Positions 1 through 42,496 of a stretch of 42,496 nt of DNA are shown here, piece by piece. A model generated the notes under the pieces. The model saw nothing but the letters and a program-made list of their open reading frames with translations, made no database searches and had not been told where the DNA came from. The DNA comes from Bacteroidaceae bacterium. Lineage in GTDB: Bacteria; Bacteroidota; Bacteroidia; Bacteroidales; Bacteroidaceae. Position 1 is the first letter of the stretch, and every line of letters begins with the position of its first letter. The position numbers and the translations under genes were made by a program. The DNA is taken from assembly GCA_017617235.1 (NCBI GenBank), contig JAFZWQ010000001.1, forward strand, positions 1 through 42,496, given 5' to 3'.

Positions 1-2
1 AC

Positions 3-49
3 GTTGTGAATTGCTTGAAAATCTTCATCTTTGCACTATCATAAACACT
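3..49 (+). CRISPR. Single visible type II-C CRISPR repeat (array continues off the left edge)
   Basis: A 47-nt unit beginning GTTGTGAATTGCTTG and ending CATAAACACT. From memory it has the same length and layout as the Bacteroides II-C repeat (GTTGTGA...ATCTTTG...AAAC). Its first 20 nt are complementary to the anti-repeat at 5808-5826, which ties it to this cas9. Only two bases lie to its left, so neither array size nor spacers can be seen. The repeat contains TTG (4-6), 19 bp, then CATCTTTG (26-33), which fits a Bacteroidetes promoter. Each repeat could therefore start its own crRNA reading rightward. Confidence 0.85.
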
Positions 50-189
50 ACATATGTGGTAAGATAGTAAAAGCCAAAGAATTACGAGTGCAATTAGGAT
101 AAAAAAAAGGTCTATGATAAGATAGCGGACTTTGGCGAAGGAGTCAGAATCCGCTATCGCAAATGATGGTATAAAGTAAATATTCTCAA
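50..189. other. Array-flanking region with a 9-bp inverted repeat
   Basis: AT-rich stretch between the last repeat and the cas2 stop. It holds a perfect inverted repeat, GATAGCGGA (121-129) and TCCGCTATC (150-158), with a 20-nt loop. On the minus strand a T-run follows only after about 12 nt, so it is a poor terminator for cas2. It may be a leader or protein-binding element. No gene is seen. Confidence 0.5.
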
Positions 190-537
190 TTAGAAAAGTT
201 CGAGTTGTACCCCTGGTGCAATAGGTGCCTTTTCCTTCCTGCAGTAGAAGAGCTGGATGTCGCCAAACTGTTTGTCTGTGATTCCCAAGATGCCCACATT
301 GCCATATTCAGGCAATCTCGATTTAACGCGTTTAACATGTACATCCATGTTCTCTCGACTTGCACAATGTCGGATATAGATAGAGAACTGGAACATAGTG
401 AATCCATCGCCCATCAAGTCCTTGCGGAACTTGGCAGCAGCTTTTCGTTCTTTCTTTGTATCAGTTGGCAAGTCGAAGAAAACAAGAATCCACATAGCGC
501 GATATTGACTGAAGCGTGAAATGTCGTCTGTTAGCAT
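190..537 (-). CDS. cas2: CRISPR-associated endoribonuclease/integrase subunit Cas2
   Basis: 115-aa protein, usual Cas2 size. The N-terminal ferredoxin-like strand ends in FFDLPT with the conserved Asp at residue 22, followed by the basic helix (TKKERKAAAKFRK) and FSIYIRHC, typical of type II Cas2. Cas2 dimers bridge two Cas1 dimers in the spacer-integration complex. The gene starts 4 bp after the cas1 stop, so the two are almost certainly co-translated. It is the last cas gene before the array. No csn2 or cas4 follows, which fits subtype II-C. Confidence 0.95.
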   Translation of the reverse strand: MLTDDISRFSQYRAMWILVFFDLPTDTKKERKAAAKFRKDLMGDGFTMFQFSIYIRHCASRENMDVHVKRVKSRLPEYGNVGILGITDKQFGDIQLFYCRKEKAPIAPGVQLELF

Positions 538-541
538 AGTC

Positions 542-1480
542 TTAGGTTTCCATTTGAGGATAAATTATATGCCGTAGTTCTCCACTGAAACATTTATATA
601 GTGAGGCTGTTGTCTGCGAAGCAGCAACCATCAGAGGACTACGCTTGCCATCGATTACAACATCCAATACGGGAATAGAAAGTAGTATGGCCTTCAATTC
701 TTTCGTCAATTCCTTGTAGTTATAGTTCTGCTTAATAGTTTTTACCACCAATTCATCCACGTATGGACGATAGGGCTCCATAATATCGTCGGCCAGGCAA
801 TAGGCGTTGTATCGATTATGATGGTGAATACCCAGTGTGGGAAGCAGGCCGCTGCTTACAAGAGAACGTGCAATGACAGCCCGCAGTATGGCATAGCCGT
901 AGTTTAGCAGATTGTTGGGCGGTTCACCTTCGCGTCCTCGTACAAAATTTGGAATATCGGGGAAAATGTTCTTCCAATAATAGGCGGCAGCTCGCGCCTC
1001 AAGATTATCGGCATCGCCGCTACGCACTTCGTCAATCCATACCTTCATGCATCGGGTTTCAGCATTGGCATGTTTCCTAAGCACAACTTCCTGATTTGCA
1101 ATTTTCTGTCGCACTGTCTGCTGCCATAGTTGCTTGCGCAAGGGTAGAGATGCGTCGAGTTGTTCACGAAAGCGTTCGTTCTGCAGAGTGTTGCCATAAA
1201 GCGGTAGCATCAGTCCTGTGGGCATACTGCGACTATCGCAAGTGATAACGGCTGCATTGTTCTCCAACAGGGCTTCTATCACACCCGTGGTTATGGTGAT
1301 ACGCTTGTTGTCGAGCACTACTACACCAATATCCTCGATAGGAATCGTGCGTTCGGTTACTCTTTTGTCTTCCTCTGATATGTTTTCGTTTTTCTCTACA
1401 TCAGGGATTTGAATGAGCAACTGTCCATTGCGCAGGCTTAGATACGCCGGATTTGAGAAGCAAAGTGTTTTCTTAATCAT
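542..1480 (-). CDS. cas1: CRISPR-associated integrase Cas1 (type II)
   Basis: 312-aa Cas1. The metal-binding residues are visible: Glu161 in DNLEARAAAYYW, His at 219-221 in GIHHHNRYNAYCLADDIMEP, and Asp231/232 with Glu235 downstream. The N-terminal beta-sheet domain spans about 1-80 and the helical catalytic domain about 100-312. Its role is integration of new spacers together with Cas2 and, in type II systems, Cas9. The start lies only 14 nt beyond the T-tract of a strong terminator after cas9 (1495-1525). No convincing promoter of its own is seen, so cas1-cas2 may depend on read-through. Confidence 0.96.
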   Translation of the reverse strand: MIKKTLCFSNPAYLSLRNGQLLIQIPDVEKNENISEEDKRVTERTIPIEDIGVVVLDNKRITITTGVIEALLENNAAVITCDSRSMPTGLMLPLYGNTLQNERFREQLDASLPLRKQLWQQTVRQKIANQEVVLRKHANAETRCMKVWIDEVRSGDADNLEARAAAYYWKNIFPDIPNFVRGREGEPPNNLLNYGYAILRAVIARSLVSSGLLPTLGIHHHNRYNAYCLADDIMEPYRPYVDELVVKTIKQNYNYKELTKELKAILLSIPVLDVVIDGKRSPLMVAASQTTASLYKCFSGELRHIIYPQMET

Positions 1481-1494
1481 AGCAATTTAAGGTT

Positions 1495-1525
1495 AAAAAA
1501 AGAGCCCACATGTTCTGTGGGCTCT
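1495..1525 (-). terminator. Rho-independent terminator between cas9 and cas1
   Basis: Perfect 10-bp stem AGAGCCCACA/TGTGGGCTCT with a 5-nt loop. On the minus strand it is followed by seven T residues (1495-1501). It lies 11 bp after the cas9 stop and ends just before the cas1 start region, so it should reduce cas1-cas2 transcription relative to cas9. Confidence 0.85.
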
Positions 1526-1536
1526 CTGGTTAATAA

Positions 1537-4500
1537 TTAGTTTTCTCTGGATGGTAATATGTCTCCCAGGTGATTGACGCGTACCTTGACAATTCCTTCA
1601 AGTGATTGCATATTCCTTAATCTTTTATATGTATATCCGAATAATGAACTATTATCGTTTAATATTGCTTCTAAATGATGTCTGAAGACATAGTCTCTTC
1701 CACCTTCTGTTTTTGACATCTTCTGTACACGATACAAATGTTTGCTGATTTCAGCCTTATTCTTTGGGTTGGACAAATCTATTGTATTTGGGTCGAATCC
1801 ATGTTCTACATCAGGAAATATGAAATATTCGTTCTGTTTCATTGAGAATAGGAACTTCCATCCTAGTGTTGCATTGTAATCTGTATCTACCACAGGCTGC
1901 CCAAGTGCTTTACGGGTCGTTGCCTCTAGGAAGGACACAGCCACATCCTGCAGGATGCCATTATTGTCACGATAAACAGCAATGTGGTGCGTGCTGGATG
2001 TCTGTACATAATCGACAGGCCTCTTCCTACCATTTTCATCTGTGATAGGTTGTCCGAAGTGATCCTTGGCTTCATGCAGAGGAATAGCGCTGAGGACACC
2101 ACGTATTCGTACGTTTTTGATAGTAATTCCCTTCTCTTTGTTCAGGTAGATAGGATTCTCGTCGAGGTTTGAAAAGGCTTTCTTGGCATCACCGTCGAAT
2201 GCATTTAGTCGCTCTTCAAGAATACGACGGATGCCTACATCTATAATCTTGTCTAATTTCAAATCTGGCGAAACAGGCTTACGGATAGGGTAGTATTCTT
2301 CGAAATAGACAAGTTTTACTTTTGGTGGTACTTGTTCTGCATGTTCCTCATCGAGCCATATAGGTTTTTTCTCAAGAGAATTCTTTCCAGTAAAAGCTTT
2401 CTTGGGGTCGTTTTCATATTGTGCCAAACGAGTTAATATGGCCTCTCGATAAGCTTTCTTCGCAATTAGTTGTGCTCGTTCAGATGTCATCTTCCCGTCC
2501 AACTTCACCATTTCAGTTACATAGTGTTGCGTATGACCATATATGGTTTCGTTATGAAGTTGTCCACGTGGGGTTAGTTGGTTCTTCTTATTTGTTCCAC
2601 CCTTAATCTTCGACTTATTAACGTTCTGTGTCATCACTTTGTTCTTCGCCTTGATGGAGATGAGAATATCCATAAGTTGGCGTTTGGCTTCGGCTCGGAA
2701 TTCATCGAGTTTCATAGGTGCGCGGAATCGCAGTTTTCCATGACTATCACGATAGAGATAAAGCTGTTCTATTGCATAGATGCTACCTGATTTATCGCTG
2801 CGTGCGTTGAGATTGTTGAGATATTGGATGAAAGCGGGTTTGGTAAATGCTATTGTTAGGGCATCCATAGCATGATGGCGATGGTCGTTACGCTTTGTCC
2901 AGTCCTTGATAGTACGGATTTCACGTCCATCCTTATCCTTATATGTCTCTGTGAGTCCTAATCTGTTATACTTTTCCCAGTTAAGTTCCTGCATTACATC
3001 GACAATCTGCCAATCTTCGCGAAGGCGATCAGTTATGCTACCTACTGTTGGTGTAACAGTCATTACCAAATCTTCCAGTATCTCTCTTGCCTTCTTTGCA
3101 ATATATTGTGAGTTTCGAAGGTCGCGATCAATAAATCCTTCAGGAATGTCAACTTCTCGCATAAGTAGTTTATCGTGCTTTCCCTTGCCAATAACACCTC
3201 TTCGGTACAGGTCGTCGATTTTTGCCTTATAGTCTTTGGCTCTTTCCTCACCCCATTTGCCCAGAATATAATCGAAGGCTGTTGAATTACTCTTTTCGAT
3301 GTTTACATCACGGGCTTCCAAGGTTTTGTTTGAAAAGGAGTCGTCGAATAGGCGTGCTTGAGGAATGATGTGCTCTATATCGAAATCCTTGCTGAAGAGT
3401 TTCTCCTTTGGAATATAGGTATCTGAGTAGAGCGTTTTAAACCCATTTTCCTTCAACTCCATATATAGTTTGTATCGAATCAAGTCGTTGCGACTGACGT
3501 GCTGGATTCCGAATTCTGTTTCCAGTACTTTACGATACTTCTCATTCAAAAGGTTGGCTTCGTTGATGTCCTGTGTCTTCTTCTCACGTTCCTTTGCGCT
3601 GTTCTTAAGGTCGCGAGCTAGTTCAATTCTAATCTCATCAGGTTTACCATATTCCTCGCACACGGCATTTACAACGTTTATCATTTGATTGAGAATCTTC
3701 TCCACAACGGGGTTGCGGAGATAATTGCGTGGAAGAAGTTCAAGGTGGTCTTTATATTCTCTGTTTTCCAATTCCTCTTTAGTGCGTGAGCGTTCAGAGT
3801 GTCTATATCCAGCCTCTTCACATGCTTTGTCATAAGTAAGTCCCTTTTTCAAATGTGGCAGAATCTTCCTCATAGCCTTTGCGCTGAGGCTTCCATAGTC
3901 TTCTTGGAACGATATATTTGCCAATACTTGAGCGTATTCTCGCTCGCACTTACATAGAGTCTGTATTTTGGCAATAAGAGCCTCGTTGCCAGTCTTAGAA
4001 TTGTCACCCTCGTAAGAATATAGTAGATGCCAGAGTTGGTAAAGAGACTGTTGGTCGAAAGCATGTTTTTCCAATGACGAATCGAATCGAAGGATGCCTT
4101 CATTAAATCCCAGCAAACTGAATATCTGGCTGGCTATTCCCTCTATATCCCGAGCTGAAAGTTTATTTATATCATAGTCCTCGTGTCCAGAAAGGGCAAT
4201 GATATTAAAATAAGCACGATAGAGTGCAGCGATGGTGCGGTTTCCCTCAACTTCTTTATAATTCAGGTCATACTTCTTTGCAGCCTTACCAAAAAGGATA
4301 CTGAGGACTTCCCTTTTTGATAGTTTATCTTTATAAAGTAGTTCGTGCGCGAGGCATTCCATTTCCTCAAGTGAAAGGAAACGTCGCTGTTCCGTTTCAG
4401 CAAAAAGGTCTTCACCAGGGGCATCATATTCAACTTGCAGGTTATTGAGTACTTGCCACACCTTAAATTCTTGGAAGAGAGGCGATGATTTGGGACAAAC

Positions 4501-5697
4501 TTTAAGGCCGACAGTCTTCACTCGCTTTTTCCCATCCTCTGTAAGCTCTATCTGATGATTCTCAAATGTACAGATATCAAGCATTGCTTTTTTACTCTTC
4601 AAAGGACGTTGGTAGAATATGATGATGTCTCGAATCTTAGTTTTTAACTCAGGAGTCAACTCTGGATGAAACTGTGCCTGGGTTGCCCAAATACGCTCAA
4701 ATTCCTCAAAATAGTCCTGGCGATAAAATGTTACATTCTTTAGACTATAATGAGGATTATCCTCTATGTGTTCTAAGATATATTGCCCAATTGTTTGGCG
4801 GTTGAAATACAATTCCTTCGAACGATCGCTGATAGCTCCTAAATAACCACTACTGCCAGTAATAGCACCGTTTGTATCTGCAATAACATAGGCCAATTCT
4901 TCTTGTGAAAGTTTGTTTTTTAGAGCCTCTGTTCGCCATTTGTATTGTTGTAGTTTACGGTTTGTGCCTTTGTTCTCGGCAGTATAAATGCCATATTTTG
5001 CAAGGAATATGTTTGCTGTTTTTGTTTTGGACTTTCCCTGTAACTGGTTATAAAATTCATCCGTGAGAATATCAGGATGATAGGCCCTTTGGATTTCCCA
5101 TATCGTATCAAACTCCGACTGCAGGTCAGAACGATAGAAATCTGGAATATACTTCTTTCCGTCCATAAGAAGTTGATAGGAATATTGCCCAGGAGTGAGA
5201 TGCTCATCATGAAGCTTCTTGGCAACTTCCATTCCGTCTATCAGCGAACCTTCCTCTGTAGATTTTGCCTTACGACTACTCTTGTATCCGCGTTTTTTGT
5301 TAATCATCAGCAGAATACGCGCAAACTCTTCGAGACTGACCTCTTCTGTGACTGCCCTTGCACGGGAGCGAAGTGTGGAGAATGTTGTACGAGGACCATT
5401 TTCGGAAAGAACTGTATCATCCTGTATGATGTTGGCTTCTTTTAAACACGAAATCAAATTTGTACGACGTAGTTTATAACGTTGCAGATTACGTCGCATA
5501 CTCCTCTTAAGAGTACGGTCTGCATTTGTTGTTATGCTTTTACCTTTCTCAAAATTAGTCTGCTCATCTACTGTCAAGGGTACAACTCTTACACCTAAAC
5601 GAGTTATAGATGATTGTTCTTCATTGTTCTCTGCTTCGTTAACTAAAGCCCATCCTATACTAGTAGTACCCAAATCCAAGCCTAAAATGCGTTTCAT
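1537..5697 (-). CDS. cas9: CRISPR RNA-guided endonuclease Cas9 (subtype II-C, long form)
   Basis: 1386-aa Cas9 that cuts DNA matched by crRNA:tracrRNA. RuvC-I: LGLDLGTTSIGWAL with Asp8. Arg-rich bridge helix about 60-82 (RTLKRSMRRNLQRYKLRR). RuvC-II: EIRIELARD with Glu692. HNH: DFDIEHIIPQ with His776 and downstream Asn790. RuvC-III: DHRHHAMDALT with His942 and Asp945. All catalytic residues are present, so it should be an active nuclease. The PAM-interacting C-terminal region spans about 1080-1386. It is longer than the Campylobacter or Neisseria II-C enzymes (about 1000-1080 aa) and closer to the Bacteroidetes form. cas9 heads the operon cas9-cas1-cas2, divergent from the tracrRNA. Codon use looks more AT-rich than in the metabolic genes to the right, compatible with horizontal acquisition. 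Confidence 0.98.
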   Translation of the reverse strand: MKRILGLDLGTTSIGWALVNEAENNEEQSSITRLGVRVVPLTVDEQTNFEKGKSITTNADRTLKRSMRRNLQRYKLRRTNLISCLKEANIIQDDTVLSENGPRTTFSTLRSRARAVTEEVSLEEFARILLMINKKRGYKSSRKAKSTEEGSLIDGMEVAKKLHDEHLTPGQYSYQLLMDGKKYIPDFYRSDLQSEFDTIWEIQRAYHPDILTDEFYNQLQGKSKTKTANIFLAKYGIYTAENKGTNRKLQQYKWRTEALKNKLSQEELAYVIADTNGAITGSSGYLGAISDRSKELYFNRQTIGQYILEHIEDNPHYSLKNVTFYRQDYFEEFERIWATQAQFHPELTPELKTKIRDIIIFYQRPLKSKKAMLDICTFENHQIELTEDGKKRVKTVGLKVCPKSSPLFQEFKVWQVLNNLQVEYDAPGEDLFAETEQRRFLSLEEMECLAHELLYKDKLSKREVLSILFGKAAKKYDLNYKEVEGNRTIAALYRAYFNIIALSGHEDYDINKLSARDIEGIASQIFSLLGFNEGILRFDSSLEKHAFDQQSLYQLWHLLYSYEGDNSKTGNEALIAKIQTLCKCEREYAQVLANISFQEDYGSLSAKAMRKILPHLKKGLTYDKACEEAGYRHSERSRTKEELENREYKDHLELLPRNYLRNPVVEKILNQMINVVNAVCEEYGKPDEIRIELARDLKNSAKEREKKTQDINEANLLNEKYRKVLETEFGIQHVSRNDLIRYKLYMELKENGFKTLYSDTYIPKEKLFSKDFDIEHIIPQARLFDDSFSNKTLEARDVNIEKSNSTAFDYILGKWGEERAKDYKAKIDDLYRRGVIGKGKHDKLLMREVDIPEGFIDRDLRNSQYIAKKAREILEDLVMTVTPTVGSITDRLREDWQIVDVMQELNWEKYNRLGLTETYKDKDGREIRTIKDWTKRNDHRHHAMDALTIAFTKPAFIQYLNNLNARSDKSGSIYAIEQLYLYRDSHGKLRFRAPMKLDEFRAEAKRQLMDILISIKAKNKVMTQNVNKSKIKGGTNKKNQLTPRGQLHNETIYGHTQHYVTEMVKLDGKMTSERAQLIAKKAYREAILTRLAQYENDPKKAFTGKNSLEKKPIWLDEEHAEQVPPKVKLVYFEEYYPIRKPVSPDLKLDKIIDVGIRRILEERLNAFDGDAKKAFSNLDENPIYLNKEKGITIKNVRIRGVLSAIPLHEAKDHFGQPITDENGRKRPVDYVQTSSTHHIAVYRDNNGILQDVAVSFLEATTRKALGQPVVDTDYNATLGWKFLFSMKQNEYFIFPDVEHGFDPNTIDLSNPKNKAEISKHLYRVQKMSKTEGGRDYVFRHHLEAILNDNSSLFGYTYKRLRNMQSLEGIVKVRVNHLGDILPSREN

Positions 5698-5723
5698 ATG
5701 GTATAAAATTTAAAATTACAAGA

Positions 5724-5731
5724 CAAAAATA
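5724..5731 (-). promoter_or_regulatory. cas9: Candidate cas9 promoter -7 box
   Basis: Minus-strand TATTTTTG matches the Bacteroidetes -7 consensus TAnnTTTG, 27 bp before the cas9 start. No clear TTTG is found at the usual 19-20 bp upstream, so support is partial. Confidence 0.45.
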
Positions 5732-5772
5732 GGGAAAATGCTTGAAAAAGATAATATAAAAGTCTTGAAATA

Positions 5773-5803
5773 TTTGTTTGTTCGTAAAATATAAGTACAT
5801 TTG
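5773..5803 (+). promoter_or_regulatory. tracrRNA promoter
   Basis: TTTG (5773-5776), 19 bp, TACATTTG (5796-5803) fits the Bacteroidetes sigma-ABfr promoter. The expected start, about 6-7 nt after the box, falls at the beginning of the anti-repeat. Confidence 0.75.
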
Positions 5804-5807
5804 CATA

Positions 5808-5892
5808 GATTTTCAGCAATTCACAATAAGGATTATTCCGTTGTGAGAACATCTAGGTTGCCCTCGTCCTTTAACGGGGGCTTTTATTATTA
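5808..5892 (+). ncRNA. tracrRNA
   Basis: Trans-activating RNA that pairs with the repeat part of the crRNA and is bound by Cas9. The anti-repeat GATTTTCA+GCAATTCACAA (5808-5826) is complementary to repeat positions 4-23, with one base missing that leaves a bulge. It is followed by AATAAGGATTATTCCG, a short nexus-like hairpin (GGA/TCC). The terminator stem GCCCTCG (5860-5866) pairs with CGGGGGC (5875-5881) and is followed by a T-rich tail. The RNA is transcribed away from cas9, and its length of about 80 nt is normal. The 3' end is inferred from the terminator. Confidence 0.88.
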
Positions 5893-6073
5893 TCAATTCT
5901 GGCTGTAGAAGAACAACTCTAGGACATCAATGTTTCGAAGATGTTCGAAGCACTATCTCTAATATAATGGTAAGTCTTTGATATTGTTCGGGTTTCGCTT
6001 TGCGGGTGACATCACCTCTAAGTTGTGGTTTGATATAGGAATATCAATGATGTTTATTATCGAGAGCAAAGTT
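5893..6073. other. Intergenic stretch without a recognisable gene
   Basis: No ORF or known RNA is recognised. It holds a 7-bp inverted repeat TTGATAT/ATATCAA with an AGGA loop (6030-6047). A minus-strand TAACTTTG (6067-6074) lies just beyond the terminator-like hairpin. Confidence 0.4.
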
Positions 6074-6075
6074 AC

Positions 6076-6145
6076 AAAAAAGGCGCTGTCCGTGGGATAG
6101 CGCCTTTGTGTGGTGTATGGGTATGGGTTATTCGGCTTAGTAGCT
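6076..6145 (-). repeat. Duplicate of the alkaline phosphatase 3' end and terminator (copy A)
   Basis: The stem AGGCGCT (6081-6087)/AGCGCCT (6099-6105) with a minus-strand T-run is nearly identical to the terminator at 6941-6975. The similarity continues through a GT-rich stretch into the last codons of the phosphatase gene (TTATTCGGCTT, 6128-6138). Here that end is not attached to a gene, and it carries an in-frame stop change. The copies flank higBA in direct orientation. The hairpin may still terminate higBA transcripts. Confidence 0.7.
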
Positions 6146-6176
6146 TAAGGGTAAGGAAAAGGCTTTTTTCCTAGAT

Positions 6177-6521
6177 CTAAAATACCGCAGCAATCCTGCG
6201 GATTTTATCTAATCGCTTCATGAAGGAATTGTCTTTCTTCATCTGTTGCATGTTATAGTCCGCCTGTAGACCAAGCCATATATTGGCATCCGTTCCAAGG
6301 GCTGCCTCCAGTAACAGCGCGTATTCGGTTGTAACAGGGCGCTTGCCGTTAAGTATCTCGTTGAATACGGTATAGGATACGCCCATTTGTTGGGCCAACT
6401 CCTTCTGTGTTATGCCACGAGCTATGATTTCGTCCTTTATCATTTCGCCAGGATGAATCAACAGGGATGACATCATTTTATTAGCAGTTCTCAGTTCCGA
6501 TATATTCATATTACTAGCCAT
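6177..6521 (-). CDS. higA: HigA-family antitoxin (XRE-type DNA-binding)
   Basis: 114-aa protein with the HigA addiction-module signature: LLIHPGEMIKDEI, then the helix-turn-helix ITQKELAQQMGVSYTVFNEILNGKRPV (about 38-62), then LLLEAALGTDANIWLGLQ. It would neutralise the HigB toxin and repress the shared promoter. It begins 8 bp after the higB stop, the usual toxin-first order of this family. A weak hairpin (GGAAAA/TTTTCC, 6155-6171) lies just downstream, ahead of the stronger duplicated terminator. Confidence 0.92.
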   Translation of the reverse strand: MASNMNISELRTANKMMSSLLIHPGEMIKDEIIARGITQKELAQQMGVSYTVFNEILNGKRPVTTEYALLLEAALGTDANIWLGLQADYNMQQMKKDNSFMKRLDKIRRIAAVF

Positions 6522-6529
6522 GCTTTATC

Positions 6530-6847
6530 TTATTTGTAATGATTTGACAATTCCACAATGTTGCAAATAGTGACTATTGGCTCTTCTGTTGTCTCTGATA
6601 GAGTGAACTCTATTCTGTACTGGTCATTGGCCCTGATAGAGAATCTGCCTTCCTTGTCACCATGTAGTGCTTCGAAGTTAAGTGATCTGAAGGGGAATAA
6701 GTCTTCCTTGCGTTTGGCCTGTATCAGAAACTTAATTCCCTTTTGATACCCTCTTACTATTTGGGGCTGGAACCGGTATTTCTTTAGCCCAGTTTCTCCT
6801 TTCTTGTAGAGGTCCTCAAGATATTGTTCTTCGAATGTTACTACCAT
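6530..6847 (-). CDS. higB: HigB-family toxin (RelE/ParE-type mRNA interferase)
   Basis: 105-aa protein from the start chosen here (MVVTFEEQYLEDLYKKG). An upstream in-frame ATG at 6898 would place the promoter inside the gene and add residues not typical of the family. The sequence shows the RelE-like core: KYRFQPQIVRGYQKGI, then FRSLNFEALHGDKEGRFSIRANDQYRIEFTL, then the C-terminal ICNIVELSNHYK. Proteins of this type cleave mRNA on the ribosome. It pairs with the downstream higA. Confidence 0.9.
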   Translation of the reverse strand: MVVTFEEQYLEDLYKKGETGLKKYRFQPQIVRGYQKGIKFLIQAKRKEDLFPFRSLNFEALHGDKEGRFSIRANDQYRIEFTLSETTEEPIVTICNIVELSNHYK

Positions 6848-6867
6848 TTCATGTATTATTTCGCTTG

Positions 6868-6909
6868 CAAAGATAAACAAGATATTCGAAATTCGCAAAA
6901 AATCGAATT
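6868..6909 (-). promoter_or_regulatory. higBA promoter with candidate operator
   Basis: Minus-strand TTTG (6896-6899), 20 bp, TATCTTTG (6868-6875) is a full consensus promoter. An inverted repeat AATTCG (6890-6895)/CGAATT (6904-6909) overlaps the -33 box and is a plausible HigA operator. The operator role is inferred from position. Confidence 0.7.
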
Positions 6910-6940
6910 AAATTTTTATATACTATATGGATGAAGAAAG

Positions 6941-7015
6941 AGAAAAGGCGCTGTCCGGTGGGATAGCGCCTTTGTGTAGGGTATGGGGAGGGGGATTGTT
7001 ATTCGGCTTTGTAGC
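6941..7015 (-). terminator. Alkaline phosphatase terminator (copy B of the duplicated segment)
   Basis: Stem AGGCGCT (6946-6952)/AGCGCCT (6965-6971), with inner GTCC/GGAT pairing and a minus-strand T-run. It follows the phosphatase stop by about 25 bp. The same segment, including the last codons of the gene, recurs at 6076-6145 on the other side of higBA. Confidence 0.75.
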
Positions 7016-8411
7016 CGGCAATCTTGGCCATAGCGGGGGCAATCTCGATGTTGTCGATGCGTCCCTGGAAGACCTCGGTGCCGGGACCGATGGCGTAGAT
7101 GGGAACATAGCCGTTGCTGTGGCCGCCGCTGGCCCAACTGATCATGGCCACCTCGTTGATGATGTTCTTGCAGGTGCCGCACAGGTCGTTGATGCGGTCG
7201 CGAACCTTACCGTTCTCGGCAATTGCCTTCTCGATGGCATTCCAGCGGTTGCGGATGCGTTCCTGCTGTTTGTCGTTGAGGGCGATGCCGCCGCCAAGGC
7301 CCATCTGCTCCTTCAGCACTTTCTCGACAACGGGCCAGTCGAACTTCTTGGGGTTCTTCTGGTACATGTCGTTCAGGAACCACTTGAGTTCGTCGATGCT
7401 CTTGTGCTGGAAGCGCAGCAGGTCGGTGTGAATCTCGTAGGGACCTACCCCCATGGCCATACCGCCTGTCTCGTGGTCGGCGCTGATGACGATGATGGTT
7501 TCGTCGGGGTGCTGCTGATAGAATTCGTAGGCCACCTTCACGGCTTTGTCCATATCCAGGACCTCGTTGACGCAGGTGCCGATTTCGTTGCGATGGCAGG
7601 CCCAGTCTATCATGCCGCCTTCGATGGCGAAGAAGAAGCCGTCCTTGCCCTTATTGGAGAGGAAATTGATGCCTGCGCGAACAATCTGTTCCAGGGTGAG
7701 GTCGTCCTTCGTCTGGTCGAGGGCATAGGGAAGCTGTTCGCTGGCCCATTTCTCGTTCTGCTTGTCGCTCTGCACCAGGATGACTTTGTCGGCCTTGCGA
7801 CCTTTCTTCTCGTACTCCTTGTAGCCCTTCACGATGGTGTAGCCGGCTGCCTTTGCCTGCTCGTGCAGCGAGGGTTCGCCTTCCTTGGTGTAGGGACGGT
7901 GGAAATCGGAACCTGCGAAGAAATCGTAGCCGCTCTTGCAGAGGTCCTTACCCATTTCGTAATACATGTTACGGTCGGGTTGGTGACCATAGAATGCGGC
8001 AGGTGTGGCGTGTGTGATGGCTACGGTGGTGGCAACACCCACGGCTTTGCCTGACTGCTGTGCCCAATAGGCAATGCTGGTGCAGGGGGTCTTCAGGTCC
8101 TCGAGCACACCGATGGCGCCGTTCTTGGTCTTCTTGCCTGTGGCCAGGGCCGTGCCGCCTGCAGCCGAGTCTGTTACACCATTGGTGGCGGAATACGTGT
8201 TAACCAGTCCCACCACGGGAAATTCGGACATGAGGATGGGCTCGAAGCCGATACGTCCCTTCAGGGCTGCCAGATAGGTTTCTGTGACATTGATTTGGTT
8301 TACACCCATGCCGTCGCCAATGAAGTAGAATACATACTTCACCTGACTTTCGGCCATAGCAGTCAGAACGAACAGCGTGGCTGCAAAAAGCGAAAAGATG
8401 CGTTTTTTCAT
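6999..8411 (-). CDS. Secreted/periplasmic alkaline phosphatase
   Basis: 470-aa protein with a Sec signal peptide (MKKRIFSLFAATLFVLTAMA). Family motifs: GDGMG with metal ligand Asp33, DSAAGGTALATG with nucleophile Ser82, EGGMIDWACHRN (Glu264, Asp269, His273), SADHETGG (Asp312, His313), and a C-terminal GGHSNGYVPIYAIG metal His. It hydrolyses phosphomonoesters outside the cytoplasm to release phosphate. The length is normal. It starts 36 bp after the fprA stop with no separate promoter evident, so it may share that transcript. Its 3' end and terminator are duplicated beyond higBA. Confidence 0.95.
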   Translation of the reverse strand: MKKRIFSLFAATLFVLTAMAESQVKYVFYFIGDGMGVNQINVTETYLAALKGRIGFEPILMSEFPVVGLVNTYSATNGVTDSAAGGTALATGKKTKNGAIGVLEDLKTPCTSIAYWAQQSGKAVGVATTVAITHATPAAFYGHQPDRNMYYEMGKDLCKSGYDFFAGSDFHRPYTKEGEPSLHEQAKAAGYTIVKGYKEYEKKGRKADKVILVQSDKQNEKWASEQLPYALDQTKDDLTLEQIVRAGINFLSNKGKDGFFFAIEGGMIDWACHRNEIGTCVNEVLDMDKAVKVAYEFYQQHPDETIIVISADHETGGMAMGVGPYEIHTDLLRFQHKSIDELKWFLNDMYQKNPKKFDWPVVEKVLKEQMGLGGGIALNDKQQERIRNRWNAIEKAIAENGKVRDRINDLCGTCKNIINEVAMISWASGGHSNGYVPIYAIGPGTEVFQGRIDNIEIAPAMAKIAGYKAE

Positions 8412-8447
8412 TGTAAGTATGATTGTTAGTTGATTTGTTGTCGTGTG

Positions 8448-9635
8448 TTATTGGGCCAGAACAGCATCGGCCAATGCCTCGAGCTGGGGCAGGTCGGCAG
8501 CCTTCATGCGACTGCGGATGGTGACCAGCGGACCAACGATTTCGCAGTTCTTCAGCTGGCCAATCATTTCCGTCATGACCTTACCGGCAGAGGGTGCCCA
8601 CGAGCCGTTTTCGACCAGGGCGAAGCGGCGGCGCTGGAATCCCTTGATTTGCAGATGATAGAGGAAATCGTGCATGGGAGGGAAGACACCAGCATCGTAC
8701 GAAGCGGCCAGCAGCACCAGAGTGGGGTAGCGGAAGGCGTCCTCGATGGCCTCTGCCAGGTCGTCGCGTGTGAGGTCGCTGACGGCAACCTTCGGGCAAC
8801 CCTTTGCCTTCAGGATTTCCACCATCTTCTCGGCTGCAGCGCGTGTGCCGCCATGAATGCTGGCATAGGCCACAAATACGCCCTCGGTCTCGGGGTCGTA
8901 CTTGCTCCAGGTATCGTAGAGACGGACGGCTTCTGCCAGAGCATTACCCCTGAGCACAGGGCCGTGCAGGGGAGCAATGGTCTGAATGTCGAGGCCTGCG
9001 GCTTTCTTCAGCACGTTCTGTACCTGCATGCCGTATTTGCCCACGATGTTGAAGTAGTAACGACGAGCCTCGCAAGCCCAGTCGGCAGGCGTGCCGTCGG
9101 CATTGCGCGCTTCGTTCTGTATGGCACCGAACTTGCCAAATCCATCAGCTGCGAACAGCACCTTTTCCGTCTGTTCGTAGCTCATCAGCACTTCGGGCCA
9201 ATGCACCATAGGTGCAGCGATGAACTGCAGGGTGTGCTGTCCCAGGGCAAGGGTGTCGCCCTCCTTCACCACCTGACAGCGACTGGTGAGGTCGGTTTCG
9301 GGGAAGAAGTTGGGCAGCATCTTTGTGGCTGCAGCGCTCAGGACAATCTTTGCCTGGGGATAGGCCGCAGCAAGGGCAGCAATGTTGGCAGCGTGGTCGG
9401 GTTCCATGTGATGAACAACGATGTAGTCCACCTGGCGTCCCTGCAGGGCGTCTGTCAGGTTCTGCATCCATTCCTGTGACTTTCTCTGGTCGGCGGTGTC
9501 CATAACGGCCACCTTCTCGTCCAGAATGACGTACGAGTTGTAACTCATGCCCTCGGGCACGTGGTATTGGCTTTCGAAGAGGTCGATATCCAAATCGTCG
9601 ACTCCGATGTACTTGATATTATTTGATATATTCAT
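8448..9635 (-). CDS. FprA-family A-type flavoprotein (flavodiiron protein)
   Basis: 395-aa protein. The N-terminal metallo-beta-lactamase-like domain (1-240) carries the diiron motif HMEPDH (76-81), with further ligands His145 (HWPEV) and His224 (PLHGP). The C-terminal flavodoxin domain (about 252-395) has an FMN phosphate loop at AYASIHGGT (257-265). Such proteins reduce O2 or NO to protect anaerobes. The start MNISNNIKYIG was chosen because the 19 residues upstream (RTLNFEL...) are translated short tandem repeat, not protein. No rubredoxin gene is adjacent. Confidence 0.92.
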   Translation of the reverse strand: MNISNNIKYIGVDDLDIDLFESQYHVPEGMSYNSYVILDEKVAVMDTADQRKSQEWMQNLTDALQGRQVDYIVVHHMEPDHAANIAALAAAYPQAKIVLSAAATKMLPNFFPETDLTSRCQVVKEGDTLALGQHTLQFIAAPMVHWPEVLMSYEQTEKVLFAADGFGKFGAIQNEARNADGTPADWACEARRYYFNIVGKYGMQVQNVLKKAAGLDIQTIAPLHGPVLRGNALAEAVRLYDTWSKYDPETEGVFVAYASIHGGTRAAAEKMVEILKAKGCPKVAVSDLTRDDLAEAIEDAFRYPTLVLLAASYDAGVFPPMHDFLYHLQIKGFQRRRFALVENGSWAPSAGKVMTEMIGQLKNCEIVGPLVTIRSRMKAADLPQLEALADAVLAQ

Positions 9636-9654
9636 ATTTCTATAGTGGCTTCGC

Positions 9655-9692
9655 CACAGTTCAAAGTTCAGAGTTCTGAGTTCAATCTTCAA
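9655..9692. repeat. Short tandem repeat upstream of the flavoprotein gene
   Basis: Degenerate 7-8-nt units (AGTTCAA, AGTTCAG, AGTTCTG, AGTTCAA) between the partner gene of the zeta-like kinase and the fprA start. They resemble repeats seen at 16364, 30155 and 38093. Confidence 0.7.
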
Positions 9693-9869
9693 TTACCACT
9701 TAATTTCGCTGGCGGGAACGTCGCAGACCATTCCACCCTGCCAAATGATGAAGGACAGGTCGTCGTGAAGACCTCTGTTGAGCATACGGCGCTGAGCCAG
9801 CAGAATGCCCTCGTCGATGCGCTGCTGCATGAGCATCACATCGCATTTCTTGTTATTCTTACTGCTCAT
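9693..9869 (-). CDS. Small protein overlapping the zeta-like kinase gene (possible antitoxin partner)
   Basis: 58-aa ORF starting MSSKNNKKCDVMLMQQR and ending VPASEIKW. Its start overlaps the last 11 bp of the kinase gene in another frame, which suggests translational coupling. It is mostly helical in the first half (MQQRIDEGILLAQRRMLNRG) and ends in IIWQGGMVCDVPASEI. No known domain is recognised. Position, size and coupling suggest a partner for the zeta-like protein, but this is inference. It resembles no epsilon antitoxin I know. Confidence 0.6.
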   Translation of the reverse strand: MSSKNNKKCDVMLMQQRIDEGILLAQRRMLNRGLHDDLSFIIWQGGMVCDVPASEIKW

Positions 9870-10461
9870 TTGGGGTCTGGTATTTGGTTCGTAATGTTTC
9901 GAATTTCTCGGCATCCAGGATGACGGGTTTCTTGCCCAGTTCGCCGCTGGCGATGTGTTGGGTGGGGATGCACGAGTTGTCGTATAGTGCCCAATAGTCG
10001 ACAATGGGCATATACAGGTTAAAGAGATTGGATAGGCCACTCTCGAAACGACGATAGACAACGTCCGTCGGGATGTTGTGTCCACCCTGACTGACGCGTT
10101 TGGCCACACGTTGAACGGCCTGTTCGGGGGTTGCCAACTGGAAGAACAGCAACGTAACGAAGTAGCCGCGTTTCTGGGCCTGCTGGATGAGTTTTACGTA
10201 GGAACGCGTGGACAATGTTGTCTCGAAGGCAAATGTTTCGCCCTCCTTCAACAGATAGATGACGCGGTCTATCATCAGTCGGCCTGCCTGTATGGCAACG
10301 CCCTCGGGATGGAAGGGGGAGAGCCCCTTGGCAATCTCGTCGGCATTCACGAATTCGTGGCAGTCCAGCATCTCGGGCAGGACGGTGAACGAGGCTGTGG
10401 TCTTGCCAGCTCCGTTGCACCCGGCGATGATGTAGAGATTCAGTTTCTTATTGTCAGCCAT
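9859..10461 (-). CDS. Zeta-toxin-like P-loop kinase
   Basis: 200-aa P-loop protein. Walker A is GCNGAGKTT (14-22). FVNADEIAKGLSPF (38-50) and FAFETTLSTRSYVK (77-90), with an acidic residue and an Arg, match the substrate-binding pattern of zeta/PezT kinases, which phosphorylate UDP-N-acetylglucosamine. A lid-like QRVAKRVSQGGHNIPTDVVYRRF follows. Stand-alone zeta-like kinases in Bacteroidales may be toxins or housekeeping kinases, and the substrate cannot be read from sequence. It starts 50 bp after trmD with no clear promoter and overlaps a 58-aa gene at its end. Confidence 0.8.
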   Translation of the reverse strand: MADNKKLNLYIIAGCNGAGKTTASFTVLPEMLDCHEFVNADEIAKGLSPFHPEGVAIQAGRLMIDRVIYLLKEGETFAFETTLSTRSYVKLIQQAQKRGYFVTLLFFQLATPEQAVQRVAKRVSQGGHNIPTDVVYRRFESGLSNLFNLYMPIVDYWALYDNSCIPTQHIASGELGKKPVILDAEKFETLRTKYQTPNEQ

Positions 10462-10511
10462 AAGCTTTCAATTTTCTAATCGACGTAGTCGCTTGATTTA
10501 TTCAAGAATGT

Positions 10512-11189
10512 TTAATTTTTCAAAAGGTCGGGACGCAGGCGTTTGGTACGTTCGAGACTTTGGGCCAGTTCCCATTCCTTGATATTGGCTTCGTGACCGC
10601 TCAGCAGCACATCGGGCACTTTCCACCCTTTGTATTCGGCCGGACGGGTATAGACGGGCGCTGCCAGCAGATTGTCCTGGAACGAGTCGGAGAGGGCGCT
10701 CTGCTCGTCGCCGATAGCGCCTGGCAATATGCGCACGATGGCATCCGCCATTACGGCTGCTGCCAATTCACCACCCGTCAGCACATAGTCGCCTATCGAT
10801 ACCTCTTTGGTAATCAGGTGTTCGCGGATGCGATAGTCTATGCCTTTGTAGTGGCCGCACAGGATAATCAGGTTCTCGCACAGACTGAGCGTATTGGCCA
10901 TGGGTTGCGAGAATTGTTCGCCATCGGGTGTGGTGAAGATGATTTCGTCGTACTTGCGTTCGCTCATCAACTTCGAAATACAGCGGTCTATGGGTTCGCA
11001 TTGCATGACCATACCCGCAAAGCCGCCAAAGGGGTAATCGTCCACACGACGCCACTTGTTGGTGGAGTAATCGCGCAGGTTGTGGAGGTGTATTTCCACC
11101 AGCCCCTTCTTTTGTGCACGGCCCAGAATGCTCTCGCGAAGAAAACCCTCGATGAGTTCTGGCAGCACGGTAATGATGTCTATGCGCAT
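10512..11189 (-). CDS. trmD: tRNA (guanine-37-N1)-methyltransferase TrmD
   Basis: 225-aa TrmD that adds the m1G37 methyl group from S-adenosylmethionine and prevents +1 frameshifts. The knot motifs are visible: [13 protein letters not shown] (55-67), [12 protein letters not shown] (110-121) and [14 protein letters not shown] (131-144). The C-terminal domain holds the tRNA-binding helices. The start [12 protein letters not shown] was chosen over an ATG 34 codons upstream. The extension would run through the promoter at 11211-11242 and is not part of the family. There is no rpsP/rimM context here. Confidence 0.96.
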
Positions 11190-11210
11190 GTTTTTTGCCT
11201 TTTGCGACAA

Positions 11211-11242
11211 CAAAGATACGAATAAGTGAGCGGAAATGCAAA
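11211..11242 (-). promoter_or_regulatory. trmD: trmD promoter
   Basis: Minus-strand TTTG (11239-11242), 20 bp, TATCTTTG (11211-11218) is a perfect Bacteroidetes-type promoter, 21 bp before the chosen start. Confidence 0.8.
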
Positions 11243-11247
11243 TAAAT

Positions 11248-14200
11248 TTACTTAACAAACAGTTTCTTTCCTTTTGTGATGTAGATTCCATGATGCGGAA
11301 GGCTTATTCGCTGGCCGGAAAGATTGTAGTATGTTTCCAATTTAGGGTTGGTTGCATCTGGTGCTTTAATGCCGGTCAGGGTGTCATCCACTTCTTTCAG
11401 CCATTTGGTGAGGTCCTGAATCATCTGGTTGTGATACGTATACGATGGATTAAAACCAAAGCCGTGGCCTCCGGTGCTGAATTCTTTCTTATGATACGAT
11501 ACTTTGTTTCTCCTTAGTGCAGTGATATATTGGCTACTATTCTTTGGAGGTACCGTGCCATCATTGCTCGCCCAGCATAGGTAGGCCATTGGAGTTTCGG
11601 CTGTTACTTGTTTCTCATTGCTGTATAGGTCTATGAGTTCTTGAGAGGGGTTGCTTCCTAAGAGGTTCTGTCGCGAACCGGCATGCGTATAACTAGCATC
11701 CATCGTGATGACCGGATAGAAGAGAATCTGGAAGGCCGGGATTTCCTCACCCGTAGTATGTGTGGCAACGGTAGAGGCTAAATGACCGCCAGCACTGAAA
11801 CCCATAACACCAATCTGTTTTGTCCATGTATGGCATTCCTCTGCATGGTCGCGTAAATACTGCATGGCCTCGCGTGCCTCGTTCAAAGGACCATCAGGTG
11901 CTGTGGGTGGTGTGGTATAGGTTAGCACAGCTACCGTATAACCCAGTTCATTGAGCATTGGGGCCCAGTCAGAACCCTCATAGCTGCCGGCAACGTATGC
12001 GTAACCTCCGCCTGGGGTGATGAGGATGGCACGCCCATTGGCCTTTTCCTCTTCCGACTTGTAGAGCGTAAAAGCAGCACCTGTCGAGAGTCTCACATTT
12101 TCTACCGTCAAACTGCCTACTTCACTGACGGTGAAGATGCTGCCCACGTCACTGACGTTGTGCCAGAAACCCAGATGACCACCGGCACCACCATATTCAT
12201 TGATGTAAGGATACGAACCGTCTGCGGCGAGCAGGAAACCTTTTTCACTCTCTACGATGCTCCAGCGGAATTCTCCGTCTGCCAAGATGGCTATGTCGTT
12301 TTCCTTTTCCTCGCTGTAAACCTTCGCGAGAGTCTTGGTAATGTCTGAGCGGTTATAGACAAGGATTCCTTTATAAGGGTCACCTCGGAAGGCCCATTGG
12401 TAACTGTCCGAGTGGATTTCCTCCTGAGTAGGTGTGGTGTTGCACTTGTAGCCTTCGTCGGCATTTACATAATCTGCACCTTCGCGTAGTGCAAGGTTGT
12501 ACCAATGAGCGTTACTCAGGTCGGAAGAGGTCTCGAATGGTAACTGCCAGGTAGCAGTAACGACAACCACATTCTCACCTTCCTTGCTTAGTGTTACGGG
12601 CTCTTTGACGGTGTAAGTGGTGTAGGCACGGCGCTCTACGTGGTCGGGTACTTCACTGATAACTTCGCCATCCAAGCCAGTAGCAATCAGTTCCTCAAGC
12701 AGGTTCCCTTCACTGTCCTCGATGCGGTAGGTCACGGTGAGCTGATTACTATAATACGTTTCAAGGGCCTGGATGGCTTCTGTAGGGTCGAAGTCACCAA
12801 TCTCTTCAATGGCGGTTTGATTGCCAGCGTCGCAGCTGTTCCACGAATTCAGCACAACACCCTTTTGCGTTCCAGAGGCAACATTCGCAATATAGCCAAG
12901 TGACGTAAGGCAGTAAGGATAGTTCGCGTTTGCTCCCGTATATTGCACCTTGAAAGGCTCAATGACATCGTTCGAGAGTAGAATGTTACTCCATCCGTTG
13001 CTGTCCGTCTTTGGGTCGCGATAGAGGAATTTCCCGTCAGCAATGCTGTACAGATACTTCATTCCCCGATACTCGATAATGGCAAATTCACCTTTTGTGG
13101 CATCGATGCCCGTCTTTACAGTGTTAGTAACTACGCCATTCTTTGTGCCATAGAAACCACGGGGTGTGGAGATATAATATTTTGCCTCGTTGTTGGACTG
13201 AAACAGATTCCATTCGGCCAGCGGCTTCTTAATCTCTACACCATCAGCTTTGATGATTTCCAACAGGCTCCTGGCCCATATCTCGGACAGACGCTTGGCA
13301 CCCAGCGCATTGGGATGTAGATAGAATGTGCCTGAATTTCCGTTTTCAGCTGTGAACAGCACCTTGTTGTCCTCGAAGAAATCCCAAACGCCACGGTCGC
13401 CGGCAAAGACTTGGTCATATTCGGCAATGACTTCGTCAATGTAGGGGTAATAACTGTGCAGACGATCGAGTCCTTCCTGCAAGTACCTCGCACTGTTGTG
13501 GGTGTTGGGGCTGTACCAGATGGGGTAGTTCAGCAGAATCTTGCAGGTGGGTACGGCCTCGATGAGCCCGTCAATAATCTTCTTAATATTGTTCTTATAA
13601 GTATCGGGACTTACTGGGGCACCCTCAGTTGTGGTACAAGCGCTATCATTGGTGCCCAGCATAATGGAGAAGTACACAAGTCCACCGTTTGCTTTGTAGA
13701 AAGCCTTTGCCGCATTGGTAACCTTTGTGAAGTCGTTGCGACCAGGTAGGAATCCAAAGGTGGTAATGCCTGAGTGTCCACCGTTGTATACATTTGTAGT
13801 TATGCCTGTAGCTTCCTCTACCAGTGTCCTGGCCAGGATAGGAGGAGCCTGTGTGGCTGCATTGCTCAAAGTGGCACCTGCAGTAATGCTGTTGCCGATG
13901 AATACCAGGTTTATGTTTGCTTTCGGGTCAACAGGTTCTTCCTCACCCTCGATGGCGCGATAGACCTGGAAACGGCCTAGGGATACATAAGGATTTCCGT
14001 TGCTGTCGTAGCGGCTGCTATTTCCGGCATTTATTGTCTTCTTCACGATAAAACGTACATCGGTGTACTCGCCATCCATGTCTATGTGGGGTGATGTGTA
14101 GCGGTCAGGACGGAATGAGGTGAAATCTGCATCCATGTTTTCCAGGTGGATGATATCTGCCCACTCGCCGTCGGGTAGGTTGGCAGCTTGGATAATCATC

Positions 14201-14541
14201 TCCGTAGGTGTGTCGTATGTGGAATCCCACATTGAGCCAATCATCGAGAAGATGATGTGTTGCTCGGCTTCTTTGAAGTGTACCTGCAGATAAGTGTCGG
14301 TGCCGACTGGTGCGGGGCCTGGATTGCTCCACGATGAATGCCATATCTTCTGGTTGGTGCCGTAGCCTTGGCTCTCAGGAAGTAGCAGGTTGCTGGGCGG
14401 GAAACCGTTCTCAGAGTTGTTCGACTTTATTTGTGAGGCTTCAGTCAGCAGGGCTTCGCCGGCTTTCCACACAAGCTTTGCCTGGATAGGTACGGTCAGT
14501 ATGCTGGCCAGTGCCAAAAAGGTTAGTAAAAATCGCTTCAT
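11248..14541 (-). CDS. Secreted two-domain esterase: SGNH hydrolase plus alpha/beta-hydrolase with Por-type tail
   Basis: 1097-aa exported protein with a signal peptide (1-21). Residues about 22-196 look like a carbohydrate-binding beta-sandwich. An SGNH/GDSL hydrolase (about 209-432) has FIGNSIT with Ser218, GG at 254-255, LGTND with Asn298, and YLHPN with His409. The middle part (440-830) is a beta-rich linker. A second esterase (about 836-1050) has the oxyanion loop TPGGGY (842-847), GFSAGG with Ser916, Asp994 in ASNDG and His1026 in GGHGFG, as in acetyl-xylan-esterase-like alpha/beta hydrolases. The tail YYNLSGQRI...[13 protein letters not shown] resembles Por-secretion signals. Both triads look intact, so it probably deacylates plant polysaccharides at two kinds of ester. 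It is the last gene of a three-gene operon. Confidence 0.88.
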
Positions 14542-14566
14542 TGTTTTTAAATGTTAGTTAGGTCGG

Positions 14567-16360
14567 TTATTTGATGTTTATTTTATGTCCGTTGCTGATA
14601 TAGATACCCTTCGCTAATTTACCATTTACCATTTGACCACGAATGCGGCCGCTCAGGTCATAAACATCATTTTTCATTTTTAATTTTTCATTTTTAATTT
14701 CATGGATGCTTGTGGCATCCATAACGAGTTCTGCCGCATTCAGGACGGAGTTGTCGCGCAGGTCGTTCTTATTCACCTTGTGTACGAACGCAACCAAACG
14801 ACGACTCGTGCCGCCAAATCCCGCTTTCTCTGTCATGGGATAGGTGACGCTGTACGAACCGTTTGCTTCTATGTCGAGCAGGTCGCCGATAGCCTCGTGA
14901 GTGAAATAGTGCAGGATTACGCCATTGTGGCGGAACACATCCTTCAGGTCGCTGGGAGCATCGGCATCGTCCATTCCTTTCTGGAAATAGTCTTTCGTGG
15001 ATATGCCATCCTCGACCAGATAGCACGACAGATAGAGTGGTTTACCCACCAAATCGCGGGCTACACGTCCGCTGACCGTCACCTGGTCTTTGTTGCTCTC
15101 TATGTTCACCTCGGCCATAGCGGGCATATCGGCTGCCAATGCCAACGCTTGGGTGTAGGGTTCTGGCGACATATCGCGAACGCCCTGTATGATTTGGTTT
15201 TCGCCTTCCAAAATGGAACGGTTGTACATGATGGCGGGGTTGTATTCATTTTCGTAGCCGCCAAAGACGTACAGGATTTCGCGGTCGGGTTGTGTGGTGA
15301 ACACATCTTCCTGGAATCCCGAGTGGTGGGCCACATAGACGTAGTCACCTGGGTATTCCTGTAGCGCCTTCTCCAGGAAGTAGGCCATCTGCGGACAGTT
15401 GATGCAACGCTGGCTGGTGAATTCCTCGATGAGGGGCGTGCGGATGAAATTGTCGTAAGTTACGTACAATTGGGTGGTGCCTGGGCGTCCCTGCTGAGCC
15501 TCCTGTCCGTTTATTTGTGTAACGGTGGCTGTCCATGAGGCCGTGGTGCTTTCCGTACTGCCTGCACGCAACTGTGCGTTGACAATGGTGCTGCCGTATG
15601 CTGGCAGAGGGGTGGGCAGCGTGATGGTGCGCAACGTGGGGGATTCGGCTCCCTCGCCCTGCATCGCAATCTCGAGATGCTGGATGGGTTCGTTCGTAAA
15701 GTTATGTATGTACAGACCACCCAGGAAGTCGCGATCAGGGGCCACCGTCTGCGGATGTGTCGTGTTTTGGGCATAAGCCGTTCGTGCGAAACTGGCGGCA
15801 GCCTCTTCTTCCACAAGGGCCAGAATCAGGGGTGTGCCCTTATCGGTATATTCCTCCCATGTCTTTTTGGCAAGATTTACATAACACGACTGTGGCACCG
15901 TGGCTGCATTGTAGGCCACAATGGGGTAGGGGGTTCCGATGGTCTCATAAACCTGTAGGCCGAGGAATAGCGGTTGGTCGTCGATGGTGATGGGTTCATC
16001 GAACAGCACATCGTTCCAACCTTCTTCGAAGTCGACATATTGGGTACGGATGATATTCCCTATGCTGCCCTGACTGGCCAGAATGCCGGAACGATTCTGG
16101 CGAGCCTGCTTATAGGCTGCACGCAGATAGCAGCGGACACCTACCACCTTCTTTCCCTTCATGCGGGCAAGGGCTGGGTCGCTGGAAGGGTCGAAACGGG
16201 TCATGCCCTGCACGAATTCGTTCTTGCCGCCTCCCAGTCCCGATATCTCTTCGTTGCTCACATTTCCAGGCGCATAGCCATAGGGTTGTTGTGCTTTGGC
16301 GCTGCCTATGAAAATGAGAAAATGAGAGAATGAGAAAATGAGAAATGCTAATCGCTTCAT
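14567..16360 (-). CDS. Omp28-like outer-membrane/secreted protein with thioredoxin-like CxxC
   Basis: 597-aa exported protein. The signal peptide MKRLAFLIFSFSHFLIFIGS has a hydrophobic core encoded by a short tandem repeat (16310-16346). From about residue 309 it has the Omp28-type thioredoxin-like region, LIEEFTSQRCINCP with CxxC at 319-322, followed by FQEDVFTTQPDRE. It ends with a YDLSGR...GIYISNGHKINIK tail resembling Por-type sorting domains. Just before the tail, IHEIKNEKLKMKND is encoded by another short repeat (14669-14702). The gene starts 4 bp after its paralogue's stop and is followed after 25 bp by the esterase gene. Function is unknown; surface redox or adhesin roles have been suggested for the family. 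Confidence 0.82.
   Translation of the reverse strand: MKRLAFLIFSFSHFLIFIGSAKAQQPYGYAPGNVSNEEISGLGGGKNEFVQGMTRFDPSSDPALARMKGKKVVGVRCYLRAAYKQARQNRSGILASQGSIGNIIRTQYVDFEEGWNDVLFDEPITIDDQPLFLGLQVYETIGTPYPIVAYNAATVPQSCYVNLAKKTWEEYTDKGTPLILALVEEEAAASFARTAYAQNTTHPQTVAPDRDFLGGLYIHNFTNEPIQHLEIAMQGEGAESPTLRTITLPTPLPAYGSTIVNAQLRAGSTESTTASWTATVTQINGQEAQQGRPGTTQLYVTYDNFIRTPLIEEFTSQRCINCPQMAYFLEKALQEYPGDYVYVAHHSGFQEDVFTTQPDREILYVFGGYENEYNPAIMYNRSILEGENQIIQGVRDMSPEPYTQALALAADMPAMAEVNIESNKDQVTVSGRVARDLVGKPLYLSCYLVEDGISTKDYFQKGMDDADAPSDLKDVFRHNGVILHYFTHEAIGDLLDIEANGSYSVTYPMTEKAGFGGTSRRLVAFVHKVNKNDLRDNSVLNAAELVMDATSIHEIKNEKLKMKNDVYDLSGRIRGQMVNGKLAKGIYISNGHKINIK
14616..14637. repeat. ATTTACC tandem repeat inside the Omp28-like gene tail
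   Basis: Three 7-nt units (ATTTACC, ATTTACC, ATTTGACC) encode QMVNGKLAK in the C-terminal tail. Confidence 0.6.
14669..14702. repeat. TTTTTCA/TTTTTAA short tandem repeat in the pre-tail linker
   Basis: Alternating TTTTTCAT and TTTTTAAT units encode EIKNEKLKMKN immediately before the YDLSGR tail. Confidence 0.7.
16310..16346. repeat. AATGAGA short tandem repeat encoding the signal-peptide core
   Basis: Five units of about 7-8 nt (AATGAGAA, AATGAGAG and so on). On the coding strand they read TTCTCATT and supply LIFSFSHFLIF of the Omp28-like signal peptide. Confidence 0.75.
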
Positions 16361-16363
16361 GGA

Positions 16364-16385
16364 GTTACGAGTTACGAATTACGAC
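16364..16385. repeat. GTTACGA repeat spanning a stop codon and gene junction
   Basis: Units AGTTACG, AGTTACG, AATTACG cover the last residues (VIRNS) and stop of the upstream paralogue and most of the 4-bp junction. The same unit recurs inside folC at about 38140-38157. Confidence 0.7.
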
Positions 16386-18209
16386 CTTCTTGTTCCCATT
16401 AATATAGATACCGTTCGTGGGTTTTGCCACCTTTCGCCCCGTCAGGTCATAGACAGAATGTTCAATGTTCAATGGTGAATGTTCAATGGTTACAATTCCT
16501 GTGGCATCAACAATGTTGCCTTTGGCGGTATTGAAGACATGCATGCGTTTGCCGCCCAGTTTGCCATCGCGGTGTACGATGCCCACCAGATACAGATTGT
16601 CGATGTCCCAATTGGGGTCGAGCAGGGTCTGTAAGGTCTTCTCGAAGTCACCCTCTGCAAGAGGCATTCCTTCCAATGGGGTCAGGATTTCGCGGATGAC
16701 GTTCGGATGGGTGACATTTCCGTTATATTGTTCCTTTTCCTTCTCGTTCCAGAACAGCTGACTGTCGCTGTCCACATCGCGTTCCATCAGGTAAACGGTC
16801 AGTCGTGCCTGTTCTCCCTCGGGCAGAATGCCTTCGGCAATGTTACCCTCCACTTTAGCCGTCATGGTCTCGTTGTCTTCTGCCAGTTCGCCACCGATGG
16901 TCAACCCCACAAAGGTGGGAACCTTGGTTGCTGCGGCGAATGCGTTTTGGGCATCGGTTGCGTTAACCAAGACGTCGAACATCGGAGTCGGACTGAAGTT
17001 GTATTGGTAGCTGATGTTGTCAGTGGACATGGCGCGGTCTATGCTCATGGCGGGGATGCTCACTTTCGACGAGTCGCCGTCGCACAACAGCAGACTCAGT
17101 ACGGTGGCATCGTCGTCGCCCGTCATGAACTGGTCGTCCAGATGCTGACAGATGAAGGTGATTTTGCTGGCGTACTTCGTGACTGGTGTTTTAACGTAGT
17201 CGTCGTAGTAGCGGGCCGAGCGGTAGTTGTTTTCCGATTCGAAATATTCCACCAACGGACGGCGGGTGTATTGGCTGGCCACTTCTTTGGGCACTCCGAT
17301 AATGTTTACCGTACGTGTTACGGGATTGGCTACTTCCTTTTTATTAACTTTGGTAATGCTCAGTTCCACGTCGCCTGTATGGAAACAGTAGATGGGAGCC
17401 TTGAAAATGCTGCTGGTGGCGCCAACTGCTGCACTTACGGTGAACGATTTATGCCATGTTTCCTCGCCCTGACGGGATGTTAGCTCGATGCTGCTGATGG
17501 CTACCGAACCCATGTTCTTGATGCGCATCAGCAAATCGCCGGCTTCGCCTGTATACTGTACACCATCGTCCGTCAGCATGGTGATTGCCGGCACATAGTT
17601 GAATGTGCCCTTGGAATCCTTGATGATGAGTAGGATGGGCAATATGCCGCGTTCTTTCATATCTATCCACTTGGGATTTCCCTGTTCGTCATTATCGCCC
17701 TCTACCCACAGGTAACAACTGTTGGGTGTGTCGTGGGGGTACAACGTGGGAATGGCACATACGTCTTTCTTCAGGTTTGTGAAGAACCCCACCACCAACT
17801 GGTCCACATCTTCTGGAATCTCGTATTCCGTCAGGTTAATGGTGTTCCAGCCCGGATTTGCGTCGCTGTAGTTGTATTTCACTGTACCCTTGCCAGTGGT
17901 CAGGTCTTCGCTATTGAAATCCTTGCGCACAAATGCCTCGTAGGTTCCGCTTTGTGTCGAGGTGTCCCACCCCACACGCATTCCTGTGATGGTTCCACCC
18001 ACGTATGGGGTCAGCATTTCCTTGGTGAGCAGAATGGCACAGCCCACTTTGGCATTGTGGTCCAGGGACAGTCCATCGTATTCCCAAATTTGGTCATCGT
18101 ACTTCGCATAGCCCACATACACTTTGCCTGTGGTGCTTTGTGCCAAAGTTTGTAAACTGCCCGAAATCATCAGGGCTAACAAAAGGAAACAGGAGTAGAA
18201 TCTTTTCAT
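16365..18209 (-). CDS. Omp28-like exported protein lacking the CxxC motif
   Basis: 614-aa paralogue of the downstream protein, with a signal peptide (1-23, ending TLAQS) and a similar layout: an N-terminal domain on the VGYAKYDDQIWEYDGL side, an Ig-like middle part, and an Omp28 block starting RRPLVEYFESENNYRSA (317-332). Where the neighbour has CINC, this protein has NYRS, so the redox cysteines are absent. It ends YDLTGRKV...GIYINGNKKVVIRNS. The pre-tail linker VTIEHSPLNIEHS is encoded by a short repeat (16457-16491). First gene of the operon, with a strong promoter at 18248-18279. Confidence 0.78.
   Translation of the reverse strand: MKRFYSCFLLLALMISGSLQTLAQSTTGKVYVGYAKYDDQIWEYDGLSLDHNAKVGCAILLTKEMLTPYVGGTITGMRVGWDTSTQSGTYEAFVRKDFNSEDLTTGKGTVKYNYSDANPGWNTINLTEYEIPEDVDQLVVGFFTNLKKDVCAIPTLYPHDTPNSCYLWVEGDNDEQGNPKWIDMKERGILPILLIIKDSKGTFNYVPAITMLTDDGVQYTGEAGDLLMRIKNMGSVAISSIELTSRQGEETWHKSFTVSAAVGATSSIFKAPIYCFHTGDVELSITKVNKKEVANPVTRTVNIIGVPKEVASQYTRRPLVEYFESENNYRSARYYDDYVKTPVTKYASKITFICQHLDDQFMTGDDDATVLSLLLCDGDSSKVSIPAMSIDRAMSTDNISYQYNFSPTPMFDVLVNATDAQNAFAAATKVPTFVGLTIGGELAEDNETMTAKVEGNIAEGILPEGEQARLTVYLMERDVDSDSQLFWNEKEKEQYNGNVTHPNVIREILTPLEGMPLAEGDFEKTLQTLLDPNWDIDNLYLVGIVHRDGKLGGKRMHVFNTAKGNIVDATGIVTIEHSPLNIEHSVYDLTGRKVAKPTNGIYINGNKKVVIRNS
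16457..16491. repeat. TTCAATG tandem repeat in the pre-tail linker
   Basis: Units ATGTTCA, ATGTTCA, ATGGTGA, ATGTTCA, ATGG encode TIEHSPLNIEHS just before YDLTGR. The same unit recurs in the intergenic repeat at 30155. Confidence 0.7.
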
Positions 18210-18247
18210 ATCAGTTAGATTTAGGCAAATTTATTGTTCTTTCCTTG

Positions 18248-18279
18248 CAAAAATACGGGATTTAAGTCATATTTCCAAA
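18248..18279 (-). promoter_or_regulatory. Promoter of the Omp28-like/esterase operon
   Basis: Minus-strand TTTG (18276-18279), 20 bp, TATTTTTG (18248-18255), 38 bp before the first gene. Full consensus spacing. Confidence 0.75.
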
Positions 18280-18310
18280 CATAGGTCGCGATAAAATCAA
18301 AAAAAATGCG

Positions 18311-18318
18311 TAAGTTTG
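18311..18318 (+). promoter_or_regulatory. Candidate promoter of the alpha-galactosidase gene
   Basis: TAAGTTTG matches the -7 box. No TTTG lies 19-21 bp upstream, so it may need an activator or be weak. It lies 40 bp before the start. Confidence 0.45.
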
Positions 18319-18358
18319 TATCGTAGAATCCACATAATTAATAATGTATAAGGTAATC

Positions 18359-20560
18359 ATGAAAACAAGATTTGTGGCTTTGGCTCTGACCCTTGCCTTT
18401 GTTTCTAGCGCTTTTGCGCAGTCGAATCGCACCCATGTGCTCAGTTCAGAGAACACCTCTTTGGTAGTTACTACCAACGATGGCGGAACGGCTTATTATC
18501 AGTATTTTGGTCCGAAGATTCAGGACTCGGACATCAAGGGCTTCTTTGGTGTTAAGTCGAATTATACGGGCAACACGCTGCCTGCTTTTGGTATTCACTC
18601 TGCTGGCGAGAAGGCGTTGGCTGTAGAGATGCCAGACGGCAATATGAGTGTCGACCTGGGTATGGAGAGTGTAGAGCGCACTCGCGACGCTCAAGGCGAG
18701 GTGCTGGTGCTGACGTTCAAGGACAAGGTTAAAGACTATCCCCTCACCGTAAAGCAGTATTTCAAGAACTATGAGGGTACCGATGTGTTCTCGACTTGGA
18801 CGGAGATGACCAATGCCGGCCGTAAGGGCGAGATGACGTTGCTCACCTTTGCCAGTGCCGCTGTTCCCCTGACGCGCGAAGATAACTGGGTTACCCAGTT
18901 CCACGGTGGATGGGGCTCTGAGAGCTATATGAGCGAGGAATGTTTACCTAACGGACAGGTCGTGTTGTCCGATAAGGCCGGCCTGCGTAATGCCTTCGGT
19001 TCGAATGCCGGTTTCATGGTCTCTATCGGAGGAAAGGCTACGGAGAATCGTGGCGAAGTGTTTGGCGGCAACCTGATGTGGAGTGGTAATTACAAAACCC
19101 GCATTGTGGCCACGAACAACGGCCTTACGGTGTTCAGCGGAATCAACGAGGAAACTTCCACCTACCATCTGGCAGCTGGCGAAACGTTCCGAACTCCTGA
19201 ATTCGTAATGGCCTATTCTACCGAAGGCAAGGGTGGTGTCAGTCGTGCCTTCCACCGTTGGGCACGTAAGTATGCCCTGCATGCTGGCGACAAGTTGCGC
19301 GACATCCTGCTGAATAGCTGGGAAGGTGTTTACTTCAAGGTAAATCAGGAGGTGATGGACCAGATGATGGGCGATATTGCCAGCTTGGGTGGAGAACTCT
19401 TCGTGATGGACGACGGTTGGTTTGGTGACAAGTATCCACGCGATAACGACCATACCAGTCTGGGCGACTGGATGGTGGCCAAGGGCAAGCTGCCGCAGGG
19501 CATCAAAGGTCTGACGGATGCTGCCCGTAAACACGGCATCAAGTTCGGCATCTGGATTGAGCCCGAAATGGCCAACACCAAGAGCGAACTTTACGAGAAT
19601 CATCCCGATTGGGTGCTGCATCAGGACAATCGTCCCATCACAACGGGACGTGGCGGCACGCAGGTGGTACTCGACTTGTGTAATCCCAAGGTGCAGGACT
19701 TCGTATTTGGCATTACGGACAATCTGCTCAGCGAGAACCCCGAGATTGCCTACATCAAATGGGATTGCAACGCCGACATCATGAATTATGGTTCACCCTA
19801 TCTGCCAAAGAACCGCCAGAGCGAAATCTATATCCGCTATCACATGGGATTGCGCAACGTGCTCGAGCGCATTCGTGCCAAGTATCCTGATGTGGTCATT
19901 CAGGTTTGTGCCAGCGGTGGCGGACGTGTAACTTATGGTTTGCTGCCTTGGTTCGACGAGTTCTGGACCAGCGATAATACCGATGCCTACCAGCGTCTGT
20001 TCATCCAGTGGAGCGACAGTCACTTCTATCCCGCTATTGCTCAAGCTTCGCACGTCAGCGCTAGCCCCAATCACCAGACGGGACGTGTTGTTCCCCTCAA
20101 GTTCCGTTTCGATGTGGCTATGACGGGGCGCTTGGGAATGGAACTGCAACCCAAGAATATGACAGACGAGGAGAAGGCTTTTGCCAAACGTGCCGTTGCG
20201 GCCTACAAACAGATTCGTCCTGTGGTACAACTGGGCGACCAGTATCGTCTGCTTTCTCCCTACGATCGTGGTGCTGCAGCTGCTGTCATGTATGTGAATC
20301 CGGAAAAGACTCGTGCTGCTGTCTTTGCCTATCGCATCGATTATCTGCATGGACAACAACTACTGAAGTTGAAGCTCGACGGCATTGACGAGAATCGCAA
20401 CTACCGTATTAAGGACCTGACGCCGCAGGACGAAACGCGTCCCTGCAACCTCAATGGTCAGTTGGTTAGTGGTCGTATTCTGAAGCAGGCCGGTCTGAAT
20501 CTTTCCGGAGCCCTGGGTCGTCCTTGGACCAGTGTTTGTCTGGAACTCACCGCCGAATAA
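18359..20560 (+). CDS. Secreted GH36 alpha-galactosidase
   Basis: 733-aa enzyme that removes terminal alpha-1,6-galactose from raffinose-type sugars and galactomannan. The signal peptide is MKTRFVALALTLAFVSSAFA; this start was preferred to an ATG five codons earlier, which would precede it with MYKVI. Large beta-supersandwich N-domain to about 310, then the (beta/alpha)8 barrel: FVMDDGWFG, GIKFGIWIEPEM, YIKWDCN with the nucleophile Asp469, CASGGGR, and FWTSDNTDAYQR with the acid/base Asp539. All expected motifs are present, in normal order and length. It stands alone on the + strand and ends in a bidirectional terminator shared with araB. The gal operon further right could use the released galactose. 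Confidence 0.94.
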   Translation: MKTRFVALALTLAFVSSAFAQSNRTHVLSSENTSLVVTTNDGGTAYYQYFGPKIQDSDIKGFFGVKSNYTGNTLPAFGIHSAGEKALAVEMPDGNMSVDLGMESVERTRDAQGEVLVLTFKDKVKDYPLTVKQYFKNYEGTDVFSTWTEMTNAGRKGEMTLLTFASAAVPLTREDNWVTQFHGGWGSESYMSEECLPNGQVVLSDKAGLRNAFGSNAGFMVSIGGKATENRGEVFGGNLMWSGNYKTRIVATNNGLTVFSGINEETSTYHLAAGETFRTPEFVMAYSTEGKGGVSRAFHRWARKYALHAGDKLRDILLNSWEGVYFKVNQEVMDQMMGDIASLGGELFVMDDGWFGDKYPRDNDHTSLGDWMVAKGKLPQGIKGLTDAARKHGIKFGIWIEPEMANTKSELYENHPDWVLHQDNRPITTGRGGTQVVLDLCNPKVQDFVFGITDNLLSENPEIAYIKWDCNADIMNYGSPYLPKNRQSEIYIRYHMGLRNVLERIRAKYPDVVIQVCASGGGRVTYGLLPWFDEFWTSDNTDAYQRLFIQWSDSHFYPAIAQASHVSASPNHQTGRVVPLKFRFDVAMTGRLGMELQPKNMTDEEKAFAKRAVAAYKQIRPVVQLGDQYRLLSPYDRGAAAAVMYVNPEKTRAAVFAYRIDYLHGQQLLKLKLDGIDENRNYRIKDLTPQDETRPCNLNGQLVSGRILKQAGLNLSGALGRPWTSVCLELTAE

Positions 20561-20582
20561 TACGACGAACATAGCTGAACGA

Positions 20583-20616
20583 AAAAGCCGCTGTCCTGTT
20601 ACGGATAGCGGCTTTT
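20583..20616. terminator. Bidirectional terminator between alpha-galactosidase and araB
   Basis: Perfect 10-bp stem AAAAGCCGCT/AGCGGCTTTT with inner GTCC/GGAT, A-run on one side and T-run on the other. It serves both converging transcripts. Confidence 0.85.
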
Positions 20617-20650
20617 CCTTATCTATGCGCCAATTGCGCAGAACCGATGT

Positions 20651-22240
20651 TTACTTGCACTCGGTGGCTTTCTGCTCTACGGGCAGGCAGCGCTTGTAGT
20701 TTTCGATGTAGCGGTTGAAACCTGCTACGTCTTCGGGTGTCGGACGAACCTCTACGCCTGTGTTGCCAGCGAAGACAACTTGGTCGAGATAATCTGCCAG
20801 AGAGAGGTTGTCGTGATTGTTCACCACGTAGGCTGCCAGCAGGGCAATACCCCATGCACCACCTTCGCCAGCAGTTTCCATCACAGAGATGGGGCTGTTC
20901 AGGGCGGCAGCCAACATGCGCTGACCCACTTCGGGCGTGGTGAAGTAACCACCGTGACCCATGATGCGGTCTACGCGTACACGCTCCTCATTGAACAGGA
21001 TGTCGTTACCCAACTTCAGCACGCCGATGGCGCCATAGAGGTGGGCACGCATAAAGTTGGCGAGGTTGAACTTGTCGGTAGCCGAGCGTACGAACAAAGG
21101 ACGTCCGTCCATCAGTCCGGCAACGGGCTCGCCCGAGAAGTAGTTGTACGAGACAATGCCGCCGCAGTCGGGATCGCCCTTGGCTGCAATGTTGAACAGG
21201 GTGGTGTACAGCTCGTTGGTGCTCTGTTTGATGCCCAGCAGCTGCTGATACTCCTTGAAGATGTTCACCCAGGCATTGATGTCGCTGGTGCAGTTGTTGC
21301 AATGTACCATAGCCACCAGAGAACCGTCGGGTGTAGTCACCATGTCAATCATCTCGTAAGGCTTCGACAGTTCCTTCTCCAGCACAATCATCGAGAACGA
21401 AGAAGTACCGGCAGAAACATTACCTGTGCGCTGACGTACGGCGTTTGTGGCAACCATACCCGTGCCAGCATCGCCTTCGGGAGGACAAACGGGGATACCG
21501 GGTTTCAGATGTCCGCTCACGTCCAGCTTCTGTGCACCTTCGGGAGTCAGGAAACCAGCATTCTCGCCTGCATTCAGCGATTTGGGCAGAATGTCGAGCA
21601 GCTTCCACGAGAAACCTCTGGGGGCAATCAGCTCGTCGAACTTGCGTACCATTTCGGCATCGTAAGTCTTCGTCTTGGGGTCAACGGGAATCATACCTGA
21701 TGCATCGCCTACACCCAGTACGAACTGACCTGTAACCTGCCAATGAACATAGCCGGCCAGCGTGGTCAGATACTTGATGTTGGGCACATGCTCCTCGTTG
21801 TCCAGGATAGCCTCGTAGATGTGGCTGATACTCCAGCGCAAGGGGATGTTGTAGTTGAACAACTCGCTCAACTCGGCAGCAGCCTTACCTGTGTTCGTAT
21901 TGCGCCATGTGCGGAAGGGCACCAGTATCTCCTGACGTTCGTTGAAGGCCATATAGCCGTGCATCATGGCCGAGAAGCCGATGGCGGCAAGGCTTTCAAT
22001 CTCGCAGTCGTACTCTTTCAATACGTTCTTTCTGAGGTCGGCATAGCAATCCTGCAGACCGTACCAGATGGCCTCGGTGCTGTAGGTCCACAAACCGTCC
22101 ACCAACTGGTTCTCCCAGGTGTGGCTTCCCTGTGCTATGGGCTTGTTCTCGGGGTCGATGAGAACGGCCTTGATGCGGGTCGAACCAAACTCAATACCGA
22201 GAATGGCCTTACCGGCTTCAATAACTTGTTTTGCAGTCAT
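20651..22240 (-). CDS. araB: FGGY-family carbohydrate kinase, probable L-ribulokinase
   Basis: 529-aa FGGY kinase. N-terminal phosphate loop ILGIEFGSTRIKAVLID (13-29), substrate region GFSAMMHGYMAF, then CPPEGDAGTGMVATNAV and GNVSAGTSSF, and the C-terminal ATP-binding MGHGGYFTTPEVGQ and ETAGEGGAWGIALLAAY. On sequence alone it could be read as xylulokinase-like. The start lies 1 bp after the araA stop in an araD-araA-araB operon, which makes L-ribulose the likely substrate (ribulose to ribulose-5-phosphate). It is the last gene of the operon and ends in a strong terminator. Confidence 0.88.
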   Translation of the reverse strand: MTAKQVIEAGKAILGIEFGSTRIKAVLIDPENKPIAQGSHTWENQLVDGLWTYSTEAIWYGLQDCYADLRKNVLKEYDCEIESLAAIGFSAMMHGYMAFNERQEILVPFRTWRNTNTGKAAAELSELFNYNIPLRWSISHIYEAILDNEEHVPNIKYLTTLAGYVHWQVTGQFVLGVGDASGMIPVDPKTKTYDAEMVRKFDELIAPRGFSWKLLDILPKSLNAGENAGFLTPEGAQKLDVSGHLKPGIPVCPPEGDAGTGMVATNAVRQRTGNVSAGTSSFSMIVLEKELSKPYEMIDMVTTPDGSLVAMVHCNNCTSDINAWVNIFKEYQQLLGIKQSTNELYTTLFNIAAKGDPDCGGIVSYNYFSGEPVAGLMDGRPLFVRSATDKFNLANFMRAHLYGAIGVLKLGNDILFNEERVRVDRIMGHGGYFTTPEVGQRMLAAALNSPISVMETAGEGGAWGIALLAAYVVNNHDNLSLADYLDQVVFAGNTGVEVRPTPEDVAGFNRYIENYKRCLPVEQKATECK

Positions 22241-22241
22241 A

Positions 22242-23774
22242 TTACTTCAGGGCTTTGTTCAGCATGTAGTACATCTCGTTGTTCTGCAGCTGCTGCTTGA
22301 ACTCGTAGGTCTTCGTCTCCTTGTTAATCTTGACATACTCGATGCCAACCATCTCGGCGAAGTCTTCCCAGTACTCCTCGGTGATGTCGTAGGAGAAGGC
22401 GCTGTGGTGAGTACCACCTGCCAGAATCCATGCGCCGGCACCAATCTCGAACGTGGGCTGGGGAACCCAGAGGGCAGATGCAACGGGCAGGTGAGGCATG
22501 GGCTTCGGCTCGATGCACTCAACCTCCTGAGAAATCAGACGGAAGCGGTTGCCGAGGTCAACAACGGTAGCCTTGATACCACGACCGGTCTTCGAGGTGA
22601 AGACGAGACGGGCGGTCTGCTGCTTGCGGATACCGATACCCAGGAAGTGAACCTCCAACTTGGGCTTGTCGCTGGCAATCAGCGGGCAAATCTCCAACAT
22701 GTGGCTCTGCAGGCAAGACGACTGACTGCCGGCGAAGTTGAGGGTGTAGTCCTCGAGGAACGAGCAACCCGTGGGCATACCCTGCTGGATAACCCACAGG
22801 GTGCGATACAGACATGCGGTCTTCCAGTCACCTTCGGCACCGAAACCGTAACCTTCTTCCATCAGACGCTGAGAAGCGAGACCGGGAATCTGGTCGAAAC
22901 CGAGGAAGTTGGGGTCGTCGATATCAGCACCACCCAGGTCGTCGAAGTTGGTGGTGAAGGCGGTAGCACCCTCATCCTTCAGTACGCGACGCAGGGCGAT
23001 TTCAGCCTTGGCTGCGTTGTGAACCTTCTCCCAATATACCTTTTCGCCGCTCTCGTCAATCTTGATGGTGTACAACTTCTTGTACTCCTCAACGAGGTCG
23101 TCTGCCTCCTTGTCGGTAACCTGCTTGAAGTACTCCATCAGACTGCTAACGGGATAGTAGTCAACATGATAACCCATGCGCTGCTCGAACTCTACGCGGT
23201 CGCCATCGGTAACGGCCACGTTGTTCATGTTCATACCGAACATCAAGCAACGAACGTTGTGTGCATCGGCAACACCGGCAGCAACGCGAGCCCAAACGGC
23301 AATCTTCTTCTGAACGTCGGCTTCCTTCCAGTAACCGCAAACCACCTTGCGGGCTACACGCATACGAGTGCAGATGTGTCCGAACTCGATGTCGCCGTGA
23401 GCACTCTGGTTCAGGTTCATGAAGTCCATGTCGATGGTGTCCCAGGGAATCTCGGCGTTGTACTGGGTGTGGAAGTGGAGGAGGGGCTTCTGCAACTGCT
23501 GCAAGCCCTTGATCCACATCTTTGCGGGCGAGAAGGTGTGCATCCAGGTGATGATACCTACGCACTTCTCGTCGTTGTTGGCAGCCAGCATCACCTGCTC
23601 TACTTCCTTCGAGCTGTTGGCAGTGCCCTTATATACAATCTTCACGGGGATGTTGCCGCTGTTGTTCAGTCCTTCAACCATCTCCTTCGAGTGAGCGTCA
23701 ACTGCGATGACTGCGTCACCTCCATAGAGCAACTGTGCACCAGTTACCCACCAAATCTCTAAATTTTCAAACAT
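22242..23774 (-). CDS. araA: L-arabinose isomerase
   Basis: 510-aa AraA that converts L-arabinose to L-ribulose in the cytoplasm. The active-site residues match E. coli AraA: Glu307 (MEEGYGFGAEGDWKT), Glu341 (FLEDYTLNF), His358 (SHMLEICPLIA), and the His pair at 456-457 (GGTHHSAFS). The N-terminal start MFENLEIWWVTGAQ is the family norm. The length is standard. Co-transcribed with araD upstream, across a GC-rich element at 23779-23903, and with araB downstream. Confidence 0.97.
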   Translation of the reverse strand: MFENLEIWWVTGAQLLYGGDAVIAVDAHSKEMVEGLNNSGNIPVKIVYKGTANSSKEVEQVMLAANNDEKCVGIITWMHTFSPAKMWIKGLQQLQKPLLHFHTQYNAEIPWDTIDMDFMNLNQSAHGDIEFGHICTRMRVARKVVCGYWKEADVQKKIAVWARVAAGVADAHNVRCLMFGMNMNNVAVTDGDRVEFEQRMGYHVDYYPVSSLMEYFKQVTDKEADDLVEEYKKLYTIKIDESGEKVYWEKVHNAAKAEIALRRVLKDEGATAFTTNFDDLGGADIDDPNFLGFDQIPGLASQRLMEEGYGFGAEGDWKTACLYRTLWVIQQGMPTGCSFLEDYTLNFAGSQSSCLQSHMLEICPLIASDKPKLEVHFLGIGIRKQQTARLVFTSKTGRGIKATVVDLGNRFRLISQEVECIEPKPMPHLPVASALWVPQPTFEIGAGAWILAGGTHHSAFSYDITEEYWEDFAEMVGIEYVKINKETKTYEFKQQLQNNEMYYMLNKALK

Positions 23775-23778
23775 AATT

Positions 23779-23903
23779 CAGCCCCCCTCTTATCCCCCGA
23801 GGGGGAAGACCAAACAGGGGCAATGGGTCTTTGTTAGTAATGTAATATTTAATTATCTATTTTGATTCACCCTTCTCCTCCCCTCGGGGAGGTTGGGAGG
23901 GGG
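23779..23903. mobile_element. GC-rich inverted-arm intergenic element, copy 1
   Basis: Fills the araD-araA gap. Left arm 23779-23811 (CAGCCCCCCTC ... CCCCCGAGGGGG ...) and right arm 23869-23903 (... CCCCTCGGGGAGG ...) are imperfect inverted copies, each holding its own palindrome, around about 57 AT-rich bp. The first 34 nt are identical to copy 2 (26885-26918). It has no coding capacity. Confidence 0.7.
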
Positions 23904-24608
23904 TTACTTCTTCTTTTGGCCATAATAAGCGTTGGGGCCGTGCTTACGCATGTAGTGCTTCTCGATGAGCAGGGGATTCATCGTGAGGTTGGGGTTCACG
24001 CTGAAGGCTACGAAGGCCATCTTGGCACATTGCTCCATCACTTTGGCGTTATAGACGGCGTTGTCGGGAGAGGTGCCCCACGAGAACGGACCGTGGTTCT
24101 TGACGAGAACGGCGGGCGTGTGGTCGGGGTTAATCTTGCGGATGTTCAGAATTTCGTCCACGATGACATTACCTGTTTCCAGTTCGTACTGACCTTTCAC
24201 CTCGGCTTCCGTCATATCGCGCGTGCACGGGATTTCCTTATAGAAATAGTCGGCATGCGTGGTACCGATGTTGGGGATGTCGCGTCCGGCCTGAGCAAAT
24301 GCTGTGGCGTAGGTGCTGTGGGTGTGAACCACACCCTGGATGTTGGGGAACGCCTTGTAGAGTACGAGGTGCGTTGGGGTGTCGCTTGAGGGGTTCAGGT
24401 CGCCCTCGACCACCTTTCCTGTCTCCAGGTCTACAACTACCATATCGCTGGCCTTCATTTCGTCGTAGCTGACGCCACTGGGCTTAATCACTACAAGGCC
24501 CTTCTCGCGGTCGATACCGCTCACATTGCCCCAAGTGAATATCACCAGGCCTTGCTTCACAAGGTCCAAATTGGCCTTAAATACTTTTTGTTTTAATTCT
24601 TCTAACAT
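23904..24608 (-). CDS. araD: L-ribulose-5-phosphate 4-epimerase
   Basis: 234-aa class II aldolase-like epimerase giving D-xylulose-5-phosphate. The start [14 protein letters not shown] aligns with E. coli AraD, and upstream ATGs belong to the repeat element leader. Zinc ligands His95, His97 (GVVHTHSTY) and His172 (KNHGPF) are present, with Asp76 (SSDTP) and Asp120 (TTHADYF) at the same positions as the E. coli active-site residues. It follows the GxxExxY gene, and its leader lies inside the right part of that element. The 15 nt before its start are nearly identical to those before xylE. Confidence 0.95.
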
Positions 24609-25150
24609 AATCATTTCATGCTTATGCACAGAGAGCGCAGAGAGGACAGAGCACGCAGAGGTTTATACCTTACAGGATTTGTGTTATCCGTTTAATTTTC
24701 GTTTAACTCCGTCTATCAGGCGAGGCACATTAAAGTTAATCAGGAGGCCGAGATTCTTATTCGTCAGTTTCAAGTATGTCATGAGTTGGTGTTCACCGAT
24801 GTTTTGCATCCAATTTACGGATTTCAACTCTAATATAATCTCATTTTCGATGAGAAGGTCAATAACAAAATACTTGTCAGTCAGTTTCCCTTTATAATAA
24901 AGTGGTAATCGTACTTGTTTCTGAACTTTTAAGTTTCTTTGTTCCAGTTCTTCAATCAGACAGACTTCATAGACAGACTCAAGCAAACCTGGCCCTAAGA
25001 ACTTGTGAACCTCAATTGCGGCTCCTATAATGGCCTCCGATATCTTATTCAGTTGTTCTAATCTCTCTTCAGGAATCATGCCTCTCTCTCTGTCGCTCTT
25101 TAATCTCTCTGTCTCTGTGACCTCTGTCTTCTCTGTGCTCTCTGTGCTTA
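24609..25150. mobile_element. 9-nt-repeat element carrying a GxxExxY gene (filled copy)
   Basis: Arms of 9-nt units ending ACAGAG (or CTCTGT on the other strand) in opposite orientation: 24609-24688 and 25096-25150. By hand alignment without gaps, the first arm matches 28472-28551 at 69 of 80 positions and the second matches 28564-28618 at 52 of 55. Between the arms are 407 bp holding the GxxExxY gene; in the other copy there are 12 bp. The element sits between the SSS symporter gene and araD in the arabinose operon. The mobile nature is inferred from this filled/empty pair. Confidence 0.75.
24684..25079 (-). CDS. GxxExxY family protein (PD-(D/E)XK nuclease-like)
   Basis: 131-aa protein. The family motif Gly31-LL-Glu34-SV-Tyr37 lies in LGPGLLESVYEVCL. 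A PD-(D/E)XK-like core follows: YFVIDLLIENEIILELKS with Asp74, Glu84 and Lys86, then Gln98 in EHQLMTYLKL, and the usual end LGLLINFNVPRLIDGVKR. The family is common in Bacteroidetes and other phyla, often in many copies, and its function is unknown. Here it lies inside an arabinose operon with which it has no metabolic link, between inverted 9-nt repeat arms, and its stop codon is at the arm edge. A nuclease acting on the element's own DNA or RNA is possible but unproven. Confidence 0.88.
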   Translation of the reverse strand: MIPEERLEQLNKISEAIIGAAIEVHKFLGPGLLESVYEVCLIEELEQRNLKVQKQVRLPLYYKGKLTDKYFVIDLLIENEIILELKSVNWMQNIGEHQLMTYLKLTNKNLGLLINFNVPRLIDGVKRKLNG

Positions 25151-25155
25151 ATTAA

Positions 25156-26880
25156 TTACCAGAAATACCAATAGAATGTGGCGCAGAGGCCAACAACCAC
25201 GAGGGTACCGATGATGTCGAATGCACCCCAGCTCTGCTTGATGGAAGCCTTGAAGTCCTTGGTGAAGGTGATGGCATCAATCTGTTCCTTGCTGGGAGCA
25301 GGTGTGAACAGGGATACGGCATAGATGAATACCAACAGGAAGACGAGCAGCCAGCACTCGAACACGAGCCAGTTTGTCTGCCAGAACCATGTGGTGTTCT
25401 CCCAGAACGCACCTTCCATCGTGGCACGACCCGTGTCGGTGAATACGTTGGTAACCAGGCGAATCATACCGATTACGAAACCGACAATCATGGTGTATTC
25501 ACCAGCCTTGGGGGTAACTCTCTTACTGAGGATACCGCAGGCGAATACAACAGCCATTGCGGGAGCCAGCAGCGACTGGATGCCCTGCAGGTAGTTGTAC
25601 AGCGTGTCCATACCCATCATGATGGGTAGCCAGGCGAAGCCCAGAATAACCACTACAACGGTAGCTACACGACCGATAAATACATATTGTGCCTCGCTCA
25701 GACCTTGCTTCAGGGGCTTGTAGAAGTCCTCGACGAACAGGGTGGCACAGCTGTTGAAGAAGGCTGCCAGAGAGGCCACCAGAGCGCAAATGAATCCGAT
25801 GGTTACGATACCCTTGATACCAGCGGGCAGCACCTGCTGTACCATGATGGCAAAGGCTGCATCGGTCTCCTGCATCTGGAAGGCACCTTTCTCGGCCAGT
25901 GCTGCTGCAATCATACCGGGGATGAGGAACATGAAGCAGGGGAGTACCTTGAAGAAACCTGCGGCAATGGTACCGCGACGTGCGCGCTTCATCACCTCGG
26001 CATTGTCCTCACCGGGAACCTGACCCAGTACACGTTGTACGATGTGCTGGTCGGTACACCAGTACCAGAAACCGATGATGCAGGCACCCAGGAATACCAC
26101 GAAGCCAGGATATTCGGCATACATCGAGTCACCCTCTTCCCAGTGGAACATGTGTGTGGTGCCGTAGCCGTTATTCAACTGACCGCAGTAATCCATCATG
26201 CTGGTCCAACCTTCGACAATGCTGCCGCCGCCCAGGGTAGCCAAACCCAGGAACAGCACGAGGAACGAACCGATGATGAGGATGGGGGTCTGTATGCTGG
26301 AGAGGGTCATCACACCCTTCATGCCGCCGAATACGGTGAACACAGCGGTGATGAGAATCAGACCAATGGCTCCGTACCAGAAGTTCAGGCCCCAGAGATA
26401 TTTGAAGAAGATACCACCCGTCAGGGCTGTTACACTCACCTTCGTCAGGATGTAAGCCACCAGCGTGATGACAGACAGCCAGTAACCCGTACGCTTGGTG
26501 TAGCGGAACTTCAGGAAGTCGGGCATGGTGATAATCTTGCCCATCTTGTTAATCAGCAGCTGATAGAAAGGTACGAACAGCCAACCGAGGATGAGAATCA
26601 TCCATCCCTGCATCTCCCAGTGTGCCATACCCACACCGCTCTTGGCGCCTGTACCGGCCAGACCTACAAGGTGCTCGGAACCGATGTTGGCGGCAAAGAT
26701 AGCCATACCGATTACATACCAGGGTTCGCCCTTACCGAAGAGGTAGGCCGAAGAGTCCTCGCCCTTTTGGGCTTTCTTGTCTTTGACGATAGAGTGGTAC
26801 ACCGCCCAAACCACGCCAAACAGGCCGATGGCGAGTACCGCCCAGTCGAGCCAAATAAATTCAGTTGAACTCCAATTCAT
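25156..26880 (-). CDS. Sodium/solute symporter (SSS family), probable arabinose transporter
   Basis: 574-aa inner-membrane protein with about 14 hydrophobic segments. The SSS core is visible: WYVIGMAIFAANIGSEHLVGLAGTGAKSG (about 52-80), MPDFLKFRYTKRTGYWLS (119-136), VFTVFGGMKGVMTLSSIQTPILI, and the sodium-site-like CALVASLAAFFNSCATLFVEDFY. Best read as an SGLT/AraP-like sodium:sugar symporter because of its place in the araBAD operon. Substrate is inferred from context. It lies between a GC-rich element upstream and the GxxExxY element downstream. Confidence 0.88.
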   Translation of the reverse strand: MNWSSTEFIWLDWAVLAIGLFGVVWAVYHSIVKDKKAQKGEDSSAYLFGKGEPWYVIGMAIFAANIGSEHLVGLAGTGAKSGVGMAHWEMQGWMILILGWLFVPFYQLLINKMGKIITMPDFLKFRYTKRTGYWLSVITLVAYILTKVSVTALTGGIFFKYLWGLNFWYGAIGLILITAVFTVFGGMKGVMTLSSIQTPILIIGSFLVLFLGLATLGGGSIVEGWTSMMDYCGQLNNGYGTTHMFHWEEGDSMYAEYPGFVVFLGACIIGFWYWCTDQHIVQRVLGQVPGEDNAEVMKRARRGTIAAGFFKVLPCFMFLIPGMIAAALAEKGAFQMQETDAAFAIMVQQVLPAGIKGIVTIGFICALVASLAAFFNSCATLFVEDFYKPLKQGLSEAQYVFIGRVATVVVVILGFAWLPIMMGMDTLYNYLQGIQSLLAPAMAVVFACGILSKRVTPKAGEYTMIVGFVIGMIRLVTNVFTDTGRATMEGAFWENTTWFWQTNWLVFECWLLVFLLVFIYAVSLFTPAPSKEQIDAITFTKDFKASIKQSWGAFDIIGTLVVVGLCATFYWYFW

Positions 26881-26884
26881 AATG

Positions 26885-27005
26885 CAGCCCCCCTCTTATC
26901 CCCCGAGGGGGAAGACCATATAGGGGCTTGGGTCTATTGTTACTAATAATTATTATCCGTTTTCAAGCAGTCCTTCTCCTTCCCTCGGGGAGGCTGGGAG
27001 GGGGT
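26885..27005. mobile_element. GC-rich inverted-arm intergenic element, copy 2
   Basis: Fills the xylE-SSS gap. The left arm (26885-26918) is identical over 34 nt to copy 1. The right arm (26970-27005, TCCCTCGGGGAGG ... GGGAGGGGG) is its imperfect inverse, around AT-rich sequence. It also keeps the short hairpin AGACC/GGTCT seen in copy 1. Confidence 0.7.
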
Positions 27006-27007
27006 CT

Positions 27008-28471
27008 TTATTTTCTTGTTTTCCAGAGCCGGCTCATGTCCTCCAGCGTCTTGCCTTTGGTTTCGGGAACCAGTCGCCATACGAAGATGGCTGCGACAAT
27101 GCAGATGAGTCCGTAGAGACCATAAGTGAACCAATGTCCGAAGTTCTCATCACTACCGAGGTGCATGTTGAACATCGGCACGAAGGTCGAGCTGACGATG
27201 AAGTTGAATATCCACTGGAAAGCCACAGCGATAGCTACAGCACCACCACGGATGGTGTTGGGGAAAATCTCGGCAATGAGTACCCACGTGATGGGGCCCC
27301 ACGAGAACATGAACGAAGCCGAATAAATCAGCAGCGATGCGGCTGTGACTAAGGCCAGACTCTCGTTGCCGAAGGTGATGGCTACGCCCAGGGCACCCAG
27401 CGCCATTCCAAGCGAACCGGAGATGAGCAGCGGCTTGCGGCCCCATTTCTCAACGGTGAACACAGCCACCAGAGTGAACGAGATGTTGATGATGCCCATG
27501 AATACGGTCAGCATCATCGGGTCGTCCATACCCATATCGCCAAAGATGCGAGGTGCGTAGTACAGCACGGCGTTGATGCCAACGGCCTGCTGGAACACGC
27601 TGAGCATGATGCCCACGAAGATACACATAGCACCATAGGTCATCAGTTTCTCGGTCTTCACCACCATCGTGTCCTTGATGTCCTGCAGAATCTGTGCGGC
27701 CTTGCTTGTGCCGTTAATCTTGGCAAGAATACGGGAAGCCACATCGTCGCGACCAATCGATACCAGATAACGCGGAGTCTCAGGAACAAAGCAGATGAGC
27801 AGGGCGAAGAGTCCTGCGGGTACTGCCTCGCTTCCGAACATGTAGCGCCATCCTGTGGTCACCGTCCATTGTGCGGCGGGATTGATGGCGGCAATGCCCT
27901 TACCCATCTCCTCCACCAGCGGCTGGATGTGGTCGCCCAGGATGAAGAAGTTCACGAAATAAACCACCAGCTGACCGAAGATGATGGCGAACTGGTTCCA
28001 GCTTACCAACATACCTCTTATATTAGAGGGAGCCACCTCACCGATGTACATAGGACAGATGGCTGAGGCCAGACCTACGCCGATACCGCCTATCACGCGA
28101 TAGAAGTTGAACATGATGAGCAGCGAATAGGTAGGCTCACCATAGTTGAAGAACAGGAACTCGGGTTCCATACTGCCCAATGCAGAGATGAAGAACAACA
28201 AACCTGCGATAATCAGCGAGCGTTTACGTCCTAAGTTCGTGGCCAGGAGGCCCGACAGAGATGAACCGATAATACATCCGATGAGTGCGCTGGCGGAAGT
28301 GAATCCGTGCCAACCGTCGGTATAGGTGAAGTCCTTGGCTTCCATGAAGAAGGCCTGCAGACCCTTTTCGGCACCCGATATTACAGCGGTGTCGTACCCG
28401 AAGAGCAAGCCTCCGAGTACGGCAACCATCACAATACTTATCAAATAGCCTTTGCTACCCTTATCTTTCAT
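27008..28471 (-). CDS. xylE: MFS sugar:proton symporter (XylE/GLUT family)
   Basis: 487-aa 12-helix transporter. Sugar-porter signatures: GGLLFGYDTAVISG, NLGRKRSLI after helix 2, PETPRYL in the central loop, QQAVGINAVLYYAPRIF (helix 7), EKWGRKPLL, and VPETKGKTLEDM at the C-terminus. In E. coli XylE the QQ...N motif binds D-xylose; here arabinose or xylose is likely from the operon. The start MKDKGSKGYLIS was chosen because the 16 upstream residues (MCSVFSVCSVHKNEMI) come from the 9-nt repeat element; an ATG 6 nt upstream is also possible. Confidence 0.9.
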   Translation of the reverse strand: MKDKGSKGYLISIVMVAVLGGLLFGYDTAVISGAEKGLQAFFMEAKDFTYTDGWHGFTSASALIGCIIGSSLSGLLATNLGRKRSLIIAGLLFFISALGSMEPEFLFFNYGEPTYSLLIMFNFYRVIGGIGVGLASAICPMYIGEVAPSNIRGMLVSWNQFAIIFGQLVVYFVNFFILGDHIQPLVEEMGKGIAAINPAAQWTVTTGWRYMFGSEAVPAGLFALLICFVPETPRYLVSIGRDDVASRILAKINGTSKAAQILQDIKDTMVVKTEKLMTYGAMCIFVGIMLSVFQQAVGINAVLYYAPRIFGDMGMDDPMMLTVFMGIINISFTLVAVFTVEKWGRKPLLISGSLGMALGALGVAITFGNESLALVTAASLLIYSASFMFSWGPITWVLIAEIFPNTIRGGAVAIAVAFQWIFNFIVSSTFVPMFNMHLGSDENFGHWFTYGLYGLICIVAAIFVWRLVPETKGKTLEDMSRLWKTRK

Positions 28472-28618
28472 AATCATTTCATTCTTATGCACAGAGCACA
28501 CAGAGAAAACAGAGCACACAGAGGTTTATACCTTTTTGGATTTGTGCTATCATCTTCTTCTTTCTCTTTAATCTCTCTGTCTCTGTTACCTCTGTCTTCT
28601 CTGCGTTCTCTGTGCTTA
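28472..28618. mobile_element. 9-nt-repeat element without a gene (empty copy)
   Basis: Same inverted arms as 24609-25150 (28472-28551 and 28564-28618), separated here by 12 bp. It keeps GTATAAACC, GCACAAATCC and the bases corresponding to the end of the GxxExxY gene, so it looks like an internally deleted or never-filled copy. It occupies the whole galM-xylE gap, including the galM stop codon, and could form a long RNA hairpin within the operon transcript. Confidence 0.75.
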
Positions 28619-29782
28619 TTTAACAGAGAACTTATAAGTGCAATGGCTGACGTATGTGTCACCGGGATTCAGCGTGGCGCTGGGCCAGCCTTCCAGGTTG
28701 CTCTTGTTGGGCGTGTCGGGATACTTCTGGGTTTCCAGACAGATGGCTGCGTGCTGGTTGTATGTGATGCCCTTCTTGCCCACAGCACTGCCGTCCAGGA
28801 AGTTACCGCTGTACACCTGTATGCCGGGTTCGTCGGTGAATACCTCCATCAGGATGCCCGTTTCGGGGCTGTAGATGCTGGCAGCCACCTGGCTCATGTC
28901 GCCCTTGGTGTTCAGGCACCAGTTGTGGTCGAATCCGTTGCCGTTCTTAATCTGCTCGAACTCGAAGTTCTTGATGTCCTGACCCACGCTGTGTGCTGTG
29001 CGGAAGTCCATCGGAGTGCCCTCTACGGGAGCAATCTCACCCGTTGTCATGAATGTAGCGTCCACCGGGGTATAGGTGTCGGCATTCACGTAGAGGTCGT
29101 GGTTGGTGATGGCCTCTTCGGGGTTGCCGTTCAGGTTGAAGTAGCTGTGGTTTGTCATGTTGATGACGGTGGGTGCGTTCGTCGTTGCCTCGTAGCAAAT
29201 CTCCAGGGCATTGTCGTCCGTCAGGCTGTACACCACCGTTGCTGTTACCTCGCCGGGGAAGTTGTTGTCGCCGTCGGGGCTCACCAGCTTCAGCTGCAGA
29301 CAGCTCTCTGTGGCAGCCTCCACTTCGTAAACCTTATACTGCCATCCGTCGGGACCGCCGTGCAGACAGTGTCCGAAGTTGTTCTGCGGCAGCTGTATCT
29401 CCTTGCCGTCCACGGTAATCTTGCCCTGTGCGATGCGGTTGGCATAGCGTCCGATGGCTGCACCAAAGTCGCTGGGGTGGTTCTCCTTGTCGGCAAAGGT
29501 CTGCACGTTGTCGAAGGCCAGCACCACGTCCTTCATCTCACCGTTCTTGTCGGGAACCATGATGCTTACCACGCGACCGCCGAAGTTGGTGATGCACACC
29601 TCCATGCCGTTGTTGTTTCTCAGCGTGTAGAGCTTGGTCTCCATGCTGTCAATGGTCATTTCAAAGTCTGCGGGGTTCAGTCCCGAGGCGGTCAGTTCGG
29701 CCTCCTGCGTCTTTGTCTGGCACGATGCCATCACGGCCATTGCCGACAGGGCAAAAAGCACGTTTTTTACGATTGTTTTCAT
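28616..29782 (-). CDS. galM: Aldose 1-epimerase lipoprotein (exported mutarotase)
   Basis: 388-aa mutarotase with a lipoprotein signal peptide (lipobox VMASC, Cys21), so it acts in the periplasm or at the outer membrane. Catalytic residues: His141 (HGGPDGW), His212 (NHSYFNL), and base Glu350 (CLETQKYPD). It interconverts alpha and beta sugar anomers before uptake. First gene of the arabinose operon. A second, cytoplasmic mutarotase lies in the gal operon (36629-37708). The last codons and stop adjoin the repeat element. Confidence 0.93.
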   Translation of the reverse strand: MKTIVKNVLFALSAMAVMASCQTKTQEAELTASGLNPADFEMTIDSMETKLYTLRNNNGMEVCITNFGGRVVSIMVPDKNGEMKDVVLAFDNVQTFADKENHPSDFGAAIGRYANRIAQGKITVDGKEIQLPQNNFGHCLHGGPDGWQYKVYEVEAATESCLQLKLVSPDGDNNFPGEVTATVVYSLTDDNALEICYEATTNAPTVINMTNHSYFNLNGNPEEAITNHDLYVNADTYTPVDATFMTTGEIAPVEGTPMDFRTAHSVGQDIKNFEFEQIKNGNGFDHNWCLNTKGDMSQVAASIYSPETGILMEVFTDEPGIQVYSGNFLDGSAVGKKGITYNQHAAICLETQKYPDTPNKSNLEGWPSATLNPGDTYVSHCTYKFSVK

Positions 29783-29825
29783 ACTTTTCTATATTTAATT
29801 TAAAGATAAATGCACATTTCGGTCT

Positions 29826-29857
29826 CAAATATACGAATAAGTGCGCACAATGCCAAA
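29826..29857 (-). promoter_or_regulatory. Arabinose operon promoter
   Basis: Minus-strand TTTG (29854-29857), 20 bp, TATATTTG (29826-29833), giving a leader of about 40 nt before galM. It would drive galM-xylE-SSS-GxxExxY-araD-araA-araB. No arabinose regulator gene is in the window and no operator is recognised. Confidence 0.75.
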
Positions 29858-29878
29858 TTCTGAGCCGTCAAAATGCCA

Positions 29879-30066
29879 TTATTCTTTAGTTATGTATTTA
29901 AAATCCGCCGTATCTGTGGGTTGGAAAAATATGTTCGACCATTCGTCTGAGTATTTAATGAGCTGCACCTCCGTTTTATTGTCGGGCGAGAAGTAGATGT
30001 CGTCATCACTGCGATACCCATGGTGCAGCACAATACGGCCGCCCACATCATTACCTTCTTTTTCAT
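29879..30066 (-). pseudogene. Possible frameshifted small lipoprotein-like gene
   Basis: From 30066 the frame reads MKKKVMMWAAVLCCTMGIAVMTT, like a signal peptide. A second, overlapping frame then reads DDDIYFSPDNKTEVQLIKY followed by WSNIFFQPTDTADF and ends ITKE with a stop at 29879. The second frame looks protein-like but has no ATG of its own. One indel would join them. It fills part of the 424-bp gap between the arabinose operon promoter and the terminator at 30115. It is not recognised, and may be a chance reading. Confidence 0.35.
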
Positions 30067-30114
30067 AATTCTATTTATCTAATCGTTAAGTTGTTAGTTC
30101 ACGCCGCTAAGTTA

Positions 30115-30153
30115 CAAAAAAAAGCGCTACTCTCAACGGAATAGCGCCTTTTT
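30115..30153. terminator. Terminator downstream of the C10 protease gene
   Basis: AGCGCTA/TAGCGC stem with an A-run before (30115-30122) and T-run after (30147-30153), so usable from both sides. It shares the AGCGCC core with the terminators at 6081 and 6946. Confidence 0.7.
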
Positions 30154-30154
30154 T

Positions 30155-30212
30155 TGTTCAATGTTCAATGTTCAATTTTCAATCTTCAATTTTCAATCTT
30201 CAATTTTCAATT
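30155..30212. repeat. TTCAATG/TTCAATTT short tandem repeat
   Basis: Three TTCAATG-type units then alternating TTCAATTT and TTCAATC units up to the C10 protease stop codon. Confidence 0.75.
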
Positions 30213-32912
30213 TATTACCTTTCGGACGACGACGGTGCCGTCGGGCTTGAGCTCGCGACTGATGACGAGCCCCCTGTGGTTGGCAGAGACGCGACGGCCC
30301 TGCAGGTCGTATGTTGAGGTGAAGGGCAGGGTAGTGGTCGGAAGCGTCTCGATGCCAGAGCCCTCTTCTACCACGTTGAAGTAGATGGCAGTATCGTCTA
30401 TTGGCATATAATTAGAACTTCCGTACAGATTATAGGTCAATATCAGATAGTATCTGCCTCCAACCTCCAGGTTGTCGAATGAATCCGTACGTGATTCGGA
30501 CTCCCCGACACCCAGCGTTATATTAACGCCCTTGTATTTCAGATATTTGCCCTGCCCCGATGCATCCACCTGATACAGTTCAATCCACAGGCCACCGTTT
30601 TCCAGAGCAGCCGTTCCTGTGTTCTGAACCGTGTACTCGGCATTCACCGTTGTCCCTTCTATGTCGCCGTTGGCGTTGGCATTGGTCAGGGCGATGCTGC
30701 CCGTCATGACGGGTGCAGGTGCCGCGGGATCTACGACATCAAAGTACGTATTGTTTTCATTTAAATATGTATAGGTTTTGCCCCCGTCTAGGGTATATCG
30801 TAGATTCACGCAATAAGCGCCGCCAAACTCCAGGTTTTTAAATGATGTTCTGATGGTGGCGTTGTTGCCAGGGTTGATGTTTGCTATTTGGCTTTTGTAG
30901 TCAATCCTGTTCCACTTTTTTGTCTCTGTGTCACGTTTATATAAAACTATAAAGACCCAGTCATCTACGAAGGCTCCATCGCCAATATTCTGGAACTCTG
31001 CCGAGATGTTGACTGTGGTCTCTTCCACAACGTTCTTGCTGTTGGCATTGGTCAGGGTGGTGGTTCCCGTCAGCAGCGGCTTTACACCTTCATCTTCTTC
31101 TATGATGGTGATGCTGCCTATGGCAAAAGTGGTAAATCCCCCATCATCGTTTTTTAAATACAATTTCAATGTCTTCGTACCTGCAGATTTCGGCTTAAAG
31201 TCGATGTCGAACGTTGCTGTTTCCCCAGCTTCTGCCTCAAATATCCGTCCGCCTGCGATGACGTTGTCAACGGCCAGATAGACATAATTGTTGAAGTATG
31301 AACCGTTGTTCGTAATCTGTGCCTGCACATTCACCGTGGTATAGATTTTTGTGCTGTCAATGGGAGCAAATGTTCCGCTCAGGTTGATACTGGGTTCCGT
31401 CAACGTCAGCGTATTGCCGCTGATGGTGGCTTTGATGCGATAGACGTTCGATCCCCAGCAGGGTTCCCAATCTTCAGAGTTTTCAGTATAACTCACTGGG
31501 GTAATATAATAGTCGCCGTCTTCTAAACCCGCCCCAAAGTCGAAAGAATCGAACAGTAATGAACTATGGCCATAATAAGGCATAATCGTTTCTTCCGATT
31601 GGGAAACCAGCATTTTTACGGCCTCTCCACCAGGTTTGTACAATCCAAGGCCAAGACGGAACTGATGTTCAAAGCAGGTCTGGTTGTATCCTCGGATGCT
31701 GATAGATAGCCCTATGAAGTCTTCCGACGGGGAATTACGTACGTAGCTGCTTTCTCCCTTATTGGTAATGCCCAAGATGTCGAACCGCTCGGCAAACTTC
31801 TCGCCCGTGCTGTGCTGTATACCCACGAAGGCCGCCTGTTCGAAGCTATAACCGTCATCGCCGTATGAGTAAGTGAGACCTTTGCTATTTGGATTGAGCA
31901 CAGACAGCAGGTAGTATCCGTTGCCATCGCCGTTCCATCCCCAGTTGATGTGGAACATACCGTCGCCGTCGTAGCCGTCCACCACAAAGCCATGGCCACC
32001 ATATGTATGAAATCCTAAATAGAATACTGGTCGGCTGTTGGCCAATTCGTCATAGATGAGATTTTCCCACTCACTGGCACTGAAGTCAACGCGTTTCTGC
32101 TCGTGCACGGTCTCGTCATAGCCGAAATAGTCTTGCAGCACTTTGGCGACCAGATTGGCAGGAGAACCACTGGCCTCTGCATGATATTCCGTCTGCATGG
32201 CATAACCGCAGAGTTTCATCAGCGTGGCTACGGCATTCTTCTGTGCTGTTGTCGAACTGCCTTTGTAGTCATCGAGCATGTTGTCCCAGTCGATGTCCGT
32301 CACGGGAATCTCGGGCATGTCGATGCTATCGGAATCAGTGGTATAGGCAGGGATGGTCTTTGTTGTGCGGTCGGGATACTTGTAGTAGTTCAGAATCTGT
32401 GCCATTGCCGTAGCTGCACATCCCGTCGGAGCCTGTATCCCATCGACTATAGGACACATATCATTATAAGGTGTTTCCTGAGACCACGTGGTTATTAGCA
32501 GCGGGTCGATGGCCTCATGGATAGTGCTCGTCGCCTGGGCTGCCGGATATTTGTCGAGCAGGCTCATCTGACGTTCATAGTCCTCCAGCCACGCCTGCAT
32601 GTTGCTGGGGATGTTGTCGGCATCGAACTGACCGTCATCGGCATAGCCCAGGATGGCAGGCGTGCGGTCGTCGCCCGAGGCAATCACAAAACCCTGCCCC
32701 TCACCCACGTTGAACACGTAGTAACTGGCAGTGGCTTGTGCACTCTGTAACTTCAGCGGGGCACGTGCCGCCTTCAACTTTCCACCTTGTGCTATTCGCG
32801 GACGACTGTTCACAAACACCCGCGCCCGCTGCATGGCCTGTTCCTGGCTCACCGGCGCTGCCATCAACACCATCGGCAGCAGCAACAACCAAATTCCAAA
32901 TATCCGTCTCAT
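30207..32912 (-). CDS. C10-family cysteine protease (streptopain-like) with Por-type tail
   Basis: 901-aa exported protease. Signal peptide 1-18; inhibitory propeptide to about 135 (SYYVFNVGEGQGFVIASGDD is typical). The catalytic domain has APTGCAATAMAQ with Cys165, YGGHGFVVDGYDGDGMFH with His307, and NWGWNG with Trp325. It resembles Prevotella interpain and streptococcal SpeB. From about 620 there are two Ig/CARDB-like repeats that each begin LTNAN (LTNANSKNVVEETTVN and LTNANANGDIEGTTVN). The tail YDLQGRRV...GLVISRELKPDG resembles Por-type sorting. Probably a surface or secreted protease for protein degradation. Single-gene unit with its own promoter and terminator. Confidence 0.92.
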   Translation of the reverse strand: MRRIFGIWLLLLPMVLMAAPVSQEQAMQRARVFVNSRPRIAQGGKLKAARAPLKLQSAQATASYYVFNVGEGQGFVIASGDDRTPAILGYADDGQFDADNIPSNMQAWLEDYERQMSLLDKYPAAQATSTIHEAIDPLLITTWSQETPYNDMCPIVDGIQAPTGCAATAMAQILNYYKYPDRTTKTIPAYTTDSDSIDMPEIPVTDIDWDNMLDDYKGSSTTAQKNAVATLMKLCGYAMQTEYHAEASGSPANLVAKVLQDYFGYDETVHEQKRVDFSASEWENLIYDELANSRPVFYLGFHTYGGHGFVVDGYDGDGMFHINWGWNGDGNGYYLLSVLNPNSKGLTYSYGDDGYSFEQAAFVGIQHSTGEKFAERFDILGITNKGESSYVRNSPSEDFIGLSISIRGYNQTCFEHQFRLGLGLYKPGGEAVKMLVSQSEETIMPYYGHSSLLFDSFDFGAGLEDGDYYITPVSYTENSEDWEPCWGSNVYRIKATISGNTLTLTEPSINLSGTFAPIDSTKIYTTVNVQAQITNNGSYFNNYVYLAVDNVIAGGRIFEAEAGETATFDIDFKPKSAGTKTLKLYLKNDDGGFTTFAIGSITIIEEDEGVKPLLTGTTTLTNANSKNVVEETTVNISAEFQNIGDGAFVDDWVFIVLYKRDTETKKWNRIDYKSQIANINPGNNATIRTSFKNLEFGGAYCVNLRYTLDGGKTYTYLNENNTYFDVVDPAAPAPVMTGSIALTNANANGDIEGTTVNAEYTVQNTGTAALENGGLWIELYQVDASGQGKYLKYKGVNITLGVGESESRTDSFDNLEVGGRYYLILTYNLYGSSNYMPIDDTAIYFNVVEEGSGIETLPTTTLPFTSTYDLQGRRVSANHRGLVISRELKPDGTVVVRKVIN

Positions 32913-32978
32913 ATCATTATTTGTTTTAATTCAGATTTAATATCAGGTCGTAATATGTGCTATTTTTTTGTGTTTTGC

Positions 32979-33020
32979 ATCTTTGATGCAAAGATACAAC
33001 ATTTATTTCGTTCTTCCAAA
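32979..33020 (-). promoter_or_regulatory. C10 protease promoter inside a palindrome
   Basis: Minus-strand TTTG (33017-33020), 20 bp, TATCTTTG (32989-32996). The -7 box is one half of a perfect inverted repeat ATCTTTG-ATG-CAAAGAT (32979-32995), so a dimeric regulator could cover the start site. The operator role is inference. Confidence 0.65.
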
Positions 33021-33057
33021 TTTTCCTCCACCTTTTTTATAAATATTTTAGAAGTTT

Positions 33058-33190
33058 AGCTGTTAGCCGTTCGCCCTTTGCCGTTCGCCCTTTGCCGTTC
33101 GCCGTTAGCCCCCCAACGCTAGGCGCGGAGCGATAGTATCGCGAGGCGGGTAGCGTTGTAACGCTCGGGCGGTAGCGTTGGTACGTGGGG
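33058..33190. repeat. GC-rich short-repeat and palindrome cluster
   Basis: Tandem 7-nt pairs (GCCGTTC, GCCCTTT) at 33058-33112, then two perfect palindromes: GCGATA-G-TATCGC (33130-33142) and AGCGTT-GT-AACGCT (33152-33165). GGTAGCGTTG then recurs at about 33171. No gene. The base composition differs sharply from the AT-rich flanks. Confidence 0.6.
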
Positions 33191-33214
33191 TGGGAGTTGT
33201 TTTTGCAATCGGAT

Positions 33215-33376
33215 GGATACAGAATACAGAATACAGTTTTCTCATGAGCACATGAAAATATGGACGTTGAAAATTTACTATATATAATTAATTATATATA
33301 GTAAAAATTATTTCACCCATTCTTGCCAAGTGATGATACCCGTCCCCTAAAAAACTGTATTCTGTATTCTGTATCC
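33215..33376. mobile_element. 162-bp element with 26-bp perfect inverted ends
   Basis: Left end 33215-33240 and right end 33351-33376 are exact reverse complements over 26 nt. Each is built from 7-nt units ATACAGA (GGATACAGAATACAG...). Between them is a 32-bp perfect palindrome at 33274-33305 (TTTACTATATATAATT and its complement). There is no ORF. MITE-like, but no target duplication is obvious. Confidence 0.7.
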
Positions 33377-33400
33377 AATTGTGTGTCTTTTGGGGATTTA

Positions 33401-33473
33401 GTTGACTCTCCCTGCTGGGATGAGTTGACAACTTTCACTGGAGAGTTTGACTCTTTTCCTGAAAGAGTTGACT
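33401..33473 (+). promoter_or_regulatory. Four phased TTGAC boxes
   Basis: TTGAC at 33402, 33425, 33447 and 33468, spaced 23, 22 and 21 bp, mostly as GAGTTGACT. Pairs of arms (CTCTCC/GGAGAG and ACTCTTT/AAAGAGT) could form hairpins. The regular two-turn spacing resembles an operator or iteron array. Function is unknown. Confidence 0.4.
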
Positions 33474-33527
33474 GTTATAAAAAAAGCTCCATTTCATCGG
33501 GGATTTTGCCATGCGGCGGGGGATAAC

Positions 33528-33548
33528 TTTTATACCAAAGGTATAAAA
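33528..33548. promoter_or_regulatory. 9-bp perfect inverted repeat overlapping a -7-like box
   Basis: TTTTATACC-AAA-GGTATAAAA. The minus strand reads TACCTTTG within it, a -7-like box. No gene start follows closely on the minus strand, so it may be an operator or a relic. Confidence 0.4.
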
Positions 33549-33628
33549 AATGATATTTTTGACCAAAAAATAAGGTGCGATTCCATTGGGGGAGGGATGG
33601 CGCTTTTTTTCAGTTTCTGAGATTATTT

Positions 33629-33658
33629 TTTGTTTTCGTGTAGTTTTTCGTACCTTTG
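33629..33658 (+). promoter_or_regulatory. Promoter of the sigma-factor remnant
   Basis: TTTG (33629-33632), 18 bp, TACCTTTG (33651-33658), about 42 bp before the ATG at 33700. Confidence 0.6.
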
Positions 33659-33699
33659 CCGCGTCTAATGGGTGAATGGATTCAAAAACAGACGAAAGA

Positions 33700-33818
33700 A
33701 TGACAACATTAGAGAAAGAGTTTGCGCAAACCGTAGCGGAACACAAGAGCACGATTTACAGCATCGCCGCTACCAGAGAATCCTCGACCAAATAGATGCC
33801 CTTGGCGGTAATGCATAA
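33700..33818 (+). pseudogene. Internally deleted sigma-70 (ECF-like) factor remnant
   Basis: The ATG opens MTTLEKEFAQTVAEHKSTIYSI, which resembles the first residues of Bacteroidales ECF sigma factors (EKEF..., EHKSTIYTV). The frame then ends at a TAG (33793-33795). An overlapping frame reads YQRILDQIDALGGNA to a stop at 33818, like a protein C-terminus. The sigma regions 2 and 4 are missing entirely. A good promoter (33629-33658) and terminator (33826-33860) remain. Best read as a gene that lost its centre. The C-terminal assignment is uncertain. Confidence 0.5.
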
Positions 33819-33825
33819 TTAAAGA

Positions 33826-33860
33826 AGAAAGGCGCCATCACATGCGGATGGCGCCTTTCT
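33826..33860. terminator. Strong terminator between galK and the sigma remnant
   Basis: Perfect 14-bp stem AGAAAGGCGCCATC/GATGGCGCCTTTCT with a 7-nt loop. It lies 17 bp after the galK stop. Its minus-strand T-run is short. Confidence 0.8.
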
Positions 33861-33877
33861 GTGTGTAGGGTGGGGGA

Positions 33878-35038
33878 TTAGAGGAGACGGCGGGCTCCGT
33901 CGCCAATGACTACGTCGATGACGATGGGCTTCTTGCCGTACTTCTCGAAGAAGCGCTTCTGGACAACTTCCTTGAAGTGGTCGTAGATTTCGTTGGCTAC
34001 CAGGTTGATGGTGCAGCCACCGAAGCCGCCACCCATGATGCGTGAGCCGGTTACGCCCTCTTCCTTGGCAACATCTACCAGGAAGTCGAGTTCCTCGCAG
34101 CTAACTTCGTACTCCTTGCTGAGGCCGTAGTGGGTGTCGTACATCATCTGACCTACGAGCTCGTAGTCGTCCATTTCCAGGGCCTTGCAGACTGCCAGCA
34201 CGCGAACTACCTCGCCGATGACGTAGCGGGCGCGGTTGTACTCGTCGCCGGTAATCTTACCGCGAACCTCCTCGAGCATCTCCATCGTGGCATCGCGCAG
34301 GGACTCTACCTCGGGATGAATGGCCTTGATGACTTCGGCTACGTGCTCGCACTGCAGACGGCGCTCGTTGTAGGGGCTGCCGGCCAGTTCGTGCTTGATG
34401 CAGCTGTTGACGAGCATCAGCTTGTAGCCCTTCGGATGCCAGGGGAAGTAGGCAATCTCGCCAGAACGGCAGTCCATACGCATGAGGTTGCCGGCCTTGC
34501 CCAGACAGCTGATGGCCTGGTCCATGATGCCGCAGTTGCAACCGATGTACTTGTGCTCGGTGCGCTGACCTACGCGGGCCAGTTCCATGCGGTCGATCTT
34601 GTTGTCGCCGAACATATCGTTCAGGGCAAAGGCATAGGCGCTCTCCAGAGCTGCGCTGGAGGACATGCCGGCACCCAGGGGTACATCACCTGCGAAGGCG
34701 GTATTGAAGCCCTGTACGGGAACACCCAGAGCCATCATCTCGCGGCATACACCGTATATGTAGCGTGCCCACGTGGCGTTGGGGCCCTTCTCGTCGTCGA
34801 GCGAGAATTCAACCTTATCCTTCAGGTCGATACTGTAGGCGCGGACATTGCGGGTTCCATTGGCCTTCAGTTCGGCTATCATGCCCTGTTCTACGGCTCC
34901 GGGGAATACGAAACCGTTGTTGTAGTCGGTGTGCTCACCGATGAGGTTGATACGGCCAGGTGCGGCATAAACATTTCCTGTGCTTCCGTCGAAGTGCTTG
35001 ATGAAGCGGCTCCGAACATCTTCGATAGTTAATTTCAT
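33878..35038 (-). CDS. galK: Galactokinase
   Basis: 386-aa GHMP kinase that makes galactose-1-phosphate from galactose and ATP. Galactokinase signature PGRINLIGEHTDYN (27-40), ATP loop PLGAGMSSSAALE (120-132), catalytic Asp173 in CNCGIMDQAIS, and C-terminal GSRIMGGGFGGCT. Normal length, and the N-terminal start is typical. Last gene of the galM-transporter-galK operon, separated from the transporter by a GC-rich element. No galT or galE in the window. Confidence 0.97.
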   Translation of the reverse strand: MKLTIEDVRSRFIKHFDGSTGNVYAAPGRINLIGEHTDYNNGFVFPGAVEQGMIAELKANGTRNVRAYSIDLKDKVEFSLDDEKGPNATWARYIYGVCREMMALGVPVQGFNTAFAGDVPLGAGMSSSAALESAYAFALNDMFGDNKIDRMELARVGQRTEHKYIGCNCGIMDQAISCLGKAGNLMRMDCRSGEIAYFPWHPKGYKLMLVNSCIKHELAGSPYNERRLQCEHVAEVIKAIHPEVESLRDATMEMLEEVRGKITGDEYNRARYVIGEVVRVLAVCKALEMDDYELVGQMMYDTHYGLSKEYEVSCEELDFLVDVAKEEGVTGSRIMGGGFGGCTINLVANEIYDHFKEVVQKRFFEKYGKKPIVIDVVIGDGARRLL

Positions 35039-35049
35039 AGTAATAAACG

Positions 35050-35190
35050 CGACCCCCTCCCCGTTCCCTCCCCGAGGGGAGGGCGTATATACTATTGGGG
35101 GGGTAAGGTCATTTTTTAAGTTAATATTAATGTTTTTATTTTTTCTAAACTAACCACGCCCCTCTCTGGGAGGGGAATGGTGGTGGGGCT
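35050..35190. mobile_element. GC-rich inverted-arm intergenic element, copy 3
   Basis: Fills the transporter-galK gap. The left arm CGACCCCCTCCCC...CTCCCCGAGGGGAG...CGTATATAC matches copy 4 at 56 of 61 positions without gaps (35050-35110 against 36490-36550). The right arm, about 35156-35190 (CGCCCCTCTCTGGGAGGGG ...), is a diverged inverse. Confidence 0.7.
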
Positions 35191-35191
35191 T

Positions 35192-36478
35192 TTATTCTAC
35201 GGGAATGTCGGTGTTCACGTTCTTACTGCCGATGAGGGCGTAGTAGAGGATGTAGGCTGCGCAGAGCAGGGGTACCCAGAACGAGATGAGGTAGGAACCT
35301 GTGAGGTCGGCTACCAAACCCTGGATGCCCACCATGATGGCGAAGCCGCAAACCATGGTCATGAAGGCACCGGAAGCAATGGCGGTGTACTTACCCAGAC
35401 CCTCGGTGGCGAGGTTGAAGATGCCGCCCCACATGACGCTGGCGCACAGACCTACCAGCAGGAAGCAGAAGATGCCAACAGGCACGTTGCCCCACAGAAT
35501 GGCCATGTTCGTGTAGTCGATACCGGGAACGCTGACGGCTATCGTGGTGGGCAGGTAGATGCCTAAGAGTATCAGGATGATGGCTGCGCTGGCTACGAAG
35601 GTAATCATGGCCTTGGTGCTGACCTTACCACCCACGCTGGCACCGACGAAACGGCCGATGAGCATGAACAGGAAGTAGATAGAGGCCAATGTGCCTACAT
35701 AACCGGCATCCATACCCATACCGGGAGTAGCTGCATCGCCGGCAGCTGTCAGATACTGCAGAATGTAGCCGGGAATACCCATCTCGACACCACCGTAAAG
35801 ACCGATAGCGAGGATGCCCAGGTTGAAGTGACGGAAAGAGAATGCAGAGTGCGGGTCTTTCTCGCCAGTCTTTGCGGCAGAAGCCTGCTGGGGCTCTTCG
35901 ATTTTGGTGAAGAGAATAACGATGAATGCAATAACAAAGATGGCAAGGGCAATCATCAGGGCAGGAGTAGCGTCAGAAATCTTTGCCTTGGCTGCATCGC
36001 CGATGAGGGCACCCATGATGATGTAAACAGCTACGGCAGCGGTGCTGTTGAACACACCACCGGTCTGGATGAGCTGGTTACCCTTGTTGCCACCACCACC
36101 CAGCAGGTTCAGCATGGGATTTACAACGGTGTTCAGGATGCACATGCAACCACCCGAGATGAGGGCTCCAACCAGATATACGGCCATACCGCCCCAACCG
36201 GAAAGCCACTGTACGATGATACCCGTGATGCCGACCAACAGTCCGATGAGGGCTGTCGTCTTGTAGCCCCACTTCTGAATCATCATGCCGGCAGGGAATC
36301 CCATAACCAGATAGGCCATGAAGTTTCCATAGTTACCAATCATGGCCATGAAGTTGGTGGTTCCAAACTGGTTCTTCACGATTACGCCCATAGGCGAACA
36401 AAGGTTCGTCACGAAGGCAATCATGGCGAACAGGGCTATCATGACGATGATGGCGCCCCATTGTTTCTTTTGTTCCAT
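35192..36478 (-). CDS. MFS transporter, FucP/GluP-like (probable galactose or glucose uptake)
   Basis: 428-aa inner-membrane protein with about 12 hydrophobic helices. It opens MEQKKQWGAIIVMIALFAMI. Features of the FHS (fucose/glucose-galactose) branch: NLCSPMGVIVKNQFG, then FMAYLVMGFPAGMMIQKWGYKTTAL, VVNPMLNLLGGGGNKGNQLIQTGGVFNS, and LIGRFVGASVGGKVSTKAM. The substrate is inferred from the operon (galM before, galK after). Both flanking gaps hold GC-rich elements. Confidence 0.88.
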   Translation of the reverse strand: MEQKKQWGAIIVMIALFAMIAFVTNLCSPMGVIVKNQFGTTNFMAMIGNYGNFMAYLVMGFPAGMMIQKWGYKTTALIGLLVGITGIIVQWLSGWGGMAVYLVGALISGGCMCILNTVVNPMLNLLGGGGNKGNQLIQTGGVFNSTAAVAVYIIMGALIGDAAKAKISDATPALMIALAIFVIAFIVILFTKIEEPQQASAAKTGEKDPHSAFSFRHFNLGILAIGLYGGVEMGIPGYILQYLTAAGDAATPGMGMDAGYVGTLASIYFLFMLIGRFVGASVGGKVSTKAMITFVASAAIILILLGIYLPTTIAVSVPGIDYTNMAILWGNVPVGIFCFLLVGLCASVMWGGIFNLATEGLGKYTAIASGAFMTMVCGFAIMVGIQGLVADLTGSYLISFWVPLLCAAYILYYALIGSKNVNTDIPVE

Positions 36479-36489
36479 AATAAAAAACT

Positions 36490-36627
36490 CGACCCCCTCC
36501 TCATTCCCTCCCCGAGGGGAGGGCGTATATACTATTGTGGAGTTAAGGTCATTTTTTTAAGTTATTAATTAATTGTTGTTTTCATCAGTATAAGCTCCCT
36601 CCCCTCGGGGAGGGAAGGGGTAGGGGT
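36490..36627. mobile_element. GC-rich inverted-arm intergenic element, copy 4
   Basis: Fills the galM-transporter gap. The left arm (36490-36540) contains a 27-nt block (36506-36532, CCCTCCCCGAGGGGAGGG then CGTATATAC) identical to copies 3 and 5. The right arm (36593-36627, CTCCCTCCCCTCGGGGAGG ...) is its inverse. Confidence 0.75.
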
Positions 36628-36628
36628 C

Positions 36629-37708
36629 TTACTTGTCCGTTCCGAACTTGTAGATGGTCTTCTGGGTGTAAACCTCACCGGGACGCAGCACTACGCTGGG
36701 GAAGTAGGGACGGTTGGGACTGTCGGGGAAGTGCTGAGCCTCGAAGCACAGGGCAGAGCGGCGGGGAGCCGTGCAACCATGCTGCAGGGGATAGCCCGTA
36801 GCCCAGTTGTCGCTGTAGAACTGTACACCGGGTTCTGTGGTGTAAACTTCCATGGTGCGTCCGCTGACGGGTTCTGTCATCTCGGCAGCCAGCGTCAGTT
36901 CGCCCGGTTCCTGCTTGTTCAGTACGAAGCAGTGGTCGTATCCGGCTCCGTTCTTGATTTGTACGTCGTCGGCATCGATGTCCTGACCAACAGGCTTCGG
37001 GGTGCGGAAGTCGAAGGGCGTTCCGTCAACCTTCAGGATTTCGCCTGTGGGAATTGATGTGTCGTCGATGGGCACATAGTGGTCGGCATTGATGCGCAGG
37101 ATAACGTTCGTGGCCTCGGGCGTAGGATTCTGGATGCCGCTGAGCGAGAAGTAACCGTGGTGAGTCATGTTCACAATGGTCTTCTTGTTCGTCATACCGC
37201 GATAGTCGATAACCAACTCGTTGTCGTCGGTCAGCGTATAGCGCACCGTCATCTTCAGCTCGCCGGGGAAGCCTTCCTCGTAGTAAGCGAAGACGTAGCG
37301 CAGAACCAGTTCATGCTCGTTAATCTGTTCGGCATCCCAGACACGGGCGTGAGCACCCGTAGGACCGCCGTGCAGCGCGTTGGGGCCGTTGTTGATGGCC
37401 AGGCTGTATTCCTTGCCATTCATCACGAACTTGCCTTTGCAAATGCGGTTTCCATAACGTCCGATGAGAGTGGAGAGGAAAGGTTCGGGGCTGGCCACGA
37501 CATCCTTGATGTTATCGTGCCCCTGGATAACGTTACCCATCTTTCCGTCGCGGTCGGGTACCATTATAGACACAAGAGCACCACCATAGTTGGTGATGTC
37601 CACTTCCATTCCATTGTTATTCACGAGGGTGTACAGATCGGTTTGCTTTCCCTGTACAACGGCCTGAAAATCTTCGCGCTTCAGGCCAGAGATGTGTTGT
37701 GGAGTCAT
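36629..37708 (-). CDS. galM: Aldose 1-epimerase (cytoplasmic mutarotase)
   Basis: 359-aa mutarotase without a signal peptide. His113 (ALHGGPTG), His184 (MTHHGYFSLS) and base Glu323 (CFEAQHFPDSPN) are in place. It would convert beta-galactose to the alpha form used by galactokinase. First gene of the gal operon, with its own promoter. It is clearly related to the lipoprotein mutarotase of the arabinose operon (28616-29782) but lacks its N-terminal lipobox. Confidence 0.94.
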   Translation of the reverse strand: MTPQHISGLKREDFQAVVQGKQTDLYTLVNNNGMEVDITNYGGALVSIMVPDRDGKMGNVIQGHDNIKDVVASPEPFLSTLIGRYGNRICKGKFVMNGKEYSLAINNGPNALHGGPTGAHARVWDAEQINEHELVLRYVFAYYEEGFPGELKMTVRYTLTDDNELVIDYRGMTNKKTIVNMTHHGYFSLSGIQNPTPEATNVILRINADHYVPIDDTSIPTGEILKVDGTPFDFRTPKPVGQDIDADDVQIKNGAGYDHCFVLNKQEPGELTLAAEMTEPVSGRTMEVYTTEPGVQFYSDNWATGYPLQHGCTAPRRSALCFEAQHFPDSPNRPYFPSVVLRPGEVYTQKTIYKFGTDK

Positions 37709-37743
37709 CGTTATTAAGGTTTAAAGTTAATCAATTGCAATCG

Positions 37744-37787
37744 CAAACTTACTGAAAAACTTTGAACTTTGCAACGATTCGGCCGAA
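37744..37787 (-). promoter_or_regulatory. gal operon promoter with adjacent palindrome
   Basis: Minus-strand TTG (37772-37774), 20 bp, TAAGTTTG (37744-37751). A perfect 10-bp palindrome TTCGGCCGAA (37778-37787) lies just upstream of the -33 box and could bind a regulator. This is inference from position. Confidence 0.65.
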
Positions 37788-37805
37788 AAAGTAATAAACT
37801 TTAAT

Positions 37806-39206
37806 CTATTTTTGCAAAAAAGTGAGCAGGTCGGCTACAATGAACGAGGAACCGCCTACGAAGATAAGGTCGTTGGACGAGGCTTCGCGCAAAGCGGCCT
37901 GATAGGCTTCGGAAACAGTAGGGTAGATGTCTCCCCGAAGCCCGAATTCACTGGCCAGCGCGGCAATCTCCTGTGCCGGCATGGCGCGTTTCACTGAGGC
38001 CTGGGTGAAGTAGTACAAGGCATCCTTGGGCAGGAGGGAAAGCGAGGTGCGAACATCCTTGTCGCCCACCATTCCGAGAACTATCCTTAGAGAGTTCCGA
38101 GTGCTGAGTTCTGAGTTCTGAGTTGTATTTCGTATTTCGTAATTCGTAACTCGTAACTGTTCCGAAATGTATTGGAGGCCAGCGGGGTTGTGACCCGTGT
38201 CGCAGATGACGGTGGGGTTGTCCTGAATCTTTTGCCAGCGTCCCATGAGACCTGTGAGCTCGCATACGTGTGCGAATCCGTTATGAATGGCTTCGATGGA
38301 CAGTTGCATATCCAACTGTTGCACGGCAGCCAGAATAGTCGCTGTGTTGCGTTGCTGGCACAGTCCGCCAAGCTGGGTGTTGAAGGTTCCGAAATGACGC
38401 GTTTCGCAGGTGCCGTTGCCCCAGTTTATGATTTCATCCTTTTCTTCAGCAAATGTTATGGAAGTGTTGACTTCCAATGCTTTATCGAGGAATACTTTTC
38501 GAATCTCCGGATGCTGAAGTGTTGCCGTATCGTTGTTCCTGGTTTCGCCAATCACAACGGGTACACCGGACTTGATGATGCCCGCTTTTTCGTGAGCAAT
38601 TTTCTCCAGCGTATCGCCCAGGAATTGGGTGTGGTCGAAGCTGATGTTGGTGATGACGGAAAGCTGTGGGGTGATGATGTTGGTGCAGTCGAGTCGTCCG
38701 CCCAGTCCTACCTCGATAACTGCAAAATCCACTTGCTGTTCCTTGAAGTACTGGAAGGCCAGAGCCGTTGTAAGCTCGAAGAACGAGGGGTGCAGGGGTT
38801 CGAAGAACGAACGTTCGTTTTCCACAAAGTCAATGACACGTTCCTCGGGTATCATCTCGCCATTGACACGAATCCTTTCGCGGAAGTCCACCAGATGGGG
38901 ACTGGTGTAGAGACCCACCCGATAGCCTGCCGATTGCAGGATGGCTGCCAGCGTGTGGCTGACGGAGCCCTTGCCGTTGGTGCCTGCCACGTGGATGGTG
39001 CGATAGGCCCGATGGGGATGTCCGAAATGTTCGTCGAGCGTACGGGTGTTTTCTAACCCCTCCTTATACGCGCCAGCCCCGATGTTTTGGAACAACGGGG
39101 CTACATTAAACAGATAATCTATAGCTTCGCGATAGGTGACCCCACCTCCTTGCCCCTCCCGGGGGAGGGGAGTAGTCACCTCTTCTCGTTGATTTCTACT
39201 TGTCAT
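37806..39206 (-). CDS. folC: Bifunctional folylpolyglutamate synthase/dihydrofolate synthase
   Basis: 466-aa FolC that adds glutamate to dihydropteroate and folates. P-loop HVAGTNGKGSVSHT (72-85), TSPHLVDFRERIRVNG, VGLGGRLDCTN, SFDHTQFLGDTLEKIAHEKAGI, and ICDTGHNPAG (334-343). Two parts are not FolC. Residues 1-23 (REEVTTPLPREGQGGGV) are encoded by an arm of a GC-rich element, and about residues 353-372 (TNYEIRN...NSELSTRNS) come from an in-frame short tandem repeat, between conserved ISEQLR and LRIVLGMVGDKD. Both leave the reading frame intact. Downstream of grpE-dnaJ, probably co-transcribed. Confidence 0.93.
   Translation of the reverse strand: MTSRNQREEVTTPLPREGQGGGVTYREAIDYLFNVAPLFQNIGAGAYKEGLENTRTLDEHFGHPHRAYRTIHVAGTNGKGSVSHTLAAILQSAGYRVGLYTSPHLVDFRERIRVNGEMIPEERVIDFVENERSFFEPLHPSFFELTTALAFQYFKEQQVDFAVIEVGLGGRLDCTNIITPQLSVITNISFDHTQFLGDTLEKIAHEKAGIIKSGVPVVIGETRNNDTATLQHPEIRKVFLDKALEVNTSITFAEEKDEIINWGNGTCETRHFGTFNTQLGGLCQQRNTATILAAVQQLDMQLSIEAIHNGFAHVCELTGLMGRWQKIQDNPTVICDTGHNPAGLQYISEQLRVTNYEIRNTTQNSELSTRNSLRIVLGMVGDKDVRTSLSLLPKDALYYFTQASVKRAMPAQEIAALASEFGLRGDIYPTVSEAYQAALREASSNDLIFVGGSSFIVADLLTFLQK
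38093..38157. repeat. In-frame short tandem repeat inside folC
   Basis: Units of about 7 nt: GTTCTGA/GAGTTCTGA, then GTATTTC, GTATTTC, GTAATTC, GTAACTC, GTAACT. They form about 20 extra codons at a surface-loop position of the enzyme. Confidence 0.75.
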
Positions 39207-39256
39207 GTTTAATTGTATATACGCCCTCCCCTCGGGGAGGGTGAGGGGTAGGGGTC
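39137..39256. mobile_element. GC-rich inverted-arm element, copy 5 (reversed; forms the folC start)
   Basis: The left arm (39137-39180) lies inside the folC reading frame and the right arm (39215-39256) in the dnaJ-folC gap. The 27-nt block shared with copies 3 and 4 is here at 39215-39241 on the opposite strand, so the element is inverted relative to them. The start codon of folC (39204-39206) is internal to the element. Confidence 0.75.
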
Positions 39257-39258
39257 CC

Positions 39259-40431
39259 TTAGCTAAACATTGCCTTGAACTTCTCGAATACCTTTTTACG
39301 GCACGATTCCGAGGGACGGAAATTGTCGCTCTTGGCGAATTGCTCCATAGCTTGTTTCTCCTCCTTGTTCAGCGTTTCGGGGATGTACACGCTGATGTGT
39401 ACAATCAGGTCGCCTACACCGTAGCCATAACCCTGAACTGCGGGCAAGCCCTTTCCACGCAGGCGAACCACCTTGCCGGGCTGGGTGCCGGGCTCTATCT
39501 TGATGCGCGCCTTGCCGTCTAGCGTGGGGATTTCCACCGAACCGCCCAAAACGGCTGTGGGAACGTCGAGCAACAGGTTGTAAACAAGGTTTTGTTCCTC
39601 GCGCACGAAATCCTTATGGGATTGTACTTCGATGAACACCTGGATGTCGCCGGCTACTCCGTTGTGCTTTCCGGCATTTCCCTTGCCGGGAACAGTAACC
39701 ACCATACCGTCGGCAACGCCTGCAGGAATCTTTACTTCTACGACTTCCTCGCCGGTTACTACACCCTCGCCGTGACATTTCGTACACTTGTTCTTGATGG
39801 TGTGTCCCTCGCCGTTACACGTGGGGCAGGCCTGCTGGGTTTGCATGCGGCCGAACATCGAGTTTACGGTACGTACCGTGTAACCCTTGCCGCCACACGT
39901 CGGACAGGTCTGTGTCTGTCCGTCCTCTGAACCGCTGCCGTGACAATGGTCGCAGGTGATATTCTTGCGCACCTTGAACTTCTTGGTTACGCCTGTGGCT
40001 ACTTCGTTCAGCGTCAGACTGACCTTCAGACGCAGGTCGCTGCCGCGATAGACTTGCTGTCCACCACGACCTCCGCCGCCTCCGAAACCTCCGAAGTTGA
40101 ACTCGAAACCGCCGCCTCCCATGCGTCCGCCGAAGATATCGCCGAACATCGAGAAGATGTCGTCCATGTTCATGCCGCCAGCACCGTTGAAGCCACCTCC
40201 CATTCCGTTCAGACCTTCGTGTCCAAACTGGTCGTAACGGGCACGCTTCTGTTCGTCGTGCAGCACATCGTAGGCTTCAGCCGCCTCCTTGAACTTCTCC
40301 TCGGCTTCCTTGTTGCCGGGGTTACGGTCGGGGTGGTACTTGATGGCCATCTTCTTGTAGGCGGCCTTTATTTCTTGCTGTGTGGCGTTCTTCTGTACGC
40401 CCAGCACTTCATAGTAATCTCGCTTTGCCAT
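39259..40431 (-). CDS. dnaJ: Chaperone protein DnaJ
   Basis: 390-aa class A J-protein. J domain (5-70) with HPD at 33-35, a Gly/Phe-rich region (about 75-130, [11 protein letters not shown]...), four zinc-finger repeats ([32 protein letters not shown]), and the C-terminal substrate-binding domains. It stimulates DnaK ATPase and delivers unfolded substrates. It starts 12 bp after grpE. dnaK is not in the window. The downstream gap to folC holds a GC-rich element arm. Confidence 0.97.
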
Positions 40432-40443
40432 AATTCTTCCTCC

Positions 40444-41040
40444 TTAGATTCCCACTACCACTTTTGCGAAGCGGAGTACGGTGTCGTTCAGCATGTAACC
40501 CTTCTCCGTGCAGTCGATAACCTTACCTTTCAGCTCCTCCGACGGGGCGGGGAACTGGGTGACGGCTTCGTGGAAATCGGTGTTGAAGTCAGCACCTTCC
40601 GTCTTCATCTGCGTTACGCCTTGTGCCTCCATCACCTTCAGGAACTTCCTGTAGATGAGCTCTAGGCCTTCGCGCAAACTATTCTCTGTGGCCTCTGTTT
40701 GCTCTGTGGTCTCTGTGTTTCCCGCATGGGAAAGTGCACGCTCCAAATCGTCGATTACGGGCAGCATGGCCTCAAGAACTTTCCGACCTCCGTTCAGGAT
40801 GAGCTCGGCCTTCTCCTTGACGATGCGTTTGCGGAAGTTGTCGAACTCGGCCTGTTTGTACAGGCGTTCCTTCTCCAATTCTGCCACACGAGCCTCGGCA
40901 AGTGCCAATTTGTCCTCTATGGTTTCTTCCTGAGGTTCCTCGGTTTGGGGCTCTTCTGACTTAACGGACTCGTTATCAACGTTTTCCGTCTCGATATTCT
41001 CTTCTTGGACTTTTTCTTTGTATTCTGTTTCCTTATCCAT
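40444..41040 (-). CDS. grpE: Nucleotide exchange factor GrpE
   Basis: 198-aa DnaK exchange factor. Acidic N-terminus (about 1-50), long coiled-coil helix (ALAEARVAELEKERLYKQAEFDNFRKRI, about 66-93), four-helix part, and beta-wing end (GADFNTDFHEAVTQFPAP ... GYMLNDTVLRFAKVVVG). Within the middle, HAGNTETTEQTEATENS is encoded by four 9-nt repeat units (40682-40720) inserted in frame between helices. First gene of a probable grpE-dnaJ-folC operon. Confidence 0.95.
   Translation of the reverse strand: MDKETEYKEKVQEENIETENVDNESVKSEEPQTEEPQEETIEDKLALAEARVAELEKERLYKQAEFDNFRKRIVKEKAELILNGGRKVLEAMLPVIDDLERALSHAGNTETTEQTEATENSLREGLELIYRKFLKVMEAQGVTQMKTEGADFNTDFHEAVTQFPAPSEELKGKVIDCTEKGYMLNDTVLRFAKVVVGI
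40682..40720. repeat. Half of the 9-nt-repeat element, in frame within grpE
   Basis: Four 9-nt units of the form nnnACAGAG on the coding strand encode TE-containing tripeptides (NTE, TTE, QTE, ATE). They match the arm units of the elements at 24609 and 28472. Confidence 0.75.
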
Positions 41041-41084
41041 AGTTATAAATTAATGCTTTGCCTGTCGACTAACAAAAACCTTGC

Positions 41085-41092
41085 CAAAGATA
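41085..41092 (-). promoter_or_regulatory. grpE: Candidate grpE promoter -7 box
   Basis: Minus-strand TATCTTTG, 44 bp before grpE. No TTTG at the expected distance. Divergent from the ppdK promoter in a 197-bp gap. No CIRCE-type repeat is seen. Confidence 0.5.
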
Positions 41093-41162
41093 CATTATTA
41101 TATATTATTTCCCCCATTTTTACGCGATATTTTACAATTTAGGATGTTTTTTTCCACAATCC

Positions 41163-41193
41163 TTTGCACATTGATTTCTTATTCGTATCTTTG
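41163..41193 (+). promoter_or_regulatory. ppdK: ppdK promoter
   Basis: TTTG (41163-41166), 19 bp, TATCTTTG (41186-41193), 44 bp before the start. Full consensus. Confidence 0.8.
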
Positions 41194-41237
41194 CAGAAAT
41201 CATTACCAAATTAACACATAACATTAATACATCAAAC

Positions 41238-42496
41238 ATGAGTCAGAAAAGAGTTTACACCTTCGGAAACGGACAAGCCGAAGGTAATGCCCAGATGCGT
41301 GAAGCACTGGGTGGTAAGGGTGCGAACCTGGCCGAGATGAACCACATCGGTGTGCCTGTTCCTCCCGGTTTCACCATCACCACCGACGTATGTAACGAGT
41401 ATTACGAAGTTGGTCAGGAGAAGATTATGGAGCTGCTGAACGACGATGTAATGGCCGCTGTTGCCCACGTCGAGAAGCTGATGAACTGCAAGTTCGGCGA
41501 TGCTGCAAATCCCCTGTTGGTCAGCGTTCGTTCGGGTGCCCGTGCCAGTATGCCCGGTATGATGGATACCATCCTGAACCTGGGTCTGAACGACGAGGTT
41601 GCCGAGGGTATGGTGAAGAAGACCAATAACCCCCACTTCGTATATGACAGCTACCGTCGTTTCGTACAGATGTACGGCGATGTTGTGCTGGAGATGAAGC
41701 CCGTGAACAAGACCGACATCGACCCGTTCGAGGAAATCATCGAGCAGGTGAAGGCCATCCGTGGCGTGAAGCTGGACAAGGACCTGAGCGTCGAAGAGCT
41801 GAAGGAACTGGTCGTCCGCTTCAAGAAAGCCATCAAGGAGCGCACTGGCAAAGATTTCCCCAACGACCCCGTAGAGCAGCTGTGGGGTGCCATCTGCGCC
41901 GTGTTCCGTTCATGGATGAACGAGCGTGCTATTCTCTATCGTAAGATGGAAGGCATACCCGACGAGTGGGGAACCGCAGTCTCAGTCATGGCAATGGTGT
42001 TTGGTAACATGGGCGACACTTCCGCAACGGGTGTTTGCTTCAGCCGCGACGCCGCCAACGGTGAGCCTCTGTTCAACGGCGAGTACCTCGTCAATGCTCA
42101 GGGCGAAGACGTTGTTGCCGGTATCCGTACACCGCAGCAGATTACTAAGATTGGTTCACAGCGCTGGGCTGAGCGCGCCGGTATCTCTGAGGCTGAGCGC
42201 GTTGCCAAGTATCCTTCGATGGAGGAGGCTATGCCTGATGTCTATGCTCAGCTGAACCAGATTCAGCAGAACCTGGAGAACCACTACCACGACATGCAGG
42301 ACATGGAGTTCACCGTCCAGGAGGGCAAGCTGTGGTTCCTGCAGACTCGTAATGGTAAGCGTACCGGTGCTGCTATGGTGAAGATTGCCATCGACCTGCT
42401 CCACGAGGGTAAGATTGATGAGAAGACTGCCATCCTGCGTTGTGAGCCCCAGAAGCTCGACGAGCTGCTGCACCCCGTATTCGACAAGAAGGCCCT
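41238..42496 (+). CDS. ppdK: Pyruvate, phosphate dikinase (5' part; runs off the window)
   Basis: First 419 codons of PPDK, which interconverts pyruvate, ATP and phosphate with PEP, AMP and pyrophosphate. It begins MSQKRVYTFGNGQAEGN. The ATP-grasp domain is visible: ALGGKGANLAEM, VPVPPGFTITTD, VSVRSGARASMPGMMDTILNLG, VQMYGDVV, MVFGNMGDTSATGVCFSRD, NAQGEDVVAGIRTPQQI, and the strand-end Gln in LWFLQTRNGKRT. The phospho-histidine and PEP-binding domains lie beyond the right edge. The sequence is open to the last base with no frameshift. In anaerobic Bacteroidetes it is a glycolytic/gluconeogenic enzyme. Confidence 0.96.
   Translation, partial: MSQKRVYTFGNGQAEGNAQMREALGGKGANLAEMNHIGVPVPPGFTITTDVCNEYYEVGQEKIMELLNDDVMAAVAHVEKLMNCKFGDAANPLLVSVRSGARASMPGMMDTILNLGLNDEVAEGMVKKTNNPHFVYDSYRRFVQMYGDVVLEMKPVNKTDIDPFEEIIEQVKAIRGVKLDKDLSVEELKELVVRFKKAIKERTGKDFPNDPVEQLWGAICAVFRSWMNERAILYRKMEGIPDEWGTAVSVMAMVFGNMGDTSATGVCFSRDAANGEPLFNGEYLVNAQGEDVVAGIRTPQQITKIGSQRWAERAGISEAERVAKYPSMEEAMPDVYAQLNQIQQNLENHYHDMQDMEFTVQEGKLWFLQTRNGKRTGAAMVKIAIDLLHEGKIDEKTAILRCEPQKLDELLHPVFDKKA

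Follow-up and report, generated by a model that had tools for sequence, protein, structure and literature searches.

The GxxExxY proteins constitute a widespread family without known function, and the genes encoding them are located between opposed arms of short palindromic repeats which seem to be the protein's own target sites. Arm architecture and orientation are conserved across phyla, protein clade and arm class are inherited together, arm copy number depends on the GxxExxY gene, and both filled and empty sites, as well as in-frame copies within core genes, were observed. The probable reading, which we propose here, is that gene and arms together make up a mobile palindromic element: in its full form it carries the gene for a PD-(D/E)XK nuclease cognate to the arms, and it is accompanied by MITE-like empty derivatives. 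The presence of scattered empty copies, even inside essential genes, points to mobile DNA of a kind not yet described.

A filled and an empty copy within one operon

The window, i.e., the whole stretch of DNA analyzed, comprises 42,496 nucleotides (positions 1 to 42,496 of the forward strand of contig JAFZWQ010000001.1 of the Bacteroidaceae bacterium assembly GCA_017617235.1). A sequence-only reading of this DNA had described two sites with shared flanking arms, and recomputation reproduced its figures exactly, with positions 24609 to 24688 matching 28472 to 28551 at 69 of 80 positions and 25096 to 25150 matching 28564 to 28618 at 52 of 55; its spacers of 407 bp in the filled copy and 12 bp in the empty copy follow from the coordinates. 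In a repeat search, the matched pairs grew to 88 nt (85%) in one case and 60 nt (93%) in the other, and opposed arms were recovered in both copies, each of which is palindromic, as had been claimed. The features of the locus are as follows.

24684 to 25079, minus strand: GxxExxY (PDDEXK_3) gene, 131 aa (profile matches and alignment)
24622 to 24660, plus strand: arm 3′ of the GxxExxY gene, four CACAGAGnn-type units (repeat and pattern search)
25113 to 25151, minus strand: arm 5′ of the GxxExxY gene, CACAGAGnn-type units, inverted (repeat and pattern search)
24601 to 24621, plus strand: sequence outside the arm, common to filled and empty copies and including the region around the start codon of araD, the next gene
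28485 to 28523, plus strand: left arm of the empty copy (repeat and pattern search)
28581 to 28618, minus strand: right arm of the empty copy; the shared copy in full spans 28464 to 28623
28524 to 28580, no strand: loop of the empty copy, resembling both gene-flanking stretches of the filled copy, with the gene absent
40684 to 40717, minus strand: single four-unit CAGAG arm in grpE, in frame (TETTEQTEATE)

The inverted arms of the filled copy are 39 nt long and 85% complementary, and because they are oppositely oriented, the element from 24622 to 25151 represents a large palindrome; those of the empty copy, as delimited by the repeat search, are 27 nt long (28499 to 28525 and 28588 to 28614; 85%). 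The window arm consists of four 9-nt units in one block, approximately 34 nt in all. Similarity to the empty copy reaches the GxxExxY stop codon on one side and starts approximately 17 nt before the start codon on the other. When at most one mismatch is allowed, the arm pattern has 44 matches in its own genome, compared with none for the reversed pattern.

The assignment of the gene to GxxExxY was confirmed by matches to TIGR04256 (E value, 3.2e-41; 140.3 bits against a cut-off of 35) and PF13366 (E value, 4.7e-40; 137 bits against 22), and in profile searches of the window protein at an E value of ≤0.001, PDDEXK_3/GxxExxY alone was retrieved. The PD-(D/E)XK core ascribed to it likewise stood, given the family match above the curated cut-off and the intact D...ExK; E34, D74, E84-x-K86, and Q98-xxx-Y102 are the same in every sequence of an alignment of 17 (A1). 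A phage or plasmid cargo gene was discarded as an explanation, since one A-like query identified GxxExxY in 8 of 72,556 plasmid records and in none of 50,697 phage records. GxxExxY genes occur in many bacteria and a few archaea, and the available portion of PMC12085832 lists one in an algal virus.

Arms, genes, and protein clades across genomes

The association of the gene with a palindromic repeat element, as put forward in the sequence-only reading, was borne out by arms at GxxExxY genes elsewhere, by empty sites, and by gene-dependent copy number. At a score of at least 30, inverted arms flank 51 of 66 genes of the genus and 40 of 78 genes from other taxa, leaving 15 and 38 genes, respectively, without an arm pair at this score, while random places attained it in 7 of 804 (genus loci) and 7 of 960 (other taxa) cases. 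The genus set made use of 67 of 76 rows, partial or weak rows being left out, and 66 of these have both flanks. A score of 38 was reached by 28 of the 78 genes, compared with 0 of 141 control open reading frames (ORFs) and 2 of 960 random places, tests which are independent of the unit patterns. Unpaired upstream and downstream flanks taken from different genes scored at least 38 in 38 of 3,000 cases, a resemblance that arises because units are shared.

Arms of the genus consist mostly of tandem units of approximately 9 nt, the sequence of which varies between elements. The CRCAGAG unit is present at the GxxExxY gene in many phyla, where a correctly oriented arm was found in 59 of 80 loci (upstream in 44 and downstream in 43, with approximately 3% expected for each), and the outer end of the arm reads TTnACCRCRGAG in 52 cross-phylum arms. 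On the protein tree, which covers 103 of 177 loci (56 of them with known phylum), arm class requires 4 changes, compared with 29.3 when shuffled; host phylum requires 34 changes across the 56 rows (38.6 when shuffled; least possible, 14). Host phyla are mostly scattered over this tree. Among the 173 of 177 loci that were classed, A-like proteins are associated with 69 G and 6 T arms and C-like proteins with 1 G and 28 T arms, while 39 A-like and 21 C-like genes with neither arm and 9 intermediate proteins stand outside the Fisher table. Both loci were classed in eight genomes; in seven of these, the A-like gene is flanked by G arms and the C-like gene by T arms.

The number of arm copies was also found to depend on the gene: ACGGATT arms total 472 in 39 gene-bearing genomes versus 3 in 22 gene-less genomes (MWU, 9e-6), and CAGAG arms total 236 versus 25 (P = 0.035), with 20 matches in the 61 genomes for the reversed CAGAG pattern. 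This dependence accords with the earlier view of the empty copies as MITE-like derivatives. One genome in which no GxxExxY gene was found, G002 (86% complete), contains 12 CAGAG hits, and seven further gene-less genomes contain 1 to 4. Three of 18 T-armed genomes (G031, G049, and G054) are devoid of any ACGGATT copy, while G019 and G042, for which the set includes no T-armed gene, carry 49 and 9 such copies, respectively. The pattern RCRRAG also accepts ACAAAG arms, and G019 is thus classed as CAGAG armed despite zero CAGAG hits.

In the window's genome, arms are present in frame within ileS, mtaB, polA, and grpE. The grpE arm is absent from all eight relatives read, each of which is 21 nt shorter at this place. 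The arm-bearing segment of mtaB measures 75 nt in two species versus 105 nt in four element-free species; as the mtaB segment is shorter with the arm, arms replace sequence rather than simply insert into it. Such copies explain odd low-complexity stretches (TExTEx, LCxLCx, and SVxSVx) in the core proteins of these bacteria. The single arms in coding genes, together with a second gene family of like architecture, go beyond the account given in the sequence-only reading.

Proposed movement of the palindromes and competing explanations

Syntenic comparison revealed the empty sites whose absence would have favored vertical inheritance of the operon: at the korA/korB junction, there are 12 filled loci and 30 tight empties, the latter with gaps of 2 to 40 nt (54 loci read and 52 judged, with G017 counted twice). 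Of 44 genomes matching at the window's symporter/araD site, 30 were read, and in 13 of these the symporter lies near enough for comparison; 4 of the 30 loci are filled, one is a deleted remnant, and in one the two genes are only 26 nt apart. Pure vertical inheritance was rejected on the basis of the filled and empty sites at both junctions. No target-site duplications were seen by eye at korA/korB or araD, where the species are too diverged. Other palindrome families are located in the same junctions and coding loops.

The complete form of the proposed mobile element is composed of an arm, the GxxExxY gene, and an inverted arm, each arm comprising two to four tandem units of approximately 9 nt; the shortened form has two arms and a short loop, or a single arm. 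We infer that the GxxExxY endonuclease recognizes and binds the unit in its own arms, probably on a palindrome extruded as a cruciform or hairpin, and cuts there; repair or re-insertion would then copy the arms elsewhere, with or without the gene. The cruciform substrate and this route of insertion are likewise predicted. Several observations weigh against the proposal: the genes with no arm pair at a score of 30, the resemblance between flanks of different genes, the exceptions to gene-dependent copy number (G002 above all), the hits of the reversed CAGAG pattern, the failure to see target-site duplications, the shorter arm-bearing segment in mtaB, the rarity of the gene in plasmid records and its absence from phage records with the one A-like query, and the weakness of the T7 endonuclease I match.

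The gene would be assigned a different role if the palindrome were an older, independent repeat and target site and GxxExxY a homing endonuclease, a parasite copied into the empties, where the gene would protect the filled copies. It is indeed positioned between half-sites in the manner of homing genes, the same palindrome occurs both filled and empty within a single operon, and the gene-less arm copies of G002 could represent left-over targets; furthermore, similar palindromes, on one occasion even the korA/korB junction, are filled by a gene of a second family, TIGR02436. We nevertheless regard homing as unlikely, as the 30 korA/korB empties, at 2 to 40 nt, leave no room for a target palindrome and ACGGATT arms are nearly missing from gene-less genomes. 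Moreover, arm class and protein stay together from one phylum to another, so that the repeat does not behave as an independent substrate.

It is also conceivable, if likewise unlikely in our estimation, that another enzyme, such as an insertion sequence (IS) transposase or a reverse transcriptase, mobilizes the palindromes, with GxxExxY and TIGR02436 as cargo or accessory genes. TIGR02436 genes display the same palindrome architecture in the same genomes, which provides two unrelated gene families with one arrangement, and no target-site evidence links the nuclease to insertion. In addition, BrickBuilt, a Bacteroidales MITE of Porphyromonas gingivalis, is described in the available part of PMC4596501 as having tandem 23-nt bricks, IS5-family-like inverted ends, and no transposase remnant. 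Against this explanation, each GxxExxY clade has its characteristic arm unit, the residues of the nuclease active site are retained, and the tandem-unit arms of TIGR02436 carry other units: the RCRRA[GT] pair was found at 1 of 30 TIGR02436 genes versus 28 of 67 and 61 of 80 loci in the GxxExxY sets, and the GTTRA/ATTGR pair at 18 of 30 versus 1 of 67 and 1 of 80, a contrast which is descriptive, as the unit patterns were written after arm inspection.

Immobile arms acting as regulatory or RNA-processing structures (through autoregulation, mRNA hairpins, or a toxin-antitoxin-like RNA partner) would suit the many copies in operon junctions, places at which a hairpin in the mRNA could have an effect, and the orientation of the gene, which mostly runs in the direction of its upstream neighbor (48 of 63) and less often in that of its downstream neighbor (37 of 60; one locus strand misread). 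PD-(D/E)XK genes also occur in defense systems, and one member, L038, weakly matches the PADLOC model of Cas4 (E value, 0.0008). Such a role is very doubtful in view of the in-frame copies inside coding genes, and no PADLOC model matched the window protein or L059 at an E value of 0.1; with two of three proteins unmatched and the third a weak Cas4, a known anti-phage defense gene was rejected. A selected mRNA hairpin was similarly dismissed, as wobble (G-U-type) sense-strand mismatches between arms were not in excess (144 versus 136 in 105 of 177 loci) and an Rfam search of positions 23500 to 29000 gave no match. Lastly, mere tolerance by GxxExxY of junctions shared with other palindrome families in palindrome-rich Bacteroidales is scarcely credible given the CRCAGAG unit at the gene in many phyla and the reversed-pattern, control-ORF, and random-place controls, which speak against chance.

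Relation to known systems

T7 endonuclease I, which resolves four-way junctions and cruciforms, is the nearest enzyme to GxxExxY by profile comparison. The profile-profile probability is 85% with alignments A1 and A3 and 12% with subset A2, compared with ≤2.7% for column-shuffled controls (n = 180), and the match has an E value of 0.065 in a database search. The similarity is weak and extends over the catalytic core, where the A3 alignment superimposes D55 and E65xK67 of T7 endonuclease I on the D and ExK of GxxExxY, with E20 one residue off the GxxExxY glutamate; the invariant QxxxY of GxxExxY, partly outside the profile alignment, sets the two apart. The Phage_endo_I profile PF05367 scored 18 bits with L059, below its cut-off of 29.1, and gave no hit to the window protein at an E value of 0.001. 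This possible kinship is regarded as a lead. A bolder version of the proposal, which we advance tentatively and hold to be possible rather than probable, would make GxxExxY a T7 endonuclease I-related cruciform nuclease and the sole enzyme of transposase-free, prokaryote-wide palindromic elements, whose clades would read their own units and whose arm cassettes would seed in-frame insertions in essential genes, with TIGR02436 as a parallel lineage. A specific DNA target would give the family a testable function, and its clades could provide a set of nucleases reading different repeat units. Across the literature text searched, GxxExxY is named in two papers only, PMC8934634 and PMC12085832, each time in passing; PF13366 occurs in one, PMC9756366, and PDDEXK_3 and six arm-like sequences were found in no text.

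Being short, transposase-less, present in many copies, and bounded by terminal inverted repeats, the empties and single arms resemble MITEs, and BrickBuilt shares with the empties the tandem repeats of a Bacteroidales MITE. BrickBuilt is strictly intergenic according to PMC10969869, and the text of PMC4596501 contains no word beginning with "nuclease." The position of GxxExxY between arms fits that of a homing endonuclease gene, cleavage being putative. TIGR02436 (23S rRNA intervening-sequence S23/four-helix-bundle), a family linked to rRNA intervening sequences, is alike in being a small gene within a tandem-unit palindrome, though its protein is unrelated to GxxExxY; a literature search for a four-helix-bundle protein with an inverted repeat and intervening sequence retrieved no article.

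REP/BIME palindromes are short and present in high copy number; a single RAYT (TnpA-REP) gene is enclosed by them, and each enzyme clade is paired with its own repeat. The GxxExxY element similarly links many-copy short palindromic repeats to one gene. RAYTs, however, are HUH/Y1 transposases, whereas GxxExxY is a PD-(D/E)XK nuclease with no HUH/Y1 transposase match, and its arms are two to four tandem units that also occur in frame in coding genes. REP repeats end in a GTAG- or CGTC-type tag (PMC3733652), unlike the outer end of the GxxExxY arms.

Rickettsia palindromic elements, of approximately 150 bp, are palindromic and insert in frame into protein-coding genes, as outlined in the review PMC10969869. 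The GxxExxY arms in ileS, mtaB, polA, and grpE are comparable. We know of no mobilizing enzyme for the Rickettsia elements, whose mobilization is, to our knowledge, unexplained; GxxExxY elements differ in possessing a linked nuclease gene and in spanning many phyla. GxxExxY offers a candidate for the enzyme behind palindromic elements of the kind that invades coding genes.

Copies of the element in the window and its genome

The sequence-only reading held that two sites in one operon share both flanking arms, and recomputation returned the same matches, 69/80 and 52/55 positions. The features concerned, together with others observed in the window, are as follows.

24622-25151: filled copy, a palindrome whose 39-nt arms enclose a GxxExxY gene of 131 aa
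28464-28623: empty copy, arms without the gene
23772-23904 and 26878-27005: two copies, in the operon of the filled and empty sites, of a second family of palindromes (CCCCCCTC...GAGGGGG; 70 nt, 84%; 34 nt, 94%)
190-5697, minus orientation: ORFs which we take to resemble cas2, cas1 and a 1386-aa cas9
6177-6898: two small ORFs, presumably resembling a HigB/HigA toxin-antitoxin pair

The enclosed gene matched GxxExxY/PDDEXK_3 far over the cut-off in a family profile search, and was the single such gene found in its genome (G000; assembly 85.5% complete). The window arm, read by eye, is a four-unit block, roughly CACAGAGnnCrCAGAGrAGaCAGAGnnCACAGAG. With at most one mismatch, this genome yielded 44 matches to the arm pattern and 0 to the reversed pattern; the 44 represent 18 places, with both arms detected at 4 of these at that stringency. 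Palindromes similar to the second family were seen by eye in some relatives at the araD site, in ileS and in the korA/korB gap.

Association of the arms with GxxExxY genes

A GxxExxY gene was present in 39 of 61 genomes of the genus, the set comprising 67 loci from 76 rows, with both flanks available in 66. The flanks formed an inverted repeat scoring at least 30 in 51 of these 66 genes, versus 7 of 804 random places of the same geometry, while none of 66 control ORFs exceeded 38 and approximately 1% of mismatched pairs (the upstream flank of one gene with the downstream flank of another) reached 38. By reading, the flanks consist of tandem units, mostly of approximately 9 nt, which vary from locus to locus (CACAGAGnn, CACAGATTn, ACGGATTnn, ACGAATTnn, CACAGAAAn and others).

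Arm copy number follows gene presence, with P values that are only rough because the genomes are incomplete and related: ACGGATT arms (at most two mismatches) gave 472 matches in the 39 gene-bearing versus 3 in the 22 gene-less genomes (Mann-Whitney U test, 9e-6), with a median of 11 copies in the 18 genomes with genes classed as T-armed and 0 elsewhere (1e-6), and CAGAG arms gave 236 versus 25 (0.035; reversed pattern, 20), with a median of 28 in five genomes classed as CAGAG-armed and 0 in the others (0.004). Exceptions were G002, with 12 CAGAG matches and no GxxExxY gene found; G025, G037, G014, G013 and G054, with 14 to 27 CAGAG matches and no gene in the set classed as G (RCRRAG/CAGAG type), among which G025 keeps a deleted gene remnant; G031, G049 and G054, T-armed without ACGGATT copies; and G019 and G042, which display the reverse.

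When GTDB genomes were scanned with a closer alignment, the best 80 of 566 loci derived from Bacteroidota, Pseudomonadota, Planctomycetota, Verrucomicrobiota, Acidobacteriota, Chloroflexota, Cyanobacteriota, two archaea and others. Scores of at least 30 were obtained for 40 of the 78 loci with flanks (random places, 7/960) and of at least 38 for 28 (control ORFs, 0/141; mismatched pairs, 38/3000). The unit is that of the window: RCRRAG pairs in the proper orientation occurred upstream (sense) in 44/80 and downstream (antisense) in 43/80, and in the opposite orientations in 12 and 10 of 80, with approximately 3% expected. TTnACCRCRGAG forms the outer end of 52 arms, which contain 2 to 4 units spaced 8 to 11 nt apart, most commonly 9 nt (44/96). 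Four loci from other phyla (L247, L254, L258 and L268) apparently carry a whole palindrome on each side of the gene instead of a single arm.

GxxExxY proteins fall into A-like (GPGLLESVYE) and C-like (GCGFTEKVYQDAL) clades. A-like genes had 69 G-class and 6 T-class arms, and C-like genes 1 and 28, respectively (Fisher 2e-18, relatedness ignored), a count outside which stand 60 further genes of these clades without G or T arms. Both clades were present in 18 genomes, with arms classed at both genes in 8; in seven of these the A-like gene had G arms and the C-like gene T arms, and in one both genes had G arms. On a tree of 103 proteins, built from few columns, with numerous weak forks and with phyla split by paralogues too, arm class required 4 changes (shuffled mean 29.3; 0/500 as low) and phylum, for the 56 rows with one, 34 (shuffled 38.6; 0/200 as low; minimum possible 14). 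Because arm class thus clusters strongly and phylum weakly, the gene seems to have passed from phylum to phylum along with its arm class.

Gain and loss of the element, and arms inside genes

The symporter/araD site of the window was filled in 4 of 30 loci read (G000, G045, G057 and G059). At this site, G025 retains the two arms but no more of the GxxExxY gene than its final 16 codons, 26 nt separate the symporter and araD genes in G020, and other loci harbor other palindromes or another gene in between. Among 52 judgeable korA/korB junctions from 51 genomes, 12 held a GxxExxY gene between inverted arms (ACGGATT, ACGAATT or CACAGATT), the unit varying by species at this one site; 40 were without it, 30 of them being gaps of at most 40 nt, and G023 had a gene of the four-helix-bundle family TIGR02436. 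These filled and empty sites show that the element is gained and lost at fixed junctions. Upstream of araD in G014 (L115), an apparent four-helix-bundle gene fragment (family by eye) lies within TTTTTAATT/ACTTTTTAA arms and occupies the site of the window's GxxExxY element.

Fourteen of the 18 CAGAG places in G000 lie inside genes (ORFs by our own reading), the others being both window copies, one place that has no ORF and one that is unclear. By family searches, the genes include those for isoleucyl-tRNA synthetase, MtaB, DNA polymerase I, topoisomerase IV subunit A, GrpE and a lipoprotein. In-gene arms are read as T-E-x, S-V-x or L-C-x, the last in apparent lipoprotein signal peptides (by eye); a 9-nt period does not close the reading frame, a possible reason for the survival of these arms in genes. 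GrpE of G000 contains TETTEQTEATE, its anchor-to-anchor distance being 60 nt versus 39 in 8/8 relatives read. A palindrome in ileS of G000 is decayed in G025, and the same loop carries other repeats in other species. In mtaB, G000 has a palindrome and G016, G025, G045 and G057 have single arms; since the segment measures 75 nt with an arm (G016, G057) versus 105 nt element-free (G014, G022, G056, G059), arm copying seems to replace sequence. Two CAGAG arms form direct repeats in the DNA polymerase I linker (L161, G000:C24), and at L163, L164, L165, L027 and L179 an arm lies near the C-terminal end of several proteins (e.g., ...LPKGVYIVNGKK), perhaps type IX sorting domains.

The GxxExxY protein and related systems

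TIGR02436 genes of the genus (L131-L160) lie in tandem-unit palindromes of the same architecture (17/28 scoring at least 38 and 23/28 at least 27; mismatched pairs reaching 27, 102/1500), with units unlike those of GxxExxY, such as AAGAAGTTA, TTGACAA and AGTTGAA. That two gene families share one layout, each with its own arms, argues for arm-specific proteins, but would also be compatible with one external mover serving both.

Invariant in 17 diverse GxxExxY sequences are E34, D74, E84-x-K86 and Q98-xxx-Y102. Solved structures gave three weak matches, the best being endonuclease I of T7 (E 0.065). Further PD-(D/E)XK families (Cas4, HSDR_N) appeared at weak E-values. Profile-profile comparison of three GxxExxY alignments with six phage endonuclease I sequences gave 85% for A1, 85% for A3 and 12% for A2 (column-shuffled controls, at most 2.7%; n=180). 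With A3, the active-site D and ExK are aligned, whereas glutamates E30 and E20 are offset by one position. T7 endonuclease I cleaves four-way junctions, which palindromes are able to form, and the similarity offers a lead on mechanism, short of proof.

We conclude that this is a genuine element, linked to GxxExxY and mobile over evolutionary time, and we infer that its mover is the cognate nuclease. It works similarly to the REP/RAYT system; membership is, however, ruled out, as GxxExxY fails the transposase test.
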